From positions 1 through 64,000 of the forward strand of contig DATAUW010000003.1 in assembly GCA_036268055.1 (NCBI GenBank): a stretch of DNA of 64,000 nucleotides, in the 5' to 3' direction. Made by a program: the position numbers and the translations under genes. This DNA comes from Verrucomicrobiia bacterium. Lineage in GTDB: Bacteria > Verrucomicrobiota > Verrucomicrobiia > Limisphaerales > Pedosphaeraceae. The notes under the pieces were generated by a model. That model saw only the letters and a list, made by a program, of their open reading frames with translations, was not told the DNA's origin and made no database searches. Below, piece by piece: positions 1-64,000 of this stretch (positions are counted from its first letter, which is position 1; every line of letters begins with the position of its first letter).

Positions 1-334
1 CCCACCGCCCGCGCTCCTTCGCCAACGCACAACCGCCCACCCACCGCACTCCGTCCCTCTCTCTCCGCGACCGCGCGGGGAGAGAGCCGGAGAGAGGGGC
101 CGTCTTATCCGAATCATCATTGCGTCCAAATAACAACGTCCCAAGTCCCGCAGGGACGTTTTTTTCCATTCGCTCTGTGTTGTTACACAGGGATTTAAAG
201 AGGCAGAACTTTACTACGGACACCGAAACGGATGCTGAAAATGAAAGTCTTTCAAAACTCTGTCAAGCATCTGTCGAAAGTCTGTCACAAGGTTCTAACG
301 AGGACAAGTCGCGCTTCACTACACTAAAAATCGT
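1..334. other. Intergenic left edge with short palindromic repeats
   Basis: I see no convincing gene here. The stretch holds a CT/GA-rich hairpin (57-86) and a short GTCCCgcaGGGAC palindrome near 139-155 followed by a T run. The second is the same type of sequence as the GTCCC/GGGAC palindromes in the larger repeats at 17261 and 49509. The remaining sequence up to the integrase start has no RBS-led reading frame that I trust. Confidence 0.5.
57..86. repeat. CT/GA-rich inverted repeat
   Basis: The arms CTCTCTCC (59-66) and GGAGAGAG (79-86) flank a GC-rich loop and are followed by another GAGAGAGG run. It resembles the CCCTCTCC/GGAGAGGG palindromes inside the gspJ reading frame near 29041-29205. 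Both are probably members of one dispersed repeat class. Confidence 0.5.
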
Positions 335-690
335 ATGAAACGCTATCGTTTAGTTTATCGCGGCAGCCGCAACATGTTTTACTATTTCGACACTCACGTT
401 AACAAGCGCGAGAGTCTTGGAACCAGCGACAAGGCCGAAGCCCAACGGTTGATTGCTGCCAAGAATGAAGCCGTGCTTCACGTCGGAATGAACCTGCAAA
501 TCGCTCAGGTTTATTTACAGCACAGTGACCCGGCTATGGCAACGCGCACTTGGCAACACGTCTTTGAAACTATCATCGCGAAGAAGCACGGCACAACGCA
601 AGCGCGGTGGGCATGCGCCAGCCGAGACAAAGCCTTTGACCTCATTCGTAATCGAACATTGGTCGAAACCACAAGCCAATTCCTTTCCTT
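335..690 (+). pseudogene. Truncated tyrosine-type integrase (N-terminal third only)
   Basis: From ATG 335 the protein starts MKRYRLVYRG and continues through LNLQIAQVYL-like and RTWQHVFETI segments. I recognise this as the N-terminal/core-binding part of a phage-type integrase found repeatedly in Verrucomicrobiota. About 110-118 residues match that pattern. The reading frame then runs on to 796 only as the antisense of the convergent HTH gene, and no catalytic domain (R...HxxR...Y) follows. A complete member would be near 390 residues, so this is a remnant. The break lies between about 655 and 690, exactly where the HTH gene also loses its natural end. Family recognition is from memory; the truncation is visible in the sequence. 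Confidence 0.75.
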
Positions 691-891
691 CGTCTGTTCA
701 ATCAATTCCGCTGTGGCAAAGAATTTCGTCCCATTTTGCGGAGGATTACCCAGCGGCTTGAGCAACCTTGCCGCAACCAGAACCGGCACGTCATGAGGCT
801 GGCAGCCGAGCAGCCACGCCACTTGCTCAACATTGAGCCTTGCCGGAGGCAATCCAACCAAAGCCAAAAATTGGTGTTGCACGTCTTTCAT
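511..891 (-). CDS. Small HTH (MerR/excisionase-like) protein with chimeric C-terminus
   Basis: The 126-residue frame starts at 891, two bases after the stop of the Zot-like gene, so it is probably co-transcribed. Residues 18-78 (LNVEQVAWLLGC, then DVPVLVAARLLKPLG, then KFFATAEL) form a compact winged-HTH/excisionase-like domain that I associate with verrucomicrobial integrase and phage loci. It may act as a regulator or recombination directionality factor. After residue 78 (VVSTN) the sequence becomes the antisense of the convergent integrase fragment and turns Cys/Arg-rich, so the last 45-50 residues are probably not native. The true gene has lost its end to a junction at about 655-690. Whether the chimeric product is made or stable is unknown. 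Confidence 0.6.
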   Translation of the reverse strand: MKDVQHQFLALVGLPPARLNVEQVAWLLGCQPHDVPVLVAARLLKPLGNPPQNGTKFFATAELIEQTKERNWLVVSTNVRLRMRSKALSRLAHAHRACVVPCFFAMIVSKTCCQVRVAIAGSLCCK

Positions 892-894
892 ATT

Positions 895-2400
895 TCACCG
901 CCTTTCGAGAATGTTGCGAACGCCGTTGCCAAAACCTTGAGGTTCGGAGTTTGCGGGAGTGGCAGCATTACCCGGCTGGTCCATTTGCTGGATCGTTTCC
1001 GATGGTTGCGGTTCCGCAGCCGGTTCCAGCAATTTGGTAATGGTCTGACCATCGGCAAAATGAATGGTGACTTTTCGCGTGCGATGATCCGCCGTCGGCA
1101 GATGCGATTCTCCGACCGTGAAAGAAGGATGATATTCGGAAGGCACAACCGGGCGCGGACTCATCGAAGCAGCCGGTGATATAACACGACGGTAAACCCA
1201 GCCCCCATCCACAACACAACGGTTGGCGTCCACAAAAACAACTTCACGTTTGGCCGAGGACAGCACGCGACCGTCTGACAAGGCCACTTCGTAGCCGTTC
1301 CCCGGCAGACTAATAAAACCACACATCGTCAAAGAGTTCGTATCCGATAACGGCAAAACGAAAGGCTTGGCCGCTGCCAACGCTATGTCCACCGGCGTGA
1401 CGGCGGAGGACGCAGACGGGGCCGTGATTGGCAAAGTTGGCGGTGCTGTTTTTGTAACGTGGGAAACAATCGCATTGGTCCGCGAAAGGCTGGACAGCCC
1501 TTTGCTGGGCTTGAACGCTACCGTGTTCGAGATGAAATGAATAATTCCGATCAACAGGAACGGCGCGGCAATGCAGACGCCAATACAACTCGCAATCAAG
1601 ACCCACATCGGCAGACCACGCCGAGCTTTCTTCGTATCGGCAGCGACATTGCCCGCGAATCCGACACCCTTGGCAGTGTCATAACACGCCGCCAATCCTT
1701 TCGCGTCCAAAAGAAACCGACCGCTTTCTGTGGGCGCCATCAAACCGGACGCCACCGTGACCGGACTTTGAAAGGTTTTAAAACTGAACCACGGCAGCGA
1801 TTGAAAAGCCGACATGAACTTTTCCTGCCGGTAATTTCGCAGGTAGGTAAAATCCTGGGTGAGACTGCGAAACTGCTTGTCCACGTTTTCAATGTGCTGC
1901 GTGATCCAGATCACGTCATTGTTGCACTTGCGATGTTGCGACAGGTAGAAAATCGCCGCCTTGCCGGTTTTGGCCCATTCCCGCGAATTAAAAAACAAAT
2001 GCAACTCATCGAGGATGAAACAGACGCCCTCACCACCGCCTTTGCGCATCGGCAAAGATTGACCGTCCAGCGTGACTCCGCGTTCCACGTCCGGCACATA
2101 ATATATATTGGCGGCATCCTCGGATGAAAAATCATTTTTTTCACGGTCCGGCAGAACCACGCCATTCCCGCGATACAGCCAGAACTTGGCGGTTTGTTCC
2201 TCATCCAAAATCGTCAGACGTTGATTAAGATCGAAGGTCTGGCCGTAAAGCTGATGCAGATAAGCCGCCAACTCCGCCGGCTTCACCGCCAGATTGGTGA
2301 CGACAAAACGGTGTGTGGTACGCAGTTCATTCACCAGCGCTTTCATGCCGAACAGCGATTTACCACCACCTGGCTTGCCGGATATGGCGTGGATGCTCAT
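895..2400 (-). CDS. Zot-like morphogenesis ATPase (inovirus pI)
   Basis: This 501-residue protein corresponds to the pI/Zot family, the inner-membrane ATPase that assembles and extrudes filamentous phage. Walker A is GKPGGGKS at residues 8-15 and Walker B is VCFILDEL near 126-133. An N-terminal ATPase domain of about 240 residues precedes a single TM segment around 265-287, then a Thr/Pro/Ala-rich periplasmic C-terminal part. That is the usual topology: cytoplasmic NTPase, one TM, periplasmic tail. Its start overlaps the stop of the upstream gene (ATGA at 2397-2400), suggesting translational coupling. Family assignment from motifs, topology and context is strong. Confidence 0.88.
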   Translation of the reverse strand: MSIHAISGKPGGGKSLFGMKALVNELRTTHRFVVTNLAVKPAELAAYLHQLYGQTFDLNQRLTILDEEQTAKFWLYRGNGVVLPDREKNDFSSEDAANIYYVPDVERGVTLDGQSLPMRKGGGEGVCFILDELHLFFNSREWAKTGKAAIFYLSQHRKCNNDVIWITQHIENVDKQFRSLTQDFTYLRNYRQEKFMSAFQSLPWFSFKTFQSPVTVASGLMAPTESGRFLLDAKGLAACYDTAKGVGFAGNVAADTKKARRGLPMWVLIASCIGVCIAAPFLLIGIIHFISNTVAFKPSKGLSSLSRTNAIVSHVTKTAPPTLPITAPSASSAVTPVDIALAAAKPFVLPLSDTNSLTMCGFISLPGNGYEVALSDGRVLSSAKREVVFVDANRCVVDGGWVYRRVISPAASMSPRPVVPSEYHPSFTVGESHLPTADHRTRKVTIHFADGQTITKLLEPAAEPQPSETIQQMDQPGNAATPANSEPQGFGNGVRNILERR

Positions 2401-2885
2401 AAGTCGGTGTTCACCTCATGGACACGACCGAGCATCCGGCGCATGGAACCCGCAAGGCCCAAGGCAATCGCCGTGCAAAGACCCCAAACCCAATACTCGA
2501 CGATGTCCGCTGAAGCCGGTGCCCAGGACGGGAAGTTGGCGACGGTGGAAACAAAGGTCGGGAAATAAATTTCTTTCCCCTGAGCATCCACCGTTCCCGA
2601 ATCCGTGTAAGGACCAGAAACGATGATGGTTTGCTGTTGTCCATTGTCGGGTGTCAACGAAGACCAGGACGAGGCGGTGAAAGTTCCACCCGTGATGACT
2701 TTGGAAAATGTTCTGCCCGCAGCAATGGACAACACCGATGAGTTGCCAAAGAAATCCGCCTGCGTGATGACCACCGTATTCGTCGAAAAGTTTTCGATCA
2801 GAACCGGAGTTGGTGTCGGCGCGATTTGCGACCGGACTTCGATGACTGCCATGAAACAAAGTAGGAAAGGCAAAAGTTTTTTCAT
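2397..2885 (-). CDS. Small secreted/TM protein, possible minor virion protein
   Basis: The 162-residue product begins with a clear Sec signal (MKKLLPFLLCFMAVIEVRSQ) and has a Ser/Thr-rich exposed part. It ends with one TM segment (VEYWVWGLCTAIALGLAGSM) and a short basic tail. It sits between the large gIII-position gene and the pI ATPase, where inoviruses carry gVI, but classical pVI has several TM segments and no leader. I do not recognise the family. A minor coat or tip protein is the best guess from position and topology. Confidence 0.6.
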   Translation of the reverse strand: MKKLLPFLLCFMAVIEVRSQIAPTPTPVLIENFSTNTVVITQADFFGNSSVLSIAAGRTFSKVITGGTFTASSWSSLTPDNGQQQTIIVSGPYTDSGTVDAQGKEIYFPTFVSTVANFPSWAPASADIVEYWVWGLCTAIALGLAGSMRRMLGRVHEVNTDL

Positions 2886-2897
2886 GGTGAGCTTGAG

Positions 2898-4646
2898 TTA
2901 TCCGACCGCGAAGCGAACCACACCGGCGCAAATGAAGTAAGCCTTGCTCAAATAAAACGAGAGCGCGAGCCGTTGCGCCATGAGCGACACGCACAGACCA
3001 ATGTCAAACACCGCATCCAGCAGAGAAATTCCGGCCTGAACCGCTGAACCTCCACCGCTCCCAAACGGATGCGCAATGAAAGTGGCGACCACGGAGTTGA
3101 CTACCAGACTCGAAATGTAAGTGACCAGGACAGTCAAAGCGACGAAGACAACGCCGGTTGCAATCAAAGCGCTGGCGCTGCCGAACACCGGCGCACCTTC
3201 GGCGCTGGTTCCTTGCGGCAGATGCGTAGCATCCCGCACCACCTGATTGATTTCACCCACGAGCCAAAACAGGAACCAAGCCGTCATGGCCCATTGCGAC
3301 AAGGCGCGAACCCACGGAGCGGCGAGAGCCACGGCAGGAAACTGTCCACCATTCAAAGGATTGATGTCCCAACTGCCCTGGCCCGGAACCGAGAACAGGA
3401 AACTACCTGGCGATCCGCCAACCGTTCCGGGATCAATCGCGAATTTATCGCCCAAGCCTTGCAACATCGTGGCTCCTTCCGCTGTCGCTCCATTGGCCGC
3501 AGCGGTGTTGTCATCAGGATTATAATTTCCGTTCGTACGCGGAATGGTGTTGCTGATGATTTGCGACAGTTGGTTGGAAGTGACGTTTCCCTGGTTCGTC
3601 AGTTGTTGCGTGCTGTTATCAATGTTGCCGAGATGATTCGACATGCCGGTGAGAATGTTGTCCCCGCGATTGATGGCGTTACTCACGCCCGCATGGCCCG
3701 TCTGATTGGCCGAGTCCATCGCCTGAATCGCCTTCACGATGGCTTGCGAGTCCAATGAATCCTGCTGGGCGAGCGCCGAGAACCCCGCTTCGACATTCGA
3801 GCCCAGGCTGTTCGTCGGTGTACTTGGAAAGCCGATGGTTCCTCCGCCGTTGATATTCGTCGGCACGACGTAGCCGGGCGGAATGTCCGGCAGACCATTG
3901 GTCAAAACCGGTGCAGGAGCAGGCGCACCCGGAGCGGAACCCCAATCGGGCGGATCAGGAATGGGCTCAGGAAAAGGATAATCGCTGTTTCCCCCGCCAC
4001 CGATGATTGGAATGATGGAACCACCGGAGGAACCGGAACCGCCCGGAATGTAGCCAATGCCGGAGTTGGGAGGAAACACCGGAGTGCCATTGCCAATATT
4101 AATGGAACCACCGGGACCGGGAACGCCGGGGTCAGGCGAGGTAATCGAAGTGCCCGGAGGCATCGGCATAATGCCCCAATTATTTCCGTCACCAGGACTG
4201 CCTTGCACTGGCAAGCTACCGGTGGAACCGGGAGGCACACTCACATAATTGCCGGTCAACTGGCCGTTGAGAGTTTGGCCGACCAGAATCGGTGCGCTAC
4301 CGGGATTGGGAACGGGTTGAGATCCGTTGGAAACCGGGGGACTCGACGTTGCCGAACCATCGGGATTGATGGTAACGGTACTTCCGTCAGGTAATCCCGA
4401 ATTCAGCGGCCCACCGAGAACGGACACCGGCCCGCTGCATGGGACTACTTCCAACTCCGAGGAACCGGGGCAAGGTGGCGAATGGGTGATGTTGTACGAA
4501 ACCACCGAGCCATACCACGGGTAACAACCATTGCCGATCCATTGCACCACGTTCAGGCAAACTCCCGACGGATTAGAAATCGGAACGTCGGCGCGTGAAG
4601 ACAATAAGGAAAATAGTAATAATAAGAACGCGATAAAACAACGCAT
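2898..4646 (-). CDS. Large Gly/Pro-rich exported protein, adsorption (pIII)-like with polytopic C-terminus
   Basis: The 582-residue protein starts at 4646 behind a good RBS (TAGGAGA, about 6 bases upstream) with a signal peptide (MRCFIAFLLLLFSLLSSRA). Residues about 90-260 are Gly/Pro/Ser/Asn-rich linker-like sequence, as in pIII of filamentous phages. A Gln/Asn/Ser-rich helical segment follows. The last 150 residues hold about three hydrophobic stretches (AMTAWFLFWLVGEI, then SALIATGVVFVALTVLVTYI, then a longer Ala/Leu-rich one). The gene order (after coat, before pI) is that of gIII, but pIII normally has one C-terminal anchor. This polytopic tail is more like pVI, so it may combine both roles. 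There is no sequence-level proof of receptor binding. Confidence 0.65.
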   Translation of the reverse strand: MRCFIAFLLLLFSLLSSRADVPISNPSGVCLNVVQWIGNGCYPWYGSVVSYNITHSPPCPGSSELEVVPCSGPVSVLGGPLNSGLPDGSTVTINPDGSATSSPPVSNGSQPVPNPGSAPILVGQTLNGQLTGNYVSVPPGSTGSLPVQGSPGDGNNWGIMPMPPGTSITSPDPGVPGPGGSINIGNGTPVFPPNSGIGYIPGGSGSSGGSIIPIIGGGGNSDYPFPEPIPDPPDWGSAPGAPAPAPVLTNGLPDIPPGYVVPTNINGGGTIGFPSTPTNSLGSNVEAGFSALAQQDSLDSQAIVKAIQAMDSANQTGHAGVSNAINRGDNILTGMSNHLGNIDNSTQQLTNQGNVTSNQLSQIISNTIPRTNGNYNPDDNTAAANGATAEGATMLQGLGDKFAIDPGTVGGSPGSFLFSVPGQGSWDINPLNGGQFPAVALAAPWVRALSQWAMTAWFLFWLVGEINQVVRDATHLPQGTSAEGAPVFGSASALIATGVVFVALTVLVTYISSLVVNSVVATFIAHPFGSGGGSAVQAGISLLDAVFDIGLCVSLMAQRLALSFYLSKAYFICAGVVRFAVG

Positions 4647-4661
4647 AAAAATCTCCTACGG

Positions 4662-4727
4662 TTAAAACAGTTTGAACATGGCTACCCCCGACAGGAACCC
4701 CATAAAAAATGCCAGACACAAAATCAT
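4662..4727 (-). CDS. Tiny 21-aa hydrophobic protein, candidate minor coat (pVII/pIX-like)
   Basis: A 21-residue frame, MILCLAFFMGFLSGVAMFKL plus F, starts at 4727. Its ATG overlaps the TGA of the 40-aa gene (ATGA). The stop at 4662 is 16 bases before the next gene. It is almost entirely one hydrophobic helix with a single Lys near its end. Filamentous phages carry very small hydrophobic coat proteins (pVII and pIX, about 32-33 residues) near the major coat gene. Position, overlap and composition support a real gene, but the length is marginal and no homology can be judged. Confidence 0.45.
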   Translation of the reverse strand: MILCLAFFMGFLSGVAMFKLF

Positions 4728-4846
4728 TCATCCTTTCCATCGCGGTCCTCTTCTTTCTCCAGTTCCAACTCGGTTTCGATTTCTTCCTCGTCATCCTCGG
4801 AACCGAACAGGAATTTCCAGACCGCCATTAATGTTTTTAGTTTCAT
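4724..4846 (-). CDS. Small acidic 40-aa phage protein
   Basis: The frame 4846-4724 encodes MKLKTLMAVWKFLFG followed by a strongly acidic Glu/Asp-rich tail and ends at a TGA shared with the start of the 21-aa gene. It begins 42 bases after the coat protein stop. I do not see a strong RBS, and an internal ATG at 4827 is also possible. The function is unknown. Its position between the coat gene and the gIII-position gene is where small virion proteins are found. Confidence 0.45.
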   Translation of the reverse strand: MKLKTLMAVWKFLFGSEDDEEEIETELELEKEEDRDGKDE

Positions 4847-4888
4847 ACGAAGGCCGGGGTGGTTTCCCACCCCGGCACGCCGTTGGGT

Positions 4889-5092
4889 TTAAGCCGCCCG
4901 GCGCAGGTACTTCTTGGCGATCATGGCAATCACCACGGCCACACCCAGGCCGAACACCGCTGCAAACACGGTCGTGAGGGTGGTAACCCCCGACGTGACC
5001 GCAGCCACATTGGCATCGGTTTGAGCTTGAGCGGCAACTACCCCGCCCGCGGTGGCGGTGATGACCGCCGCTTTCTTCATCCAGTTTTTCAT
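4889..5092 (-). CDS. Major coat protein precursor (pVIII-like)
   Basis: The 67-residue product has the complete architecture of an inovirus major coat precursor. A basic N-terminus and Ala-rich leader (MKNWMKKAAVITATAG, then VVAAQAQ) with a likely AQA-type cleavage come first. A short amphipathic/acidic surface segment follows, then one TM helix (TVFAAVFGLGVAVVIAMIA) and a positively charged C-terminus (KKYLRRAA) that would contact the DNA. An RBS-like AAAGG lies about 10 bases upstream. The start codon overlaps the stop of the preceding 81-aa frame (ATGA). In other inoviruses the mature protein is 40-55 residues, matching the length here. The call rests on topology, size and neighbours. Confidence 0.85.
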   Translation of the reverse strand: MKNWMKKAAVITATAGGVVAAQAQTDANVAAVTSGVTTLTTVFAAVFGLGVAVVIAMIAKKYLRRAA

Positions 5093-5334
5093 ACTGACTT
5101 ACCTTTCTTTTCCCCGACCGGCTCAGAAACCGAAGGAGTATCGGTTCCCGCGTTCGGGAAATTCGTGACCTCATCAGGGCATAAAAAATCTTCAAGCGAG
5201 CCTCCCACCGCCCCGCTGCGCGGGGCGGTGGGAGGCACCACATTGCGTTTCACAGTTGGCAGTGATGCCGCAGCCTCAGCACCCGCTATCGTCCATCCGT
5301 CATCGTTTGCGGCTCCGTATGGAGCTGGTGTCAT
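5089..5334 (-). CDS. 81-aa hypothetical phage protein
   Basis: This frame lies in the 32-base-spaced slot after the Rep gene and ends in an ATGA overlap with the coat gene. The product is Pro/Ser/Thr-rich, without a signal or TM segment, ending in a basic stretch (EKKGKSV). I do not recognise it. In other inoviruses a small gene often separates replication from coat genes. The RBS is weak, so it could also be a leader region that merely stays open. Confidence 0.4.
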   Translation of the reverse strand: MTPAPYGAANDDGWTIAGAEAAASLPTVKRNVVPPTAPRSGAVGGSLEDFLCPDEVTNFPNAGTDTPSVSEPVGEKKGKSV

Positions 5335-5366
5335 TGCCTGATGACGGTAAAGATCAGTTCAGCCCG

Positions 5367-5969
5367 TTATCGCCGGGATGGTGACTGGATCAATGGAGGG
5401 GTATTGCTTACTCCGCTTTGCTCTGTGCTCGACGCCGTGTCTATCCCACCCGTCTTGCGTGCTCCGGTTCCCCGCTGGCCCGGCTTTTGCCGGTTCCCCA
5501 GGTATCGGATCACGCTCTCGGATAGCGTCACGTCGCACGAATGACCAAACTTTGCCAATTCGTGATAGTCTCCGGCCCAACGTGTGGCCCTCGACTCGGT
5601 CAAACCGCTTCCCTTCAGGATATAATCCAGTCCATCGAGTGAAGAATCATACCGGGTGACCCGCGCCATACCGCCGCCCAGGGTCTCCCATTGAGACATC
5701 AGGGCGAGACAGTTGCGCGAGCCAGCCGAAGGGGGCAGCCCCGCGATTACTGCGTGCAGGTGCCAGCGGCCAGTGGTTTCCCCACTTTCCCGCCGCAGGC
5801 ACCAAAGCACTTTTTTGAAATGCACCTTCCAGTTCTTCGCCTGGACTCGCAGCAGCGCTACGAACATTTGCGGCCCGAATCGTTTGCATTGCTTCTCACC
5901 TCTGAAAGTCAGGGTGCAGAAGTATTGCCAGTTGACCGCAGCCAGGGAGTGAAGTTCTGGATTGTGCAT
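5367..5969 (-). CDS. Rolling-circle replication initiator (HUH endonuclease, pII-like Rep)
   Basis: The 200-residue protein has the three motifs of a single-tyrosine HUH Rep in the right order. Motif 1 is FCTLTF at residues 17-22. The metal-binding motif GRWHLHAVI has His70 and His72. The catalytic motif DYILK has Tyr116 and Lys119 (YxxK). It would nick the phage plus-strand origin and start rolling-circle replication. The start at 5969 has a good RBS (GAGGAA, about 7 bases upstream) that overlaps the end of the ssDNA-binding candidate. The last 50 residues are Thr/Ser/Pro-rich and probably disordered. Microvirus or plasmid Reps share these motifs, but the neighbours point to an inovirus. Confidence 0.83.
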   Translation of the reverse strand: MHNPELHSLAAVNWQYFCTLTFRGEKQCKRFGPQMFVALLRVQAKNWKVHFKKVLWCLRRESGETTGRWHLHAVIAGLPPSAGSRNCLALMSQWETLGGGMARVTRYDSSLDGLDYILKGSGLTESRATRWAGDYHELAKFGHSCDVTLSESVIRYLGNRQKPGQRGTGARKTGGIDTASSTEQSGVSNTPPLIQSPSRR

Positions 5970-5984
5970 GAGTCGTTTCCTCGT

Positions 5985-6254
5985 TTATTTGCCGACGAGG
6001 CCGACAATCTTCCCGCGTGCGCGAAGACGGCCGCCAAACGGCAGGAGTTCCCGGATGCCGAGGTGGATCAGCTTGTCTTGCAGCTTGCCGGCATGGACGG
6101 CTTTTTCTTCATCGCTCAGGGCGTATTCCACTGGCTGCGCCAGTCGTTCGCCTTCGCTTTGGTCCATGACCGTGATGATCTGTTGTTTGACCAGACCCCG
6201 CTTGCCGGTGTACTCGTCCGAGCGGTCACTCATTACTAACGCTTTGATTGTCAT
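5985..6254 (-). CDS. Candidate ssDNA-binding protein (inovirus pV-like)
   Basis: I place the start at 6254 because of the AAGGA RBS 7 bases upstream; the frame is open further up, but without a comparable start. The resulting 89 residues match the size of filamentous phage pV (87 in M13). They have the same feel: a beta-rich N-terminal half with a GKRGLVKQQIITV strand-loop pattern and a basic C-terminus (GGRLRARGKIVGL). pV coats nascent viral ssDNA and switches replication from double- to single-stranded product. It lies directly upstream of Rep, as gV lies beside gII. The assignment is by size, position and composition only. Confidence 0.55.
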   Translation of the reverse strand: MTIKALVMSDRSDEYTGKRGLVKQQIITVMDQSEGERLAQPVEYALSDEEKAVHAGKLQDKLIHLGIRELLPFGGRLRARGKIVGLVGK

Positions 6255-6508
6255 TTTTTTCCTTGGGTGGCTGACTTTGGTTTTTTCCTGCTCACGGCCA
6301 GCGAACGCCGAACAGGTTTCCGCAGTTGGTGAATCCACAACGCTGGCGGAACAACGAAGGGAAATTGGGCGGGTGGTTGGATTCCTGGTCAGTGCCGCGT
6401 TCGACACGGTCACTCTTTTATTTTCAATCACCGTCATGTGAGCACTAAAACACATGACCGAATCGGAAAATACCGGACTGTGAAAACTCGAAACCGAGAT
6501 TTATTTCC

Positions 6509-7291
6509 TCAATATTTACGGGGCCGTCCGCGACCTTTCACAAACAGTCCGATCTCGTTGCAGACATCACAAAACCAATCAAAGCGTTCAAGGCGGGGAT
6601 CACCGAGGCTGGGCGCAAGCACTTCGTAAAGGTTGAGAATGGTTTTGGGCGGATGGACGCTGCGCATTTCCTCAATCTCCATCCAGCGGCCTAGCAAAAT
6701 GAAATAAATTGCCGTGCGCCCGCGGTCGCCGGTGAACTGGCCTTGCGGATCGAGAAATAATTCGTGTCCTTCGGCCAGGCCGGAAAGGAAGTCGTTCAGG
6801 TGAACCGGTGTTTCGGAAAGACTGTTGAAGATGGAATCTTTAAGGGAATCATGGACGGCTTGAAGCAAATCGCTTTGCGGAACGATTTTAAAACTATCGG
6901 GCGGTTCAGTGGGCGGCGCGGTTGCCTCTTCGGGTGAAACGGATTCAGTGCCTTCCCAAGCATCATCCAGAAAAGTAAATTGCCTTTGCCACACACCGAG
7001 CAACCGGCCAAAGTTGCGCCAATCCACCTGTTCGCCGCCCGGCTTTAAATCCACCAGCCGCTTGAAAATGGTGCGATGTAATTGCTCGCAAATGTTCCCA
7101 GCCCAACTGGGAAGCGGAGGAACATTTTCTAAATCGCCTGTCCCGGTGATGGGCAAATCACACGCCTGATATAGCCCTTTGACAACGGCCAGCAGGCGCG
7201 TGGCACAGCGAATGTATGCGGCCTGGCCTGCTTGACCTCCTGTTTGCTCCACTCTCCCCTGTTCCGATCTTTCAGTACGACTTTTTGACAT
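6509..7291 (-). CDS. Unknown 260-aa protein at the head of the prophage operon
   Basis: A 260-residue soluble protein, without signal or TM segment, starts at 7291. Its N-terminus is polar and Gln/Gly-rich. A helical part (AAYIRCATRLLAVVKGLYQA) and a Trp-rich middle follow, and it ends in GLFVKGRGRPRKY, a short AT-hook-like basic tail. I do not recognise a family. Its place at the promoter-proximal end, 254 bases before the ssDNA-binding candidate, fits an early phage function such as replication support or regulation. It could also be a host gene at the border. A perfect dyad lies 28 bases upstream. Confidence 0.6.
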   Translation of the reverse strand: MSKSRTERSEQGRVEQTGGQAGQAAYIRCATRLLAVVKGLYQACDLPITGTGDLENVPPLPSWAGNICEQLHRTIFKRLVDLKPGGEQVDWRNFGRLLGVWQRQFTFLDDAWEGTESVSPEEATAPPTEPPDSFKIVPQSDLLQAVHDSLKDSIFNSLSETPVHLNDFLSGLAEGHELFLDPQGQFTGDRGRTAIYFILLGRWMEIEEMRSVHPPKTILNLYEVLAPSLGDPRLERFDWFCDVCNEIGLFVKGRGRPRKY

Positions 7292-7318
7292 CTTGCGTCA
7301 ACAAGCCTATCAAACGGG

Positions 7319-7337
7319 TTGGACATTTGATGTCCAA
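7319..7337. promoter_or_regulatory. Perfect dyad, candidate phage operator
   Basis: TTGGACATTTGATGTCCAA consists of 8-base arms around a TTG centre. It lies 28 bases upstream of the first phage gene (start 7291) and downstream of the Xre gene. A second, shorter dyad (TTGAC/GTCAA) spans the start codon itself (7286-7302). The place and symmetry suit an operator for the adjacent Xre protein. No clear -35/-10 pair was found around it. Confidence 0.5.
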
Positions 7338-7529
7338 TGATACAAGTGTCTGTGTAGTCAAATTACCGACGATGAAAGGTCAAATAATCGTATTTATTTT
7401 TTTGGCGAATAGTTCACCCTCTCGCTCGAAATATGACGGGCTGCCTCGATGAAGGCGCGTTGAACAACAAACCGGGGGCTTTAGCCCGCAAATAAACTGG
7501 CAGAATGATGAATCAATCGAGACGCGCTC

Positions 7530-7775
7530 TCAAAGCTTCTGCACCAGATCCCGCGCACGCACTCCCAGGGCTTTGGCAATCTTCAACAGCGTATCAATGG
7601 TGGCCGCTTTCTCGCCCCGCTCGATCTCGCCCACAAAATTGTGATGCAGGTCAGCGCGCTCGGCCAGTTGTTCCTGGCTTAAACCCGATTGTTTTCTATA
7701 CGAACGGATCGTCTCGCCTAACACTTTATGATGCTTTTGATTTCCAGCCACGCAGCGGCACAAAAGCAGGAACAT
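7530..7775 (-). CDS. Xre/Cro-type HTH regulator, candidate phage repressor
   Basis: With the start at 7775 (GGAAGG RBS 6 bases upstream) the protein has 81 residues. Residues 19-78 form a textbook HTH_3 domain: IRSYRKQSGLSQEQLAERAD, then a recognition-helix region (LHHNFVGEIERG), then TIDTLLKIAKALGV. Such proteins repress phage or other mobile-element promoters. It is divergent from the LamG/Rhs genes and reads toward the phage genes, with a palindrome in the intervening 238 bases. A GTG start at residue 18 (VLGETIRS) is an alternative without a visible RBS. The regulator call is firm; the target is inferred. Confidence 0.75.
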   Translation of the reverse strand: MFLLLCRCVAGNQKHHKVLGETIRSYRKQSGLSQEQLAERADLHHNFVGEIERGEKAATIDTLLKIAKALGVRARDLVQKL

Positions 7776-7864
7776 CCAAAACCTTCCACCGTCTGAAGAC
7801 TGTATTTTATTCTTGTGAAAGCCATGTGGCTCGCGTAAGAATCCCCGGCCCAACAAACTGTTTT

Positions 7865-9277
7865 ATGAAAACCCCTTTTTTGCCACGTCTTATTGTCTCA
7901 CTTCTGACATTGCTTTTGGGTTTGCAAATAAGCCACGCGCAGCCCGCGCCCGGCCCGAATCCCAACCAACTCCTAAACTCATGGGGCTTTTCCGACACAA
8001 ATTGGCTGAGCGCCAAAGGCAATCTTCCCGTCGCATTCACTAATTTGATTAGTGTCTTTGGAGGCGGCAACGGAAACGATCTTTCACTTGATACCACCAA
8101 CGTATCACCGGCTTACCTTTTTTACCGAATAATCGAAACCAACGGTTCAACGAATCTCACGTTTACGAACGGCTCAATTTCCCTTTGGTTTAGTCCCGAT
8201 TGGTCGAGCACGAATCAGGGCGGCAGTGGCCCCGGCGCATGGGGTAATTTGATCAGCGTCGGTCTGGCAGGAACGAACGGGCCTTGGTGGGCGTGGTATG
8301 TGGACCCGACCGGCACGACCATGTATTTTTCGGAGCAGACTAATGGCGGCGCGGCCACCAATTTTCTCACGGCCCCGGTAAGTTTCGCTGCTAATTATTG
8401 GTACAACCTCGTTCTGTCTTACAGCCGGACCAATTCGACGGTTTACACCAATGGCATTTTGGTCACAAATGGCAACGGCGTCTCTTTCTGGCCTTCGACC
8501 AATATTTCATTCTTTGCCGTTGGCAGCGACACGAATGGATTTTTTCAAGCAGGCGGTCAATTCGATGATTTGAATACTTACAACTATCAACTTGATCCGC
8601 TTCTGATCTCCGGAAATTTCGCCATGTATTCCATCTTTTACGGGGACGCAACTCCAACTGGCCCGTTATCGCTGCCCATCGCACCTTCCACTCCCGCAGT
8701 GCTTCCCGTTTTCCAAGCCGTCAGCGGCGCGGGATTGCTCACCAATGCCGTCGCCTCGGGAACATGTATCACGAGCAACAAGATTTGGATAACCAACGCA
8801 GTCGCGTGGTTCACCAATGGCGCTACGAGCATCAGCTTTAGCATTGAAGGGGGCTCAAACGGAATTTCCTACGATGTCTTCGGCACCACGGCTTTGGTTT
8901 CTCCCGCAACCAACGCCATTTGGACTTGGCTCGGCCAAGGCTACCATTGCACGAATTACACGATAGCGAACCTTACCAACGCCGCCGTGTATTTGATGTT
9001 GGGAACCGCACAGGACTCCGATCAAGATGGACTCACCGACGCATACGAAATGCTGGTAAGTCATACCGATCCTCACAACGCCGATACCGATGGCGATGGA
9101 ATGCTGGATGGTTGGGAGGTCGTTTACGGTACAAACCCGCTAATAGATGATTCACAACAAACCGCTCAGCGCTCCAACTTTACCTATGACCCGGTAGGAC
9201 GGCTCGAATTAATTATCGGCGTCCGGTCTGAATCTTTAACGAATGATTTTGAAGGAAATGTGCTTAACGCACAGTGA
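7865..9277 (+). CDS. Secreted LamG-type protein with TSP3 calcium repeats and a YD-like tail
   Basis: From ATG 7865 the product has 470 residues; the frame is open further upstream but overlaps the Xre gene. It has a signal peptide (PRLIVSLLTLLLGLQISHAQ) and a LamG/concanavalin-like jelly roll of about 190 residues (SISLWFSPDWS to NTYNYQLDP). A second beta domain follows. Two thrombospondin type-3 calcium motifs (DSDQDGLTDAYE and ADTDGDGMLDGWE) lie near residues 380-410. The last residues (NFTYDPVGRLELI) look like the start of an Rhs YD repeat. It ends 12 bases before the giant Rhs gene, so the two are likely one operon and may work together at the cell surface. Confidence 0.75.
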   Translation: MKTPFLPRLIVSLLTLLLGLQISHAQPAPGPNPNQLLNSWGFSDTNWLSAKGNLPVAFTNLISVFGGGNGNDLSLDTTNVSPAYLFYRIIETNGSTNLTFTNGSISLWFSPDWSSTNQGGSGPGAWGNLISVGLAGTNGPWWAWYVDPTGTTMYFSEQTNGGAATNFLTAPVSFAANYWYNLVLSYSRTNSTVYTNGILVTNGNGVSFWPSTNISFFAVGSDTNGFFQAGGQFDDLNTYNYQLDPLLISGNFAMYSIFYGDATPTGPLSLPIAPSTPAVLPVFQAVSGAGLLTNAVASGTCITSNKIWITNAVAWFTNGATSISFSIEGGSNGISYDVFGTTALVSPATNAIWTWLGQGYHCTNYTIANLTNAAVYLMLGTAQDSDQDGLTDAYEMLVSHTDPHNADTDGDGMLDGWEVVYGTNPLIDDSQQTAQRSNFTYDPVGRLELIIGVRSESLTNDFEGNVLNAQ

Positions 9278-9289
9278 ACCAAGCGACAA

Positions 9290-12200
9290 ATGAAAACATT
9301 ACGATTACTTTTTTGGGGATTGTTGCTCGTGTCGTTAAGTGCTCAGGCACAAACCATAGACTTTGGCGGTGGCTGGTTCACTTCAATCCGCGAACCTCTC
9401 TCTACCAATAGCACCCCCACTGGAAATGTGCCTCCTGGTCTCACGGGTTTGCCTAACATCTGCGGTCCATTCACCGTGACTTCACAAACCGGGCAGCCAA
9501 TAATCAGTGAGGCGGTTACTCCCGAGATCACCTCGCTTGCCGCCAACCTGCAAAACGACCCTAAGCGAATTTATGACTACGTTCATAACAATATCAAATA
9601 TGTTCATTATTTTGGGTCAAAAAAGGGCGCTTATTTGACGATGCTGGAAGGCAGCGGCAACGATTTTGATCAGTGCGCTCTTTTGGTGGCGTTGATTCGG
9701 GCCGCCTCCACCAACTCGGGAATTTCATACGGAGTGCATTTGCAATGCGGATTTATGCAAATGCCCTATACAAATGCGAACAACCTGGATATGGCCCATT
9801 GGCTCGGCCTTTCGTGGCCATCAGCTAACAACTATTTATTTTGGAATTATTTGAAAAATGTCTTCGGCTCAAGGAATTATCCTGACTACGAGTCCGGAGG
9901 AAACATTCATATTATCGAGTACAATGATGGAACTGGTAATACTTTTCTATTTCAGAGGGTGTGGGTGCGGTTAACCATCAGCGGCACTGACTATTATCTC
10001 GATCCAGCTTTCAAGATTTCCACTCAAGTTGCTGGAATTGATGTGACCAATGCGATGAATCTGAACATGGCTACCGTTTTCAGCGCTGTGGAATCGGGAG
10101 GGGCGACCATCTCAAATCTCTATGTCAAAAATTTGAATTACAGCAATCTCTCCGGTCAAATACAGACCAATACCTCCAACCTGCTTACCTATTTGACGAA
10201 CCATCCCAATTTGTCTTCGGAACAAGTCACCGGCGGGTATGACATTCAAACCACCAATTCCCAGACGTTTCCTTGTCTGAATTTCCCACCGTTTACCGGC
10301 ACTTTTGTTGACGCCTTTAATGGGGGATATTCGGCCAGCATGCCAATTCTGGAATGGGACAACATTCCCACCAATTACATGTCATTTATCAATATTCAAA
10401 TTGACAATATAAATTTGACCTATCCATTCCCGTCCCTTCTCGGCCGAAAAATTTCGCTGACTTTCACGAACATTAGTGGAAACTATCAGTCGCAAATCTC
10501 CTTGGACGACGTAGTGCAGGCGACTTCAACCACTGGCTCGGGCAGTGGATCGGTTCCTATGACGAATACCATCATTCATCCGACGGGAATTTGGAATTAT
10601 TCCGGGAATTCTTTGACCCCGGCAAGTGGTAACAATCAGAATGATGTTATTTTTGGCACCACACCGAGGTCTTATCAAAGACAAGCTTATGGGTACGTGA
10701 CGGTGTACGGTTTCGATGATGTGTCGCAGCTTTTATTGCATCGAGAAAAACGACTTAATTCACTGCTTCAACAGAACCTAAACGCAACCAACGCCAGCAT
10801 CGTCACTGAAACCCTCAATGTTTTGGGCCTTAGCTGGCTAAACCAGTCTTATCTTGAAGAGAATCTACTGGGTGCGCAAAAGCATGAGAACATTTTTCAT
10901 CATCATCGCGCCGGACGCGTGGCGGCTGAAGCTGGCTACTACGTTGATTTAGCTCTCGATATATCCGATCACTTTTGGCGGGATGATCTTCCTAACTCTA
11001 GTGGCGATCCGACAGTTCCGGTCACCCAATATGCGCTCTTCGGGAAAAGTGCGTTGGAACACGGAGTGATTGAACAAATCCAAACCAATCTTTCTTCGTC
11101 CACGATGAAAATGCTCTATCTGGCAAACCAAAGTGGTCAAAAACTTATTCTCTCTCAAGGATCGCCCGACTATTCGGCGGTTTCATCTCTATTCAATGCG
11201 GAAACTATCCGTCCGTACGTGGCCAGCAAAAACACAATATTAAGTGATGATTTGCCTTTCGGAACTATGCTTATTCCCAGCGGAATTAATACGGTAGGGA
11301 CTTGGAATGGTTACGGATTTGTATTAATCAATGGGCCAGGAAGTGCCTTTATCATCAATGGAGCTAACGGAGCTTTTAACGGTGGCGATGCCGGAACTCA
11401 AGTTCCTATTAGCGGAACGGCAGCCAATTCCTTTACATTCGGTTCTTCTCCGACCGAAGTTTCGATTAGTCCCCCCTCGCTACCGCCTGCGTTTAATGCC
11501 GATCCAATCAATGTTTTAGACGGCTCTTTCAATGTTGATGCGGACGACTTAACCGTGGGCCAAGCCGCTCCACGCGGATTCACCCTTTCCCGCCATTACG
11601 ATAGCAATCGCCGGAACGTGAACGCCGCAACGATGGCCGATGGCTGGATACACAACTATATAGTAAATGCTGTCACTCGAAGCGATCCCGATGCCGGACT
11701 GGGAAGAAACACCGCCCAGGAAATGGCCGCGTTCCTGACCAGCCAGCGCATCGGTTATGAAATGTTCACTTACAACCCCGCGCAGACCAACAAACCGCTA
11801 TCGGAATGCTGGTCAACTGCCGCACTGTGCGCTGAATGGGCGGTTGATAATTTGAAAAGCAACGCCGTCAACGTAACTCTGGGAACGTCGTCTATTCAAT
11901 TTATCAAGCAGCCCGACGGTTCATTTACACCACCCGCTGGAATCACGATGGTCCTGACCGCGACCAATGCGGGTTACAATCTGCAAATGCGCCACGGCAA
12001 TCTTTTTAAGTTCGGCAATGGCCATTTGACGAATATCGTTGATCAATACGGCCGCTCGCTTTCGGTTGCCTACAATTCCAGCAACTTTGTCTCGACCGTG
12101 ACCGACTGGACGAATCGCTCGTTGACGTTCACTTATGGCGGCACCCCTCTGCGCCTGACCAGCGTGGCCGACAGCACCGGGCGATCCGTAACGTATGGCT

Positions 12201-15200
12201 ATTCGACCAATAGCAACAATCAACTAGATTTAACTTCAGTCATTGACGTGCAGGGATTCACCAACACTTTCGCGTACGATACCAATCATGAAGTCATCGT
12301 GACGAAAAATAACCTTGGCCAAGTTGTCAGTAGCAATAATTACGATGGATTCGGGCACGTCATCCGCCAATACAGCCAGGGACTCACCAATCAAATGTGG
12401 CAAGGCTTTTGGAATGGGGTTCAAAACACGTTGATTGACCCGGCTGGCGGGCAACAACAATTTCTTTATGACTCAAAATCACGCCAGATCGGGATGCAGG
12501 ACGCGCTCAGTAATTTTTCCGAATCTTTTTACGATGGTCAGGATCACGTGATTGAAACGATCTCTCCTCTGAATGAATCCAATGATTTCATTTATGACGG
12601 TAATAATAATCTCGTCGAGACCATTGATCCGTTAGGGGCCAGCAACGTATTCTTTTATGATGCCAGCTTTAATCTTATCAAAACACTCGATCCACTAGGC
12701 CATACGAATTCTTTTGGCTACAATTCCAAATTCCAAGTCGTAACGACCACCAATGGCGCGGGCGATGCCGTCACAAATACCTACGATTCCGGTACGGGAT
12801 TGCTGACGGGGCGAAGCGATGCCGGTGGCACCACGAGCTACGGTTATGATTCTTTCGGCCAATTAAGCAGCGTTACGAGCCCGAGCAATTTGGGCACGAA
12901 TCTCTTCGTGAACAGCACCAACGGCGATGTCTTGTTTGCCATCAACGCGAACAATGTCACGAATGCCTTCACCTACAATTCCCGCCGCCAGCTTGTCCAA
13001 AGCATCGGTCCCACGAATCGCACGACCAAAATCATCTACGATCCTGTGGGAAACGTGGCCACCAATATTGATGCGCTCAATCACAGCACCACTTACACAT
13101 GGAGTCCCACACGGCATCTTCTGACCACGACGCTGCCCGCGACCTCGCAAGGAACGCCATCCATCACTAATATTTACGACAATCGGGATTGGTTGATCAA
13201 AACGCTCGACCCGCTGCAACTGCCGACAACCAATGCTTACGATCTGGCGGGCCGGACACTTAGCGTCACAGATCCAATGCTTAGAACGACCCAACTGACA
13301 TACGACAATGATGGCCGAAACATCACGATAACCAATGCCATGATGCAGGGCATCGCGCAGTCGTGGGATGGCCGAGGTGAATTGGTCAGGACAGCCGATC
13401 AGTTGGCCCAAAATATCTCCCGAAAGTACGATGCTTCCGGCAACCTGATTTACCTCACGAACCGCCTGAATAATGCTTGGACATTTCAGTTTGATGCCGC
13501 AAACCGATTGACGAATACGATCAGTCCAATGGGCGCCACTACCGCCCAAGTTTGGAATAATCGCGGCTTGCTGCAAAAAATCGTGGATGCCAAGAACCAG
13601 ACTAACACGCTTTTGTACGACGCTCGCGGACGATTGACCAACCGGACGGACAACGTGGCAGCCACAACTTATCTCTACGATTTCAACGGAAATCGAATTG
13701 GTGTTATCGAATCAGGAAAATCGAATGTGTGGGCTTTTGACGCGTACGACCGCCCGATCACTTACGTTGATTCCCTTGGAAACCAAATCAAGTACGGTTA
13801 TGACACCAACGGAAATCTTACCACCCTGGTTTATCCTGGCCCTCGACTGGTCACTTATTTTTACGACAACCTCAATCGCTTGACGAATATCACCGATTGG
13901 GCAAGTCGAAAGACCACTTACACCTACGATCTGGATTCGCGCGTGACCAGTGTCACCCGGCCCAATGGGACGACATGTTCCAACTTTTATGACCTGGACG
14001 GCGAATTGACAAACACGATTGAACAGGCGGCTTCGCATGCTCCCATCACATTTTTCAAATTAAAGTGGAACGCCGCCGCGCGAGTGGACTATGAATTCAT
14101 GGCCCCGACAAACCATCCCTATTCGCTGCCATCGCGCTCAATGTCTTACGACAAGGACAACCGGCTCGCGACTTTCAACGGATTGACAATCGTGAATGAC
14201 ACTAATGGGAACATGACCTCCGGCCCGTTGGTGGGAAGCACAAACCTCATAGCTTATACATATGATGCCCGCAATCGTTTGACCACTGCCGGCAGTTTGA
14301 CTTATGGATACGATCCAAACAACGAACGCACGGCGGTGGTCAACGCCCCAACCGTGACCCGTTATGTTGTTGATCCGCTAGGCCCGCAGGTTTTGATGCG
14401 GATACAAAACGGTGTCACGAATTATTATGTGTACGGCTTGGGTTTGGTTTACGAGGAAGACGATACCGCCACGAGCACAAACGCGTTGACGTACCATTTT
14501 GATTATCGCGGCAGCACGATTGCGCTTACCGACGTAAACGGCAATGTCACCGACCGAATTCAATATTCGGCTTACGGAATGACGACCTATCGTGCCGGAA
14601 CAAATGACACGCCGTTCCTTTACAATGGAAAATATGGTGTCCAGACTGATCCCAACGGGCTGCTGTTCATGCGGGCGCGATACTATAACCCGTATATTTG
14701 CAGGTTTATAAACGCTGACCCGTCTGGTTTTAATGGTGGTCTGAATATGTACGCCTACTCCGATGGTAATCCCATTAGCCTGACGGATCCGTTTGGTTTG
14801 GGGGCGACGGGCTCGTCTGGAGGTTTTTCTTGGATAGGTGCATTGACGACAGGAGCCGTAGCCCTTGATCAAGGGCTAAATGGTGGTGCCGGCACAAAGA
14901 CACTCGCGAATTTTGCTGCTAACTACCAGTTCTTCGACAACAGCGTCCCGATGGCACTGAATCAGACGCTCAACCCTTTCACTTCAGCGGAAGAGCGATT
15001 TGGGGAATCCTATGATGGGCTCAGTTATCAGCCGAGCAATGTAGGCCAACCGCTTTCGACCGGAAGCAGAACCGTATCTGCAGCTTTTGGTGTCGTCGAC
15101 ACAGGTTTGGGAGTTCTTCAAGGTGTAGGGCTGGGAAGCACAGTTAGCTCCCTTGCGGGTTTAACGGCAACAACATCTACAACTTTAACTACTACAGAGG

Positions 15201-15424
15201 CGATTAGTCCCGCAGTTAGAAACTTTCTCGCGGGGGACATACCCCTATCCGACGTGCCTCCAGCAGAAGCGACGCAGGCTGCGGACCATTTGGAAAATGT
15301 TATCGCACCGGCCGCACGAGATGAGGTAGATGCCGCTTATCAAATAGCCCGAGCTAAAGCCTTAAAGGGGCTCGGGCCACCCCCGGGACAAATAACTGCG
15401 TGGCGAGCCAAATATCGAAAATAG
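9290..15424 (+). CDS. Giant Rhs/YD-repeat protein with N-terminal transglutaminase-like domain and variable C-terminus
   Basis: The 2044-residue protein has a signal peptide (LLFWGLLLVSLSAQAQ). A transglutaminase-like domain spans about residues 85-260, with candidate Cys129 in FDQCALL and Asp in YYLDPAFK. The usual His-x-Trp-Val reads QRVWV, so the His may be lost. A beta-rich part and a DUF6531-like entry (DPINVLDGSFNV, about 735) follow, then some 1000 residues of YD repeats (for example YGYDTNGNL and FTYGGTPLRLTSV). The Rhs core closes with YYNPYICRFINADPSGFNGG to LTDPFGLG (about 1797-1838). The last 205 residues are unlike the core and end in a basic helical part (DAAYQIARAKALKG). This is the layout of polymorphic toxins. 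An AT-rich small gene follows after 3 bases. Confidence 0.85.
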   Translation: MKTLRLLFWGLLLVSLSAQAQTIDFGGGWFTSIREPLSTNSTPTGNVPPGLTGLPNICGPFTVTSQTGQPIISEAVTPEITSLAANLQNDPKRIYDYVHNNIKYVHYFGSKKGAYLTMLEGSGNDFDQCALLVALIRAASTNSGISYGVHLQCGFMQMPYTNANNLDMAHWLGLSWPSANNYLFWNYLKNVFGSRNYPDYESGGNIHIIEYNDGTGNTFLFQRVWVRLTISGTDYYLDPAFKISTQVAGIDVTNAMNLNMATVFSAVESGGATISNLYVKNLNYSNLSGQIQTNTSNLLTYLTNHPNLSSEQVTGGYDIQTTNSQTFPCLNFPPFTGTFVDAFNGGYSASMPILEWDNIPTNYMSFINIQIDNINLTYPFPSLLGRKISLTFTNISGNYQSQISLDDVVQATSTTGSGSGSVPMTNTIIHPTGIWNYSGNSLTPASGNNQNDVIFGTTPRSYQRQAYGYVTVYGFDDVSQLLLHREKRLNSLLQQNLNATNASIVTETLNVLGLSWLNQSYLEENLLGAQKHENIFHHHRAGRVAAEAGYYVDLALDISDHFWRDDLPNSSGDPTVPVTQYALFGKSALEHGVIEQIQTNLSSSTMKMLYLANQSGQKLILSQGSPDYSAVSSLFNAETIRPYVASKNTILSDDLPFGTMLIPSGINTVGTWNGYGFVLINGPGSAFIINGANGAFNGGDAGTQVPISGTAANSFTFGSSPTEVSISPPSLPPAFNADPINVLDGSFNVDADDLTVGQAAPRGFTLSRHYDSNRRNVNAATMADGWIHNYIVNAVTRSDPDAGLGRNTAQEMAAFLTSQRIGYEMFTYNPAQTNKPLSECWSTAALCAEWAVDNLKSNAVNVTLGTSSIQFIKQPDGSFTPPAGITMVLTATNAGYNLQMRHGNLFKFGNGHLTNIVDQYGRSLSVAYNSSNFVSTVTDWTNRSLTFTYGGTPLRLTSVADSTGRSVTYGYSTNSNNQLDLTSVIDVQGFTNTFAYDTNHEVIVTKNNLGQVVSSNNYDGFGHVIRQYSQGLTNQMWQGFWNGVQNTLIDPAGGQQQFLYDSKSRQIGMQDALSNFSESFYDGQDHVIETISPLNESNDFIYDGNNNLVETIDPLGASNVFFYDASFNLIKTLDPLGHTNSFGYNSKFQVVTTTNGAGDAVTNTYDSGTGLLTGRSDAGGTTSYGYDSFGQLSSVTSPSNLGTNLFVNSTNGDVLFAINANNVTNAFTYNSRRQLVQSIGPTNRTTKIIYDPVGNVATNIDALNHSTTYTWSPTRHLLTTTLPATSQGTPSITNIYDNRDWLIKTLDPLQLPTTNAYDLAGRTLSVTDPMLRTTQLTYDNDGRNITITNAMMQGIAQSWDGRGELVRTADQLAQNISRKYDASGNLIYLTNRLNNAWTFQFDAANRLTNTISPMGATTAQVWNNRGLLQKIVDAKNQTNTLLYDARGRLTNRTDNVAATTYLYDFNGNRIGVIESGKSNVWAFDAYDRPITYVDSLGNQIKYGYDTNGNLTTLVYPGPRLVTYFYDNLNRLTNITDWASRKTTYTYDLDSRVTSVTRPNGTTCSNFYDLDGELTNTIEQAASHAPITFFKLKWNAAARVDYEFMAPTNHPYSLPSRSMSYDKDNRLATFNGLTIVNDTNGNMTSGPLVGSTNLIAYTYDARNRLTTAGSLTYGYDPNNERTAVVNAPTVTRYVVDPLGPQVLMRIQNGVTNYYVYGLGLVYEEDDTATSTNALTYHFDYRGSTIALTDVNGNVTDRIQYSAYGMTTYRAGTNDTPFLYNGKYGVQTDPNGLLFMRARYYNPYICRFINADPSGFNGGLNMYAYSDGNPISLTDPFGLGATGSSGGFSWIGALTTGAVALDQGLNGGAGTKTLANFAANYQFFDNSVPMALNQTLNPFTSAEERFGESYDGLSYQPSNVGQPLSTGSRTVSAAFGVVDTGLGVLQGVGLGSTVSSLAGLTATTSTTLTTTEAISPAVRNFLAGDIPLSDVPPAEATQAADHLENVIAPAARDEVDAAYQIARAKALKGLGPPPGQITAWRAKYRK

Positions 15425-15427
15425 ATT

Positions 15428-15865
15428 ATGAAGTCACTCATTTTATATTGCAGTAAAAATATTGTGAAGGTTGGGGCGGTGGAAGCTCCAGTTAGGACGT
15501 TTCAGTTCGGCCCTGATAATTTTGAGCACGACAATGTTTATTTTGGTGATTGGGTCTCGTTACGAAATGCTTTCAATAAAATAATAGGTTTCAAAATCGT
15601 TCCGTTTGTAAAGGACGACTATTTAGAAAAAAATGTCTTGTCGGCTCGCTTCATAAACCATGCTACCAACGTAAGCCTTGATAAAAAAGGCGATTACTAC
15701 TACATATCAGTCCTGATCGAACCATCGGCTTATATTACAGAATACGACATGAATAAGATCGAAGCTGCAATTCTCCTCAACCACAAAGACGATTTTATCA
15801 TAAGACTGGACGGATTTTCAGAGCAAGACTGGGAACAGTTTAGTTTTACTCCTGCGTCGTTATGA
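15428..15865 (+). CDS. Candidate immunity protein for the Rhs C-terminus
   Basis: The 145-residue soluble protein begins 3 bases after the Rhs stop. The gene is visibly richer in A/T than its neighbours, as is typical for recently acquired immunity genes. The sequence is mixed alpha/beta and rich in Asp, Glu and Tyr, without a signal peptide, so it is probably cytosolic. I do not recognise a domain. The immunity role is inferred from position, size and composition alone; a small gene of other function is possible. Confidence 0.55.
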   Translation: MKSLILYCSKNIVKVGAVEAPVRTFQFGPDNFEHDNVYFGDWVSLRNAFNKIIGFKIVPFVKDDYLEKNVLSARFINHATNVSLDKKGDYYYISVLIEPSAYITEYDMNKIEAAILLNHKDDFIIRLDGFSEQDWEQFSFTPASL

Positions 15866-16013
15866 CTGAGACAAACGGCAGCGAATGACTTGGCACATTA
15901 TTTTTCTGATTAACCGCTTCGTCGTCAGACTGCGATTTTGCTGCTTCGGCCACGTGCGCCAGCGAGACTGTGCCTGTGCTGGCAAAATCCCAGACTGACT
16001 CCTCCAATCGGAA

Positions 16014-16122
16014 TGCCTGACTCTTAAATTGAAATGACCTTCACTCCGTTGCGCATCCGCTTCTCTGACTCCGCGTAACGCTCCACTTCGCTTCCGGCAC
16101 ATTTCAATTTAGAGACAGGCAG
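16014..16122. repeat. Inverted repeat with ~22-bp arms
   Basis: The left arm (16014-16036, TGCCTGACTCTTAAATTGAA plus ATG) pairs with the right arm (16100-16122, CATTTCAATTTAGAGACAGG plus CAG), with one or two mismatches. The 63-base centre is CGC-rich. There is no coding content. It could be a small non-autonomous mobile element or the ends of a decayed one. No target duplication was confirmed. Confidence 0.5.
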
Positions 16123-16145
16123 GAGTGAAACGCATCTGTCATGCC

Positions 16146-16265
16146 TCATGCTTTCGCAATGATCCCCGCCAGTTGCGCACGCTGCGCGTAGTTAGATGAA
16201 GGAGTTTTAACCGTTTTCAGGTCTTTTTCCGCTTCGCTCTCCTCTGCATCGGTTCGATCTCTCGC
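16146..16265 (-). pseudogene. Possible C-terminal relic of a lost gene
   Basis: The minus-strand frame ending at 16146 encodes a natural-looking C-terminus (ESEAEKDLKTVKTPSSNYAQ, then RAQLAGIIAKA, stop), while everything upstream in the same frame is low-quality Arg/Pro-rich sequence antisense to the next gene. It may be what is left of a mobile-element gene. Support is limited to amino-acid texture. Confidence 0.22.
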
Positions 16266-16400
16266 CCTCAACCGCCCGCTCCACCGGGGGCCGGACGTGG
16301 TTCCTCCTGAAGGCAACCTCCACTGGCCACCCGGTTGCGCGGGCTTTTTCGTTGAAGGGCGATAGACCGAAACCGAACAGCAGAGCACAAAAAAAAGACC

Positions 16401-16787
16401 ATGAAAACTAAATCTAAAAATTCGAATCAAAAAGCTGGGCTCCTGAACCGTCCCGAACAATCGAGCACGGAAAGCCGACCGAAAATTGATATGAAACTGC
16501 GCCGAGTCAATCGCAGATTGCAAACCGAGAAATTGCTGGCGTTGCTTCGAGAGGAAACGCCTCGATTCTTTGAATTGGCCGAAGTAGTAGGCAAGTGGGT
16601 TTGGATTCAATTCACTGAAAAGCAGCCGAGCGAGATTACAAGCGTTTTGGCCGAGCTTGGTTTCCATTGGAACAACACCCGTCAGACGTGGCAGCACCCT
16701 TGCGGCACGATACCCCTTAAAGGAGCGACCTACGACCCCCGCGACCGTTACGGCAGTTATTTCGCCGCCGACCAAAAGGCCGCTTGA
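16401..16787 (+). CDS. Small mobile-element-associated protein of unknown function
   Basis: The 128-residue basic protein has a Lys/Arg-rich N-terminus and a compact domain, FFELAEVVGKWVWIQFTEKQ then EITSVLAELGFHWNNTR and TWQHPCG. I associate this 'K-W-V-W-I ... L-G-F-H-W-N' pattern with small proteins carried on plasmids and integrative elements. The function is not known to me. It is followed by the 115-aa gene after 11 bases, and that type also travels on mobile elements, so the pair probably represents cargo of a decayed element. Confidence in being coding is good. Confidence 0.65.
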   Translation: MKTKSKNSNQKAGLLNRPEQSSTESRPKIDMKLRRVNRRLQTEKLLALLREETPRFFELAEVVGKWVWIQFTEKQPSEITSVLAELGFHWNNTRQTWQHPCGTIPLKGATYDPRDRYGSYFAADQKAA

Positions 16788-16798
16788 TTCGAGGATTT

Positions 16799-17146
16799 AT
16801 GATTTTACCCTCGATGATGAAGTTTCAACTTGGACGGTTGGTTATCACGCCAGCCGTCCTTTCCACCGCCTCAGTTGATGAAATTTGCCGTGCGATTGAC
16901 CGGCACATTTGCGGAGATTGGGGCGATGTTTCCGAATCGGTTCACAATGCGAATGAAAGTGCGCTCCGCAATGGCGGCGAGTTGCTTTCGGTTTATCGGG
17001 CGACTGGCGGAATCGAATTGCAAGTGTTGACCACCGCCGACCGCCTCATAACTACGGTTCATTTATCAAGTGAAGCCGGACACTTATGGACACCGGAACG
17101 GACACCAACGGAGTTAAGCCGGGTTACGGGAAATACAGCAAAATAG
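16799..17146 (+). CDS. Small plasmid-type protein (often mis-named 'type I restriction subunit M')
   Basis: The start at ATG 16799 has GAGGA directly upstream, giving 115 residues; ATG 16814 is an alternative. The core MMKFQLGRLVITPAVLS, then HICGDWGDVSESVHNANESA, then LLSVYRATGGIELQVLTTAD and RLITTVHLSSE matches a recurrent small family on plasmids and genomic islands. The pattern is G-D-W-G-D-V ... L-S-V-Y-R. That family is sometimes annotated as a restriction subunit, but it has no methyltransferase motifs. The role is unknown. Together with the preceding gene it suggests mobile-element cargo. Confidence 0.65.
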   Translation: MILPSMMKFQLGRLVITPAVLSTASVDEICRAIDRHICGDWGDVSESVHNANESALRNGGELLSVYRATGGIELQVLTTADRLITTVHLSSEAGHLWTPERTPTELSRVTGNTAK

Positions 17147-17260
17147 GCTTGGATTGTGACGGAGTTGACCTTAACATTTTAACCAATAATTGCAGTGCGA
17201 TTTGATTCTCAACCTCCTTATTTGAAGCAGTTTCCGAATGGATGTTCAATACGAACACCA

Positions 17261-17537
17261 CGTCCCGCCGGGACGACCGACCTTAGCCCAGCAATTTATT
17301 GCTGGGTTTCCATCCGTTGCAATTCAAGTCCCGCACGGGACGAAAGAATTTTCCTCTTGGAACCACCGCTCACGCACTCGCCCGCCGCTTCTCATTAACC
17401 CCCAACTTTAGTTGGGGGAACACATCTTCCCAAAAACAAACTCTATCTCGAGCGCAGCGAGGCGAGCCCAGGCGAGCATCTTCCATTCAAGTCAGCCAGG
17501 AAAGGCGGATCATCGTGTACGGCAGAACTGCCGCTCA
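17261..17537 (+). repeat. Dispersed composite palindromic repeat, copy 1
   Basis: This stretch has no gene. It strings together several palindromes: CGTCCCgccGGGACG (17261), CCCAGCAAtttaTTGCTGGG (about 17288), GTCCC..GGGAC (about 17331) and CCCCCAACTttAGTTGGGGG (17399-17418). A GAGCGCAGCGAGGCGAGCCC block follows. The same modules occur in the opposite orientation at 49509-49750, about 80% identical by eye. Neither copy encodes a protein. It is a multi-copy intergenic element of this genome. Confidence 0.8.
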
Positions 17538-17554
17538 ATGGTCTCTCCACTAAA

Positions 17555-17597
17555 AACTAAAAAAACTTCCTCCCCGTTGCAATTCGGGGAGGAAGTT
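17555..17597 (-). terminator. Rho-independent terminator of the catalase gene
   Basis: A perfect 12-bp stem, AACTTCCTCCCC (17564-17575) with GGGGAGGAAGTT (17586-17597) and a 10-base loop, is followed on the minus strand by a T-rich tract (TTTTTTTAGTTTTTA). It lies 36 bases past the catalase stop, in the correct orientation. Confidence 0.88.
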
Positions 17598-17632
17598 TCA
17601 GCACAACCTATTTCCGTCAGAAAAAATTCGGC

Positions 17633-19711
17633 TCAACCCGGCGAACGCAGTTTCGGCTCGCGCTCCCAAATCTTTCCGCCTTTGGCCAATTTGATAAACG
17701 CGTTGACCGATTTAGCGTCGCTGATGGAAACCACGCCCTCATCCACATTCACTCCCGCGCGAGAAAGTAAAACCTTGGCTCCCTCCGTGTGAGCGATCAC
17801 TTTTAGATGGCCGAAAGCGTCGCGCACCCAATCCACCGCTCCCGCCTCGCCAGCCAGTTTTTCCGCTTCCTTTTCGTTCGTTAAAATCGCGACCGTGTCA
17901 AAAAATGCGGAAGGCCCGCCCGAAAGAGATGTATCAGCAGGCGTGAGCTTGCCCAAACTATCCTTCGCACCGCCAATTTTGGGAGCAATGATCGCCACGG
18001 CAGCTTTCTCCGCTTTGGCCGCATTTTTAATGGATGCCAATAAATTTGCATCGAACCCATTGGTGATCAAAACCCCGATTTTCCGGCCTTCCAACGTCGT
18101 CTTGGCTTTCTTCAACAAGCTGAGTGTCGGCGATGGCTTCAAGTCGAGCGGCTTCACCGCCGGCGTGATTTTGTCCGCCTTCCCTTCCATTCCCAGCGCT
18201 TCTTCAACCCCCTGATGAAGCGCCGGATGAATCAATGCCAGATGGCCCAGCATGCGCGTGCGTATCGGCACCAAATCCACTTTCGCCAATTCAAATCCCA
18301 AAGCGCTGATCATGTGCCGTTGTTCCACTTCGGTCATGGAATTAAAAAATTGCCGCGCTTGCGAATAATGGTCGGCAAAGGTTTCCGTTCGCAAAGTGCT
18401 TTTTTCGCCCATCATTTCTTCGGCAAACGCTTTATAACCCAGCGCCGGATTTTCCCGCAGTCCGGCTGGCTCGATTGAATTCGGTTCGTAATTCGCGCGC
18501 CCTTTGGGAACCTCCATCTGATGAATGCCATCCCGCTGTTGATTGTGAAAAGGACAGCGCGGCGCATTCACCGGAAGTTGGTGAAAGTTAGGCCCGCCCA
18601 GCCGCGTGATTTGCGTATCCAGATAAGAGAACAATCGGCCTTGCAACAGCGGGTCATTGGAAAATCCAATTCCCGGCACGATGTTCGCCGGACAAAAAGC
18701 CACCTGCTCGGTTTCCGCGAAAAAATTATCCACGTTCCGGTCCAGCACCATTTTTCCAATCATCCGCAACGGAATAATTTCTTCCGGAATGATCTTGGTT
18801 GGATCGAGAATATCGAAATCCAGACCATCGGCGGTTTTCTGATCGAACACCTGCACGCCTAATTCCCATTCGGGAAAATTGCCGCTCTCAATCGCTTCCC
18901 ACATGTCGCGGCGTTGAAAGTCCGGGTCCGCGCCATTGATCTTTACGTTTTCATCCCAAAGAACCGACTGCGCGCCAATGATGGGCCGCCAATGAAATTT
19001 CACAAAATTCGATTCGCCCCTGGCATTGATCAAGCGATACGTATGCACTCCGAACCCTTCAATCATTCTGAGCGAACGGGGAATCGTGCGGTCCGACATG
19101 ATCCACGCCACCATGTTCATGCTCTCGGGAGTAAGCGAAATAAAATCCCAAAAGGTATCGTGAGCCGTGGCCGATTGGGGAAAGCCCCGGTCCGCCTCCA
19201 TTTTGACCGCGTGAACCAGGTCAGGAAATTTCATCGCATCCTGAATAAAAAAGACCGGGATATTATTTCCCACCAAATCAAAATTTCCCTCGGCCGTATA
19301 AAATTTTACCGCAAAGCCCCGGACATCGCGCGGCATATCGCCTGACCCCGCGCCGCCCGCAACTGTCGAAATGCGGATGAACACTTCCGTTTTCACCTTC
19401 GGATCTTGAAGAAAGGCCGCCTTGGAAATGTCCGCGCAGGATTTATAACATTTAAAATAACCGTGCGCCCCGGTGCCGCGCGCATGCACGATGCGCTCGG
19501 GAATCCGTTCATGGTCAAAGTGGGTGATTTTTTCCCGTAAAACAAAATCCTCCAGCAACACCGGCCCGCGCGGCCCGGCCTTCAAGGAGTTCTGATTGTC
19601 CGCGATCGGAATTCCCTGGTTGGTCCTTAGCGTATTGGCGGCGCTGCTCGTGGTTTGGTGCGTTTCGGCCCGATGCCCGGCTGGCGAATTTGATTTCTTA
19701 TTTTTTTTCAT
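17633..19711 (-). CDS. katE: Large-subunit (clade 2, HPII-type) catalase
   Basis: This 692-residue enzyme converts hydrogen peroxide to water and oxygen using haem. The catalytic His lies in [14 protein letters not shown], the distal Asn in [14 protein letters not shown], and the proximal haem Tyr in [15 protein letters not shown]. After the catalase core (to about residue 500) comes a C-terminal flavodoxin/DJ-1-like domain of about 150 residues ([15 protein letters not shown], then [11 protein letters not shown]). That domain defines the large-subunit type such as E. coli KatE (753 residues). The N-terminal extension is Ser/Asn/Thr-rich, and no export signal is seen. The gene stands alone and has a strong terminator. 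Confidence 0.95.
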
Positions 19712-19931
19712 AAGCAGTCATTTCAATTTTGTTGGGTAAAGCAATAACGAATCATAATTCCAATTTGCAACCGCACAAATTTTATTCGCCATCTCAAACC
19801 AGGAATATTCTGCCATTCAAAAGCGCATCCACATTAGAGATTTAGTAGTCCCCATTTTTAATTTTGCATTTTTAATTTTTAATTTCCTTCTCCTCATCCT
19901 TCACCTACGCTTCCCTGCGTCACAAAACCCT

Positions 19932-20825
19932 ATGAACCGCCGCCAATTCATCCGCACCACCGCCGTCGCTGCTGCTGCCACCACCATTAATTTGCCAAGC
20001 CTTCGCGCCGCGGAGAAAGGTGTGCATTGGCCCATCGGTTGTTACAATCGCCCGTGGGTGGATGACAAAGACGGCTGGACGCTCGATACCGGCCTCGATG
20101 GCATCAAGGACGCCGGCTATAAAATCATGGGCCTGCTCACGCTCTTCAAGGGACAACCCTTCATCGGCGCCGACGCCACGCCGGAATATTTGGCCACGCT
20201 CAAAAAACAAATCGCCGCGCGCGATCTGAAGCCCATCATGGCCGCCGTCCACACCAAGACCAGCTTGTCTGTGCCCGACTCCGTTCAGGACGTGCGCAAA
20301 CAAATTGATCACGCGAAATTTCTTGAAGTGGAATATCTTCTCACCTTCGGCGTGGATCATCCCAAGGACTATGAAGATTACTACCGCGTGATGGCCGATG
20401 CCGCGCCCTACGCGCAGGAACGCGGGCTCAAGCTCGTGCTAAAACCGCACGGCGGCGGCAGCGGCGCGGCGGAGGAAATCATGCGCTGCGTGGCCAAGGT
20501 CAACCAGCCGAACTTCAAGATTTGGTACGACGCCGGCAACATCATTTATTACACCGGCAAAGACCCGCTGGAACAGTTGAAACCCATCATCCAGCACGTC
20601 ACCGGCTTTTGCGCGAAAGATTGCGCCGGAGTAAAAGGCGAAATCTGGCTCGATTTCGGCAAAGGCAAAGTGGACTTCCACGGCGTCTTCGCGATGCTCA
20701 AGGACGCCGGCTTCAACGGCCCGGTAATGGTCGAATGCTGCGAAAAAGGCCCAAAGCCCGAAGACGTCACCGCCGGCGCGAAGCGCAACCGCGAAATCCT
20801 CGAAAAAATGTTCGCCGAGCTTTGA
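19932..20825 (+). CDS. Tat-exported TIM-barrel sugar isomerase/epimerase-like protein
   Basis: The 297-residue protein starts with a twin-arginine leader (MNRRQFIRTTAVAAAATTIN), so it is probably exported folded. The rest is a xylose-isomerase-like TIM barrel (AP endonuclease 2 superfamily), the fold of hydroxypyruvate isomerase and many secreted verrucomicrobial and planctomycete sugar enzymes. Acidic and His residues in YLLTFGVDH, KIWYDAGN and GPVMVECCEKG are in the usual metal-ligand places. The substrate cannot be told from sequence. It is convergent with the next gene (12-base gap) and has no evident operon partner. Confidence 0.8.
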   Translation: MNRRQFIRTTAVAAAATTINLPSLRAAEKGVHWPIGCYNRPWVDDKDGWTLDTGLDGIKDAGYKIMGLLTLFKGQPFIGADATPEYLATLKKQIAARDLKPIMAAVHTKTSLSVPDSVQDVRKQIDHAKFLEVEYLLTFGVDHPKDYEDYYRVMADAAPYAQERGLKLVLKPHGGGSGAAEEIMRCVAKVNQPNFKIWYDAGNIIYYTGKDPLEQLKPIIQHVTGFCAKDCAGVKGEIWLDFGKGKVDFHGVFAMLKDAGFNGPVMVECCEKGPKPEDVTAGAKRNREILEKMFAEL

Positions 20826-20836
20826 GCGAAATTTTT

Positions 20837-23284
20837 TTACGGCGCCAGCACCGTGCGATAATAGCGCCGCGGAAAAACACCCGCCTCCGAAAAAACAAAC
20901 GAGCCGTTGTTGGGAAAATTCGTCGCAAGCGGAAACCAGTCCTGCAAATTCTCCGAGCCCTGCACGATATACGCGTAGCCATTCATCCCGGTAAATTGAA
21001 TCTGCGTCGTGCCATTGGTTGAAACGAGCGAGCCGATTGCATCAGGCCGGAGCAACGGAAGCAGTTGCGCCGGCAATGCCTCGTACGCGGAGTCGCCTGG
21101 GCCGAGCATGGGATTGCTGGTATTAATAAACGGCGAAGCTACCGTCAACTGCGGCACAGCCAAAAGCGAAATGGCATTCGTGAAAAGCCCGCCGGGTTCG
21201 AGCGCGCGTTGTGCATTAATACCCGAAACAATTTGCGCGATCGCTGCACTGTTGGTGATGGCATCAATGACCAGCGGCATTTGAGCACTCCCGGTATTCG
21301 TAAACACCGTCAATCCCTGAAACGCAGGCGACCACGCGCTGACCAGTGATTGGTTGAAGCCATAAGTAAAATGCGGGTCTCGCTGCGGCGCGAGATATGG
21401 CAATAGACACGCAACGATTCCCCAGTCATTCGTCGGCTCCGAGAGCACGGCGTCAGCGTCATTCGTGTCACCCGTCCACGATTCCCAAATGTTGAGCGGA
21501 ACGGAAGTTGATTTCAAATAAACCGTCTGCCACGGCGTGCCGCGATGGACGTTGGCAATGGATTGAAGTGTCAGCGGCAAGTTCGTCGGAAAATTCCAAC
21601 TATCGGAATTGAGCACAAGCGGGTCTTTGATAGCCGGACTGAAGGCATATGTGGTTAGAGGGTCTGTTCGGGTGCCATTTGGAGTTCCGATGTCATCCCA
21701 AGGCCGGTAGAGTGGATTGGGATTGCCAACATTCGAAAGAAAATTCGTGAGAGCCGGTAAAGATCCGACCAAAACGTAGTTAGTCGTGAGATGCAATTGA
21801 ATGGGCGAAGGAGTCAAATCGCTGAGCATGTAATGAACCAACGGATCATTCGCTTGCCACACGTAGGTGGAGACTATTTTGCGGGTGGGAGTAAAAGGCG
21901 TGATTAAAGCGTTGGTTAATCCACCTTGGCCGTTGATAAAAGCGGCAAAGGCTGCGATTGCATTCATTTGTGAATTACCGGGTAATGAATCCGCAATCCA
22001 ATCCGCGGGAGATAAAAAATTAGCGACGTTGACGCCCTCTGAAATTGAGATTTGATTTAAAATTCCTCGATTTAAATTCGTAAGCCACACGCCGCCATCT
22101 CCACCGCCGTCCGTTCCTGGAAGTTCGGAAGTCAAATTTCGCGTGAAATTCATTCCACCCAACTGCACATAATCAATCACTCGTCCCGTTATGTGATCCA
22201 ACATTATAAATCGAAGCGTATTCGTCGCATTCAAAATGAAATTCGGAGCCGGCATGGTAACGCTAAGATCAAAATTGGTGGCTGTGCCAAAATGCGGAAT
22301 GGGAGTCGTATGATAAACCATGTCCGGAAGGAAGATCGTGTTTGTGAGCATGGGCACCTGAAAGGAATTAGTATTAAATAGATGCGGTGAGTTCGGGCTG
22401 ATAGCGGCTCCTGCCCAGGCATTCGATTCAATCGTATAACGCCAATCCAACCCGTTCACGCCAGTTCTGTTCGACGAAGCGAGCAGAACGGAATCATTGC
22501 TCACTGACATGCTCAGATCACACGCGCCTAATAAATCCACCGCTCGCGGATAAAAATTCGAATACGAATTCCATGCTTCAACTCCAATCGTGTTCGATAT
22601 GCCAACGATGTATTGGACGTTCGTCTGAAACATCGGTGGCGTGCCGCCGAAATTTAGATTCACCACCTCCACTCGGCGCGTGACCTGCGCGATGCACGCC
22701 ATCGAAATCTCATTAAAATTTGGAAACCCTTTGCGCGCGCCGATCACCCACGGAATCCCATAAATATTTGTGGTAGTGCTGCTGACCAAAGCTAAATCAT
22801 CGGGAAGTGTCAGCGGAATCGCATTGTAACTCAGCGTGCCATCGCCTTCTTCTACATAACCGGAAATAAAAATATTGTTGCCCGAGCGATTGAACGTCGG
22901 GCGAAACACCGAAGGATAAAACGGTCCGTTCGGTGACATGCCATCGCTGAACGCGCGATTCGTCGTCGAGTCGTAAAGATTCGCGGCGAGTTGAAGCAGA
23001 CGATGCACTGCGGGCGTATAAAAATTTATCGGGTAGATCGGGATGTTGGTGACGGTGAAATTATATCCCGCGTTTTGAAGAAACAAATTGGCCGTGCCTG
23101 TAAAAAAATTCAGCGGCGAAGACGTGTCCAGCGGTTGCGACGCCTCCACTCCGCCCAAACTCAAAAGCAAAACCCCCAGCGTTACAACACACCTTAACCA
23201 GTGAGAACATTTATTAAACGGCAAGCGACTCGGCGACAACTCACCCTGACTTTCATTCACCGCCCGAGCATAAACGAGAACCAT
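20837..23284 (-). CDS. Large secreted protein of unknown function
   Basis: The 815-residue product has a hydrophobic leader about 30 residues in (WLRCVVTLGVLLLSLGGVEA). A long Asn/Thr/Pro-rich body without recognised domains or further TM segments follows. It ends in a short beta module (IQFTGMNGYAYIVQGSENLQ, then DWFPLATN and RRYYRTVLAP). That C-terminal module, with its 'xxW..LATN...RRYYR' pattern, is common at the ends of secreted Verrucomicrobiota proteins. I cannot assign a function. An AGG sequence 4 bases before the ATG at 23284 supports this start, although it makes the signal peptide unusually long. Confidence 0.7.
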   Translation of the reverse strand: MVLVYARAVNESQGELSPSRLPFNKCSHWLRCVVTLGVLLLSLGGVEASQPLDTSSPLNFFTGTANLFLQNAGYNFTVTNIPIYPINFYTPAVHRLLQLAANLYDSTTNRAFSDGMSPNGPFYPSVFRPTFNRSGNNIFISGYVEEGDGTLSYNAIPLTLPDDLALVSSTTTNIYGIPWVIGARKGFPNFNEISMACIAQVTRRVEVVNLNFGGTPPMFQTNVQYIVGISNTIGVEAWNSYSNFYPRAVDLLGACDLSMSVSNDSVLLASSNRTGVNGLDWRYTIESNAWAGAAISPNSPHLFNTNSFQVPMLTNTIFLPDMVYHTTPIPHFGTATNFDLSVTMPAPNFILNATNTLRFIMLDHITGRVIDYVQLGGMNFTRNLTSELPGTDGGGDGGVWLTNLNRGILNQISISEGVNVANFLSPADWIADSLPGNSQMNAIAAFAAFINGQGGLTNALITPFTPTRKIVSTYVWQANDPLVHYMLSDLTPSPIQLHLTTNYVLVGSLPALTNFLSNVGNPNPLYRPWDDIGTPNGTRTDPLTTYAFSPAIKDPLVLNSDSWNFPTNLPLTLQSIANVHRGTPWQTVYLKSTSVPLNIWESWTGDTNDADAVLSEPTNDWGIVACLLPYLAPQRDPHFTYGFNQSLVSAWSPAFQGLTVFTNTGSAQMPLVIDAITNSAAIAQIVSGINAQRALEPGGLFTNAISLLAVPQLTVASPFINTSNPMLGPGDSAYEALPAQLLPLLRPDAIGSLVSTNGTTQIQFTGMNGYAYIVQGSENLQDWFPLATNFPNNGSFVFSEAGVFPRRYYRTVLAP

Positions 23285-23324
23285 AAACCTGTCATTCCCT
23301 GTTTAACCTCGCCACTTCCCCTGC

Positions 23325-23372
23325 TGCGCAACTTCTGCGCACCTGAGCCGTTCCCTGCGCAGCTTCTGCGCG
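23325..23372. promoter_or_regulatory. Four TGCGCA half-sites, candidate enhancer (UAS)
   Basis: TGCGCA occurs at 23325, 23336 and 23356, with TGCGCG at 23367. They form two pairs (TGCGCAACTTCTGCGCA and TGCGCAGCTTCTGCGCG), 11 bp between starts within each pair and 31 bp between pairs, so all are nearly on one helix face. They lie about 60-110 bp upstream of the sigma-54 element, where activator sites usually sit. Confidence 0.55.
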
Positions 23373-23433
23373 AATTTCAAATTTCCCCTTCCCACCACCC
23401 CGGTTTTGGCTGCAAAATGCCATAACACCTGAT

Positions 23434-23449
23434 TGGCACGACAGTTGCA
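23434..23449 (+). promoter_or_regulatory. Sigma-54 (-24/-12) promoter
   Basis: TGGCACGACAGTTGCA matches the RpoN consensus TGGCACG-N4-TTGCA without mismatch, with exactly 10 bases between the GG and GC doublets. Transcription should begin about 23460, giving a 70-base leader to the 180-aa gene at 23531 and onward into the secretion operon. Confidence 0.8.
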
Positions 23450-23530
23450 TCCATAGGTCGAACACAACTGTTGGGAACGCAGTTTGGCCCCGCAGTGTCA
23501 ACTCAACCATTAACCAAATAACATATATAT

Positions 23531-24073
23531 ATGACAAAAATTAAGAGTCTCCTCCTGGCGGCGGGCTGTGCGGCCTTCCTCGTTTCCGGTTCCAACAGCG
23601 TCTTCGCCCAGGGTGGCGGACGCGGCAATTTCGATCCCGCTCAAATGCGCGAACGCATGGTCGAGCGCTATAAGGAATCCATGGACGTCACCGACGACGC
23701 CGAATGGAAAGTCCTCCAGGACGCCATCGGCAAAGTGATTGACGCCCGTTTTGAAGTCATGCAAGGCCAGTTCGGCGGCGGTCGCGGTGGTCGTCGTAAT
23801 AACAATAACAACGGCGACAACAACAATGCTGACAACAATGGCGGCCAGCAGCGCCGTCGTGGTGGTTTCGGCACTCCGAGCCCGGAAGCCGAAGCTCTCC
23901 AGAAGGCCATTGATGACAAAGCTCCCGCTGACGAAATCAAGGCCAAGCTCTCCGCGCTTCGCCAATCCAACGCCGCCAAGGACGCCAAACTCACCGCCGC
24001 GCAGGATGATTTGAAGAAATTGCTGACCGCGCGCCAGGAAGCTGTCGCCGTGTTGGGCGGTCTCTTGAAGTAA
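23531..24073 (+). CDS. Small secreted Gly/Asn-rich protein, first gene of the sigma-54 operon
   Basis: The 180-residue protein has a signal peptide (SLLLAAGCAAFLVSGSNSVF, then AQ). A short helical domain (DDAEWKVLQDAIGKVIDARF) follows, then a low-complexity Gly/Arg/Asn stretch (residues about 80-115) and a second helical part (EALQKAIDDKAPADEIKAKL). Similar small secreted helical proteins occur in Verrucomicrobiota, but I know no function. It lies 24 bases before gspE and directly behind the sigma-54 promoter. It may be an accessory factor, pilotin-like protein or substrate of the secretion system, which is inference from position only. Confidence 0.7.
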   Translation: MTKIKSLLLAAGCAAFLVSGSNSVFAQGGGRGNFDPAQMRERMVERYKESMDVTDDAEWKVLQDAIGKVIDARFEVMQGQFGGGRGGRRNNNNNGDNNNADNNGGQQRRRGGFGTPSPEAEALQKAIDDKAPADEIKAKLSALRQSNAAKDAKLTAAQDDLKKLLTARQEAVAVLGGLLK

Positions 24074-24097
24074 GTTGCACGCACGTTGACGATTCAC

Positions 24098-25846
24098 ATG
24101 AGCGAAACCCAAACAGCCACCAGTGACTTGCAGGCGCTTCTCGATCGTATGGTCGAAGCGCGGCAATTATCGTCAACGGACGCCTCGACCCTCGCGCGTC
24201 AAAACCGCTCGGGGGCCGATTCGCCTGCCCAGTCGGAGGACGAAATCCTCCGCTGGCTGGCGAAGGAATACGCGGTCGAATACACCACGCTCGATGACAT
24301 CGAGCCCGACCGCGAATTGCTTTCGCTCTTTCCCGCGCGCGTGTTGTTGAAGGAGGAAATCCTCCCGCTCAAGCGCGTCAACGGCACGGTGGAAGTCGCC
24401 ACCAGCCGCCTTTTCGCCACGCAAGGCCTCGACACGCTCAAGACGCTGACCGGTCTCAAGGTCAAGCCCGTGCTCGCCCCGAGCGAATCCATCCAGCGCG
24501 AGATGAAGAAGCATCTCGGCGTCGGCGCGGATACCATCGGCACGCTGGAGGAAGATGCCCCGCTGCAAGTGGTGGATGAAAATCGCGAGGACGGCAATCT
24601 GGATGATGCCGCTGAAGACGCCTCGATCATCCGCTTCGTGAACCAGGTTTTGTCTGATGCCGTCGAGCTTCGCGCGTCGGATATTCACCTTGAGCCTTTT
24701 GAAGATGAATTTCGCATTCGTTATCGTATTGACGGTGTTTTGCAGGAAGTCCCGGTGCCCGGACAACTCAAGCGTTTCCAGCCGGCCATCGTTTCGCGCA
24801 TCAAGATTCTCAGTCATTTGAACATCGCGGAAAAGCGGTTGCCGCAGGACGGCCGCATCAAGATTCGCCTCACGAACAATGAAGTGGACATCCGCGTGTC
24901 CGTCATTCCGATGCTTCACGGCGAAGCGGTCGTGCTGCGTTTGCTGCGCCAGAATTCCAAGAACACCGACCTCGGCATGGGCCAGCTCGGCATGGATGCC
25001 CGCGAACTCGCCAGCTTCAAGCGCGTCATCCAACTGCCGCACGGAATTATTTTGGTCACTGGCCCGACCGGCAGCGGCAAAACCACCACGCTTTACATCG
25101 CGCTCAGCGCCATCAACGACAGCGAGACCAAGATCATCACGATTGAAGACCCGATTGAGTATCAGCTTAAAGGCGTCAATCAAATCCAGGTCAACGAAAA
25201 GTCCGGGCTGACGTTCGCCAAGGGTTTGCGCTCCATTTTGCGCCATGACCCCGACGTCGTGCTCATCGGGGAAATTCGCGATACCGAAACCGCCCAGATC
25301 GCCGTGCAAGCCTCGCTCACCGGCCATTTGGTTTTCTCCACGCTGCACACCAACGACGCTCCCGGCGCGGTAACACGTCTGGTTGACATGAAAGTTGAGC
25401 CGTATCTCGTCGCCTCCTCGCTGGAAGCCGTCCTCGCACAACGTCTCGTGCGCGTCCTTTGCCCGTTGTGCAAAGTCGAAGACACCTCCAAGACCACCGC
25501 CGCGATCAAGGAACATCTCGGCTTTCCGCGCGACTTGAAAGTATTCCGCGCCGTCGGCTGCCGCGAATGCCGCAACACCGGTTTCCACGGACGCCACGGC
25601 ATCTTCGAGTGGATGGACATGAACACGGAAATCCAGGAAAAGATTTTGAAAAATTGTTCGAGCCACGAAATTCGCGAAGCCGCCTTGCGCAACGGTTTGC
25701 GCTCACTCAGCGACGACGGCTGGCGGCTCGTGCGCCAGGGCATTACCACGCCCGAGGAAGTCATGCGCGCCACCAAGGACCAGACTTTCGGCGCGACCGC
25801 GAAGGAAGAGATCAAGGCCGCCGCTGAAGAACCGAAAGCCGCGTAG
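24098..25846 (+). CDS. gspE: Type II secretion ATPase GspE
   Basis: I take ATG 24098 (MSETQTATSD), giving 582 residues; a TTG 12 bases upstream is possible. This is the cytoplasmic hexameric ATPase that powers pseudopilus assembly. An N1E-like domain (residues 10-150) leads into the catalytic core, with Walker A GPTGSGKTTT near 322, Asp box and Walker B region (VVLIGEIRDTETA) and His box (HLVFSTLHTNDA). The zinc tetracysteine motif is CPLC at 455-458 with CREC at 488-491, typical for GspE/PilB. It opens the secretion gene series and is followed by gspF after 2 bases. Confidence 0.94.
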   Translation: MSETQTATSDLQALLDRMVEARQLSSTDASTLARQNRSGADSPAQSEDEILRWLAKEYAVEYTTLDDIEPDRELLSLFPARVLLKEEILPLKRVNGTVEVATSRLFATQGLDTLKTLTGLKVKPVLAPSESIQREMKKHLGVGADTIGTLEEDAPLQVVDENREDGNLDDAAEDASIIRFVNQVLSDAVELRASDIHLEPFEDEFRIRYRIDGVLQEVPVPGQLKRFQPAIVSRIKILSHLNIAEKRLPQDGRIKIRLTNNEVDIRVSVIPMLHGEAVVLRLLRQNSKNTDLGMGQLGMDARELASFKRVIQLPHGIILVTGPTGSGKTTTLYIALSAINDSETKIITIEDPIEYQLKGVNQIQVNEKSGLTFAKGLRSILRHDPDVVLIGEIRDTETAQIAVQASLTGHLVFSTLHTNDAPGAVTRLVDMKVEPYLVASSLEAVLAQRLVRVLCPLCKVEDTSKTTAAIKEHLGFPRDLKVFRAVGCRECRNTGFHGRHGIFEWMDMNTEIQEKILKNCSSHEIREAALRNGLRSLSDDGWRLVRQGITTPEEVMRATKDQTFGATAKEEIKAAAEEPKAA

Positions 25847-25848
25847 CC

Positions 25849-27120
25849 ATGGCTGTATTCCAATATAAAGCCCTGCAAACCGACGGCAAAACCGCCGTGG
25901 GTGAACTCGAAGCCGGCGGACGCCAGGAAGCCTTCCGCCAGATGGAAGAGCGCGGCCTCAAGCCCATCAGCCTCTCGGAAAAATCCGGTGGCGCCGTCGC
26001 CAAACCCGCGCGCAACGGCCTCGCCGCTCCGGCCGCGGCGCCCGCGCCTTCGGCCGCATCCAAGCCGCTGTTCCAATCGCGCAAAGTCTCGCCGCGCATG
26101 CTGGAAAATTTCACCCGCCTGCTCTCAAGCTTGCTCGCCGCCGGCGTTCCGCTAAGCCGCGCGCTGGTGATTCTTTGCAAGGAAGCCGCGTCGCCTGCCG
26201 CCGCTGAACAATGGAAGCAAGTCCACAGCTCCGTGATTGACGGCGTGTCGCTGGCGGATTCCATGGCCCAATCGCCGGACACTTTTCCTCGTGTGTATGT
26301 CGCGATGGTTGAAGCGGGCGAAACCGGCGGTTTCCTCGATCTCGTGCTCGCGCAGATCGCGGATTTTCAGGCGCGCGAAAAAGACCTGCGCGGCAAAGTC
26401 ACCACCGCCATGATTTATCCGGTGATTCTGCTGTGCATGACCTTCGCCGTGCTGATTTTCCTGATGGTGTTTTTTATTCCGCGCTTTCAAACCATCTTCG
26501 TCAGTTTCGGCGCGCAACTTCCGCTGCTCACGCGTGGCATCATCGCCGTCAGCCGCGTGATGATTCATTATGGTGTATGGATGGCGGCGGCTGTGGCGAT
26601 CGGGGTTTTCCTGATTCGCGGCTGGATCGTATCTGAGAAAGGGCGGCGTTCATGGGAAGGCATTGTGTTGCGTTCGCCGATTGTCGGCCCGTTGATGGCG
26701 CAATTCGCCATGGCGCGTTTCTGCCGCATGTTGGGGACGTTGCTCGGCGCGGGCGTGCCGCTCGTGCAATCGCTCAACGTCGCGCGCAAATCCATCGGCA
26801 ACCAAATCCTCGTGGATGCCGTGTCCAACGCGATTGACCGCGTCAAGGAAGGCGGGCAACTCGGCAAAAGTCTCGCCGAGTGCAGCAATCTATTCAGCAG
26901 TTCCGTCGTTGAGATGATCGCGGTTGCGGAGGAAAGCGGACGCCTCGATCAGGAACTGGTGCGTATCGCGCTGGTGACAGAAAGCGACCTCGACCGCAAT
27001 TTGAAGACCGCCGTTTCCATCGCTGAGCCATTGATTTTGTTTTTCATGGCCACCGTCATCGGAACCATTTTCATCGGCATGCTGGTGCCGATCTTTACCT
27101 TGTCGTCTCATATTAAATAA
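25849..27120 (+). CDS. gspF: Type II secretion inner-membrane protein GspF
   Basis: The 423-residue protein is the polytopic platform protein of type II secretion and type IV pili. The N-terminus is soluble (FQYKALQTDGKTAVGELEAG), with an Ala/Pro-rich linker at about 50-75. Two homologous T2SF domains follow (LLAAGVPLSRALVILCKE and LLGAGVPLVQSLNVARKS). Three TM segments lie near residues 180-205, 235-265 and 390-420. Family length is normally about 405, so the linker explains the small excess. It begins 2 bases after gspE, so translation is probably coupled. Confidence 0.94.
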   Translation: MAVFQYKALQTDGKTAVGELEAGGRQEAFRQMEERGLKPISLSEKSGGAVAKPARNGLAAPAAAPAPSAASKPLFQSRKVSPRMLENFTRLLSSLLAAGVPLSRALVILCKEAASPAAAEQWKQVHSSVIDGVSLADSMAQSPDTFPRVYVAMVEAGETGGFLDLVLAQIADFQAREKDLRGKVTTAMIYPVILLCMTFAVLIFLMVFFIPRFQTIFVSFGAQLPLLTRGIIAVSRVMIHYGVWMAAAVAIGVFLIRGWIVSEKGRRSWEGIVLRSPIVGPLMAQFAMARFCRMLGTLLGAGVPLVQSLNVARKSIGNQILVDAVSNAIDRVKEGGQLGKSLAECSNLFSSSVVEMIAVAEESGRLDQELVRIALVTESDLDRNLKTAVSIAEPLILFFMATVIGTIFIGMLVPIFTLSSHIK

Positions 27121-27139
27121 ATTCAAAATCCATCGAACT

Positions 27140-27571
27140 ATGAAAATAAATCGCAGCAACTATCGTAGCTATACTGGCGCGCGCTCCGCATTTACCCTGA
27201 TCGAACTTTTGTTGGTGCTGGTCATCCTGGGCATCCTTGCGGCCATCGTCGTGCCGAGATTCGGCGGCGTCAGCGCCAACGCGCAGAAGAAAGCGGCGGC
27301 CACGCAGATCAGCACGCTCGCTACTTCGCTGGATATGTTCGAGGTGGACAACGGCCATTATCCCAAGTCGCTGAACGACCTTATGGTGCAGCCGCGCGAT
27401 TCCCAAAACTGGCATCAATATATGGAGTCCATCCCCGTTGATCCCTGGCAGCATCCTTACGTTTATGTGGCTCCGGGCAAGCACCGCCCGAATTCCTATG
27501 ACCTGTCGTCCATGGGGCCGGATGGAAGACCGGGAGGCGATGATGACATCGTTAACTGGCAAACGAAATAA
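27140..27571 (+). CDS. gspG: Major pseudopilin GspG
   Basis: The 143-residue protein has a 17-18-residue leader followed by the prepilin signature AFTLIELLLVLVILGILAAI, with Glu at mature position 5. The globular domain contains PKSLNDLMVQP, DPWQHPYVYV and the calcium-site loop SSMGPDGRPGGDDDIVNW, all typical of GspG. It forms the shaft of the pseudopilus that pushes substrates through the secretin. The processing peptidase GspO is not in this window. The gene follows gspF by 19 bases. Confidence 0.94.
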   Translation: MKINRSNYRSYTGARSAFTLIELLLVLVILGILAAIVVPRFGGVSANAQKKAAATQISTLATSLDMFEVDNGHYPKSLNDLMVQPRDSQNWHQYMESIPVDPWQHPYVYVAPGKHRPNSYDLSSMGPDGRPGGDDDIVNWQTK

Positions 27572-27959
27572 ATGGCGGCTGGCATTTAATACCTGCGCCG
27601 CGATTTTTTTTCTGATTGTGATTAGCGGAATATTGTCACCAATATTTTTTCCAATCTCGCATACCAGTAAAAATGCGCTAATGAAGGCCGCGAAAACCCA
27701 AATGAAAACTTTCGGAGCCGTATTGGAAATGTATCGCCACGATACCGGGCAGTTTCCGAATGGCCTCGTGGATTTGATGGTGCGCCCGGCGGCAGCGACA
27801 AATTGGACACAATATATGGAAGCCATTCCGATTGATCCCTGGGGACATCCATATATCTATATTTTTCCCGGCGAAAAGGATTCCAACACGTTTGGCCTTT
27901 CGTCAGCCGGGCCGGACGGACGTTTAGGAACCAAAGATGATATTGTTTATCAACCATGA
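27543..27959 (+). CDS. GspG-like protein lacking the prepilin cleavage motif
   Basis: From ATG 27543, overlapping the end of gspG by 29 bases, 138 residues are encoded. The C-terminal 95 residues repeat the GspG fold: FPNGLVDLMVRP, then QYMEAIPIDPWGHPYIYI and the calcium loop SSAGPDGRLGTKDDIVY. The N-terminus instead has an ordinary TM segment (FNTCAAIFFLIVISGILSPI) preceded by a basic stretch, with no G/A-FTLIE site and no Glu5. It therefore should not be processed or polymerised like a pseudopilin. It may be a membrane-anchored regulator or assembly factor derived from gspG. No frame error is apparent: the upstream sequence belongs to gspG in another frame. Confidence 0.75.
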   Translation: MTSLTGKRNKWRLAFNTCAAIFFLIVISGILSPIFFPISHTSKNALMKAAKTQMKTFGAVLEMYRHDTGQFPNGLVDLMVRPAAATNWTQYMEAIPIDPWGHPYIYIFPGEKDSNTFGLSSAGPDGRLGTKDDIVYQP

Positions 27960-28458
27960 ACAGCACAGCGGGCCACGCCATCGCCGCGCATTCACGCTCA
28001 TTGAGTTGATGCTGGTGATGGTGTTGCTGACGATTGTGATTTCATTGGTGGTTCCGCAGTTGGAAACATTTTTTGCCGGTCGCACGCTGAATTCGGAAGT
28101 GCAGCAGTTTGTGGCGTTGACACATTACGGGCAGAGTCGGGCGGCGTCCGAAGGCGTGCCGATGTTGCTGTGGGTGGACCCCGGCGCGGGCCAGTATGGT
28201 TTGGAACAGGAACCGGGTTACAACGATACCGACCCGAAGTCCGTGGAATACAGCGTGGGTGAAGGCGTGAAAATCGGCATCCCCAAGAACGGCATAAAAG
28301 CGGTCAAGCGCGGCAAGATGCAGGGCATCCATTTTTCGCCGGATGGAAATGTGGTGAAAGACACGAGCCTCGCGAGTGTGTTTTTTCAGGAAGGCAAGCA
28401 TGCGCCGGTGATCATCGGTCAGACGGCGAACGGGTTGAGTTATGAAGTGCAAAACTAA
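27937..28458 (+). CDS. gspH: Minor pseudopilin GspH
   Basis: The 173-residue protein starts at 27937, overlapping the previous gene by 23 bases. It has an 18-residue leader (MILFINHEQHSGPRHRRA) and the prepilin helix FTLIELMLVMVLLTIVISLV. The rest is a GspH/FimT-like beta domain (FVALTHYGQSRAASEGVPML, later GIHFSPDGNV). GspH joins the pseudopilus tip or shaft. It is the first of the minor pseudopilin genes H-I-J-K in standard order. Confidence 0.85.
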   Translation: MILFINHEQHSGPRHRRAFTLIELMLVMVLLTIVISLVVPQLETFFAGRTLNSEVQQFVALTHYGQSRAASEGVPMLLWVDPGAGQYGLEQEPGYNDTDPKSVEYSVGEGVKIGIPKNGIKAVKRGKMQGIHFSPDGNVVKDTSLASVFFQEGKHAPVIIGQTANGLSYEVQN

Positions 28459-28927
28459 AATACGAAACAGACTGGCGTGCCCGCAGAAATGCGCGGCGAC
28501 GCGCGTGCCGTATTTTGGCTACACGCTGATCGAATTGATCGTCTGCCTCGCATTGATGGCGGCGGTGATTCCGATCATCGTCCAGGGCTTGCACACAGCC
28601 GCGCTCGCGGGTGAAGTTTCCGAACGCAAGGCCCTCGCGGCGCGCATCGCCGACCGCGTGTTGAACGAAACCATCGTCAACGGCCAGACAATCACCGCGA
28701 CCAGCGGTTCCGAGCAGCAAGGCCCATTTCAATTTCATTGGACGGTGAAAAACGAACCGTGGACGCAAGCGGGCGGACTCGCGGCGAATGAAAATGCCAA
28801 CGGCGTGAATCAGGGCGTCGTGAACGAAAACCTGATTCACCAGCTTTCCGTGGATGTAGTTTACACCGCGCAAGGCAAGAATTTTTCCGTCCACCTCAGC
28901 ACGCTCATCAACACCTCGCAACCGTGA
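28442..28927 (+). CDS. gspI: Minor pseudopilin GspI
   Basis: The 161-residue protein has a 26-residue basic leader ending in Gly, followed by YTLIELIVCLALMAAVIPII, a prepilin helix with Tyr instead of Phe at the mature +1 position. The remainder (LAARIADRVLNETIVNGQTI, then GPFQFHWTVKNEPW) agrees with the GspI tip pseudopilin. It overlaps gspH by 17 bases and gspJ by 4 (ATGA), so it is part of a coupled series. Confidence 0.83.
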   Translation: MKCKTKIRNRLACPQKCAATRVPYFGYTLIELIVCLALMAAVIPIIVQGLHTAALAGEVSERKALAARIADRVLNETIVNGQTITATSGSEQQGPFQFHWTVKNEPWTQAGGLAANENANGVNQGVVNENLIHQLSVDVVYTAQGKNFSVHLSTLINTSQP

Positions 28928-29928
28928 ACCCTGCGCTCAAATCATCCAGTGCAACGGACAACGCGAGACTCCGCGAGCGAGGCGAAGTGGCGTGTATGCC
29001 GGCGCGCGCATCCACACAATACGCGTGTACAGAATTCTTCTCCTTCTCCGCCGCCGCCAGCGGGGGAGAGGGCCGGGGAGAGGTGGTCCCCTCCGTTCCG
29101 CCAGTTGTGAGAGTGCGCCCGTTGAGAGATACCATCGTTTTGTTGGAAGATAAAACCCTCCTCACCCCTTGCCCTCTCCTCCATGAAGGGTCATGGAGGA
29201 GAGGGAGTTCAGTTTCGGAAAATTTTACCCCTCGGGACAGTGCTGCATCGTCTCGGAGCTTTTCGCGCGAGCGCGATGCCTTTACCCTGATCGAACTGCT
29301 CATCGCCGTGGCCATTTCCGCCATCGTGCTCATTTCCATCAGCACCTTGTTTTTCGGCGCGATGAACTTGCGCGAGCGCGCGAGTGAATCCGCGGGCCGC
29401 ACGGCGCCGGTGGACCGCGCCATCGCGATCATGAAGCGCGACCTCGAAAATATCGTGCCCGTGGGCAAGCTCGCCGGTCCGATGGGCAGCGACGCCGTCG
29501 GCATCGGCATGGTTCAGCCCTCGCTTTTGGAAATTTTTACCGGCAGCGCGATGATCACGCCGGACGTGCCGTGGGGCGACGTCCAAAAAATTGATTATTC
29601 ACTGCAAGCGCCGGCCGGCCGTAACAACCTCGGTCGCGACCTTGTCCGCGGCGTGACGCGCAATCTCCTCGATCCCACCGGCACGCTGCCGCCCGATGCG
29701 CAGGTGCTTCTGCCGGGAGTCCAGACACTGCAATTTTCCTTTTACGACGGCACGAATTGGAACGACACCTGGAGCACCACGCTCTCGAACATCCCCATCG
29801 CCATTCGCGTGTTGATCAGTTTCGCCACCACGAAAAGCGATGCGGCCACCAAGCCGCCCGTGAATTTCGTGGTTCCCATCGTCACGTGGTCGAATACCAA
29901 TTCCATCACGAACCAAATCAGCAACTGA
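28924..29928 (+). CDS. gspJ: Minor pseudopilin GspJ with a 119-residue leader containing a repeat insertion
   Basis: The prepilin helix FTLIELLIAVAISAIVLISI begins only at residue 120. From there on the protein is a normal GspJ (about 215 residues; FFGAMNLRERASESAGRTAP, then VQTLQFSFYDGTNW). The first 119 residues are low-complexity and contain the translation of a palindromic repeat (TPCPLLHEGSWRRG) and a GGEGRGE stretch. Class III leaders are usually under 30 residues, so a repeat element seems to have landed between the start codon and the prepilin helix without breaking the frame. An unseen internal start near 29200 is possible, but I find no RBS-led ATG there. The stop overlaps gspK (TGATG). 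Confidence 0.8.
   Translation: MNPALKSSSATDNARLRERGEVACMPARASTQYACTEFFSFSAAASGGEGRGEVVPSVPPVVRVRPLRDTIVLLEDKTLLTPCPLLHEGSWRRGSSVSENFTPRDSAASSRSFSRERDAFTLIELLIAVAISAIVLISISTLFFGAMNLRERASESAGRTAPVDRAIAIMKRDLENIVPVGKLAGPMGSDAVGIGMVQPSLLEIFTGSAMITPDVPWGDVQKIDYSLQAPAGRNNLGRDLVRGVTRNLLDPTGTLPPDAQVLLPGVQTLQFSFYDGTNWNDTWSTTLSNIPIAIRVLISFATTKSDAATKPPVNFVVPIVTWSNTNSITNQISN
29041..29205. repeat. Palindromic repeat element inside the gspJ frame
   Basis: The right part is a perfect 15-bp inverted repeat, CCCTCTCCTCCATGA (29172-29186) and TCATGGAGGAGAGGG (29191-29205), with a 4-base loop. The left part has the GGGGGAGAGGGCCGGGGAGAGG block (about 29065-29086), opposed to CTTCTCCTTCTCC (29037-29049). It resembles the hairpin at 57-86. 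The element stays open in the gspJ frame, like protein-coding palindromic elements described in Rickettsia. Confidence 0.7.
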
Positions 29929-31298
29929 TGAATCTGCGCCCAAATAAAGCTGCCAGCATCGCCGGGTCGGAATACGGCTCGGTGCTGATTATTGTGCTGT
30001 GGATCATTTTTGGGCTCATCAGCATCACGCTTTATTTCGCGCACTCCATGAGCTTCGAGTTGCACACGGCGGACAACCGCGTGGCGGGCATGGAAGCCGA
30101 GCAAGCCATCGAAGGCGCGCGCCGCTACATCACCTGTGTGCTCTCGAACGTGAACGCCATCGGCATCCTCCCCGATCCCGCGACGTATCAGAACGAAGCC
30201 GTGCCCGTCGGCAACGCCCATTTCTGGCTCATCGGCCGCGGTGACGATACCCAGACTCCCGTGACCTCGCCGCACTTCGGGTTGATTGACGAATCCTCGA
30301 AGATCAACCTCAACAGCGCTTCGAGCAATGTCCTGTTTAATCTTCCGCGCATGACACCCGAGGTGATCGCGAATATTCTGGCATGGCGCAGCACGAACAC
30401 CACCACGCAATCCGGCGGTGCGGAGTCCGACACCTATCAAACGCTCCAGCCGCCTTACACCGCGAAGAATGCGCCCTTTGAAACCGTGGATGAGCTTCGC
30501 CTGGTTTATGGCATGGACATGGACACTCTCTACGGTGAGGATGCCAACCTGAACGGCGTGCTTGATCCCAATGAAAATGACGGCGACGCCTTGCCACCTT
30601 CCGACAATATGAACGGCACGCTCGATCCGGGCTTGCTGGAATATTGCACCGTCTATTCCGCCGAACCCGCGACCGACAGCAATGGCGCGACCCGCATCAA
30701 TGTCACGAGCGCGATCAATGAGACCACGCTGAAAAACATGATGATTACTAATGGCATCGCTGCCAATCGCGCGGATCAAATCATCGCGGCATCCGGCGTT
30801 GCCAATACCGGCACGACTTTCACGAGCGTGTTGCAATTTTATTATCGCAGCGGAATGTCCGTGACGGAATTTCCAAAAATCGAAGGCAGTTTGCGCGGCG
30901 CATCGCTCGTCGGCCTGATCAATGTGAACACCGCCAGCGAGGCCGTGCTCGCGTGCCTGCCCGGATTGACCAACGGCGAAGCCGCCCAACTCGTGCAATA
31001 TCGCCAGCAGAACACGAATAATATCAGCCAGACGCCCTCGATGGTTTGGGTGACGCAAGTGTTGTCGCAGCAGGACGCCGTCGCCGCCGGGCCGTACCTC
31101 ACCGGGCACAGTTATCAGTTCATGGCGGACGTCGCGGCCCTCGGGCATGAGGGGCGGGGTTACCGCCGCACCCGGTTTATTTTTGACACCCGGCAGGGGA
31201 TTCCGATTGTCCTGCATCGGCAGGACTTGAGCGAGCTGGGCTGGGCGCTCGGCAAAGACGTGCGGGACAAATGGCTCCTCGGCAAACAGAAACCATGA
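29928..31298 (+). CDS. gspK: Minor pseudopilin GspK
   Basis: The start at ATG 29928 overlaps the gspJ stop (TGATG) and gives 456 residues. The N-terminal helix (GSVLIIVLWIIFGLISITLY) lacks a classical FTLIE box, as in other GspK proteins. It is followed by the large alpha domain typical of GspK, with two helix-hairpin-helix-like SAM repeats (KINLNSASSNVLFNLPRMTP and GLINVNTASEAVLACLPGLT). A calcium-type Asp/Asn-rich insert (DANLNGVLDPNENDGDALP) lies between them. GspK caps the pseudopilus tip with I and J. It overlaps the next gene by ATGA. Confidence 0.9.
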   Translation: MNLRPNKAASIAGSEYGSVLIIVLWIIFGLISITLYFAHSMSFELHTADNRVAGMEAEQAIEGARRYITCVLSNVNAIGILPDPATYQNEAVPVGNAHFWLIGRGDDTQTPVTSPHFGLIDESSKINLNSASSNVLFNLPRMTPEVIANILAWRSTNTTTQSGGAESDTYQTLQPPYTAKNAPFETVDELRLVYGMDMDTLYGEDANLNGVLDPNENDGDALPPSDNMNGTLDPGLLEYCTVYSAEPATDSNGATRINVTSAINETTLKNMMITNGIAANRADQIIAASGVANTGTTFTSVLQFYYRSGMSVTEFPKIEGSLRGASLVGLINVNTASEAVLACLPGLTNGEAAQLVQYRQQNTNNISQTPSMVWVTQVLSQQDAVAAGPYLTGHSYQFMADVAALGHEGRGYRRTRFIFDTRQGIPIVLHRQDLSELGWALGKDVRDKWLLGKQKP

Positions 31299-32737
31299 TC
31301 AAACTTCCAAAAACCAAACGCGCTTCGTCGGTGCTGGGCATCAGCCTCGACGGCAATCGCCTTGAGGCCGTCGTGATGCGCCGGAATGGTTCGCTGCAAA
31401 TCCAGCAGACACTTTCCGTGCCGCTGGCGCTCTCGCCCTTGAGCGGCGATCCCGAACTCGTCGGCCGCGAAATCCGCAATCACCTCGATCAGGCGGGCAT
31501 CCGCGAGCGCCGTTGCGCCGTGTGCCTCCCGCTGAACTGGGTGCTCACGGTGCAGACCAAATTGCCCGACCTGCCGGAAGAAGACATCGCCAGTTTCCTG
31601 GCGCTTGAATCCGAACGCGGTTTTCCTTCGGGCCACGAGAATTTATACATCGCCGATTCGCGCGTGCGCGTCGCCGGTGGCGAACAATACGCCACGCTGC
31701 TGGGCATTCCGCGAAATCATATTGCGATTCTTGAGCGCGCCTTGAAAGCCGCGCAACTGAAGCCGCTCACTTTTTCCATCGGCATCACCGCGCTTGCCGC
31801 CGCCGGCACGGAATCACAACCCGGCCTGTTGACCCTCGGCATCGCGCCGCACGGAATTGATTTGCAAGTCAGCGCGGGCGGAGGCATCGCGGCGTTGCGC
31901 TCGCTCGATGGTGCGCTGGACACCGATGCCGCGCTCAAGGGCATTGACGCCGACCTCGTGGCGCGCGAAATCCGCATCACGCTCGGCCAGTTGCCCGCCG
32001 CCTTCGGCAAGGATGTTCGCCTCGCGCGCATTTATAGCCGCGGCGAAATCGCGCGCCAGTTCAATACCGACATCGCCCGCCGTCTCGAAGGCATGGGCCT
32101 CAAAGTCGAATTGATGGACCGCGCTTCCGACGCGCAATTTTCCACCGCGCCCTCGCCGGACATCGCGCTTTCACCCGCGCTCGCGCTCGCCGCGAATTTC
32201 CTTCGCAGCGGGCTTTCCAGGCCGGAATTTTTGCCGCCGAAAGTCCATCCCTGGCAGCAATTCATCAACAACAATCTGGCCTCGCGGAAATTCGGTTGGG
32301 TCGGCGCGGCGGCGGGCGGCGCGGCGGCGATCGTCATCATCGCTTTCCTCATCCAGCAATGGCAAATTTCGCGGCTCGAAAACCGCTGGCACGGCATGTC
32401 GGCGCAAGTGGCTGAATTATCCCATGCGCAGGACCAGATCCGCCGATTTCGTCCGTGGTACGACCGTTCGTTCCGCGCGATGCGCATCATGAAAGCCATC
32501 ACCGAGGCGTTTCCTGAAGCGGGCTATGTCTCCGCGAAGAATCTCGAAATCCACGATTTGTCGAACGTGACCTGCTCCGGCGTGGCGCGGGACAATCAAT
32601 CTTATCTCGCGCTGCTGGCGAAATTGCGCGCCGACAGCGAAGTGACGGATTTAAAAACAGAAATGGTGCGCGGCCAGGCGCCGGTGCAATTCACTCTGAA
32701 CTTTCAATGGGAAGCCAACAATGCCACTGGAAATTAA
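31295..32737 (+). CDS. gspL: GspL-type platform protein (PilM-PilN fusion architecture)
   Basis: The 480-residue protein starts at 31295 in an ATGA overlap with gspK. Its cytoplasmic N-terminal part is an actin-like PilM/GspL domain (SVLGISLDGNRLEAVVMRRN, then LPDLPEEDIASFLALESERG). One TM segment lies near residues 333-357 (VGAAAGGAAAIVIIAFLIQQ), followed by a coiled-coil/periplasmic ferredoxin-like PilN part. GspL recruits the ATPase GspE to the membrane and pairs with GspM. Single-chain PilM-PilN is the normal GspL layout. The assignment is strengthened by gene order K-L-M. Confidence 0.82.
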   Translation: MIKLPKTKRASSVLGISLDGNRLEAVVMRRNGSLQIQQTLSVPLALSPLSGDPELVGREIRNHLDQAGIRERRCAVCLPLNWVLTVQTKLPDLPEEDIASFLALESERGFPSGHENLYIADSRVRVAGGEQYATLLGIPRNHIAILERALKAAQLKPLTFSIGITALAAAGTESQPGLLTLGIAPHGIDLQVSAGGGIAALRSLDGALDTDAALKGIDADLVAREIRITLGQLPAAFGKDVRLARIYSRGEIARQFNTDIARRLEGMGLKVELMDRASDAQFSTAPSPDIALSPALALAANFLRSGLSRPEFLPPKVHPWQQFINNNLASRKFGWVGAAAGGAAAIVIIAFLIQQWQISRLENRWHGMSAQVAELSHAQDQIRRFRPWYDRSFRAMRIMKAITEAFPEAGYVSAKNLEIHDLSNVTCSGVARDNQSYLALLAKLRADSEVTDLKTEMVRGQAPVQFTLNFQWEANNATGN

Positions 32738-33266
32738 AAATCGCCAAAAACTCCTGATGATCCTCGCCGGGATCGCGGTGGGACTTTACGTCGGCGACAC
32801 GGTCATCCTCACGCCGCTGATCAATAGCTGGCATGCGCGCACCGACCGCATCGCCGATTTGCGCAAGCAGGTGGACGACGGCGAGCGCATGATCCGGCGT
32901 GCCGACCTCGTTCGCGGGCGTTGGGATGAAATGCAAACGAACGCGCTGCCCTCGAATGTTTCGCAGGCCGAGGCCGACATGCTGACCGCGCTCGACCACT
33001 GGGAACGCCGTGCCGGGCTCACGCGCATCTCGATCAAGCCGCAATGGAAACAGCCCGAGGACGATTACATGACGCTCGAATGCCGCGTGGATTATACCGG
33101 TGACATGTCGCGCATTTCCCGGTTTCTTTATGAGGTGGAAAATGATCGCATGGGCGTGAAAGTGGATAACGTGGAAATTTCGTCGCGCGACGATTCCGGG
33201 CGCACGCTCTCGCTCGGCCTCGAAGTCAGCGGCCTGCTCCTCAACCCGCCCCCGCAACCCCAATGA
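32721..33266 (+). CDS. gspM: GspM/PilO-like platform protein
   Basis: The 181-residue protein has a short cytoplasmic N-terminus, one TM segment (LLMILAGIAVGLYVGDTVIL) and a coiled coil (LINSWHARTDRIADLRKQVD). A periplasmic ferredoxin-like domain (YTGDMSRISRFLYEVENDRM, later VDNVEISSRD) follows. This is the PilO/GspM fold, the partner of GspL in the inner-membrane platform. It overlaps gspL by 17 bases and the next gene by 4 (ATGA). Confidence 0.8.
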   Translation: MPLEIKNRQKLLMILAGIAVGLYVGDTVILTPLINSWHARTDRIADLRKQVDDGERMIRRADLVRGRWDEMQTNALPSNVSQAEADMLTALDHWERRAGLTRISIKPQWKQPEDDYMTLECRVDYTGDMSRISRFLYEVENDRMGVKVDNVEISSRDDSGRTLSLGLEVSGLLLNPPPQPQ

Positions 33267-33916
33267 AGCCCAAATCATTTAAAATATTTTTATTGGCGGG
33301 CTTGCTGGCCGCGAGCGCAACGGCGCGCGCGCAGGACACGAATGCGGTCGCGGGCACAAACGCGGTCGCAACCACCAATGCCAATTCCAGCGCCACTGCC
33401 GCCAGCAACAGCATGGCAGTGACGGATTTTCATTCGTTCGATTTGATCTCGAAACGAAATATTTTTGATCCGACTCGTTCGGGGACGAGAATTATTCGAC
33501 GCACCGAACGCCCGCCGCGCGTGGATTCGTTCACCCTGGTGGGCACGATGAGTTATGAGCAGGGGCGGTACGCGTTTTTCGATAGCAACAGTTCGGAATA
33601 CCGCAAGACGCTGAAACCGATGGATAAAATTGCGGGATATAAGATCACGCAGATCGCCGACGACCATATCGTGCTGGCGGCGTCGAGCAACCGGACGTTT
33701 AATTTGCCCGTCGGCATGCGCATGCGGCGGCAGGAAGGCGGCTCGTGGCGGAAGGCGGACGGTTCGGACGCGGACGAGACGTCCATTTCCACGCCGTCGG
33801 ATTCCACCGGCAGCAACACAGCGATAACTGGGAGTCCGGCGAGCGCGCCGGAATCGAGCGGCCCGGAGAGTGATGTGATGAAGCGAATGATGATGAAGCG
33901 AATGAGCGAAAAATAA
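33263..33916 (+). CDS. GspC/PilP-like periplasmic connector
   Basis: The 217-residue protein carries a cleavable-looking signal (SFKIFLLAGLLAASATARAQ) and a Thr/Asn/Ala-rich linker. A homology-region-like domain begins at FDLISKRNIFDPTR and continues through VDSFTLVGTMSYEQGRYAFF and KITQIADDHIVL. GspC and PilP use this domain to link the platform to the secretin N0 domain. True GspC has a TM anchor; the leader here could be either an uncleaved anchor or a signal. The Ser/Met/Arg-rich tail is probably disordered. It lies directly before the secretin genes, as gspC often does. Confidence 0.7.
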   Translation: MKPKSFKIFLLAGLLAASATARAQDTNAVAGTNAVATTNANSSATAASNSMAVTDFHSFDLISKRNIFDPTRSGTRIIRRTERPPRVDSFTLVGTMSYEQGRYAFFDSNSSEYRKTLKPMDKIAGYKITQIADDHIVLAASSNRTFNLPVGMRMRRQEGGSWRKADGSDADETSISTPSDSTGSNTAITGSPASAPESSGPESDVMKRMMMKRMSEK

Positions 33917-33921
33917 AACCT

Positions 33922-35664
33922 ATGAAAAAAACTCTTTTACTGATCGGACTGGCCGGCGCGTTGTGCGCCACGGCGACTTTGCGCGCCGCCAATGATACCA
34001 ATACAGCAGAGGCGGCAACCGTCGCCGCCCCGACCACGACCGGCGACGATCAACCGCTGCCGCCGCCACCGCCGGATGATGCCGCCGCGCCCGACAACAA
34101 TGCCGCCCCGCCGGCTCCCGCCGACGTGTCCGCGCCGTCCACGCCATCCACACCTGCGACAACGACGCCATCCACTCCGTCATTTACGCCGGCGGTGACC
34201 TCGCCCTCCGCGCCGGTGTATGTTCCCGACACGAATGTCATTGTGCCGGTGCCGACCGGTGTGCGCGGGTTGCATTTGAACTTCCGCAATGCGCCTTTGG
34301 AAGCCGTGTTGAATTACATGAGCGCGGCGGCGGGTTTCATCATTCATCCCAAGACCGACATCAGCGGCAAAGTCACCGTCTGGAGCGAACAGCCGCTGAC
34401 CAGTGACGAAGCGGTGAAATTACTCACGCGCATTCTCAACGATAACGGTTACACGTTGCTGCCCGAAGGCCGCACGCTGACGATCATCCGCACTTCAGAC
34501 GCGAGGTTTAATAATATCCCGGTCATCGTGAATCCCGATCCCGCGACCATTCCTACGACGGCGGACATCGTGACCCAGATCATTCCGGTGCATAGCCTGA
34601 ACGTCGTGCAATTAGTCAAAGACCTCGACCCGTTGCGCCCGCCGGACACGACCATCACGGCGGATGACTCCGCCAATTCGCTGGTGATCACCGGCACGCA
34701 AGCCAACATCCATCGCTTCGCCCAGATCATCGCCGGACTTGATTCGGTAAATTCCAGCAGCGCCACCGTCAAGGTGTATCCGTTGAAATATGCGGATTCA
34801 AAAGCGCTGGCGACTTTGATCACGTCTCTGTTTCCGACTCCCGATTCGCAGGGTGGTCGCGGTGGTGGCGGTGGCGGGCTTTTTGGACGTTTCCGCGGTG
34901 GCGGTGGCGGCGGGTTCAACCCATTCGGCGGCGGAGGTGGTGGCGGTGGCGATGATGCCGTCAACAATGGCCATACCCCGACGGCGAAGGTCACGGCGGT
35001 TTCGGATGACCACAGCAATTCCCTCGTCGTGAGCGTGCCGGACAGTTTGATCGCCACGATTGACGACCTCGTGGCCCAGGTGGATACGGCGGTCGAAAAT
35101 TCAACGATCATGAAAGTGTTTCATCTCAAGAATGCCGATCCTTCGGAAATGGCGGATTTGCTCACGGCGTTGTATCCCGATGACACCGGCTCGGCCGATG
35201 CCAGCCAAACACGCTTCGGTTTTGGTGGTTTTCCCTTTGGCAACCGGGGAGGAAGACAGCAAAATTCCAGCAACGCCGAGAGTGACCGCATGAAAAAAAT
35301 GGCCCACGTCAGCGCCGTCGCGGACAAGCGCACTTCGTCGCTCGTGGTGACTGCGGACACGAACGTCATGGACCAGATCCAGGTCATGATTGACGACCTG
35401 GATGCGCGCAACGACCGCAAGATGGCCGTGCATATCATCCCGCTGGATTACGCGGACCCGATAGACGTGCAGACGATCTTGCAGGACATCTATCCGGCGA
35501 CGAGCGCGGCGGGCGGCAGTTCGCGCATCGGCAGCAGTTCGGCCAGTTCCACCAGCAATCCGCTGTTGAACCGCGCCAATACGCTTTTGCAGCAACAGAA
35601 TAATACCTCCCAGTCCTCGGCCTTTGGCAGCGGCGCAACCGGCGGCACGGGCAAGGCCTTTTAA
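33922..35664 (+). CDS. Secretin periplasmic part (GspD N-domains only)
   Basis: The 580-residue protein has a signal peptide (LLLIGLAGALCATATLRAAN) and a Pro/Ala/Asp-rich linker to about residue 105. An N0/STN domain follows (LHLNFRNAPLEAVLNYMSAA), then three N1-N3-type KH-like repeats (for example IIPVHSLNVVQLVKDLDPLR, VYPLKYADSKALATLITSLF, VFHLKNADPSEMADLLTALY, HIIPLDYADPIDVQTILQDI). They are separated by Gly-rich inserts around residues 310-350. It stops without any beta-barrel secretin domain. The next gene supplies that domain with its own signal peptide, so GspD is split into two exported chains. The gene starts 5 bases after the GspC-like gene. Confidence 0.85.
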   Translation: MKKTLLLIGLAGALCATATLRAANDTNTAEAATVAAPTTTGDDQPLPPPPPDDAAAPDNNAAPPAPADVSAPSTPSTPATTTPSTPSFTPAVTSPSAPVYVPDTNVIVPVPTGVRGLHLNFRNAPLEAVLNYMSAAAGFIIHPKTDISGKVTVWSEQPLTSDEAVKLLTRILNDNGYTLLPEGRTLTIIRTSDARFNNIPVIVNPDPATIPTTADIVTQIIPVHSLNVVQLVKDLDPLRPPDTTITADDSANSLVITGTQANIHRFAQIIAGLDSVNSSSATVKVYPLKYADSKALATLITSLFPTPDSQGGRGGGGGGLFGRFRGGGGGGFNPFGGGGGGGGDDAVNNGHTPTAKVTAVSDDHSNSLVVSVPDSLIATIDDLVAQVDTAVENSTIMKVFHLKNADPSEMADLLTALYPDDTGSADASQTRFGFGGFPFGNRGGRQQNSSNAESDRMKKMAHVSAVADKRTSSLVVTADTNVMDQIQVMIDDLDARNDRKMAVHIIPLDYADPIDVQTILQDIYPATSAAGGSSRIGSSSASSTSNPLLNRANTLLQQQNNTSQSSAFGSGATGGTGKAF

Positions 35665-35703
35665 TCAACCGCATTGGATTTCAACCCAGAAAGAAATTAT
35701 ATC

Positions 35704-36942
35704 ATGATCGTAAACATACTGAAACAATGCCGTTGGGCTGCGGTCGTTGCCTTTTGGCTCGCGGCGGCGGTCGCCGTGGACGCGCAACAACGGGGCGGCG
35801 GCGGCGGTGGTGGATTCGGCGGCGGCGGTGGCACTGGATTTCGCACCAGTTCATCGGGATCATCAGCCTCTTCGGCGGGCAGCGGTTCCTCGACGCGCGA
35901 TTATCCCAACGCCACTCTCCCGGGCGATGCCACGTTCAGTTACGACCCCGAGACGCATAGTCTGGTCGTGATGTCCGATGACGCGACCTTCGCGCACATC
36001 AGCGAGGTCGTTTCCAATCTCGACCGTCCCAAACCCCAGGTGTTGATCAAGGTGGTTTTCCTCGAAGTGCAGCACGACGACGCGCTGGATTTCGGTGTGG
36101 AAGGCGGCTATCACCACAACAGCAATCCGTCCTTGTTCGGCACGGGAGCGCCGGGCGTGGGGACTTCAAATGTTTTCGGCCTTAGCCAATTAGGCGCAAG
36201 CGGCGAGCAGATCGGGCAAACCGTGGTGCCCGGCGGCGCGGGTTTGTATTCGGTGATGGCGAGTGACTTCAATGCGACGGTTCGCGCGATTGCTTCGGCG
36301 CAAAAAGTCGAAGTGCTGTCGCGTCCGTCCATTATGGTTCGCAACAATCAGCCCGCGACGATCACGGTCGGCCAATCCGTGCCGCTCGTTACCGGCGTGG
36401 AAGCGGCCACGATCGCGTCCGGACCGGTCAGCGAAATCACTTACCAGAGCGTGGGAATTATTTTGCAGGTCACGCCGTTCATTTCGTCGGATGGGTTGGT
36501 GGAAATGATCGTCGCGCCGCAGATTTCCAGTTTGTCGGCGCAGACGGTGGCGGTGTCCAGCAATGTCAACGCCCCGGTCATTGATTTGCGTTCGGCCAGC
36601 ACGGTGGTCGTGACGCCCGACGGCCAGACGGTGGTCATCGGCGGTTTGATGGAGCACGACAAGACGATCATTGATACGAAGATTCCGGTGCTGGGAGACA
36701 TTCCGCTGCTGGGAAATCTGTTCAAGCACAAGCAAAGCGCCACCACCAAAAAAGAATTGATGATTTTCCTGACACCGCATGTTGTCTCGATGCCGAACCA
36801 GATCGCGAGCGTGAGCAAGCACGAGGAAAAAGCCGCGGACTTGTCGCGCCGCTCCTTCGGCGAACAGGAGCTGGATCAATATTTTGACCGGTTGCCCACG
36901 AAACCTCATACGGTCTGGAGTTCGCCCGAAACGGTGAAATAA
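35704..36942 (+). CDS. gspD: Secretin channel part (GspD C-terminal domain)
   Basis: Starting at ATG 35704, the 412-residue protein has a signal peptide (WAAVVAFWLAAAVAVDAQ) and a Gly/Ser-rich stretch. A single N3-like module (FSYDPETHSLVVMSDDATFA) leads into the complete secretin barrel domain: PQVLIKVVFLEVQ, VEVLSRPSIMVRNNQPATIT and the secretin signature IPVLGDIPLLGNLFK, then KKELMIFLTPHVV. It should form the outer-membrane channel together with the N-domain protein encoded 39 bases upstream. A C-terminal S-domain-like tail of about 50 residues is present; no pilotin gene was identified with certainty. Confidence 0.9.
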   Translation: MIVNILKQCRWAAVVAFWLAAAVAVDAQQRGGGGGGGFGGGGGTGFRTSSSGSSASSAGSGSSTRDYPNATLPGDATFSYDPETHSLVVMSDDATFAHISEVVSNLDRPKPQVLIKVVFLEVQHDDALDFGVEGGYHHNSNPSLFGTGAPGVGTSNVFGLSQLGASGEQIGQTVVPGGAGLYSVMASDFNATVRAIASAQKVEVLSRPSIMVRNNQPATITVGQSVPLVTGVEAATIASGPVSEITYQSVGIILQVTPFISSDGLVEMIVAPQISSLSAQTVAVSSNVNAPVIDLRSASTVVVTPDGQTVVIGGLMEHDKTIIDTKIPVLGDIPLLGNLFKHKQSATTKKELMIFLTPHVVSMPNQIASVSKHEEKAADLSRRSFGEQELDQYFDRLPTKPHTVWSSPETVK

Positions 36943-36963
36943 CGCGCCTTGAACTGGCGCGTT
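36941..36963 (+). terminator. Hairpin at the end of the secretion operon
   Basis: AACGCGCC (36941-36948) and GGCGCGTT (36956-36963) form a perfect 8-bp stem with a 7-base loop starting inside the secretin stop codon. There is no T tract, so it may only attenuate transcription into the sensor kinase gene. A second small dyad, GGCATTC/GAATGCC, lies at 36989-37008. Confidence 0.4.
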
Positions 36964-37045
36964 CTCTGAGGCAAGTATAACGCATGCCGGCATTCGCGAA
37001 GGAATGCCCGTGCGCGGTACGCGATTTGAAAAACCATAACTCATT

Positions 37046-38533
37046 ATGACGCGCCGCAGTTGGCTGGTTTACGGAACGCTGCTGGCGATCTGGCTGGCGT
37101 TGCTCGGCTGGCAGGGTGCGGAGCATCTGCGCGTGCGCCGCGCCGCGCGCGGGCTCTTGCGGCATCGCGCGGAGGACATCTCGAACACGCTGGCCTTGAT
37201 CATGCGCGTGACCGCGCGCGGGCCGTTTTCCCCGAAGGAAAGAATCGAACCGTGGCTCGAGGAGTTGGTGAAGGAGGGCGAGGTTTATTCCATCAAATTG
37301 TATAACGCGCAGGGCGAGGAACTCGTCGGCGCGGGTGCGCCCATCGAATTGCCCAAGGACGAATTGCCCAATGGAGAATATTGGGATGATGAGGAGCAGA
37401 AGGTCACGCTGAAGAATCTGGTGGATCTGGGCACGAACATCATCAGCACCTTTCCCACCAACCGCCCGCCGCGACCCGACTTTGACGGGCGTCCGCCGGG
37501 CGATACCAACGGCCCTCCGGGAGATTTCAATTCGCCGCCCCCACCGCCGCCCGACCTGGCGGGAATGACGAATATGCCGCCGGGCACAAATGGTTTCGAC
37601 GGCACCAACGGGATGCGCCGGGGCCCGCGCCGCCCGCGCCTGACGCCGGCGGAAATGCAGACGTTACGCGAGAAAAAAGGCGCGCATGGGTTCGTGATGG
37701 TCATGTCCGCGCGCTCGGTGGCGATGGTGATGGAACAGGATTTGTGGCTGCGGCTCATCATCGCGATTTTGGCGACCGTGGGAGTCGTGGGTTACGGACT
37801 AGCGTGGAACAACGCGAACAAAACTTCCGAATTGCAGATCCGCCTGGTGCGCGCGAGCGAATCGAATCTGCATCTGAAGGAAATGAATTTGGCCGCCGCC
37901 GGTTTGGCGCATGAAACCCGCAACCCGCTCAACATCGTGCGCGGCCTGGCGCAAATGATCTCGAAGCAGGAAGACGCCTCGCCGGAGATCCGGCTCAAAT
38001 CGCGCGAAATCATTGACGAGAGCGACCGCGTGGCGGCGCAGTTGAACGAGTTCATCAATTATTCGCGTCCGCGCGAAGTGCGCCGGGCGGCGACGCGCTT
38101 GAACTCTGTCGTCGGCGAAGTGGTGCGCGCATTGAATTACGACATCGAGGAAAAACACGTGCAGGTGCAGAACCTGGCCGAGGAATTAGTCATCGAGGCG
38201 GATGAACAGTTGTTGCGGCAAGCCTTGTTCAATCTGGTGATGAATGCCATTCAAGCGGTCGCGGACAAGGGCGAGATCCAGATTCGCACGGGAAAACAAG
38301 GCAATGCGGAAGCGTTCATCGAGATCGCCGACAACGGCCCGGGCGTCGCGCCGGACCAGCGCAAGGAAATTTTCAAACCTTACTTCACGACCCACGAGGA
38401 AGGCACCGGCCTCGGCCTCGCGGTGGTGCAACAGATCGTGCTCGCGCATGGCTGGGAAATTGAATGCGTGGCCAACCAGCCGGCCGGGGCGAATTTCCGC
38501 ATCACGCATGTGAAGCTCACGGCGAAAGGGTGA
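37046..38533 (+). CDS. Membrane sensor histidine kinase (NtrB/ZraS type)
   Basis: The 495-residue kinase has a first TM segment at about residues 8-24 and a second near 232-253 (LIIAILATVGVVGYGLAW). The periplasmic sensor between them of about 200 residues is notably rich in Pro, Gly, Asp and Asn in its second half. The kinase core shows the H box GLAHETRNPLNIVRG, N box NLVMNAIQA, G1 DNGPGVAPDQRK and G2 GTGLGLAVVQQIV. It lies 3 bases before an NtrC-type regulator gene, its likely partner. The location behind the secretion operon suggests that it senses envelope or secretion status. Confidence 0.9.
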   Translation: MTRRSWLVYGTLLAIWLALLGWQGAEHLRVRRAARGLLRHRAEDISNTLALIMRVTARGPFSPKERIEPWLEELVKEGEVYSIKLYNAQGEELVGAGAPIELPKDELPNGEYWDDEEQKVTLKNLVDLGTNIISTFPTNRPPRPDFDGRPPGDTNGPPGDFNSPPPPPPDLAGMTNMPPGTNGFDGTNGMRRGPRRPRLTPAEMQTLREKKGAHGFVMVMSARSVAMVMEQDLWLRLIIAILATVGVVGYGLAWNNANKTSELQIRLVRASESNLHLKEMNLAAAGLAHETRNPLNIVRGLAQMISKQEDASPEIRLKSREIIDESDRVAAQLNEFINYSRPREVRRAATRLNSVVGEVVRALNYDIEEKHVQVQNLAEELVIEADEQLLRQALFNLVMNAIQAVADKGEIQIRTGKQGNAEAFIEIADNGPGVAPDQRKEIFKPYFTTHEEGTGLGLAVVQQIVLAHGWEIECVANQPAGANFRITHVKLTAKG

Positions 38534-38536
38534 GTC

Positions 38537-39916
38537 ATGCCCCCCGAAACTCCCAAGCCGTCCGCAACCACCCCGCGCATCCTGATTGTGGATGACGACG
38601 CCGGGCAGCGGAGTTTGCTCAACACTTTTCTCACCAGCCAGGGATTAAAAACTGTGGTCGTTGATTCGGGGGAACGCGCGCTGGAAGTTTTGCGCAGCGA
38701 AGAAATCGCCATGATGATTTCGGACGTGCGCATGCCGGGAATTTCCGGGCTCGACACGCTGCGGCTCGCCCGCCAGGAACACGCGCGGCTGCCGATCCTG
38801 CTCGTCACCGCGTTCACCGACGTGCGCGACGCCGTGCACGCGATCCGTGACGGCGCGGTGGATTATCTCGCCAAGCCGATTGACCTCGACCAGTTGCTGG
38901 CGCTGGTGCGGCAGGCCACCGGACTTTCGCGCACCGCGCCGCTGAAGTTCAATGACAACCGGCAACTGCCGCCGCGGGTCATCGCGCAAAGCCCGCTGAT
39001 GCAGGCGATTTTTCGCGACACCTCGCTCATCGCGCCTTCCGAAAGCCGCGTGCTCATCACCGGCGAAAGCGGCGTGGGCAAGGAAGTTTTGGCGGAAGTC
39101 ATCCACGCGTGGAGCCCGCGTGCGGCGGGGCCGCTGGTGAAGGTGAATTGCGCGGCGATTCCCGAGACGCTGCTGGAAAGCGAATTGTTCGGTCACGAAA
39201 AAGGCTCGTTCACGGGCGCGGTGGCGCAACGCATCGGCCGTTTTGAGACGGCCAACGGCGGCACGATTTTTTTGGATGAGATCGCCGAGATGTCACCGCA
39301 GTTGCAGGCGAAGCTGCTGCGCGTGGCGCAGGACGGGCGTTTCCAGCGCATCGGATCGAACACGGAAATCCACGTCAACGCGCGCATCCTCGCCGCGACG
39401 AATCGCAATCTCGAAGAGGAAGTCAAGGCGGGGCGTTTTCGCGAAGACCTTTTTTATCGCCTCAATGTCGTCGAGTTGAACATCCCGCCGTTGCGCGAGC
39501 GGCGCGAAGATATTTTGCCGCTGGCGACGCAAATTCTCGGCGACCTGACGAAAGGCCGCGCGAGATTGTCGCAAGCCGTGGCGGAATCGCTGGAGCGATA
39601 TTCCTGGCCGGGCAACGTGCGGGAATTGCGGAACGCGATGGAACGCGCGGCGCTGCTTTCAGGTGGCGAACTGATTTTGCCGGAGCACTTGCCGGCGCGC
39701 GTGCGTTCAGGAGCGGCCCGCGCGCAAACGCCCGATGAAATGCCCGCCGACGCGCGGCGGCTCGAAGAAGTGGAACGCACGGCGGTGCTCGAAGCATTGC
39801 GAAAAAATGATTTCAACCGCACGGAAACCGCGAAGGCGCTGGGCATCAGCCGCCGCGCGCTGCTGTATAAATTACAGCGGCTGCGCGAGCAGGGATTTGA
39901 AGTGGACGCGGTTTAA
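38537..39916 (+). CDS. NtrC-family sigma-54-dependent response regulator
   Basis: The 459-residue protein has a receiver domain with phospho-acceptor Asp63 (MMISDVRMPG) and conserved Lys in DYLAKPID. The AAA+ activator domain has Walker A GESGVGKE near 176-183, the sigma-54 contact loop as GSFTGA near 224 (consensus GAFTGA) and Walker B GGTIFLDEIAEM. A Fis-type HTH closes the protein (FNRTETAKALGISRRALLYK). It should activate RpoN promoters after phosphorylation by the neighbouring kinase. The only consensus -24/-12 site I saw in the window stands before the secretion operon at 23434, a plausible target. Confidence 0.93.
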   Translation: MPPETPKPSATTPRILIVDDDAGQRSLLNTFLTSQGLKTVVVDSGERALEVLRSEEIAMMISDVRMPGISGLDTLRLARQEHARLPILLVTAFTDVRDAVHAIRDGAVDYLAKPIDLDQLLALVRQATGLSRTAPLKFNDNRQLPPRVIAQSPLMQAIFRDTSLIAPSESRVLITGESGVGKEVLAEVIHAWSPRAAGPLVKVNCAAIPETLLESELFGHEKGSFTGAVAQRIGRFETANGGTIFLDEIAEMSPQLQAKLLRVAQDGRFQRIGSNTEIHVNARILAATNRNLEEEVKAGRFREDLFYRLNVVELNIPPLRERREDILPLATQILGDLTKGRARLSQAVAESLERYSWPGNVRELRNAMERAALLSGGELILPEHLPARVRSGAARAQTPDEMPADARRLEEVERTAVLEALRKNDFNRTETAKALGISRRALLYKLQRLREQGFEVDAV

Positions 39917-40050
39917 GAAAGTGATGGCGGTGTAGCAGTGGGCGAAGCGGTTCGATTGCGGAAGCGAACGGAGGAGTTTTTACAATTATTTAACGGGTTC
40001 AAAGGGTCTTTTGATTCCTCAATCATGGTAGTGGGAACGAGATTCTTTCC

Positions 40051-40683
40051 ATGAATATTAGAACCAGATTGTGGAAACGCCGGGGCGAGGAGACTGCTGG
40101 ATTTGCTGATTGTGAACGTAAAACCACCAAAAAAACGCCGGTCATTTTGGTTCCGGTTGATGTGACGGCCGATTCGCTGCCCGCTGTGAAGGCAGCCATA
40201 AACCTGGCTAAAGAACTGGAGGCCCGGATGATTTTGTTTCACGCGATTCATCTGAATCTTTCACCTTTTGGCCCGGCGAATGTGGACAGGCTCATGGCCG
40301 ATTTGCGGAGCGAAGCGGCCGTGAAGGTGAAAATACTCGCGAGCTTTGCGCAGATGGCGGCTGTTCCCGTGCAATGTTTGATCGGGCAAGGGCCGGTGGC
40401 AGCCGCCATTCTGAATGCAGCGAAGCAAAATTCCGCGAGCTTGATGGTCATGATGGCGGGGAAAGCGGGGTGGTGGCGCGAATTTTTCGGAAACAATTTG
40501 ACCAAATGCGTCGCGCGAAATGCCGCCTGCACGGTGCTGGTTTTGAGCCCGGAAAAAAATCGGGCGGATGAATCGAACAAATTACGGGGCGCGCCGTCTA
40601 ACTTTGTAGAGGTTAGAGATGGATATGACGTTGAACAATATCATATATGTGGCCGTGACGCTGGGGCGGGCGCTGGAACATAA
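40051..40683 (+). CDS. Universal stress protein (UspA) family
   Basis: Residues about 30-175 of this 210-residue protein form a UspA domain: TPVILVPVDVTADSLPAVKA at the start, AKELEARMILFHAI, and LMVMMAGKAGWWREFFGNNL near the end, then VLVLSP. The usual ATP-binding G-x2-G-x9-G-S pattern is only partly kept (the glycine-rich end reads MMAGKAGWWREFFGNN), so nucleotide binding is doubtful. The last 35 residues extend past the domain and overlap the next small gene. The role is probably stress-related, but the ligand is unknown. Confidence 0.75.
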   Translation: MNIRTRLWKRRGEETAGFADCERKTTKKTPVILVPVDVTADSLPAVKAAINLAKELEARMILFHAIHLNLSPFGPANVDRLMADLRSEAAVKVKILASFAQMAAVPVQCLIGQGPVAAAILNAAKQNSASLMVMMAGKAGWWREFFGNNLTKCVARNAACTVLVLSPEKNRADESNKLRGAPSNFVEVRDGYDVEQYHICGRDAGAGAGT

Positions 40684-40831
40684 TCCGGGCCGGCTGGTGC
40701 CATTCGTCGCGGGGGCTTGTGTGGTCACGCTGATCATCGCGATTATTTCGGACGCGTGGCTGAGAACGCGTCCGGCGCGGGAAAAGAAGCCCGCCGTCGC
40801 GCGCATCCATTCTAATTCTACTCGCCAATAA
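40619..40831 (+). CDS. Small single-TM protein
   Basis: A 70-residue frame starts at 40619 behind GAGG (6-7 bases upstream), overlapping the end of the Usp gene by 65 bases. It encodes one TM helix ([20 protein letters not shown]) followed by a basic tail. I do not recognise it. Its 3-prime end overlaps the convergent YjbQ gene by 14 bases. RBS and topology favour a real gene; the overlaps argue some caution. Confidence 0.45.
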
Positions 40832-41237
40832 TTTTGACAAGGACGCGCTTGCGGCGGGAGCCGTCAAACTCACCGTAGAAAATTTGTTCCCAGGGGCCGA
40901 AATCGAGTTTTCCTTTCGTGATCGCCACCACCACTTCGCGGCCCATGATCTGGCGTTTCAAGTGGGCGTCCGCATTGTCTTCACCGGTGCGATTGTGCTG
41001 ATACTGGCCGGTGGGCGCGTGCGGGGCGAGTTTCTCCAGCCAAAGATCGTAATCGGCGAGCAAGCCGGACTCCGCATCATTGATGAACACCGAAGCGGTG
41101 ATGTGCATGGCATTGACGAGACAAAGCCCCTCCTGCACCCCGCTCTGCCGAACCAGTTTTTCCACGGTCGCGGTAATATTGACAAAACCGCGCCGCCCAG
41201 GAACTTCAAACCACATATGTTCGGTTAAAGATTTCAC
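40818..41237 (-). CDS. yjbQ: YjbQ/UPF0047 family protein
   Basis: The 139-residue protein matches the compact UPF0047 fold across its length. It shows [20 protein letters not shown], then [20 protein letters not shown], then [20 protein letters not shown] and [17 protein letters not shown]. Conserved His and Glu/Asp residues in these segments form the presumed metal/active site. Members have been reported to have weak thiamin-phosphate synthase activity; the physiological role remains uncertain. Length is standard. It stands alone on the minus strand between convergent and divergent neighbours. Confidence 0.88.
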
Positions 41238-41274
41238 GGGGAATGTTTCACGGGTTCAATTTCAACTTTCAAGG

Positions 41275-41311
41275 TGACAAAAACAAAAAGGCCAAGCCGC
41301 AATGGCTTGGC
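41275..41311 (-). terminator. Rho-independent terminator of the FecR/OMP operon
   Basis: GCCAAGCC (41291-41298) and GGCTTGGC (41304-41311) form a perfect 8-bp stem with a 5-base loop. On the minus strand it is followed by CTTTTTGTTTTTG. It lies 24 bases past the stop of the outer-membrane protein gene at 41335. Confidence 0.88.
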
Positions 41312-41334
41312 GATGGTGTCAGAAGCGACGTCTT

Positions 41335-42387
41335 TTAGAAACGCAGCGTCAAATTCAGGCCAAGGCCGGTGTCCAATTTATCGTAGCTGGGAGTGAACTG
41401 GTCATCCGAGGTGCGGATGCTTTCACTGGCATAGACGCGCGCGGAAAGTTGCGGAGTGAAATACCAGGTGGCACTCGCGCCGAGGATATGCTGGAAATCG
41501 TTGCGAGCCACGCCGGCGAAGTCGCGCCGATAGTAGGTTTCGTCAAAGCGATAGTACGGCTGCAAAACCAGCTTACCCAGGATCTGCCAGCTTGCGGAGA
41601 CGCCCACCACGGAATCGAGGCGGTCATTGACATCCTCAGAGCTTCCGAAAATGCTCGGGACACCCGTAAAGTGATACGATTCCTGGCCGATCAAAGAGAC
41701 GATCAGGTTGTCACGAATTTTGAAGAACCGCTGCACGGTGACCGCAGGCATGACTTCGTAGTAAAATTGATTGTAGTTCGCCTGGGTGAGGAGGCGGGTG
41801 TAATCCAATTCGGTATCGAATTCCCAATTCTCATGCCAAAGATATTGGCCGGAGGCGAAGAAAGTTTGCGCGTTAAAATCGAGGGCGGATTCCTGGCTAT
41901 TATCGCCGAGACCGTAATTATACCACTGGCTACGGAATCCGACGCGCGGCGCGAATTTGCCCGGGCCGAGATCGTAAGCGGAGGGCGCAAACGCGATTTG
42001 GACCGTATTGACCGCGTAGAGAGTGGAGACGTGGAAATGATTATCGAGGCGGTTATTATCGGTGAAGGCATATTGCGTATCGGCCACGCCTTCAAAATAA
42101 TTGTGGATCGGTTTGATTTTGAGAATGTGCTGCGGGCCGACATCTTCATCTTCACCAGGATAAAGCTCGGGGGCGTTGGTGGTGGTGAGATTATTGAGCA
42201 TCTCCTCCTGCTGGCGGGTGGCCGTGTTTTGATTGTATTGCAGGACCGGAGCCGGGGTGGTTTGCCCATTGATGGCTTGAATGGCGGGCGCCTGTGCCAA
42301 AAGCAGGCCGGTCGAGCCGAGATAGAGTGACGCAACGGCGGTGACTGCGGTTTTAAATTTAGCGCGCATGGTCAGTTGGTTTGTCAT
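41335..42387 (-). CDS. Outer-membrane beta-barrel protein
   Basis: Taking ATG 42387 gives about 350 residues; an upstream GTG at 42417 overlapping the previous stop (GTGA) is also possible, and no start has a clear RBS. A signal peptide (VTAVASLYLGSTGLLLAQA) precedes alternating, Tyr/Phe-rich amphipathic strands such as TYYRRDFAGVARNDFQHILG. The chain ends LNLTLRF with a terminal Phe, the mark of BAM-assembled barrels. It resembles the outer-membrane porin-like proteins found with exopolysaccharide or FecR-type surface genes. It is transcribed with the large FecR protein just upstream and closed by a strong terminator. Confidence 0.75.
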   Translation of the reverse strand: MTNQLTMRAKFKTAVTAVASLYLGSTGLLLAQAPAIQAINGQTTPAPVLQYNQNTATRQQEEMLNNLTTTNAPELYPGEDEDVGPQHILKIKPIHNYFEGVADTQYAFTDNNRLDNHFHVSTLYAVNTVQIAFAPSAYDLGPGKFAPRVGFRSQWYNYGLGDNSQESALDFNAQTFFASGQYLWHENWEFDTELDYTRLLTQANYNQFYYEVMPAVTVQRFFKIRDNLIVSLIGQESYHFTGVPSIFGSSEDVNDRLDSVVGVSASWQILGKLVLQPYYRFDETYYRRDFAGVARNDFQHILGASATWYFTPQLSARVYASESIRTSDDQFTPSYDKLDTGLGLNLTLRF

Positions 42388-42413
42388 GGTAATAAATTTA
42401 TTGGTTAAGGCGT

Positions 42414-45400
42414 TCACAAACCATGGACGGTGTATCCGGCAGCGCCTTGTTGAATCATGGCGTCGGTGATCAGCGTACCCTGGAAGGTCACACCTTTGAC
42501 CAGATTGACGTCGCCAAGGATGATTTGTTTCATCGTATTTGCGCCTTGAGCGGTGACGCCATTGGCTACGCCGAAGCTGGTGTTGCCGCTGTTGGGCAGC
42601 GCCACATCCGTAAGCACAATCGTGCGGGCGTTGACGTTCAGCGAGCCGACACCGGAAAGGTCCGCGTTTTGGACTTGAGCCATCGCGCTCAGTTGAGTGC
42701 CGGAAGAAATGTTCAGCGTGCCGGCGGCGATCTGTCCGGGGGTATCAATCAAAATGCCGTCTGGCGAGTTGAAGGTGATCACACTCGCAGTGAATTTGGC
42801 GCCGTTGTTGATTGTGAGCTGCCCGGAACTGTTCGCCACGGAGATGGAACCGGATTGCGCATTGGCGGTGATAGTGCCGCCGATATTCGCGCCGCCGATG
42901 GAGGAAAGTTGGACGGAGGAATTTCCGCTCAGCACGGTGGAAGACGCCGTTTGCAAAAACCCGCCGGAAGTAATGCCGATGTTATCGCCCGAAATCTGAA
43001 CGCCCGCATTGATGGTGATCGGGCCGTTGTCCGAGATGAGGCTGATGTTGCCGCCGGAAGGCGCGCTGGTGATATTGCCACCGATGCTCATGGCGTCGGA
43101 GGAATGCAGGCTGACGCTGGAGTTGCCGACGATGGTGCTGGTTCCGTCAATCAGGATGCTGCCGTCATCCGCGATGAGGGCCACGTTTCCGCCGCTGAGG
43201 CTGGCGCCGGGGCTGAGGTCAAGATTACCCTCGAAGGTTTCGACATTAATATTGCCGCCAGTGGAAGCGACATTGGCCCCGATCGTGATGTCCGAATCGG
43301 CTTGAAAACCAATGCCGCCGGAACCGTTGATCGTGACGCCGGGATCAATAAGAATGGAGCCCTCTTCCGAATTAATCTGGATGAGACCGGCGGCCATTTG
43401 AACGCCGCCAAGGATGTGGAGTTCATCAAAGCTGTTGTCAATAGTGAGGCGGCCAGTGCCTCCATTGGCGACGATATTTACGCCGACACTCATGCCGTCG
43501 CCGGATTCCAAATCAACGGATGCGCCGCCAGTGATGGTGCCGGGAGCATTAACCGATTGGGAAAGCGTGAGAGTATCATTGGCGGAAATAAGGATATTGT
43601 TGCCGGTGACAGGCGTCGAATTCAGGGAAATGGACGAATCACCTTCAACTGTAATATTCATCGCGCCCTGCATCGGGTCGCCAATGGTGGAGGAATCAAA
43701 ACTGATGGGGCCATCCGATTCGACATCAATCACGCTGGCGGAGAGGATGGTTCCGTTATTAACGGTCAGCGGATTAAAGGAATCATTGAAGATATCCAAC
43801 TCGCCGTCTTCGGTGTCGGCCCCGATGGTCGCGCCGTTAAGGGTCATTCCGTTGCCGGAAGTCAGCCCGACATCCCTGCCTTGAATGTTCGCGCCGGCGA
43901 CGTTGATGGCGCCGATATCGGAATCAATCGAAATATCGCCGGAGGTGGAGATTGACACGCCGGAGTTGATCGCCAGGGTGCCGGCGGTATTTGCCAGTGA
44001 AATATCGCCACTGTCCGAGGAAAGATTCTCGTTGATCGTCATTCCGCTTTCGGAATTTAAAATGATATTGCCGCCGGTCGTGATCTGGCCGGTCGTTGGC
44101 GTTTCGCCGGTCAGAGTGAGAATGCCGCCGCTGTCAATTTCAACCTGAGAAGCGTTGATGGGGGAGTCGGTGAGCGTGACATCTGAATCCGAACTCGAAA
44201 GTTCGACCTCGCCACTGTTGGCGAAGCTGACCTGGTTGAGGTTCAGGGCATTGATGGTGCCGAAATCTATCAGATCGGACTCCGAAGTGATTTTGCTGCC
44301 GGAAGCGATGGTGAGTGTGGCGCCCGCGAAATTAATGTCTCCGGAAAAGGCATCGCTCGAACCGGTATCGAGCGAGCCGGAAATAGCCAGCCCTTCGGTG
44401 GCCAGGAACGTGAACCGCGATAGCGACGAATAAGGGCTTAAGTCCACGGATGGCGTGCTGAAGGTAATATTGCGCGCGATGAAACCGGTGACGGTATGGA
44501 ACGGCGTGGAACTGAATTCGGGCACCTCAACCGTAACCGGTTCGGTAAAGACACGGGTGCTGTCGAGAGTGGAACTGGAAATCGTGACGTCATTGGCAGC
44601 GCCGACGGTGGCTTCGGCTGGAAGGGCGGCATCGGTGATCGGCTGGCCTTCCTGCGAGATGAATACAAAGTTATCCGGCTGGACGAAACCGCCGTTCCGG
44701 AAAGTCAGGCCGTTCGGAACGACATAACCGGGCGGAAGGCCATTATTACTATTGGTGCTGCCGCCAGACATGGGCGTCAGCAAGGGATTGGAGCCGGTAT
44801 TTTCGGGGTCGCCGCCGTTGAGTGCGGCGATGGCGCTGATGACCTGCACACCGGTGGAGCTGGCTTCGGAGCCGACGAGCAGGCCGGTGTCCGTGGCTTT
44901 GCCAGAAGCGATTTGTTTGATCTGGTGGGCGATCTGGGCGTTCACCTTATTGATGGACCCCAGGGGTTTGTTGAAACCTTGAACGAGGCGGCTGCCGGTG
45001 ACCTGCTGGTCGAGCCGGAAGGAAAGCACCGGGCCGGGCAAACCGCCGGGCAATACAAAGATCAACTGGCCCGCGTGAATCTGGCGGGTGAAGCCTTGCT
45101 GAAATTTCACTTCAGCCGTGCCTTCGAGCGTCAGCACTTTGAAACCGCCGCTGGGCGTGGTGACCACGATGATGGTCGTGCCGAGCACGGCCGCCGTGGC
45201 CGCCGCGGTGTGGATCGAGCCGCCGCCTTTGCCCTTGGGCGAATTGAAAAGGAGGCTGCCTTGCTCGAGATGGATGCTGCGATTGGCGGCATCGAAAGAG
45301 AAAATGGTGTTGGCGCCGACGCGGGTGATGGTGTTGTCGGCGGCGACGAGTTCTGCGCGGGAGCCGGGGCCGGTACGCAGCACGTCCGGCATTTTGAAGA

Positions 45401-45560
45401 GGCCATCCACCGAGGCGGCATGCTTGGAATTATCGGACGTGGAGATGATTTCCACATCATTGACGACCTGGGTGAACTTGGATTCCTTGAGGTCAATGGC
45501 TCCGAAAGATGAGAGGCCCGTGAGAACGCCAGTAGTTGTTATAACAAATAATTTTTTCAT
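42414..45560 (-). CDS. Large FecR-domain surface protein with beta-helix repeats
   Basis: The 1048-residue protein has a signal peptide (KLFVITTTGVLTGLSSFGA). A FecR domain spans about residues 60-165 (LRTGPGSRAELVAADNTITR, then SIHLEQGSLLFNSPKG and VLTLEGTAEVKFQQG). An Asn/Gly linker follows, then some 700 residues of Ser/Gly/Thr/Asn-rich short repeats of the kind INSGVSISTSGDISIDSDIG. These repeats look like a right-handed beta-helix of filamentous-adhesin type. FecR domains are here part of an exported protein, not a sigma-factor regulator. The following gene encodes a barrel protein, so the pair may form an adhesin and its outer-membrane partner; this is inferred from adjacency. Confidence 0.78.
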   Translation of the reverse strand: MKKLFVITTTGVLTGLSSFGAIDLKESKFTQVVNDVEIISTSDNSKHAASVDGLFKMPDVLRTGPGSRAELVAADNTITRVGANTIFSFDAANRSIHLEQGSLLFNSPKGKGGGSIHTAAATAAVLGTTIIVVTTPSGGFKVLTLEGTAEVKFQQGFTRQIHAGQLIFVLPGGLPGPVLSFRLDQQVTGSRLVQGFNKPLGSINKVNAQIAHQIKQIASGKATDTGLLVGSEASSTGVQVISAIAALNGGDPENTGSNPLLTPMSGGSTNSNNGLPPGYVVPNGLTFRNGGFVQPDNFVFISQEGQPITDAALPAEATVGAANDVTISSSTLDSTRVFTEPVTVEVPEFSSTPFHTVTGFIARNITFSTPSVDLSPYSSLSRFTFLATEGLAISGSLDTGSSDAFSGDINFAGATLTIASGSKITSESDLIDFGTINALNLNQVSFANSGEVELSSSDSDVTLTDSPINASQVEIDSGGILTLTGETPTTGQITTGGNIILNSESGMTINENLSSDSGDISLANTAGTLAINSGVSISTSGDISIDSDIGAINVAGANIQGRDVGLTSGNGMTLNGATIGADTEDGELDIFNDSFNPLTVNNGTILSASVIDVESDGPISFDSSTIGDPMQGAMNITVEGDSSISLNSTPVTGNNILISANDTLTLSQSVNAPGTITGGASVDLESGDGMSVGVNIVANGGTGRLTIDNSFDELHILGGVQMAAGLIQINSEEGSILIDPGVTINGSGGIGFQADSDITIGANVASTGGNINVETFEGNLDLSPGASLSGGNVALIADDGSILIDGTSTIVGNSSVSLHSSDAMSIGGNITSAPSGGNISLISDNGPITINAGVQISGDNIGITSGGFLQTASSTVLSGNSSVQLSSIGGANIGGTITANAQSGSISVANSSGQLTINNGAKFTASVITFNSPDGILIDTPGQIAAGTLNISSGTQLSAMAQVQNADLSGVGSLNVNARTIVLTDVALPNSGNTSFGVANGVTAQGANTMKQIILGDVNLVKGVTFQGTLITDAMIQQGAAGYTVHGL

Positions 45561-45935
45561 AACCCGTAAGTCGAATCCGGTGCAGCTTGAGACGTGCCTT
45601 TAGAAAAGCGCACAATGGGCCAAATGTAAAGTCCCCTTTTACAAAAACTGATTTGAAAAAATCGTTTGGGTTATGAGGATGGATGAGGCACTCGTTCGGG
45701 AATGGTGACGGTCGTGCTGGCTTTTTTGACGCAGAGGCGCAGAGAAAAAACAAATATTGGATGGTACGGAGGAAACAAATTTTTCATCATCCATGACTCT
45801 TTCTCCCCGTGGCCGTCCGCAAGGACCTCTGCGCCTCTGCGTCAAATTGACTTGTCCCATGTCGGCAAAACTACAAAACGCCTGACCTTAAATTTCTTTT
45901 CTTTCTTGTGGGGCGTTTTTTGCTACAGATGAAGC
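45561..45935. other. Intergenic region between divergent FecR and gspA genes
   Basis: There is no gene. It contains the 122-bp inverted-repeat element (45725-45846) and an AT-rich stretch before gspA. No consensus sigma-54 site was found on either strand, unlike the main secretion operon. Confidence 0.5.
45725..45846. repeat. Inverted repeat with perfect 20-bp arms
   Basis: TTTGACGCAGAGGCGCAGAG (45725-45744) is repeated in perfect inversion at 45827-45846, enclosing 82 bases without coding content. The arm sequence belongs to the 'CGCAGAGGCGCAGAG' type of dispersed repeat that I recall from several bacterial phyla. The arrangement resembles a small non-autonomous mobile element. Confidence 0.75.
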
Positions 45936-46751
45936 GTGTATTTGGAATATTACGGCCTGACCGAGCCGCCCTTCACGATAACGCCGAATCCGCGCTTTCT
46001 GTTTTTCAGCGGCAAGCATCGCGAGGCGCTCAACCATCTTTTGTATGGCATCCGCGAACGGAAGGGGTTCGTCCAACTCACGGGTGAAGTCGGCGCGGGC
46101 AAGACGACCTTATGCCGCGCGTTGCTCGAACAGCTTGGCGAAAATTTTTCCACAGCGCTCATCCTCAATCCGGTGATGGGCATGGATCAACTCGTAAGAG
46201 CCGTCGCCATCGAGTTCGGTTTGGACGCGCGCGGGCTTGACCGGTTGGAAACCATCGCGCTCATCAATGATTTTCTGTTGCATCAGTTGGAGGCGAATCG
46301 CGAGACGGTTTTGATCATTGACGAGGCGCAGGACCTGACCAACGAACTGCTCGAACAAGTGCGGCTACTGTCCAATCTGGAGACAGACGACCGCAAGCTG
46401 CTGCAAATCGTGTTGATGGGACAACCGGAATTGCGCGACCGCTTGAACGACCATTCGCTAAGGCAGTTGCGGCAACGCATCACCGTGCGCTACCACCTGA
46501 CACCCCTCACGCGTGCGGAAGTGGCACAATACGTGCAGCATCGGCTTCAAGTTTCGGGTGCGCAAGGCGCGCCTTACTTCACGACGCCGGCGTTGTGGCG
46601 GGTGTATCGCTACAGCCAGGGCATTCCGCGGTTGATAAACGCGGTGTGCGACAAGGCTCTGCTGGCCGCATTCGTGGAGCAGCGGGACAAGATTGATTTT
46701 CGCCTGGTCGGCCGGGCGTTGCGAGAGTTGGAAGGCAAGATTAACGCATGA
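45936..46751 (+). CDS. gspA: GspA/ExeA-type AAA ATPase
   Basis: A GTG start at 45936 gives 271 residues beginning with YLEYYGLTEPPFTITPNPRF, the hallmark N-terminus of ExeA/GspA ATPases. Walker A is GEVGAGKTTL and Walker B VLIIDEAQDL; the sensor region reads LQIVLMGQPELRDRL. In Aeromonas, ExeA with ExeB helps the secretin reach or insert through the peptidoglycan. There the protein is about 550 residues with a TM and peptidoglycan-binding part; this one has only the ATPase core. It overlaps gspB by ATGA. Confidence 0.88.
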   Translation: MYLEYYGLTEPPFTITPNPRFLFFSGKHREALNHLLYGIRERKGFVQLTGEVGAGKTTLCRALLEQLGENFSTALILNPVMGMDQLVRAVAIEFGLDARGLDRLETIALINDFLLHQLEANRETVLIIDEAQDLTNELLEQVRLLSNLETDDRKLLQIVLMGQPELRDRLNDHSLRQLRQRITVRYHLTPLTRAEVAQYVQHRLQVSGAQGAPYFTTPALWRVYRYSQGIPRLINAVCDKALLAAFVEQRDKIDFRLVGRALRELEGKINA

Positions 46752-47317
46752 GTTTGATTAACGATGCCCTGAAACGGGCGAAGGAAACGCAGCCGCAAGA
46801 CGTGGCCGCCGATGGTCCGGCATTGCAACCGGTGATGCGCGCTCGAAACGCGCGCCCGGATTTTTTGCTGCCGATGCTGGCGGTGGTGATTTTGCTTTTG
46901 GCGGGATTATTGATTTGGGCATGGTCGCAAAGCGGCGGCGCGATGAAGGTGCGCGCGAATTCTTTTCCCGCTGAGCAAGCGCAGGCTCCGGTGGTTGAAC
47001 CAGCCAAGCCGGTTCAAATGGCCATGACTGCGCCGACGCCTGCTCCTGCAATCGCCGCTCCGGAAAAACCGGCGGCGATGGTGATGGAAATAACGACTAA
47101 TGCAGTTGCGGTCTCGCCAGTAGTTGCGCCGAAGCCGGAACCGGTCGTTTACAAGCTCCAGGGAATTTTTTATTCCAAGCATCCTTCGGCGGTGATCAAT
47201 GGCAAACCGGTTTTCCCGGGCAGCCGCGTGGGTGAGGCGCATGTGGTCTCAATCGGCATAGATTCGGCGACGATTGTGCTGCCGACGGGTGAGCGGCGCG
47301 TCCTTGAACTGCCTTGA
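46748..47317 (+). CDS. gspB: GspB-like secretion accessory protein
   Basis: The 189-residue protein starts with MSLINDALKRAKETQPQ, the signature N-terminus of GspB/ExeB proteins. One TM segment follows (FLLPMLAVVILLLAGLLIWA), then a Pro/Ala/Val-rich periplasmic linker. A small beta domain closes it (YKLQGIFYSKHPSAVINGKP, then GSRVGEAHVVSIGIDS). With GspA it is thought to support secretin assembly. Its start overlaps the gspA stop. It lies about 10 kb from the secretin genes but belongs functionally to the same system. Confidence 0.85.
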   Translation: MSLINDALKRAKETQPQDVAADGPALQPVMRARNARPDFLLPMLAVVILLLAGLLIWAWSQSGGAMKVRANSFPAEQAQAPVVEPAKPVQMAMTAPTPAPAIAAPEKPAAMVMEITTNAVAVSPVVAPKPEPVVYKLQGIFYSKHPSAVINGKPVFPGSRVGEAHVVSIGIDSATIVLPTGERRVLELP

Positions 47318-47342
47318 CAAAAAACGGGTCCGGCAATAAACA
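47314..47342 (+). promoter_or_regulatory. Possible sigma-70 promoter for the acyltransferase gene
   Basis: TTGACA (47314-47319) and TAAACA (47337-47342) are separated by 17 bases. The -35 box is perfect but overlaps the gspB stop, and the -10 box matches TATAAT at only three of six positions. The downstream leader would be about 90 bases. Confidence 0.3.
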
Positions 47343-47438
47343 GTTTCCATCGGACCAATCCAGTCAGCTTCGAAGCTTCGGTTACATCCGGATTTTAATC
47401 CACGTGTAATATCCTCGGCCGCTGGACGCCCGTATTAA

Positions 47439-49442
47439 ATGGCTCCCGGAAAGCATGACCAAAAAAGAATCCTCGGCATTGACGGTCTCCGCGCCTTCGC
47501 GGTGCTTTCGGTCATTTTCTTTCACCTGAATTCCAAATATCTGCCGGGCGGTTTTGTTGGCGTAGATATTTTCTTCGTGATTTCGGGCTACGTGGTGTGC
47601 GGTTCGTTGCTGAGGGATTCCGCCGACCGTTTTCTTCCGTTCATCGGGAGGTTTTATGCGCGAAGAGTCATGCGCATTTACCCCGCGCTGCTCGTGCTGT
47701 TGCTGGCGGGCGCGATTTTATCATCACTGTTTATTCCGCGGGCGTTTCTGAGCGATGGCAATACGCGGGTCGGTTGGTGGGCGCTGTATGGCTTGAGCAA
47801 TATTGCGCTGGTGATTTACCACAAGGATTATTTTTCACCGACGAATGATTATAATCCGTTCGCCCACACGTGGTCGCTGGGCGTGGAAGAACAATACTAT
47901 CTCATCTTTCCGCTGGTGCTGTTTTTGATCCTGCGCGCGCGGGAGAAAAGTCCCACGGCGCGGCGGGCCATCGGCGCGATTTTGCCGGTCTTGTTCGCCG
48001 CGTCGGTGCTTTATTCCATACGAGAAACATCGGCGCACCATGATCGCGCATATTATTTATTGCCGAGCCGATTTTGGGAGTTGGCGGTGGGCGCGCTGTT
48101 GTGCCTCGCGCATCATCGGGGAAAACTTTTGCCGAAAACTGCCGGACAATCCGCCTGGCTCACGACGGTTGGGTTGGTGGTGTTGATTGTTTCTGTGGTG
48201 TGCGTCAACGCGGTTGATTTTCCCTTTCCGCTGGCGATACCGCCAGTGTTGGGCACGGCATTGTGCATTGCGGGCTTGGTGGTGCCGAATCCCGGTGGCA
48301 TAGCGGCAAAAATTCTTACGTTTGCGCCGGTCGTGGGAATCGGGCGCATCTCGTATTCGGTTTATCTGTGGCACTGGACGATATTTGTTCTGCTGCGCTG
48401 GACGGTCGGGCTCGAAAGTATTTCGTCGTATGTCGTTGGGCTGGTGCTGACATTTGGATTGGCGTCGGCCTCGTATTTCTTCCTCGAAGCGCCGATCCAG
48501 CGCGTGCATAGGTCGTTTAAAAATCGCACGGCGCAGGTTTTGATCACGGGCCTGTGCGTGATCCTGACGACGCATATTATCTATTCGAGAATCACCAACC
48601 TGAAGGCCCAGCGTTTTCTTGGGTTGGGCGTGGTGACGAAAAACTATAAGGATTGGTATCCCGAGCCGAGTTGGAATCACAATCGCGGGCCGCTGTTTCC
48701 AGGCGTGGCGGGAAAACATTGGAGCGATAAACGGCTGTTTGTGATCGGCGATTCGCACGCAGAGGCGGACGGAGGGTTGTGCCGGATGCTTGAGGAAAAC
48801 GATGGCGTCTCGGTGCTGATAGATTCGTTCGTGGGAGAAAATCTGGGGTCACTCGTCCATCCGGAAAATGCGAACACGGAAGGGCTAAAGCAATTTGCCC
48901 TGGCGCATCTCAAACAATACAGCCGCCCGGGCGACGTCGTGCTGCTGGCGAGCCTGCGGGTGCATCGCCTAAGCGAGCCGTGGGGCGAATTGAAGCCGGA
49001 ATACATCGCGCAAGTCGCGGCGATGGAAACGGAAACGAACCAGGCGCTGGCGCTTCGGCAGGGCGAAGAATTGATCCGCCAGCTTCAACAGATGAATTTG
49101 ACGGTCATCATTTCCGCGCCAATGCCGGTTTATAAAGCGTCGCCGTTTCGCGGCAGCGATTGGTTTGACCGAATGAACCCGGTGAACCTTCCGGGCTTCA
49201 CCGTGGATCGCGATTTTTCTTTGGCTCATCGCGCGCATGCGATGGAAGTCATCAAACAGGTGCAGACGGATATTCCCAGTGTTCAAGTGTGGGATCCGTT
49301 CGAGACTTTTTGTGCGGGGACAAATTGTGTGGCGTTTGACGGTTCAAAGCCTTTCTTTTTTGATGGAGATCATTTGACGGATTACGGCGGGCGAAAACTT
49401 TATCCGTCGTTTAAAGAGGTGCTTGAAAAAATCTGGCGGTAG
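47439..49442 (+). CDS. OafA/YrhL-type membrane acyltransferase with SGNH domain
   Basis: The 667-residue protein has an acyltransferase-3 membrane domain of about ten TM segments (residues 10-380). It begins with RILGIDGLRAFAVLSVIFFH, with the catalytic-type His, and VDIFFVISGYVV. A C-terminal SGNH/GDSL-like domain (from about 420) has block I KRLFVIGDSHAE and the DxxH-type end DGDHLTDYGG. Such two-domain enzymes O-acetylate surface polysaccharides or peptidoglycan. The acceptor is unknown. It is a single gene, bounded downstream by a dispersed repeat. Confidence 0.9.
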   Translation: MAPGKHDQKRILGIDGLRAFAVLSVIFFHLNSKYLPGGFVGVDIFFVISGYVVCGSLLRDSADRFLPFIGRFYARRVMRIYPALLVLLLAGAILSSLFIPRAFLSDGNTRVGWWALYGLSNIALVIYHKDYFSPTNDYNPFAHTWSLGVEEQYYLIFPLVLFLILRAREKSPTARRAIGAILPVLFAASVLYSIRETSAHHDRAYYLLPSRFWELAVGALLCLAHHRGKLLPKTAGQSAWLTTVGLVVLIVSVVCVNAVDFPFPLAIPPVLGTALCIAGLVVPNPGGIAAKILTFAPVVGIGRISYSVYLWHWTIFVLLRWTVGLESISSYVVGLVLTFGLASASYFFLEAPIQRVHRSFKNRTAQVLITGLCVILTTHIIYSRITNLKAQRFLGLGVVTKNYKDWYPEPSWNHNRGPLFPGVAGKHWSDKRLFVIGDSHAEADGGLCRMLEENDGVSVLIDSFVGENLGSLVHPENANTEGLKQFALAHLKQYSRPGDVVLLASLRVHRLSEPWGELKPEYIAQVAAMETETNQALALRQGEELIRQLQQMNLTVIISAPMPVYKASPFRGSDWFDRMNPVNLPGFTVDRDFSLAHRAHAMEVIKQVQTDIPSVQVWDPFETFCAGTNCVAFDGSKPFFFDGDHLTDYGGRKLYPSFKEVLEKIWR

Positions 49443-49508
49443 AAGGAATGCGGGTTGGTTTTTGAAAAGCGGCACCGTTTTCATTCCGTCGTGCGGGGTG
49501 ATAAAAGG

Positions 49509-49750
49509 ATGCTCGCCCGGGCTCGCCTCGCTGCGCTCGATAGAGAGGTGAGTGGTTTCGATGAGGATTCCCCCAACTGAAGTTGGGGGTCAATGAGAAG
49601 CGTGGGGCGAGTGTGTGAGCGTGGTTCCATGCGGGAATTTCTTCCGTCCCTTGCGGGACTTGATTCGCATCGTGTGGTTACCCAGCCATAAATGGCTGGG
49701 CTAAGTTCGGTCGTCCCTGCGGGACTTCGGATGGTGGAGCGGCAGTTCCG
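49509..49750 (-). repeat. Dispersed composite palindromic repeat, copy 2
   Basis: On the minus strand this shows the same modules as the copy at 17261-17537: AGTCCCGCAGGGACGACCGA, CCCAGCCATTTATGGCTGGG, AAGTCCCGCAAGGGACGGAA, CCCCCAACTTCAGTTGGGGG and GAGCGCAGCGAGGCGAGCCC. The 'AACTGCCGCTC' block stands before the series here but after it in copy 1, so the units are permuted. No gene is present in the 351 bases between the flanking genes. Confidence 0.8.
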
Positions 49751-49793
49751 CCCCTGCCATGCAATGGGTTTGTGGACTTTTTGCTAATGGCGA

Positions 49794-51053
49794 TTATAAC
49801 TTGCCATTAGCAATATTGGCGCGGCAGATTTTTTGGTAGGCTTCGCCCAAGGGTTTCATCTTTCGTGGCATTTGGGGGTTTTTGAAATCCACTTCGATGA
49901 GGCCGAATTTTTTGGAGTAGCCGAATTGCCATTCAAAATTGTCCATGAGCGACCAATAAAAAAATCCGCGGACGTCCACGCCTTGTTCCATGGCGGTGTG
50001 CAGTTCTTTTAAGTATCCGATCAAGTCGGCTTCGCGGAAGTTTTCGTTTTCAGAAGCGGCGCCGTGTTCGGTGATGTAGAGGGGGAGCCGGAATTTTTTG
50101 TGCAAATAGTGAAGCACGTATCCGAGGCCGGCGGGGTAGCGCTCAACCATGTCATCGCAGACGAAACCGAAATCTTTCAAACGATTTTCGGTTGCGCCAC
50201 CGGCGGGGATCATGGCGTTGAGATGATGGAATCGCACGCGCCCATAATAATTCAGCCCGATAAAGGTTGAGGCACGGTGGCGTCCACCGCCGACGAATGC
50301 GCGCAGGACAAATTTGTTGAAGGTCTCGTGACACGCTCGGGCGAGGGCGTGATCCCAGGCGGAGAAGCGTTGGTAGCCGTGGAAGAAGGTCCAGTTTTTC
50401 GCGATGCCCACTTGCATTTGATTGGCAAAGGAACTGGCGGATTGAATGATGCGGCTGGCTTCCTCATGCGCGGCGGCCATGTGCTTGATGACGGCGCGGA
50501 ATCTCGTCCAACGCCATTTTTCGTGCGGCGGAAATCCGCCGAGCAAATATCCCAGTGAAGCGTAGGTGTCCGGCTCGTTGAAGGTGTTCCACAAATCAAT
50601 CCGCTCCTTCAATGCGGCGACGAGTTTGGAAACGTAATCCACGAATGCGCCGATGGTGGCTTTGTTGGTCCATGCTCCCGATTCGACGATCCAGAGCGGA
50701 TTGGAGAAATGATGGAGCACGACCATTGGGCGGATGCCGGCATCGCGAAGCTGGTCTATGAGGTCAATGTAACGGTCGAGTTCGTTTTGATTCAGCGGCG
50801 CATACGGCGCGGATTGCAAGCGTGACCACTCGATGCCGAAGCGGTAGGCGTTCACGCCGAGCCGGGTCATCCATTCGATGTCTTCGGGGTAGCGATGATA
50901 ATTATCGCAGGCGAGGTGACAGGTGCTGCCGTCCTGCGCGACGAAATTGGTCCACTCGTTTTGGATGTGGCCTTCGACCTGGGTGGGAGCCGTGGCTGTG
51001 CCCCACAAAAAGTCTTTGGGAAAAATCAATTCGGTTCGGTGAGTTGGAGGCAT
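49794..51053 (-). CDS. Glycoside hydrolase family 1 enzyme (beta-glucosidase-like)
   Basis: The 419-residue enzyme has the GH1 barrel. It opens with FPKDFLWGTATAPTQVEGH, shows RFGIEWSRLQ, the acid/base Glu in TFNEPDTY and the nucleophile Glu in YITEHGAASE (usual motif ITENG), and ends with FFYWSLMDNFEWQFGYSKKF. GH1 enzymes hydrolyse beta-linked glucosides and galactosides; the substrate cannot be fixed from sequence. There is no signal peptide, so it is cytosolic. A 9-bp perfect dyad (GCTAATGGC/GCCATTAGC, 49783-49811) spans its stop codon but lacks a T tract. Confidence 0.93.
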   Translation of the reverse strand: MPPTHRTELIFPKDFLWGTATAPTQVEGHIQNEWTNFVAQDGSTCHLACDNYHRYPEDIEWMTRLGVNAYRFGIEWSRLQSAPYAPLNQNELDRYIDLIDQLRDAGIRPMVVLHHFSNPLWIVESGAWTNKATIGAFVDYVSKLVAALKERIDLWNTFNEPDTYASLGYLLGGFPPHEKWRWTRFRAVIKHMAAAHEEASRIIQSASSFANQMQVGIAKNWTFFHGYQRFSAWDHALARACHETFNKFVLRAFVGGGRHRASTFIGLNYYGRVRFHHLNAMIPAGGATENRLKDFGFVCDDMVERYPAGLGYVLHYLHKKFRLPLYITEHGAASENENFREADLIGYLKELHTAMEQGVDVRGFFYWSLMDNFEWQFGYSKKFGLIEVDFKNPQMPRKMKPLGEAYQKICRANIANGKL

Positions 51054-51131
51054 GATCGCGGGCTTGCTAAAGAGAGGCTAATCCAGCTTGCGCAAGCGAG
51101 CGGAGGAAAGTTTTCAGATGCCTCGCGATGG

Positions 51132-52247
51132 TCACGCTTCCGCAGGGATGAGTTCCACGTGCGATTGCGCCTTGCGGGTGACGGCGTCTTCGAGCGCTTT
51201 CAGCAGAATGGTATTTCCGCGGTTGAGCCACGCGTGATATTTGCCGTTCTCCAAAGCGTCGGGCAATTCCTTTAAGCGATCGAGATTGAACGAGGTGTCG
51301 CTCACGCCCCAGCCGGTGCGGACGGCGTCAATGGCGTTGATCTGCTGCTCGACGTGATTTTCCACGGGCATCAAAAACAGCGGCTTGCCGAGATATGCGG
51401 CCTCGGCGAGTGATTCAAAACCGGCGGTGCAGGCGACGTGGCGGCACTCGGCCATCAGGCGGAGAAATTTATCGCCATCCAGGCGATGGAAGGTGAGGGT
51501 GTCGTCAAATTGAAATTCCTCCGGCGCGCCGGGTTTGTCGTAAAAGCAATGAACTTTGACGCCGGGATTTTTTTTGTGCCAGGCGATGAGTTGCTCGGCG
51601 TAACCGTGGTTCAAGAGGTACGCGAGGACGAAATTTCCGTGGCGGGATTCGAGATCGAACAGTTGGGGGCGCAAAATGGGCGGACAAACGCGCAGCCGTT
51701 TGCGCGGCTGATTGGGCGCTTCGTAAAACGACAATGCCACCTTGCTCGAACGCGCGCCGACGAGTTCGACGAACCATTTCATGCCTAATTGCTCGACGCG
51801 CTTGCCGGGCAGCCGAACGTAATCGGGATGGCCGAACATGAACTGATGCGCGACGGAAACGACCGGCGGACGTTTGCGCGAGATGAGAGAATAGATGCCC
51901 GTGAGCGGCTCGAAAAAATTGACGATGACATCGGGCTTCGTTTCGCGAACGAGAGAACGGATTTTGCGGAGGCCGGCGAGGTACGCGGGAGTTTTGCGGA
52001 CGATGCCCGCGAGTGTCTTTGGCAAATTGACACCGCGATTCTGGTTATATGAGAAATCCAGCGTCGCGATGCGGTGAATCGGCATCTTCATGGCCGACGA
52101 GAAGAACGCCGGGATTTGCCGGTGCGCGCCCAAGCCCACCACCACGCTCGTCACTTGATGTCCCGCCTGTTCCACGATCTGCTTCACCGCCATCGCCTGC
52201 GTCATGTGACCGCGGCCCTCTCCGAGTATCGTCAGCATTATTTTCAT
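51132..52247 (-). CDS. MurG-like (GT1/GT28) glycosyltransferase
   Basis: I place the start at ATG 52247 (MKIMLTILGEGRGHMTQAMA), giving 371 residues. The protein has a two-Rossmann-fold GT-B layout: the Gly-rich N-terminal motif GEGRGHMTQA, and a C-terminal donor-site segment CRHVACTAGFESLAEAAYLG, then PLFLMPVENHVEQQINA. The latter is typical of UDP-sugar transferases related to MurG and UGT. Its first 203 bases overlap the end of the metallophosphatase gene in another frame. That neighbour suggests a role in glycolipid or lipid A-type envelope synthesis. Confidence 0.83.
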   Translation of the reverse strand: MKIMLTILGEGRGHMTQAMAVKQIVEQAGHQVTSVVVGLGAHRQIPAFFSSAMKMPIHRIATLDFSYNQNRGVNLPKTLAGIVRKTPAYLAGLRKIRSLVRETKPDVIVNFFEPLTGIYSLISRKRPPVVSVAHQFMFGHPDYVRLPGKRVEQLGMKWFVELVGARSSKVALSFYEAPNQPRKRLRVCPPILRPQLFDLESRHGNFVLAYLLNHGYAEQLIAWHKKNPGVKVHCFYDKPGAPEEFQFDDTLTFHRLDGDKFLRLMAECRHVACTAGFESLAEAAYLGKPLFLMPVENHVEQQINAIDAVRTGWGVSDTSFNLDRLKELPDALENGKYHAWLNRGNTILLKALEDAVTRKAQSHVELIPAEA

Positions 52248-53004
52248 GGAAGTGTATGAGTTGAATGTTGCCGTCAAAATCCTCGACCAATGCGGTGCAA
52301 CTCTCAACCCAATCACCGCAATTAAGATAGGTGAGATCGCCCATCGGCTTGATTTCCGCGCGATGAATGTGGCCGCAGATTACGCCCTGGACATCGTGCT
52401 TGCGCGCCATTTGGATCATGGCCTCCTCATATTCGGTGACGTATTGCACGGCGGACTTGGCCTTGTATTTCAAATACGCGGCGACCGACCAATAACCGAA
52501 ACCCAGGCGGCGGCGCACGCGATTGAAATGAAGATTGATGTCGAGAATCCAATCGTACATGCGCGTGCCGATGCGTTCCAAAAGGCGGTTGAAATGGGTG
52601 AGGCCATCGAATTGATGACCGTGAATGACGAGGTAGCGTTTGCCATCAGCGGCGGTGTGGATCGCCTCGCGCGCGAGCAGGACGCTGCCGAAAGTGAGGT
52701 TGAGAAATTCCTCGAGAAATTCGTCGTGATTGCCGGGGATGTAAATGATCTGCGTTTCCTTGCGGCTCTTGCGCAGCAGTTTTTGGATGAGGAGATTGTG
52801 GTTGTCGCGCCAATGCCATTTGCTGCGCAACTGCCAGCCGTCAATGATGTCGCCGACGAGATAGAGATAGCGGCATTCGACACGCTTGAGAAATTCGAGG
52901 AGGGCATCCACCCGCGCGTGGCGGGTGCCGAGATGGACGTCGGAGATCCAGATCGAACGATATTGTTTCGGTTCGCTGGCGGTTTCGTCAAAGTTGGCGA
53001 TCAT
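52045..53004 (-). CDS. LpxH-like metallophosphatase with long overlapping tail
   Basis: The 319-residue frame contains a complete calcineurin-like phosphatase in about 255 residues. Metal motifs are SDVHLG, GDIIDGW, GNHDE, VIHGHQFD and GHIHRAE, as in UDP-2,3-diacylglucosamine hydrolase relatives. After IQLIHFHENNAD, where family members normally end, about 60 further residues (Gly/Arg/Asp-rich, DTRRGPRSHDAGDGGEADRG) are read in a second frame of the glycosyltransferase gene. The catalytic part is certain. The tail is probably the result of a lost stop codon and not a domain. Confidence 0.85.
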   Translation of the reverse strand: MIANFDETASEPKQYRSIWISDVHLGTRHARVDALLEFLKRVECRYLYLVGDIIDGWQLRSKWHWRDNHNLLIQKLLRKSRKETQIIYIPGNHDEFLEEFLNLTFGSVLLAREAIHTAADGKRYLVIHGHQFDGLTHFNRLLERIGTRMYDWILDINLHFNRVRRRLGFGYWSVAAYLKYKAKSAVQYVTEYEEAMIQMARKHDVQGVICGHIHRAEIKPMGDLTYLNCGDWVESCTALVEDFDGNIQLIHFHENNADDTRRGPRSHDAGDGGEADRGTGGTSSDERGGGLGRAPANPGVLLVGHEDADSPHRDAGFLI

Positions 53005-53119
53005 AAAGTTCTCCGCGCGTCAACATCAACTTATTCACAGGTTATAGCCAATCAAAAACTGGCTGGTGGGCGTGATTTTGCATGGCTGTAACGTGTTTGA
53101 CATATTTGCGGGGCATTGC

Positions 53120-53141
53120 GCGCGAATTTGGCGCGAATTTG
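53120..53141. repeat. 11-bp tandem repeat upstream of the iron operon
   Basis: GCGCGAATTTG occurs twice head-to-tail, exactly one helical turn apart, in the 276-base gap between the divergent phosphatase and receptor genes, about 140 bases before the receptor start. It could be a regulator site. I saw no Fur-box-like sequence in this gap, and nothing else of note. Confidence 0.35.
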
Positions 53142-53280
53142 TAATACCCGCTTGGCTTATTCGTCGGGGAAAGGCTCATTCTTTGGATGATAAGCCCGCC
53201 GAGAAACAACAAGCCACCGACAATCTTTAGCAAGCCATCGGTAGCCGTTTAGAGGCGCGAAATCCTATTCTGTCCTCCGC

Positions 53281-55506
53281 ATGACACAAAAAAATCATCG
53301 TTCGGAACGCCCGTTGCGCCAGCAGATTACTCGCAAAGAGATAAAAAAAGCCGTGCAGCTTACCACTTTGATCATGGCGCATGATCTGGCGGGGGTTGCG
53401 CAGGCGCAATCAACGAATGCCGTCCCGGCCACGCCGCCCACCACCAACGCGGGCACCAACGCCCCGGCACAGCAACTGCCGGATGTCGTCGTGAAGGGCG
53501 CGCAGGAGAGTTATAAGACCGATGCCGTCGCGCTGCCGAAACTGACCGAGCCACTGCGCGATACACCCCAATCTATCACGGTGGTTCCGCGCGAAGTGAT
53601 GGACGACCAGAATGTGACGACGTTGCGGGATGTGCTGAGAAATGTCGCGGGCATCAGCATCGCGGCGGGTGAAGGCGGTTCGCAGGGGGATAATTTGACG
53701 CTGCGCGGGTTCACGGCGCGCAACGATATTTTTCTCGATGGGATGCGCGATTACGGCAGCTATTATCGCGACCCGTTTAATTATGAAGAAGTGGAAGTGC
53801 TGGACGGTCCGCAATCGGTCATGTTCGGGCGCGGTTCGACGGGCGGCGTGATCAATCAGGTCAGCAAGACGCCGACGCTCAATCCGTTCGTGGCGGGTTC
53901 GCTGACTTTGGGCACGGACGAAACCCGGCGCGGGACGGTGGACATCAACGAGCCGGTTCCTGAGTTCGGAAAACACACGGCGTTGCGATTGAATTTGATG
54001 GGCAATGATTCGGGAGTTGCGGGCCGCGACGTCACGGAGAACAAGCGTTATGGCATCGCGCCGTCGCTGGAATTTGGCATCAATACATCCACGCGGCTCA
54101 CGATCAGTTATCTGCATCAGGCGGAGAACGACATTCCCGATTATGGCGTGCCGTGGATCGCGACTTCGCCCGCACCGGTGGCGCGAAATAATTATTATGG
54201 TTTCCAGGATGATTACCTGAATACCCGGGTGGACATGGCGACGGTCAAGTTGGAGCAGGACGTCAATGAAGCGGTGACGTTGCGCGACCAGGCGCGTTAC
54301 GCGAATTATTCGCGCGTGTTTCGAATCACGGAACCGATGAAGAGCACCGTGCCCGTGGCGCTGACTCCCACCACGATTGACCCGAGGAACGAACTCGGCG
54401 GCTTCAGCACGGAAACATATCTCTGGGATCAATTCGACGTGACGGCCAAGTTCAATACTTCGTCGTTCATCGAGCACACGCTCGTCGCTGGCGTGGAAGG
54501 CGGACAGGAAACTTCGGACCCTTCGCGCTTCGTTTATGCCGGAGTGCCGGGAACCAGTTATTTGACGCCGAACGAAAATCAATCTTTCTCCGCGACTTCC
54601 ATCGGTTATCGCACGGTCATCCGCAGCACCGCGGATAGTTTTGGCGCCTATGCGCTCGATACGATTAAATTTGGCGAGCATTGGGAGTTGAGCGGCGGCG
54701 TTCGCTGGGATTATTTCGGGGCGGATTATGTTCAATACATCGCGCCCGCGGTGACGGCGAACCAGGATGTGAGCAAGCCCACCTGGCGCGGCGCGCTGAT
54801 CTATAAACCCATAGACATCGGCAGCATTTATTTCGATTACGGAACGTCGTTCAATCCGTCCGCTGAAACATTTTCACTGACCAGCAGCACGGCCAATGAT
54901 GCGCCGGAAGAAAATGAAAGTTTCGAGCTTGGTTCCAAGTGGGATTTGCTCGATGAACGCCTGTCGGTGCGCGGCTCCATTTTCCGCACGGAGAAAAGCA
55001 ATGCCCGCGAACCCGATCCCAACAACACCTTGTTCACCGTCAACGCCGGCAAACAGCGCGTGGACGGCGTCGAGTTGGCGGCGACCGGCAACCTCACTCA
55101 AAAATGGCAAGTGATCGCGAGCTACGATTATCTCGCTAGCGAAACCGTCAGTTCAGCGGGCTATCCAAGTTCCGTCGGTCATGTTCTTTCCAACGTGCCG
55201 AAGAATACCTTCAGCTTGTGGACGACTTACGAATTGCCGTGGAACTTTGAAATTGGCGGCGGCTTCAATTATGTTGGCCCACGGTCGGCCAATGGCTCGA
55301 CGCTGACCCCCCTAACTCCCGATGAAACCGTCGGCGGTTATTGGACCTTGAACGCGATGGCGAAATATACATTGAACAAACACGTCACCTTGCAGGCGAA
55401 TATCTACAACCTGACGGACAACTTTTATTACGATCAGTTGCATCCTTCGCACGTCATCCCCGGGCCGGCCATCTCGGCGCTGTTCAGCACCAGTTTCAAA
55501 TTTTAG
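53281..55506 (+). CDS. TonB-dependent siderophore receptor
   Basis: The 741-residue outer-membrane receptor has an unusually long, polar N-terminus before the hydrophobic leader part ([20 protein letters not shown]). A plug domain ([20 protein letters not shown], then [14 protein letters not shown] and [17 protein letters not shown]) precedes a 22-strand-type barrel ending in FSTSFKF with terminal Phe. The plug wording is that of catecholate/ferrichrome receptors (Fiu/FcuA type). It heads an operon with PiuC, PepSY protein, TonB, ExbB and ExbD, which together energise and process iron-siderophore uptake. Confidence 0.92.
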
Positions 55507-55516
55507 CCGCACGCAC

Positions 55517-56209
55517 ATGTTAATCACCATTCCCAACGTATTGACCGGCGAGCAGGTTCGCGAGGCCAGGAAGATCCTTGACCAGGCCGAATGGATGGAT
55601 GGCAAAGTCACTGCCGGCCACCAATCCGCGAGGACAAAAAATAATCTGCAAATTCCCGAGAATCATCCGGCCGCGCGGCAGTTGGGAGAAATGATTCTGG
55701 CGGCGTTGGGGCAAAATCCCCTGTTTCGTTCGGCGGCGTTGCCCGCGCGGGTTTTTCCGCCGCTGTTCAATCGCTATTCTGGCGGCCATTCATTCGGGAC
55801 GCACGTGGACAATGCCATCCGGCAAATTCCCGGCACGGGGCATCGGATTCGCACGGATCTTTCGGCGACCTTATTTTTCGCCGGGCCGGAAGAATATGAC
55901 GGCGGCGAGTTGTGCGTGGAAGACACTTACGGCGTTCACAGCGTCAAGCTGCCGCCGGGGCACATGGTTTTGTATCCCTCGACGAGTTTGCATCATGTGA
56001 AGCCCGTCACGCGCGGCGAACGCATCTGCTCGTTTTTTTGGATTCAAAGCATGATTCGCGAAGACAGCCGGCGCTCGCTGCTGTTCGATTTGGACCTGGG
56101 AATCCAGCGGCTGAACCAGGAATTGGCGGGAAATGCCGTTGCTTCGCAAACAGCCGTCCAACTCACCGGGGTTTATCACAATTTGCTGCGGCAGTGGGCG
56201 GAAGTCTAA
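55517..56209 (+). CDS. piuC: PKHD-type Fe(II)/2-oxoglutarate dioxygenase (PiuC/YbiX)
   Basis: The 230-residue protein matches PiuC/YbiX over its whole length. It starts [20 protein letters not shown]. The first two iron ligands are in [11 protein letters not shown] (HxD) and the third in [15 protein letters not shown]; the 2-oxoglutarate Arg is in that last segment. These enzymes accompany TonB-dependent iron receptors and are thought to act on imported siderophores; the exact substrate is unknown. It starts 10 bases after the receptor gene and shares TAATG with the next gene. Confidence 0.93.
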
Positions 56210-57375
56210 TGGTGAAATTTCGCAAGATCATTTTTTGGGCGCATCTGACGGCGGGTTTGCTGGCGGGCATCGTCATTCTCGTGATGTCGTTGACGGGCGT
56301 GTGCCTCGCTTTTGAACCGCAGATTATCAACTGGCAGGAGCGCGAGCTTCGCGAAGTTGCACCGCCCGGGCCGGATGCGAAGCCGTTGGATGTGGACGCG
56401 CTGCTCGCCAAAGTGCGTAACGAAAATCCGGCGAGTTCGCCGACGGCAGTGACGTTGCGTTCCGAACCGCGGGCATCGGTCATGGCCACCTTTGGACGCG
56501 ATGACGTGGTTTATTTGAATCCGTACGACGGCCAAATACTTGGCCACGGTTCAAAAATTCGCGGTGTGCTGTTGCAGATCGAGAATGTGCATCGCTGGCT
56601 GGGCGCGAGCGATGATCATCGCGCCGCTGCGCGGGCGGTGACGGGCGCGGGCAACGCGGTTTTTCTGATGCTTGCGGCCAGCGGTCTTTATTTATGGTGG
56701 CCGCGAAGCTGGAGCGCGAGCGCGTTGCGTCCCGCGATATGGTTTGCCGATGGCTTGCGCGGCAAAGCGCGGGATTGGAATTGGCATAATACGATTGGCC
56801 TGTGGTGCGCGCCGGTGCTGATCGTCCTCACGCTCAGCGGCGTCATCATGTCGTATCAATGGGCAAATAATTTGCTCTACAAAATGACCGGCAACGAACC
56901 GCCGCCGCCCCAGGCGGAACGCTCCGGTGGAAATCAGCGGCGCGAAAAAAATCGCCATGCAGACGATGATGCGGATCATCATCACGAGGCGGCGAGCTTT
57001 GCCGGGATGATCGCGAAAGCGGCTGAACAGATGCCCGATTGGAGCATCATCAATTTGCGTTTGCCGCAGCGCGCCGGAGCGCCGGTGACGATTTCCATCC
57101 AGAATTCCGGTTCGCCTTTTGCTTTCTATCGTTCGCAACTCACGCTAAATTCCTCGACGGGTGAAGTCATGAAATGGGAACCGTTCACTGGCCAGAATCT
57201 CGGACGCAAGCTTCGTATATGGGCGCGATTTCTTCATACGGGCGAGGCTTTGGGCGTCGCCGGCCAATGTGTCGCGGCGATGGCTTGCGCGGGCGGCGCG
57301 TTGTTGGTGTGGACGGGCTTTGCGATGGCGTGGCGGCGATTTTTTGGCCGCAAACAACCGGCGGCGGCAAAATGA
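56209..57375 (+). CDS. PepSY-associated TM protein (iron-uptake, PiuB-like)
   Basis: Start ATG 56209 overlaps the piuC stop (TAATG), giving 388 residues. Four or more TM segments are visible (KIIFWAHLTAGLLAGIVILV, AVFLMLAASGLYLWWP, IGLWCAPVLIVLTLSGVIMS and a C-terminal one). Two PepSY-type periplasmic parts lie between them. Positions with conserved His (WAHL, IENVHRWLG, WNWHNTIG, RFLHTGEALG) suggest haem or electron transfer, as in ferric-siderophore reductases of this family. A His/Asp/Arg-rich loop (HADDDADHHHEAA) may bind metal. The role in siderophore iron reduction is an inference from family and operon. Confidence 0.85.
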   Translation: MVKFRKIIFWAHLTAGLLAGIVILVMSLTGVCLAFEPQIINWQERELREVAPPGPDAKPLDVDALLAKVRNENPASSPTAVTLRSEPRASVMATFGRDDVVYLNPYDGQILGHGSKIRGVLLQIENVHRWLGASDDHRAAARAVTGAGNAVFLMLAASGLYLWWPRSWSASALRPAIWFADGLRGKARDWNWHNTIGLWCAPVLIVLTLSGVIMSYQWANNLLYKMTGNEPPPPQAERSGGNQRREKNRHADDDADHHHEAASFAGMIAKAAEQMPDWSIINLRLPQRAGAPVTISIQNSGSPFAFYRSQLTLNSSTGEVMKWEPFTGQNLGRKLRIWARFLHTGEALGVAGQCVAAMACAGGALLVWTGFAMAWRRFFGRKQPAAAK

Positions 57376-58046
57376 AAAAATCTGGCACAGCCGCATTCGA
57401 CACGCATCGCGCGAGCGATGTCAGCGTCTTCACGCTCGTCGTGTGGCTCGACTGCCTCGTCGTGGGCGGACTGGGATTTGTGTTAGCATATTCCCGCCCG
57501 CAGCCGCGCCATGAAGTGCCGGGGCCGATCAAAGTCGAGATGCTCGATGTCAAACTCACGAGCGATCCGGAGCCGACTATTCAACCACCACCCAATTCGC
57601 AAGTGATTGAGCCTGCGCCTGCGTCGCCGCCGATTCCTCAACCCGTCGCCGTTGCGCAGCCATCACCGGCGATTGCTTTTGCGCTGCCGGTGGAGGGGCC
57701 GGTTCGTGTCGTGCCGAAGCAACTGGCGTCTTATGTTCAATCGGCTCCGACTGCGGCTGCCCCGGCGGCGCCGGCTCCTCAGCCGCTCGTCTTCGGCCAG
57801 GGCGAGGGCAAGCAGCCCGCGCCGGAATATCCAGCGCGCGCGCGGCGGGAAGGGCAGGAAGGAATTATCACCGTGCGTTTTACCGTTTCGGAAAATGGCC
57901 GGGTGATCGCGGCCGAAGTGATTTCGCCTTCGTCCTGGCCGCTGTTGAATGAATCCGCCTTGCGCGCGGTGAAAGAAAAATGGCGTTTCTCACCCGGCGT
58001 GACGCGCGCGTATGACGTGGTGATCCGGTTTGAACTGACTCATTGA
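57372..58046 (+). CDS. tonB: TonB energy-transducing protein
   Basis: The 224-residue protein starts at 57372 in an ATGA overlap with the PepSY gene. It has one N-terminal TM segment ([20 protein letters not shown]) and a long Pro/Ala/Val-rich periplasmic spacer (about residues 45-140). A TonB C-terminal domain follows ([20 protein letters not shown], then SVSENGR-like [19 protein letters not shown] and [14 protein letters not shown]). It links ExbBD motor energy to the receptor at the head of the operon. The chain ends in IRFELTH. Confidence 0.92.
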
Positions 58047-58057
58047 TTGAAAGCTTT

Positions 58058-58756
58058 ATGATGAATCCATTATTGGCAAATATTGTGTTTGATACCTTTA
58101 TGCGCGGCGGCCCGGTGATGTGGCCGATTCTGTTCTGCCTGATTGCGGCTTTGGTGGTTTGCGTGGAGCGTTCGTTGTGGTGGTGGTCGCTGAATCAACG
58201 CGTGAAAGCCGAGGTGTTGAATGAAGCGTTCGAGGCCATCAGTGACGGCCGCTTCGAGGAAAGCGCGCGTTTGACGCGGGACAGCAGCGATCCTTTTTTG
58301 GCGACGATCCATGAAGGTTTGCTGCACGCGCACAGTTCGCTGCTCGGCGCGATGCAATTACGCGCGATGGACGAAATTGAAAAGGCGGAGAAACGGTTGT
58401 GGATTCTCGGCACGTTCATCACGCTCGCGCCGTTGCTCGGTTTGCTCGGAACGGTGACGGGCATCATGCACTCGTTTCATTTTGTCGGGCAGGAGGAACT
58501 GGCAGCGGTGAAAGTCAGCGGCGGCATCGCGGAGGCGCTGATTGCGACGGCTTGCGGATTGGGCATCGCGATCCTGTGTCTGCTGCCGTATAATTATTTC
58601 AATCGCCGGCTCGCGCAATTTCGCGCGCGGCTGGAACGCACCATCAACCACACGGAATTGCTCGTGGAATCCGCCAAACATCACGGGCACGACCTGGATG
58701 AATTTGCCAGACAGCACGCCCTGGCCACTCGCGCCGCCACCGTTGCTGCCAGATAA
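58058..58756 (+). CDS. exbB: ExbB/TolQ-type proton channel protein
   Basis: I use ATG 58058 (232 residues); an upstream TTG is unlikely. Three TM segments are seen: [20 protein letters not shown] near 20-40, then [20 protein letters not shown] and [20 protein letters not shown]. The latter two carry the conserved MotA/TolQ/ExbB channel motif ([14 protein letters not shown]). With ExbD it forms the proton-driven motor for TonB. The gene follows tonB by 11 bases. Confidence 0.92.
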
Positions 58757-58774
58757 CTATAACTTTTCACGATT

Positions 58775-59206
58775 ATGCCCGTTAAACTTGGCTCCAAATT
58801 ACCCGACGAACATGAAGCGCGGATCGAAATCATTCCGCTCATTGACATCATGTTCTTCCTGCTCGCGAGCTTCATGCTGGTCAGCCTGAGCATGGTGAAT
58901 CTCAAAAGCATTAAGGTGAACCTGCCCACCGCGACCAGCGCCACCACGGAAACCAAAAAAGATTTCGTCAGCATTTCCGTGGAAAAATCGGGCGCGGTTT
59001 ACCTCGACAAACAACCCATCGGTTTGAATGAACTGGCGCAAAAACTTACGGCCTTGCATCAAGCGAAGGAAGACACGCGCGTCTTCATTCATGGCGATCA
59101 GGACGCGCGCCACGGCGATGTGATTCACGTGCTGGACGTGGTGCGCTCGGCGGGCATCGAAAAGGTGGCTTTTGAAGTTCGCGAACCTTCCGCGCCCACG
59201 CCATGA
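58775..59206 (+). CDS. exbD: ExbD/TolR-type biopolymer transport protein
   Basis: The 143-residue protein has a short cytoplasmic N-terminus (ARIEIIPLIDIMFFLLASFM) with the essential TM Asp in PLIDIMF. The single TM helix is followed by a periplasmic domain (FVSISVEKSGAVYLDKQPIG, later VIHVLDVVRSAGIEKVAFEV). It completes the ExbBD motor and lies 18 bases after exbB. It overlaps the next gene by 4 bases (ATGA), so the coiled-coil gene is part of the same operon. Confidence 0.92.
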   Translation: MPVKLGSKLPDEHEARIEIIPLIDIMFFLLASFMLVSLSMVNLKSIKVNLPTATSATTETKKDFVSISVEKSGAVYLDKQPIGLNELAQKLTALHQAKEDTRVFIHGDQDARHGDVIHVLDVVRSAGIEKVAFEVREPSAPTP

Positions 59207-59700
59207 ACCGCCGATTACAATTTATCAATCTGTTCGGCGTGCTCGCGCTGGCGGTGTTGTGCGCGGCCCAGTGGCGTCGCGACCGGGACTTGAACCTTCA
59301 ACTCGGGATGCTGGACAAGACGCGGCAGGCGCAGGACCAAAAAATTTCTGAGGAAGAAGAAGCGGCGCGCGGAGTCGCCGCCGATCTCGACCATTTCAAG
59401 CAACAATTCAAGGAACAGCATAACGACCTGGAAAACGAGCGGCATAAATCGCGCGATGCCGAAAACGAAGCCGCCAAACTCACCGCCGAGCGCGATCAAT
59501 TAAAAGAGAGCGTGACGAACTGGGCAAACGCCGTCACCCGGCGCGATGCACTCATCAAGGAAGCCAACGGGCGCATTGAAGATTTGTCCACGAATCTGAA
59601 CACTTCGATTCGCAAATACAATGAGTTGGTGACGAACTATGATGACGTCGTCAAACAACTCAACGAAACCCGCGCGAAACCCGCCGGCACGAACAATTAA
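59203..59700 (+). CDS. Membrane-anchored coiled-coil protein in the TonB operon
   Basis: The 165-residue protein has an N-terminal TM/signal-anchor (LQFINLFGVLALAVLCAAQW). About 120 residues of heptad-rich coiled coil follow (Glu/Lys/Gln-rich, for example EEEEAARGVAADLDHFKQQF and NEAAKLTAERDQLKESVTNW). It overlaps exbD and the following TPR gene, so it is co-translated with the motor genes. I know no named function; a periplasmic spacer or scaffold for the TonB system is conceivable. Confidence 0.7.
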   Translation: MNRRLQFINLFGVLALAVLCAAQWRRDRDLNLQLGMLDKTRQAQDQKISEEEEAARGVAADLDHFKQQFKEQHNDLENERHKSRDAENEAAKLTAERDQLKESVTNWANAVTRRDALIKEANGRIEDLSTNLNTSIRKYNELVTNYDDVVKQLNETRAKPAGTNN

Positions 59701-60794
59701 TGAATCCGCAGGACGAACTTGGGAGCGATCCGGTAAAAGCGCAGGCGCAGAATGATCTCGCGAGCACATGGATGAAACGGGGCATCGCGCTCCTCGAAGA
59801 AAGTTCGCCCGCCAGTCTTCGCGAGTCATTGGTTTGTTTCGATCAGGCCATCGCATTGCGAAGCGTCCTGCCACTCGGAGAGAATTCTTTTTTTCGCTAT
59901 TGTTTTATCGCGAGTTGGATGAATCGTGGCGATGCCCTCACGCGGCTTGGCTCGACCGGTGATCTTGCCGAGGCCGTACGATCTTATGACGAGGCGCTAA
60001 AACATGCGCGGCTTTTACCGTTGGATGAGAACCCGCTTTACCGCAAGCGATTTGCCGTGGCGTGGCTGAATCGCGGCATCACCTTGCAGCAACAGAAAAA
60101 AAACCTGGCCGAAGCTACGCATTCGTTTGGCGAGAGCGTGGCATTGTTGGAACATGAAAACGCCGCGACGATTCCCGAACAAAAGCAACTGCTCGGTTGT
60201 GCGTGGATGAATCTTGGAAACGTAATGCTCGAATTGGCCGAACCGGATTTACGCTCGGCGGCGGCGTCCGCGCGAAATGCGCTCCGCTGCCTCGCCGAAG
60301 TGGAAAGCCGCGATTTAATTTCTGCGGAAGCCGGACTCAAGGCGCGGCTCGTCTTGTGCCGCGCGGTTGCCGGACTGATTTCAAAACCGCCGACTGTTCC
60401 CGCAACGATCAACGATCTGGTTGCCGAAGCCACCGACACGGTGGACAGCGGCATGAAGCTGGTGCGCGAATGGGAGACGCAAAAGAGCGTGGCGTTTCGG
60501 GAATTGTCGCAAGAGCTTTTTCGCTTTGGCGCGCACGTCTATCAAAAGCATCAGCCACATTTCCTGGTGGAATTTCTTTTGGAAAGTCTCGACCCGTGCC
60601 AGTCGCCGGGTGCGGCCATCAATTCCGCCATGCATCTCGAAGCCCTTCGCGCGCTGCGTCGTTCCCTGCGGGAAATGCAGCGGGAAGGGTTGAACCGCTT
60701 GAACGCATCGGCGTTCGACAGTTTTCTTGAGCGACTGGCGGAAATGTCCTCGGCCGAGCAGCGGCTTGAAGAATTGCGGAAGCCCGGCAGCTAA
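59700..60794 (+). CDS. TPR-like protein at the end of the TonB operon
   Basis: The 364-residue soluble protein contains at least three tetratricopeptide-like helical pairs. Examples are LASTWMKRGIALLEESSPAS, then FIASWMNRGDALTRLGS.. AVRSYDEALKHARLLP and FAVAWLNRGITLQQQKKNLA. Trp-Met/Leu-Asn-Arg-Gly recurs at each repeat. The second half is helical without clear repeats. It starts on the last base of the preceding stop (TAATG). TPR proteins commonly scaffold protein complexes. The function here is unknown, but the operon links it to iron transport. Confidence 0.7.
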   Translation: MNPQDELGSDPVKAQAQNDLASTWMKRGIALLEESSPASLRESLVCFDQAIALRSVLPLGENSFFRYCFIASWMNRGDALTRLGSTGDLAEAVRSYDEALKHARLLPLDENPLYRKRFAVAWLNRGITLQQQKKNLAEATHSFGESVALLEHENAATIPEQKQLLGCAWMNLGNVMLELAEPDLRSAAASARNALRCLAEVESRDLISAEAGLKARLVLCRAVAGLISKPPTVPATINDLVAEATDTVDSGMKLVREWETQKSVAFRELSQELFRFGAHVYQKHQPHFLVEFLLESLDPCQSPGAAINSAMHLEALRALRRSLREMQREGLNRLNASAFDSFLERLAEMSSAEQRLEELRKPGS

Positions 60795-60810
60795 TCGGGA
60801 CTGAGACTGT

Positions 60811-60921
60811 TTATTCACAGGCTCCGTGCTTGCGCAGCAATTCGGCTACGTCGCTCGATTTGTTCAGCATCGCCAAACGCAAGAGTGTCGAGCCGGCGCT
60901 GAGATCGTGGGCTGAAGCGCG
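60811..60921 (-). pseudogene. Ankyrin-repeat gene remnant
   Basis: The minus-strand frame ending TAA at 60811-60813 encodes DLSAGSTLLRLAMLNKSSDV, then AELLRKHGACE. This is the end of an ankyrin repeat (TxLxLAxLN...VAELLxKHGA). A stop codon in the same frame near 60922 and the absence of any start leave only about 35 residues. Between here and 61066 I see no further gene. Confidence 0.45.
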
Positions 60922-61065
60922 GGGTTAATTTGGGAAGAGGTGGTTTTTTTAATCTCGTGGAAAAAGGGAAACTTTGGTCGCGGCCATCGGTAACACATTG
61001 TATGTGCCGCTGGCTGGGGTGTGCGTAATAGATATGGGACTCGCGGGTACGCTCGCCCTTCCTAT

Positions 61066-61114
61066 GTAAAAAAGAAGAGGGCGGGAACGCCTGCACTCGC
61101 AGACATTCCCGCCC
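61066..61114 (-). terminator. Rho-independent terminator of the beta-strand repeat protein gene
   Basis: GGGCGGGAA (61079-61087) pairs with TTCCCGCCC (61106-61114). An inner GCCTGC/GCAGAC pairing can extend the hairpin. On the minus strand it is followed by TCTTCTTTTTTA. It lies 27 bases past the stop of the gene ending at 61141. Confidence 0.82.
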
Positions 61115-61140
61115 GTTGAACCCATCAACAACTATGCCGC

Positions 61141-64000
61141 TTAGGGATGGTGCAAGCGGTAGAACACCGAGCCTTTGGTCGGATCAATCGGCAGGTTTGT
61201 CGAGGTCAGGCTCGCGCTGCCGGTGACGGTGAACCAATTCGTGCTTCCTGGGACGATGCCTATACCCGTGGCGTTGGTCTGGCTTTGCAGGACCCAGCCC
61301 ATATTGGTCGGCCAGGACAAACCAAGTGCCGTGCCGCCGCCGGTCACAGTGAACTGGATCGGTCCGGGCAACGGATTGATCGCCGGGATGACCTGAAGAC
61401 TGCCGCTGCCGGAGATGTAGTTCGGATCGGTCGTCGCATTGTAGATGCCGTTGGGTTTGGCAACGCCATTGATGACGAGCGCCGATACGGTGTTCGTTTC
61501 GCCGTTCGGGAACGCGAGGTTCAGGATCGAGTTCGTGCCCGAGATGTTGATCGTCGAGGTGTTGGTCAACGTCGGGAAGTGAATGATCAGCGTGCCGTTG
61601 CTGACGGTGGTATCGCCGCCGTATTCATTGGTGACGAGGATTTCCGCCGTGCCTGCGCCGGTCTTGATCAGGCCGCCCGTGCCATTGACATACAACGTGC
61701 CCGCGATCTGCAACAACGATGCCGAATCCGGAACGTCAAACACGTTGCTCGTGCCGGTGAGGGTGAGGATGCCGGCCAGCGCTGAATTCGCGTTGGTGGC
61801 GACAGTCAATATCGCAGTAGCTCCGACCGCGCTATTGCGCAACACGCCGTTGGTCATGGAGAGCATGTCCAGGGTTTCGGTGTTGCCATTCAGGTCGAGA
61901 ACGCCGCCGGCATTCAAACGCGTCTGGATGTAATTGCCGTCCGAGATCTGATTGCCGGAAGGATCGGTGATTTTCACAATACCATTGGATTGCACGAGCA
62001 AGCCCTGGCCGCCGGTGCCGACGGAAATGCCGAACGAGCGTTGGAGATCCACTTCGCCCTGATTAACGATACCCGTGAACTGGCTGCCCGTGCCACTGCC
62101 GCCGATGACCAAGGTCCCCGCGCCAATCTTGGTGATGGTGGTATTGCCGGAGGCGATGGTTCCGTCCGTGGACAGGATGTTGGAAACGATGTTCCAGTAC
62201 ATCAGCGTGCCGTTGTTCGGATTGATCGTCGAACTGCCAAGGTCCAGGTTGCCCGAGCCCAGGAACGTGAACGTGCCGCCGCTGGCGATCGAGATATTGA
62301 TCGCCGCCGGACTGAACAAGGTGAGATCGGAGCCGCTGACATTGTCAATCGCGCCGCCGTCAATGGTTAAGATGCCGGAGCCAACGCTGCCACCGCTGCC
62401 AAGGTTCAATGTGCCGGCGTTGATTTCCGTGCCGCCGCCGAAGTTGTTGTCCACGCGGAGCGTCAACGCGCCCGCGCCGGTCTTCAGCAGTTTGTAATTG
62501 TTGCCGTTGTCGCTGATGGTTCCATCCACTTCCAGCACGTTCGACGAAACGGTCAGCGTGACCACGCTGCTGCCCAGAGTGATCGCACCCGGGCCGGTGT
62601 TGAAGCTCGATGAACCGAGGAAGGTCCAGTCGTCATTCCAGAATTCCGGAACGGACGTAAGCATCGTGACGGAGTGGCCGCTGGTGTTGTCAATCTCGGC
62701 GCCGAGCGCGTTCGTGAGGGCCCCAGTGCCGATGGCCGAGGTCAGGTTCGTGCCGTCGCCGCCGAAGTTGATGTTCAACTGGCCCGATGCGACGGTGGTG
62801 CCGCCGGAGTAGGTGTTCGAGCCCGTGAGCGTCAGGAAGCCGCTGCCCGATTTGGTGATCGAACCCGAGCCCGTGATCGCGCCAGTGCCGGTGATGGTGT
62901 AACCATTGGTGGTCAGCGCGATGATGGAAGTGGGTTGAACGGTTGTGTTCAGCGTCACGGTGATGGGGAATGGCCCAGTCGCGGTGTCGTCAAAGAGAAC
63001 CGCGTTCGGTTCGGTATAATCCGCGGCGGATCCGAGCAACGTCCAGTTTGGTGTCGTGAAGTCCCACGTTCCACTGCCGACGCGCCAGGAAAGATTGGCG
63101 GTGACCGACGAACTGGTGACGACGAGCGAAATGACTTTGTTGGCCGTGTCGTTCATGATGACGCCCGCAGCGCCGGAAGGCAGCGCCGTCGGAGTAGGCA
63201 GCGTGCCGGCGACGGTGCCGGTATATTTGATCAGCGGATAAGTGCCGACGGGAATGGCGCTGCCTTCGATCGTGAATTGCGGCTGCACGTCGAAGTTGAC
63301 GTTGCCATTGACGGTGATCGGCGCGACGGTCGTGCTCGGACCGAAGGTGCCGTAATTGAAGTCCTGGGTTGGCGTGCCGTTGGTGTAAGTGAGATCACCA
63401 TTAACGGTCCAGGTCTGGCCGGCAGCGGTCACGGAAACTGAACTGATCGGAGAACCTTGCGAGCCGTCGAGCGTCACCGGGCCGTTGACCGGCGCGAGGG
63501 TGGTCACGGTTGTCAACGTGCCGTTGCTGATGACGACGGAGCCGGCGAAATTATTCGCGCCACTCAGGGTGAGCATGCCGCCGCCCGTTTTGTTAAGTCC
63601 GCCCGCGCCCGTCAGCGGGCCTGAGAGCGAGATGTTGAAAGAATCATTAAAAGCGTCGCTCGCCTGGAAAGTGATGTTGCCATTCAAGGTGTCGAGTTGC
63701 ATCGGTATCTTGGAAGTCCAGCTTGCCATGGCGCCGACCGTGCCGCCCGAGAGCACGAAGTAATTCGTCGGGGCAAACACCGCGCCGCGGCTGATGCCGA
63801 TCGAACCGCCCGAACCGATGTAGAGGAAGCCGCCGGAATTCGTGAAGGCCGACGTGCCGCCGTTGAACGTGCCGCTGGGCGCGCCAATGAGAATGCCGCC
63901 CCACGCGTTGACCGTGCCGCCAGATTGAGTGAACACCGCTGTCGAACCAAGCTGCGAGCCGCCCTTGTTCAACCAGATCATGCCGATGGCCGTGGTGGAG
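61141..64000 (-). CDS. Autotransporter-type beta-strand repeat protein (N-terminus outside window)
   Basis: At least 950 residues are encoded and the frame stays open to the window edge, so the true start and signal lie beyond 64000. The body consists of repeats of the autotransporter-associated beta-strand type: GNNTYSGGTTVASGQLNI-like units (SGSGFLTLTGSNTYSGGTTV, GAGALTLRVDNNFGGGTEIN, GAGTAEILVTNEYGGDTTVS). These build a long beta-helix. It ends in a short beta module (FTVTGGGTALGLSWPTNMGW, then VLQSQTN and GSVFYRLHHP), not an autotransporter barrel. That tail is a common C-terminus of secreted Verrucomicrobiota proteins and may serve sorting. It is probably a surface or extracellular protein of unknown target. 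Confidence 0.8.
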   Translation of the reverse strand, partial: STTAIGMIWLNKGGSQLGSTAVFTQSGGTVNAWGGILIGAPSGTFNGGTSAFTNSGGFLYIGSGGSIGISRGAVFAPTNYFVLSGGTVGAMASWTSKIPMQLDTLNGNITFQASDAFNDSFNISLSGPLTGAGGLNKTGGGMLTLSGANNFAGSVVISNGTLTTVTTLAPVNGPVTLDGSQGSPISSVSVTAAGQTWTVNGDLTYTNGTPTQDFNYGTFGPSTTVAPITVNGNVNFDVQPQFTIEGSAIPVGTYPLIKYTGTVAGTLPTPTALPSGAAGVIMNDTANKVISLVVTSSSVTANLSWRVGSGTWDFTTPNWTLLGSAADYTEPNAVLFDDTATGPFPITVTLNTTVQPTSIIALTTNGYTITGTGAITGSGSITKSGSGFLTLTGSNTYSGGTTVASGQLNINFGGDGTNLTSAIGTGALTNALGAEIDNTSGHSVTMLTSVPEFWNDDWTFLGSSSFNTGPGAITLGSSVVTLTVSSNVLEVDGTISDNGNNYKLLKTGAGALTLRVDNNFGGGTEINAGTLNLGSGGSVGSGILTIDGGAIDNVSGSDLTLFSPAAINISIASGGTFTFLGSGNLDLGSSTINPNNGTLMYWNIVSNILSTDGTIASGNTTITKIGAGTLVIGGSGTGSQFTGIVNQGEVDLQRSFGISVGTGGQGLLVQSNGIVKITDPSGNQISDGNYIQTRLNAGGVLDLNGNTETLDMLSMTNGVLRNSAVGATAILTVATNANSALAGILTLTGTSNVFDVPDSASLLQIAGTLYVNGTGGLIKTGAGTAEILVTNEYGGDTTVSNGTLIIHFPTLTNTSTINISGTNSILNLAFPNGETNTVSALVINGVAKPNGIYNATTDPNYISGSGSLQVIPAINPLPGPIQFTVTGGGTALGLSWPTNMGWVLQSQTNATGIGIVPGSTNWFTVTGSASLTSTNLPIDPTKGSVFYRLHHP

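What the first reader, a model, noticed from the sequence alone, without database searches (positions are those of the whole stretch)
23325..23460. Consensus sigma-54 promoter with phased enhancer half-sites before the type II secretion operon
A perfect TGGCACG-N4-TTGCA element is preceded at typical enhancer distance by four TGCGCA/G half-sites phased at 11 and 31 bp. A kinase and NtrC-type activator lie at the operon end. Sigma-54 control of a whole type II secretion system by a linked two-component system would be an uncommon regulatory circuit.
Basis: partly seen in the sequence, partly recalled or inferred. Interest (0 to 1): 0.65.

Follow-up and report, generated by a model that had tools for sequence, protein, structure and literature searches.

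The report
Sigma-54 switch for type II secretion
A whole protein-export machine in a group of soil and water bacteria (Verrucomicrobiota) appears to be switched on from one sigma-54 promoter by its own sensor-regulator pair; the DNA switch is conserved across the order and is missing, with few exceptions, where the regulator is missing.

Summary
A perfect -24/-12 element (23434-23449) lies downstream of two 17-bp dyads, TGCGCA-N5-TGCGCA/G (23325-23341 and 23356-23372), 31 bp apart. In one genome the sigma-54 motif alone is not above chance; the conserved composite is. It precedes the same T2SS operon in 53 of 80 species loci (0.1 expected). An exact-pattern search of 293 genomes of the order found 35 matches, one per genome, with no hits for the reversed control; all 30 inspected precede this operon. 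Presence of the sites tracks the NtrC-type regulator at the operon end: 57/59 genomes with it have dyads, 21/25 without it lack them. A GspE tree gives about five independent co-changes and almost none opposed, but that corrected test alone has p of about 0.06. Best reading: the operon-encoded kinase and regulator activate the whole T2SS operon through RpoN. Binding, start site and RpoN dependence remain untested. Sigma-54 control of a T2SS has partial precedents, so this is a new, order-wide variant of a known kind. In passing: the operon's secretin is split into two genes in all 13 relatives examined.

The parts
23325..23341 (+). Distal enhancer-like dyad TGCGCAACTTCTGCGCA, centre about -127
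   Evidence: conserved in relatives
23356..23372 (+). Proximal enhancer-like dyad TGCGCAGCTTCTGCGCG, centre about -96; 31 bp from the distal one
   Evidence: conserved in relatives
23434..23449 (+). Sigma-54 -24/-12 element TGGCACGACAGTTGCA; predicted +1 about 23460
   Evidence: conserved
23531..24073 (+). First gene: small exported helical protein (P0001); weak Metal_resist (ZraP/CnrX-like) signal in some homologues
24086..25846 (+). gspE, secretion ATPase
   Evidence: Pfam T2SSE 1e-136; TIGR02533
25849..27120 (+). gspF
   Evidence: Pfam T2SSF; TIGR02120
27140..27571 (+). gspG, major pseudopilin
   Evidence: TIGR01710 above cut-off
27937..28927 (+). Two minor pseudopilin-like genes (27937-28458, 28442-28927)
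   Evidence: N_methyl matches
28924..31298 (+). gspJ- and gspK-like genes (28924-29928, 29757-31298)
   Evidence: T2SSJ, T2SSK
31271..33916 (+). Three genes: unrecognised 31271-32737, PilO/GspM-like 32721-33266, unrecognised 33263-33916
   Evidence: conserved order in relatives
33922..35664 (+). Secretin part 1: signal peptide, N0 and three Secretin_N domains
35674..36942 (+). Secretin part 2: own signal peptide and the secretin domain
37046..38533 (+). Membrane sensor histidine kinase, best NCBIfam match ZraS (below cut-off)
   Evidence: at the operon end in 12/12 relatives
38537..39916 (+). NtrC-type response regulator (receiver, AAA+ with GSFTGA, Fis-type HTH), proposed activator

Best explanation
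The T2SS operon 23531-39916 is transcribed from one sigma-54 promoter starting near 23460. The kinase encoded at 37046-38533 phosphorylates the NtrC-type regulator encoded at 38537-39916. The regulator binds two dyads (consensus YGCGCAA-N3-TTGCGCR) about three helical turns apart, near -96 and -127 here and near -76 and -108 in most relatives. It oligomerises and, by DNA looping and ATP hydrolysis, opens the closed RNA polymerase-sigma-54 complex. Since kinase and regulator appear to belong to the same operon, this is a dedicated, probably self-reinforcing switch for one secretion machine. Shown: site conservation, spacing, co-occurrence with the regulator, presence of rpoN, gene order. Inferred: binding, phosphotransfer, transcription of all genes from this promoter, autoregulation, and the signal, which is unknown but likely sensed in the periplasm.
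For: Perfect -24/-12 element and two dyads in the window. One rpoN and nine full-length NtrC-type activators in the genome. 53/80 genome loci, Verrucomicrobiota wherever the titles name a phylum, have linked dyad and sigma-54 site against 0.1 expected. The proximal dyad start lies 57-60 bp from the -24 box in most loci and 78-79 bp in the window's own close kin, two helical turns further; pooled distances concentrate in phase at 10.5 bp (R 0.70). An exact composite pattern in 293 genomes of the order gave 35 genomes with one match each and none for the reversed control; 30/30 inspected precede the P0001-type gene, 28 with gspE also in the stretch read. Regulator and dyads co-occur: 57 with both, 21 with neither, 6 discordant (Fisher 9e-14, not corrected for kinship); independent pairs on the GspE tree about 4-5 concordant, almost none opposed. 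G027 on a long contig keeps the operon but lacks kinase, regulator and sites. P0001 paralogues outside the operon lack the sites. The regulator's recognition helix region (NRT..A..LGISRR) is nearly invariant in orthologues and differs from the other eight activators of this genome. Kinase and regulator close the operon in 12/12 relatives examined.
Against: No experiment. The phylogenetically corrected co-loss test has too few independent events to be significant alone (median p 0.06). Discordant genomes: L140 and L029 have the regulator but no clear dyads; L168, L030 and L019 have sites but no regulator found (incomplete assemblies may explain these); L127 keeps one weak dyad without a sigma-54 site. 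In G055 the regulator lies 240 kb from the operon. A 103-bp gap with two inverted repeats separates secretin and kinase genes, so kinase and regulator may have their own promoter.
Confidence: 0.87

Rival explanations
1. The sigma-54 promoter and dyads are real, but they drive mainly the first gene (P0001); the T2SS genes and the kinase/regulator pair are transcribed from their own promoters.
For: P0001 has paralogues away from the T2SS; gaps between P0001 and gspE reach 50-110 bp in some relatives; a 103-bp gap with inverted repeats precedes the kinase gene.
Against: The P0001-gspE gap here is 12 bp with no terminator-like site on the + strand there; P0001 is followed by gspE in nearly all loci; paralogues outside the operon lack the sites, so the sites belong to the operon and not to the P0001 family.
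Confidence: 0.1
2. The dyads are bound by some other regulator (for example a repressor), and the sigma-54 promoter is activated by one of the other eight NtrC-type proteins.
For: Binding is not shown; the genome has nine full-length activators; in G055 the regulator is unlinked to the operon.
Against: Sites and this regulator co-occur across 84 genomes, whereas more distant NtrC-type proteins are present in all 58 relatives searched; the dyad has NtrC format and enhancer-like, phased spacing.
Confidence: 0.05
3. The motif is a chance match or a non-regulatory repeat.
For: The sigma-54 consensus alone is not enriched in this genome.
Against: Order-wide conservation with fixed spacing, zero control hits, loss with the regulator.
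Confidence: 0.01

Closest known systems
NtrC/glnA-type sigma-54 promoter with paired enhancers (Escherichia coli)
   Same: 17-bp dyads, two sites about three turns apart, around -100 and -130, activator with receiver/AAA+/Fis-HTH; layout of the NtrC site from own knowledge (TGCACCA-N3-TGGTGCA)
   Different: Half-site core is TGCGCAA, not TGCACCA; the target is a secretion operon; regulator and kinase lie at the end of the operon they appear to control
RpoN-dependent T2SS-2 cluster of Plesiomonas shigelloides (PMC9743648)
   Same: A whole T2SS gene cluster falls in expression without RpoN (RNA-seq and qRT-PCR, as reported there)
   Different: Direct control was not shown in the passages read; different phylum; no operon-embedded two-component system is described in the passages read
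LipQ/LipR of Pseudomonas alcaligenes (reviewed in PMC12134079)
   Same: NtrC-type two-component system with sigma-54 serving extracellular enzyme production; a link to the xcp T2SS genes is from memory only and was not confirmed here
   Different: The documented target is a lipase gene, not an operon that contains both regulator and T2SS
ZraPSR of Escherichia coli (PMC8249747)
   Same: An NtrC-type regulator and membrane kinase adjacent to essentially one target promoter, whose first gene encodes a small periplasmic protein; the kinase's best NCBIfam match is ZraS
   Different: A 13-kb T2SS gene block lies between the small gene and the kinase; no model reaches its cut-off; membership not shown

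Membership tests
Sigma-54-dependent promoter | GG at -24 and GC at -12 with correct spacing | tested here: met
   TGGCACGACAGTTGCA
Sigma-54-dependent promoter | rpoN in the genome | tested here: met
   one Sigma54_DBD match 3.7e-60
Sigma-54-dependent promoter | upstream activator sites, conserved and in helical phase | tested here: met
Sigma-54-dependent promoter | transcription lost without RpoN | not testable with these tools
   needs an rpoN deletion
NtrC-family response regulator | receiver, sigma-54 AAA+ domain with GAFTGA-type loop, Fis-type HTH | tested here: met
   Pfam matches; GSFTGA
NtrC-family response regulator | binds the dyads of this promoter | not testable with these tools
   only indirect: co-occurrence
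Type II secretion system | GspD, E, F, G, J and K homologues in one operon | tested here: met
   most equivalog scores below NCBIfam cut-offs, GspG above
Type II secretion system | GspC and GspL | tested here: inconclusive
   not recognised; only a PilO/GspM-like protein
ZraPSR system | ZraP-type periplasmic protein | tested here: inconclusive
   Metal_resist in 4/21 homologues (best 1.5e-5), not in the window protein; fold matches to CnrX, CpxP and Spy are not significant
ZraPSR system | ZraS/ZraR equivalog score | tested here: not met
   174.4 against cut-off 479 and 395.2 against 760

The most novel reading that the evidence does not exclude
An order-wide, single-target sigma-54 switch in Verrucomicrobiota in which a T2SS operon carries its own NtrC-type regulator and kinase, with a ZraP/CnrX-like exported protein as first gene acting as sensor partner of the kinase, so that the state of the periplasm or of the secretion machine feeds back on its own expression.
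Probability: 0.3. Interest if true: 0.7.

Novelty: new variant of a known kind. Interest (0 to 1): 0.55.

Why it matters
T2SS regulation is known mainly from Pseudomonadota. A 2025 survey of sigma-54 regulons says that direct sigma-54 control over all T2SS genes is not fully established (PMC12316311). Here one promoter, one regulator and one site pair are conserved over an order that is mostly known from metagenomes, so the circuit and its signal become directly testable, and the site predicts which species can switch secretion on by RpoN and which have lost that control.

Tried and rejected
Further targets in the window's genome: of the 30 sigma-54-like sites examined, no other has dyads with up to 2 mismatches. 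The two neighbouring one-mismatch dyads at G000:C11:39125-39161 lie among genes with no evident link to this operon; not pursued. Sigma-70 alternative: no + strand match in 22000-24500. P0001 as a CpxP/Spy/ZraP relative: no significant fold match, Z at most 7.2 for a helical model, so left as a hint. Regulator copy in G055: no dyads or sigma-54 sites near it. Literature: searches for LipR with xcp and for Verrucomicrobia with sigma-54 and T2SS gave nothing on point.

Full report
What is there. The sequence at 23434-23449 is TGGCACGACAGTTGCA, a perfect -24/-12 element, 81 bp ahead of the ATG of a small exported protein (23531). Upstream lie TGCGCAACTTCTGCGCA (23325-23341) and TGCGCAGCTTCTGCGCG (23356-23372). 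Each is a 17-bp dyad, TGCGCA-N5-TGCGCA/G, with centres near -127 and -96 from the predicted start at 23460. The perfect dyad is the only one in the 5.1-Mb assembly.

Chance in one genome. The sigma-54 consensus alone proves little: 42 sites with up to one mismatch in the genome against 52 for the reversed pattern, two of them perfect. Of the 30 such sites whose surroundings were read, only this one has dyads with up to two mismatches upstream.

The operon. 23531-39916 encodes, in one direction and with mostly small or no gaps, a small exported helical protein, GspE, F, G, two pseudopilin-like proteins, GspJ- and GspK-like proteins, three assembly proteins (one PilO/GspM-like), a secretin in two pieces, a membrane histidine kinase and an NtrC-type response regulator with receiver, sigma-54 AAA+ domain (GSFTGA loop) and Fis-type HTH. 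The genome has one rpoN and nine full-length NtrC-type activators.

Conservation. Homologues of the first gene occur in 38 of 58 genomes searched (the window's own included), nearly always just before gspE. Their upstream regions mostly carry the same dyads and sigma-54 site. In 80 further loci from public genomes, Verrucomicrobiota wherever the title names a phylum, many labelled Pedosphaera, Limisphaerales or subdivision 3, 53 have a linked dyad (up to 2 mismatches) and sigma-54 site (up to 3, GG and GC kept) against 0.1 expected from first-order Markov sequences. Some of these genomes are also among the 58 relatives. The proximal dyad begins 57-60 bp before the -24 box in most species and 78-79 bp in the window's close kin, a shift of two helical turns. 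Centre-to-centre distances are mostly 29-34 bp. Pooled distances concentrate in phase at 10.5 bp (R 0.70; the loci are related, so the Rayleigh p is only a guide). The base profiles are partly fixed by the selection of sites.

Unbiased search. The exact pattern GCGCA-N5-TGCGC-N40-45-TGGCAYR-N5-TGC in 293 genomes of the order matched once in each of 35 genomes; the reversed control never matched. All 30 matches fetched precede a homologue of the first gene, and 28 also show gspE in the stretch read. The site thus seems dedicated to this operon. The window's own promoter is not matched by this pattern because its spacing is two turns longer.

Link to the regulator. Orthologues of the 38537 regulator (57-83% identity) stand apart from paralogues (below 50%). 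Of 84 genomes with labels for both traits, 57 have regulator and dyads, 21 have neither, 2 have the regulator only and 4 have dyads only (regulator data). On a GspE tree, independent contrasts run 4-5 concordant and almost none opposed, but with so few events p is about 0.06; the Fisher value (9e-14) ignores kinship. G027 is telling: the operon lies on a 650-kb contig and ends after the secretin genes, with kinase, regulator, dyads and sigma-54 site all absent. Paralogues of the first gene outside the operon lack the sites. The HTH of the regulator is nearly invariant among orthologues and unlike the other activators of the genome. Kinase and regulator close the operon in all 12 relatives read in full.

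Mechanism. Kinase, phosphorylated regulator, binding to both dyads, looping, opening of the RNA polymerase-sigma-54 complex, transcription of the T2SS operon including kinase and regulator. Presence and conservation of the parts are shown; binding, phosphotransfer, one long transcript and positive feedback are inferred. The 103-bp gap before the kinase gene has two inverted repeats without a T-run, which leaves room for separate or reduced expression of the pair.

The first gene. AlphaFold gives confident helices around a disordered Gly/Asn-rich middle (mean pLDDT 78). Four of 21 homologues match Metal_resist weakly. CnrX, CpxP and Spy are among the fold matches, but none is significant. The kinase's best named match is ZraS, far below its cut-off. 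A ZraP-like role is possible; that the gene is kept in species without kinase and regulator speaks for some role of its own in secretion.

Literature. RpoN-dependent expression of a T2SS cluster is reported for Plesiomonas shigelloides (PMC9743648), and sigma-54/NtrC-type control of lipase genes for Pseudomonas (PMC12134079). A 2025 survey notes that direct sigma-54 control of all T2SS genes is not fully established and finds T2SS genes enriched mainly in Myxococcia (PMC12316311). An earlier comparison ties sigma-54 to the bacterial exterior (PMC3162934). I found no report of this circuit in Verrucomicrobiota, in a library that lacks most subscription journals.

Verdict. Observation confirmed and interpretation supported, as a new variant of a known kind.

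Noticed in passing
window 33922-35664 and 35674-36942; L064, L175-L186: The T2SS secretin is split into two genes, an N-domain protein and a secretin-domain protein, the second with its own signal peptide. In the 13 relatives read, the two parts are likewise separate matches, in most with a stop between them or in different frames. Split secretins are described for rhizobial T3SS (rhcC1/rhcC2, PMC3973906); I found none described for a T2SS.
   Followed up: partly
G002:C14:145942-147185, G005:C121:4550-5726: The first gene of the operon is present as two tandem copies in two close relatives.
   Followed up: no
G055:C24:54983-56308: The regulator lies about 240 kb from the T2SS operon, with no kinase gene seen beside it, yet the promoter keeps its dyads.
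   Followed up: partly
window 36943-37045: Two perfect inverted repeats (AACGCGCC/GGCGCGTT and GGCATTC/GAATGCC) without a T-run lie between the secretin and kinase genes; possible attenuation of kinase and regulator.
   Followed up: no
G000:C38:80478-80493: A second perfect sigma-54 consensus (TGGCACGTATTTTGCA) in the genome, without the dyads.
   Followed up: no
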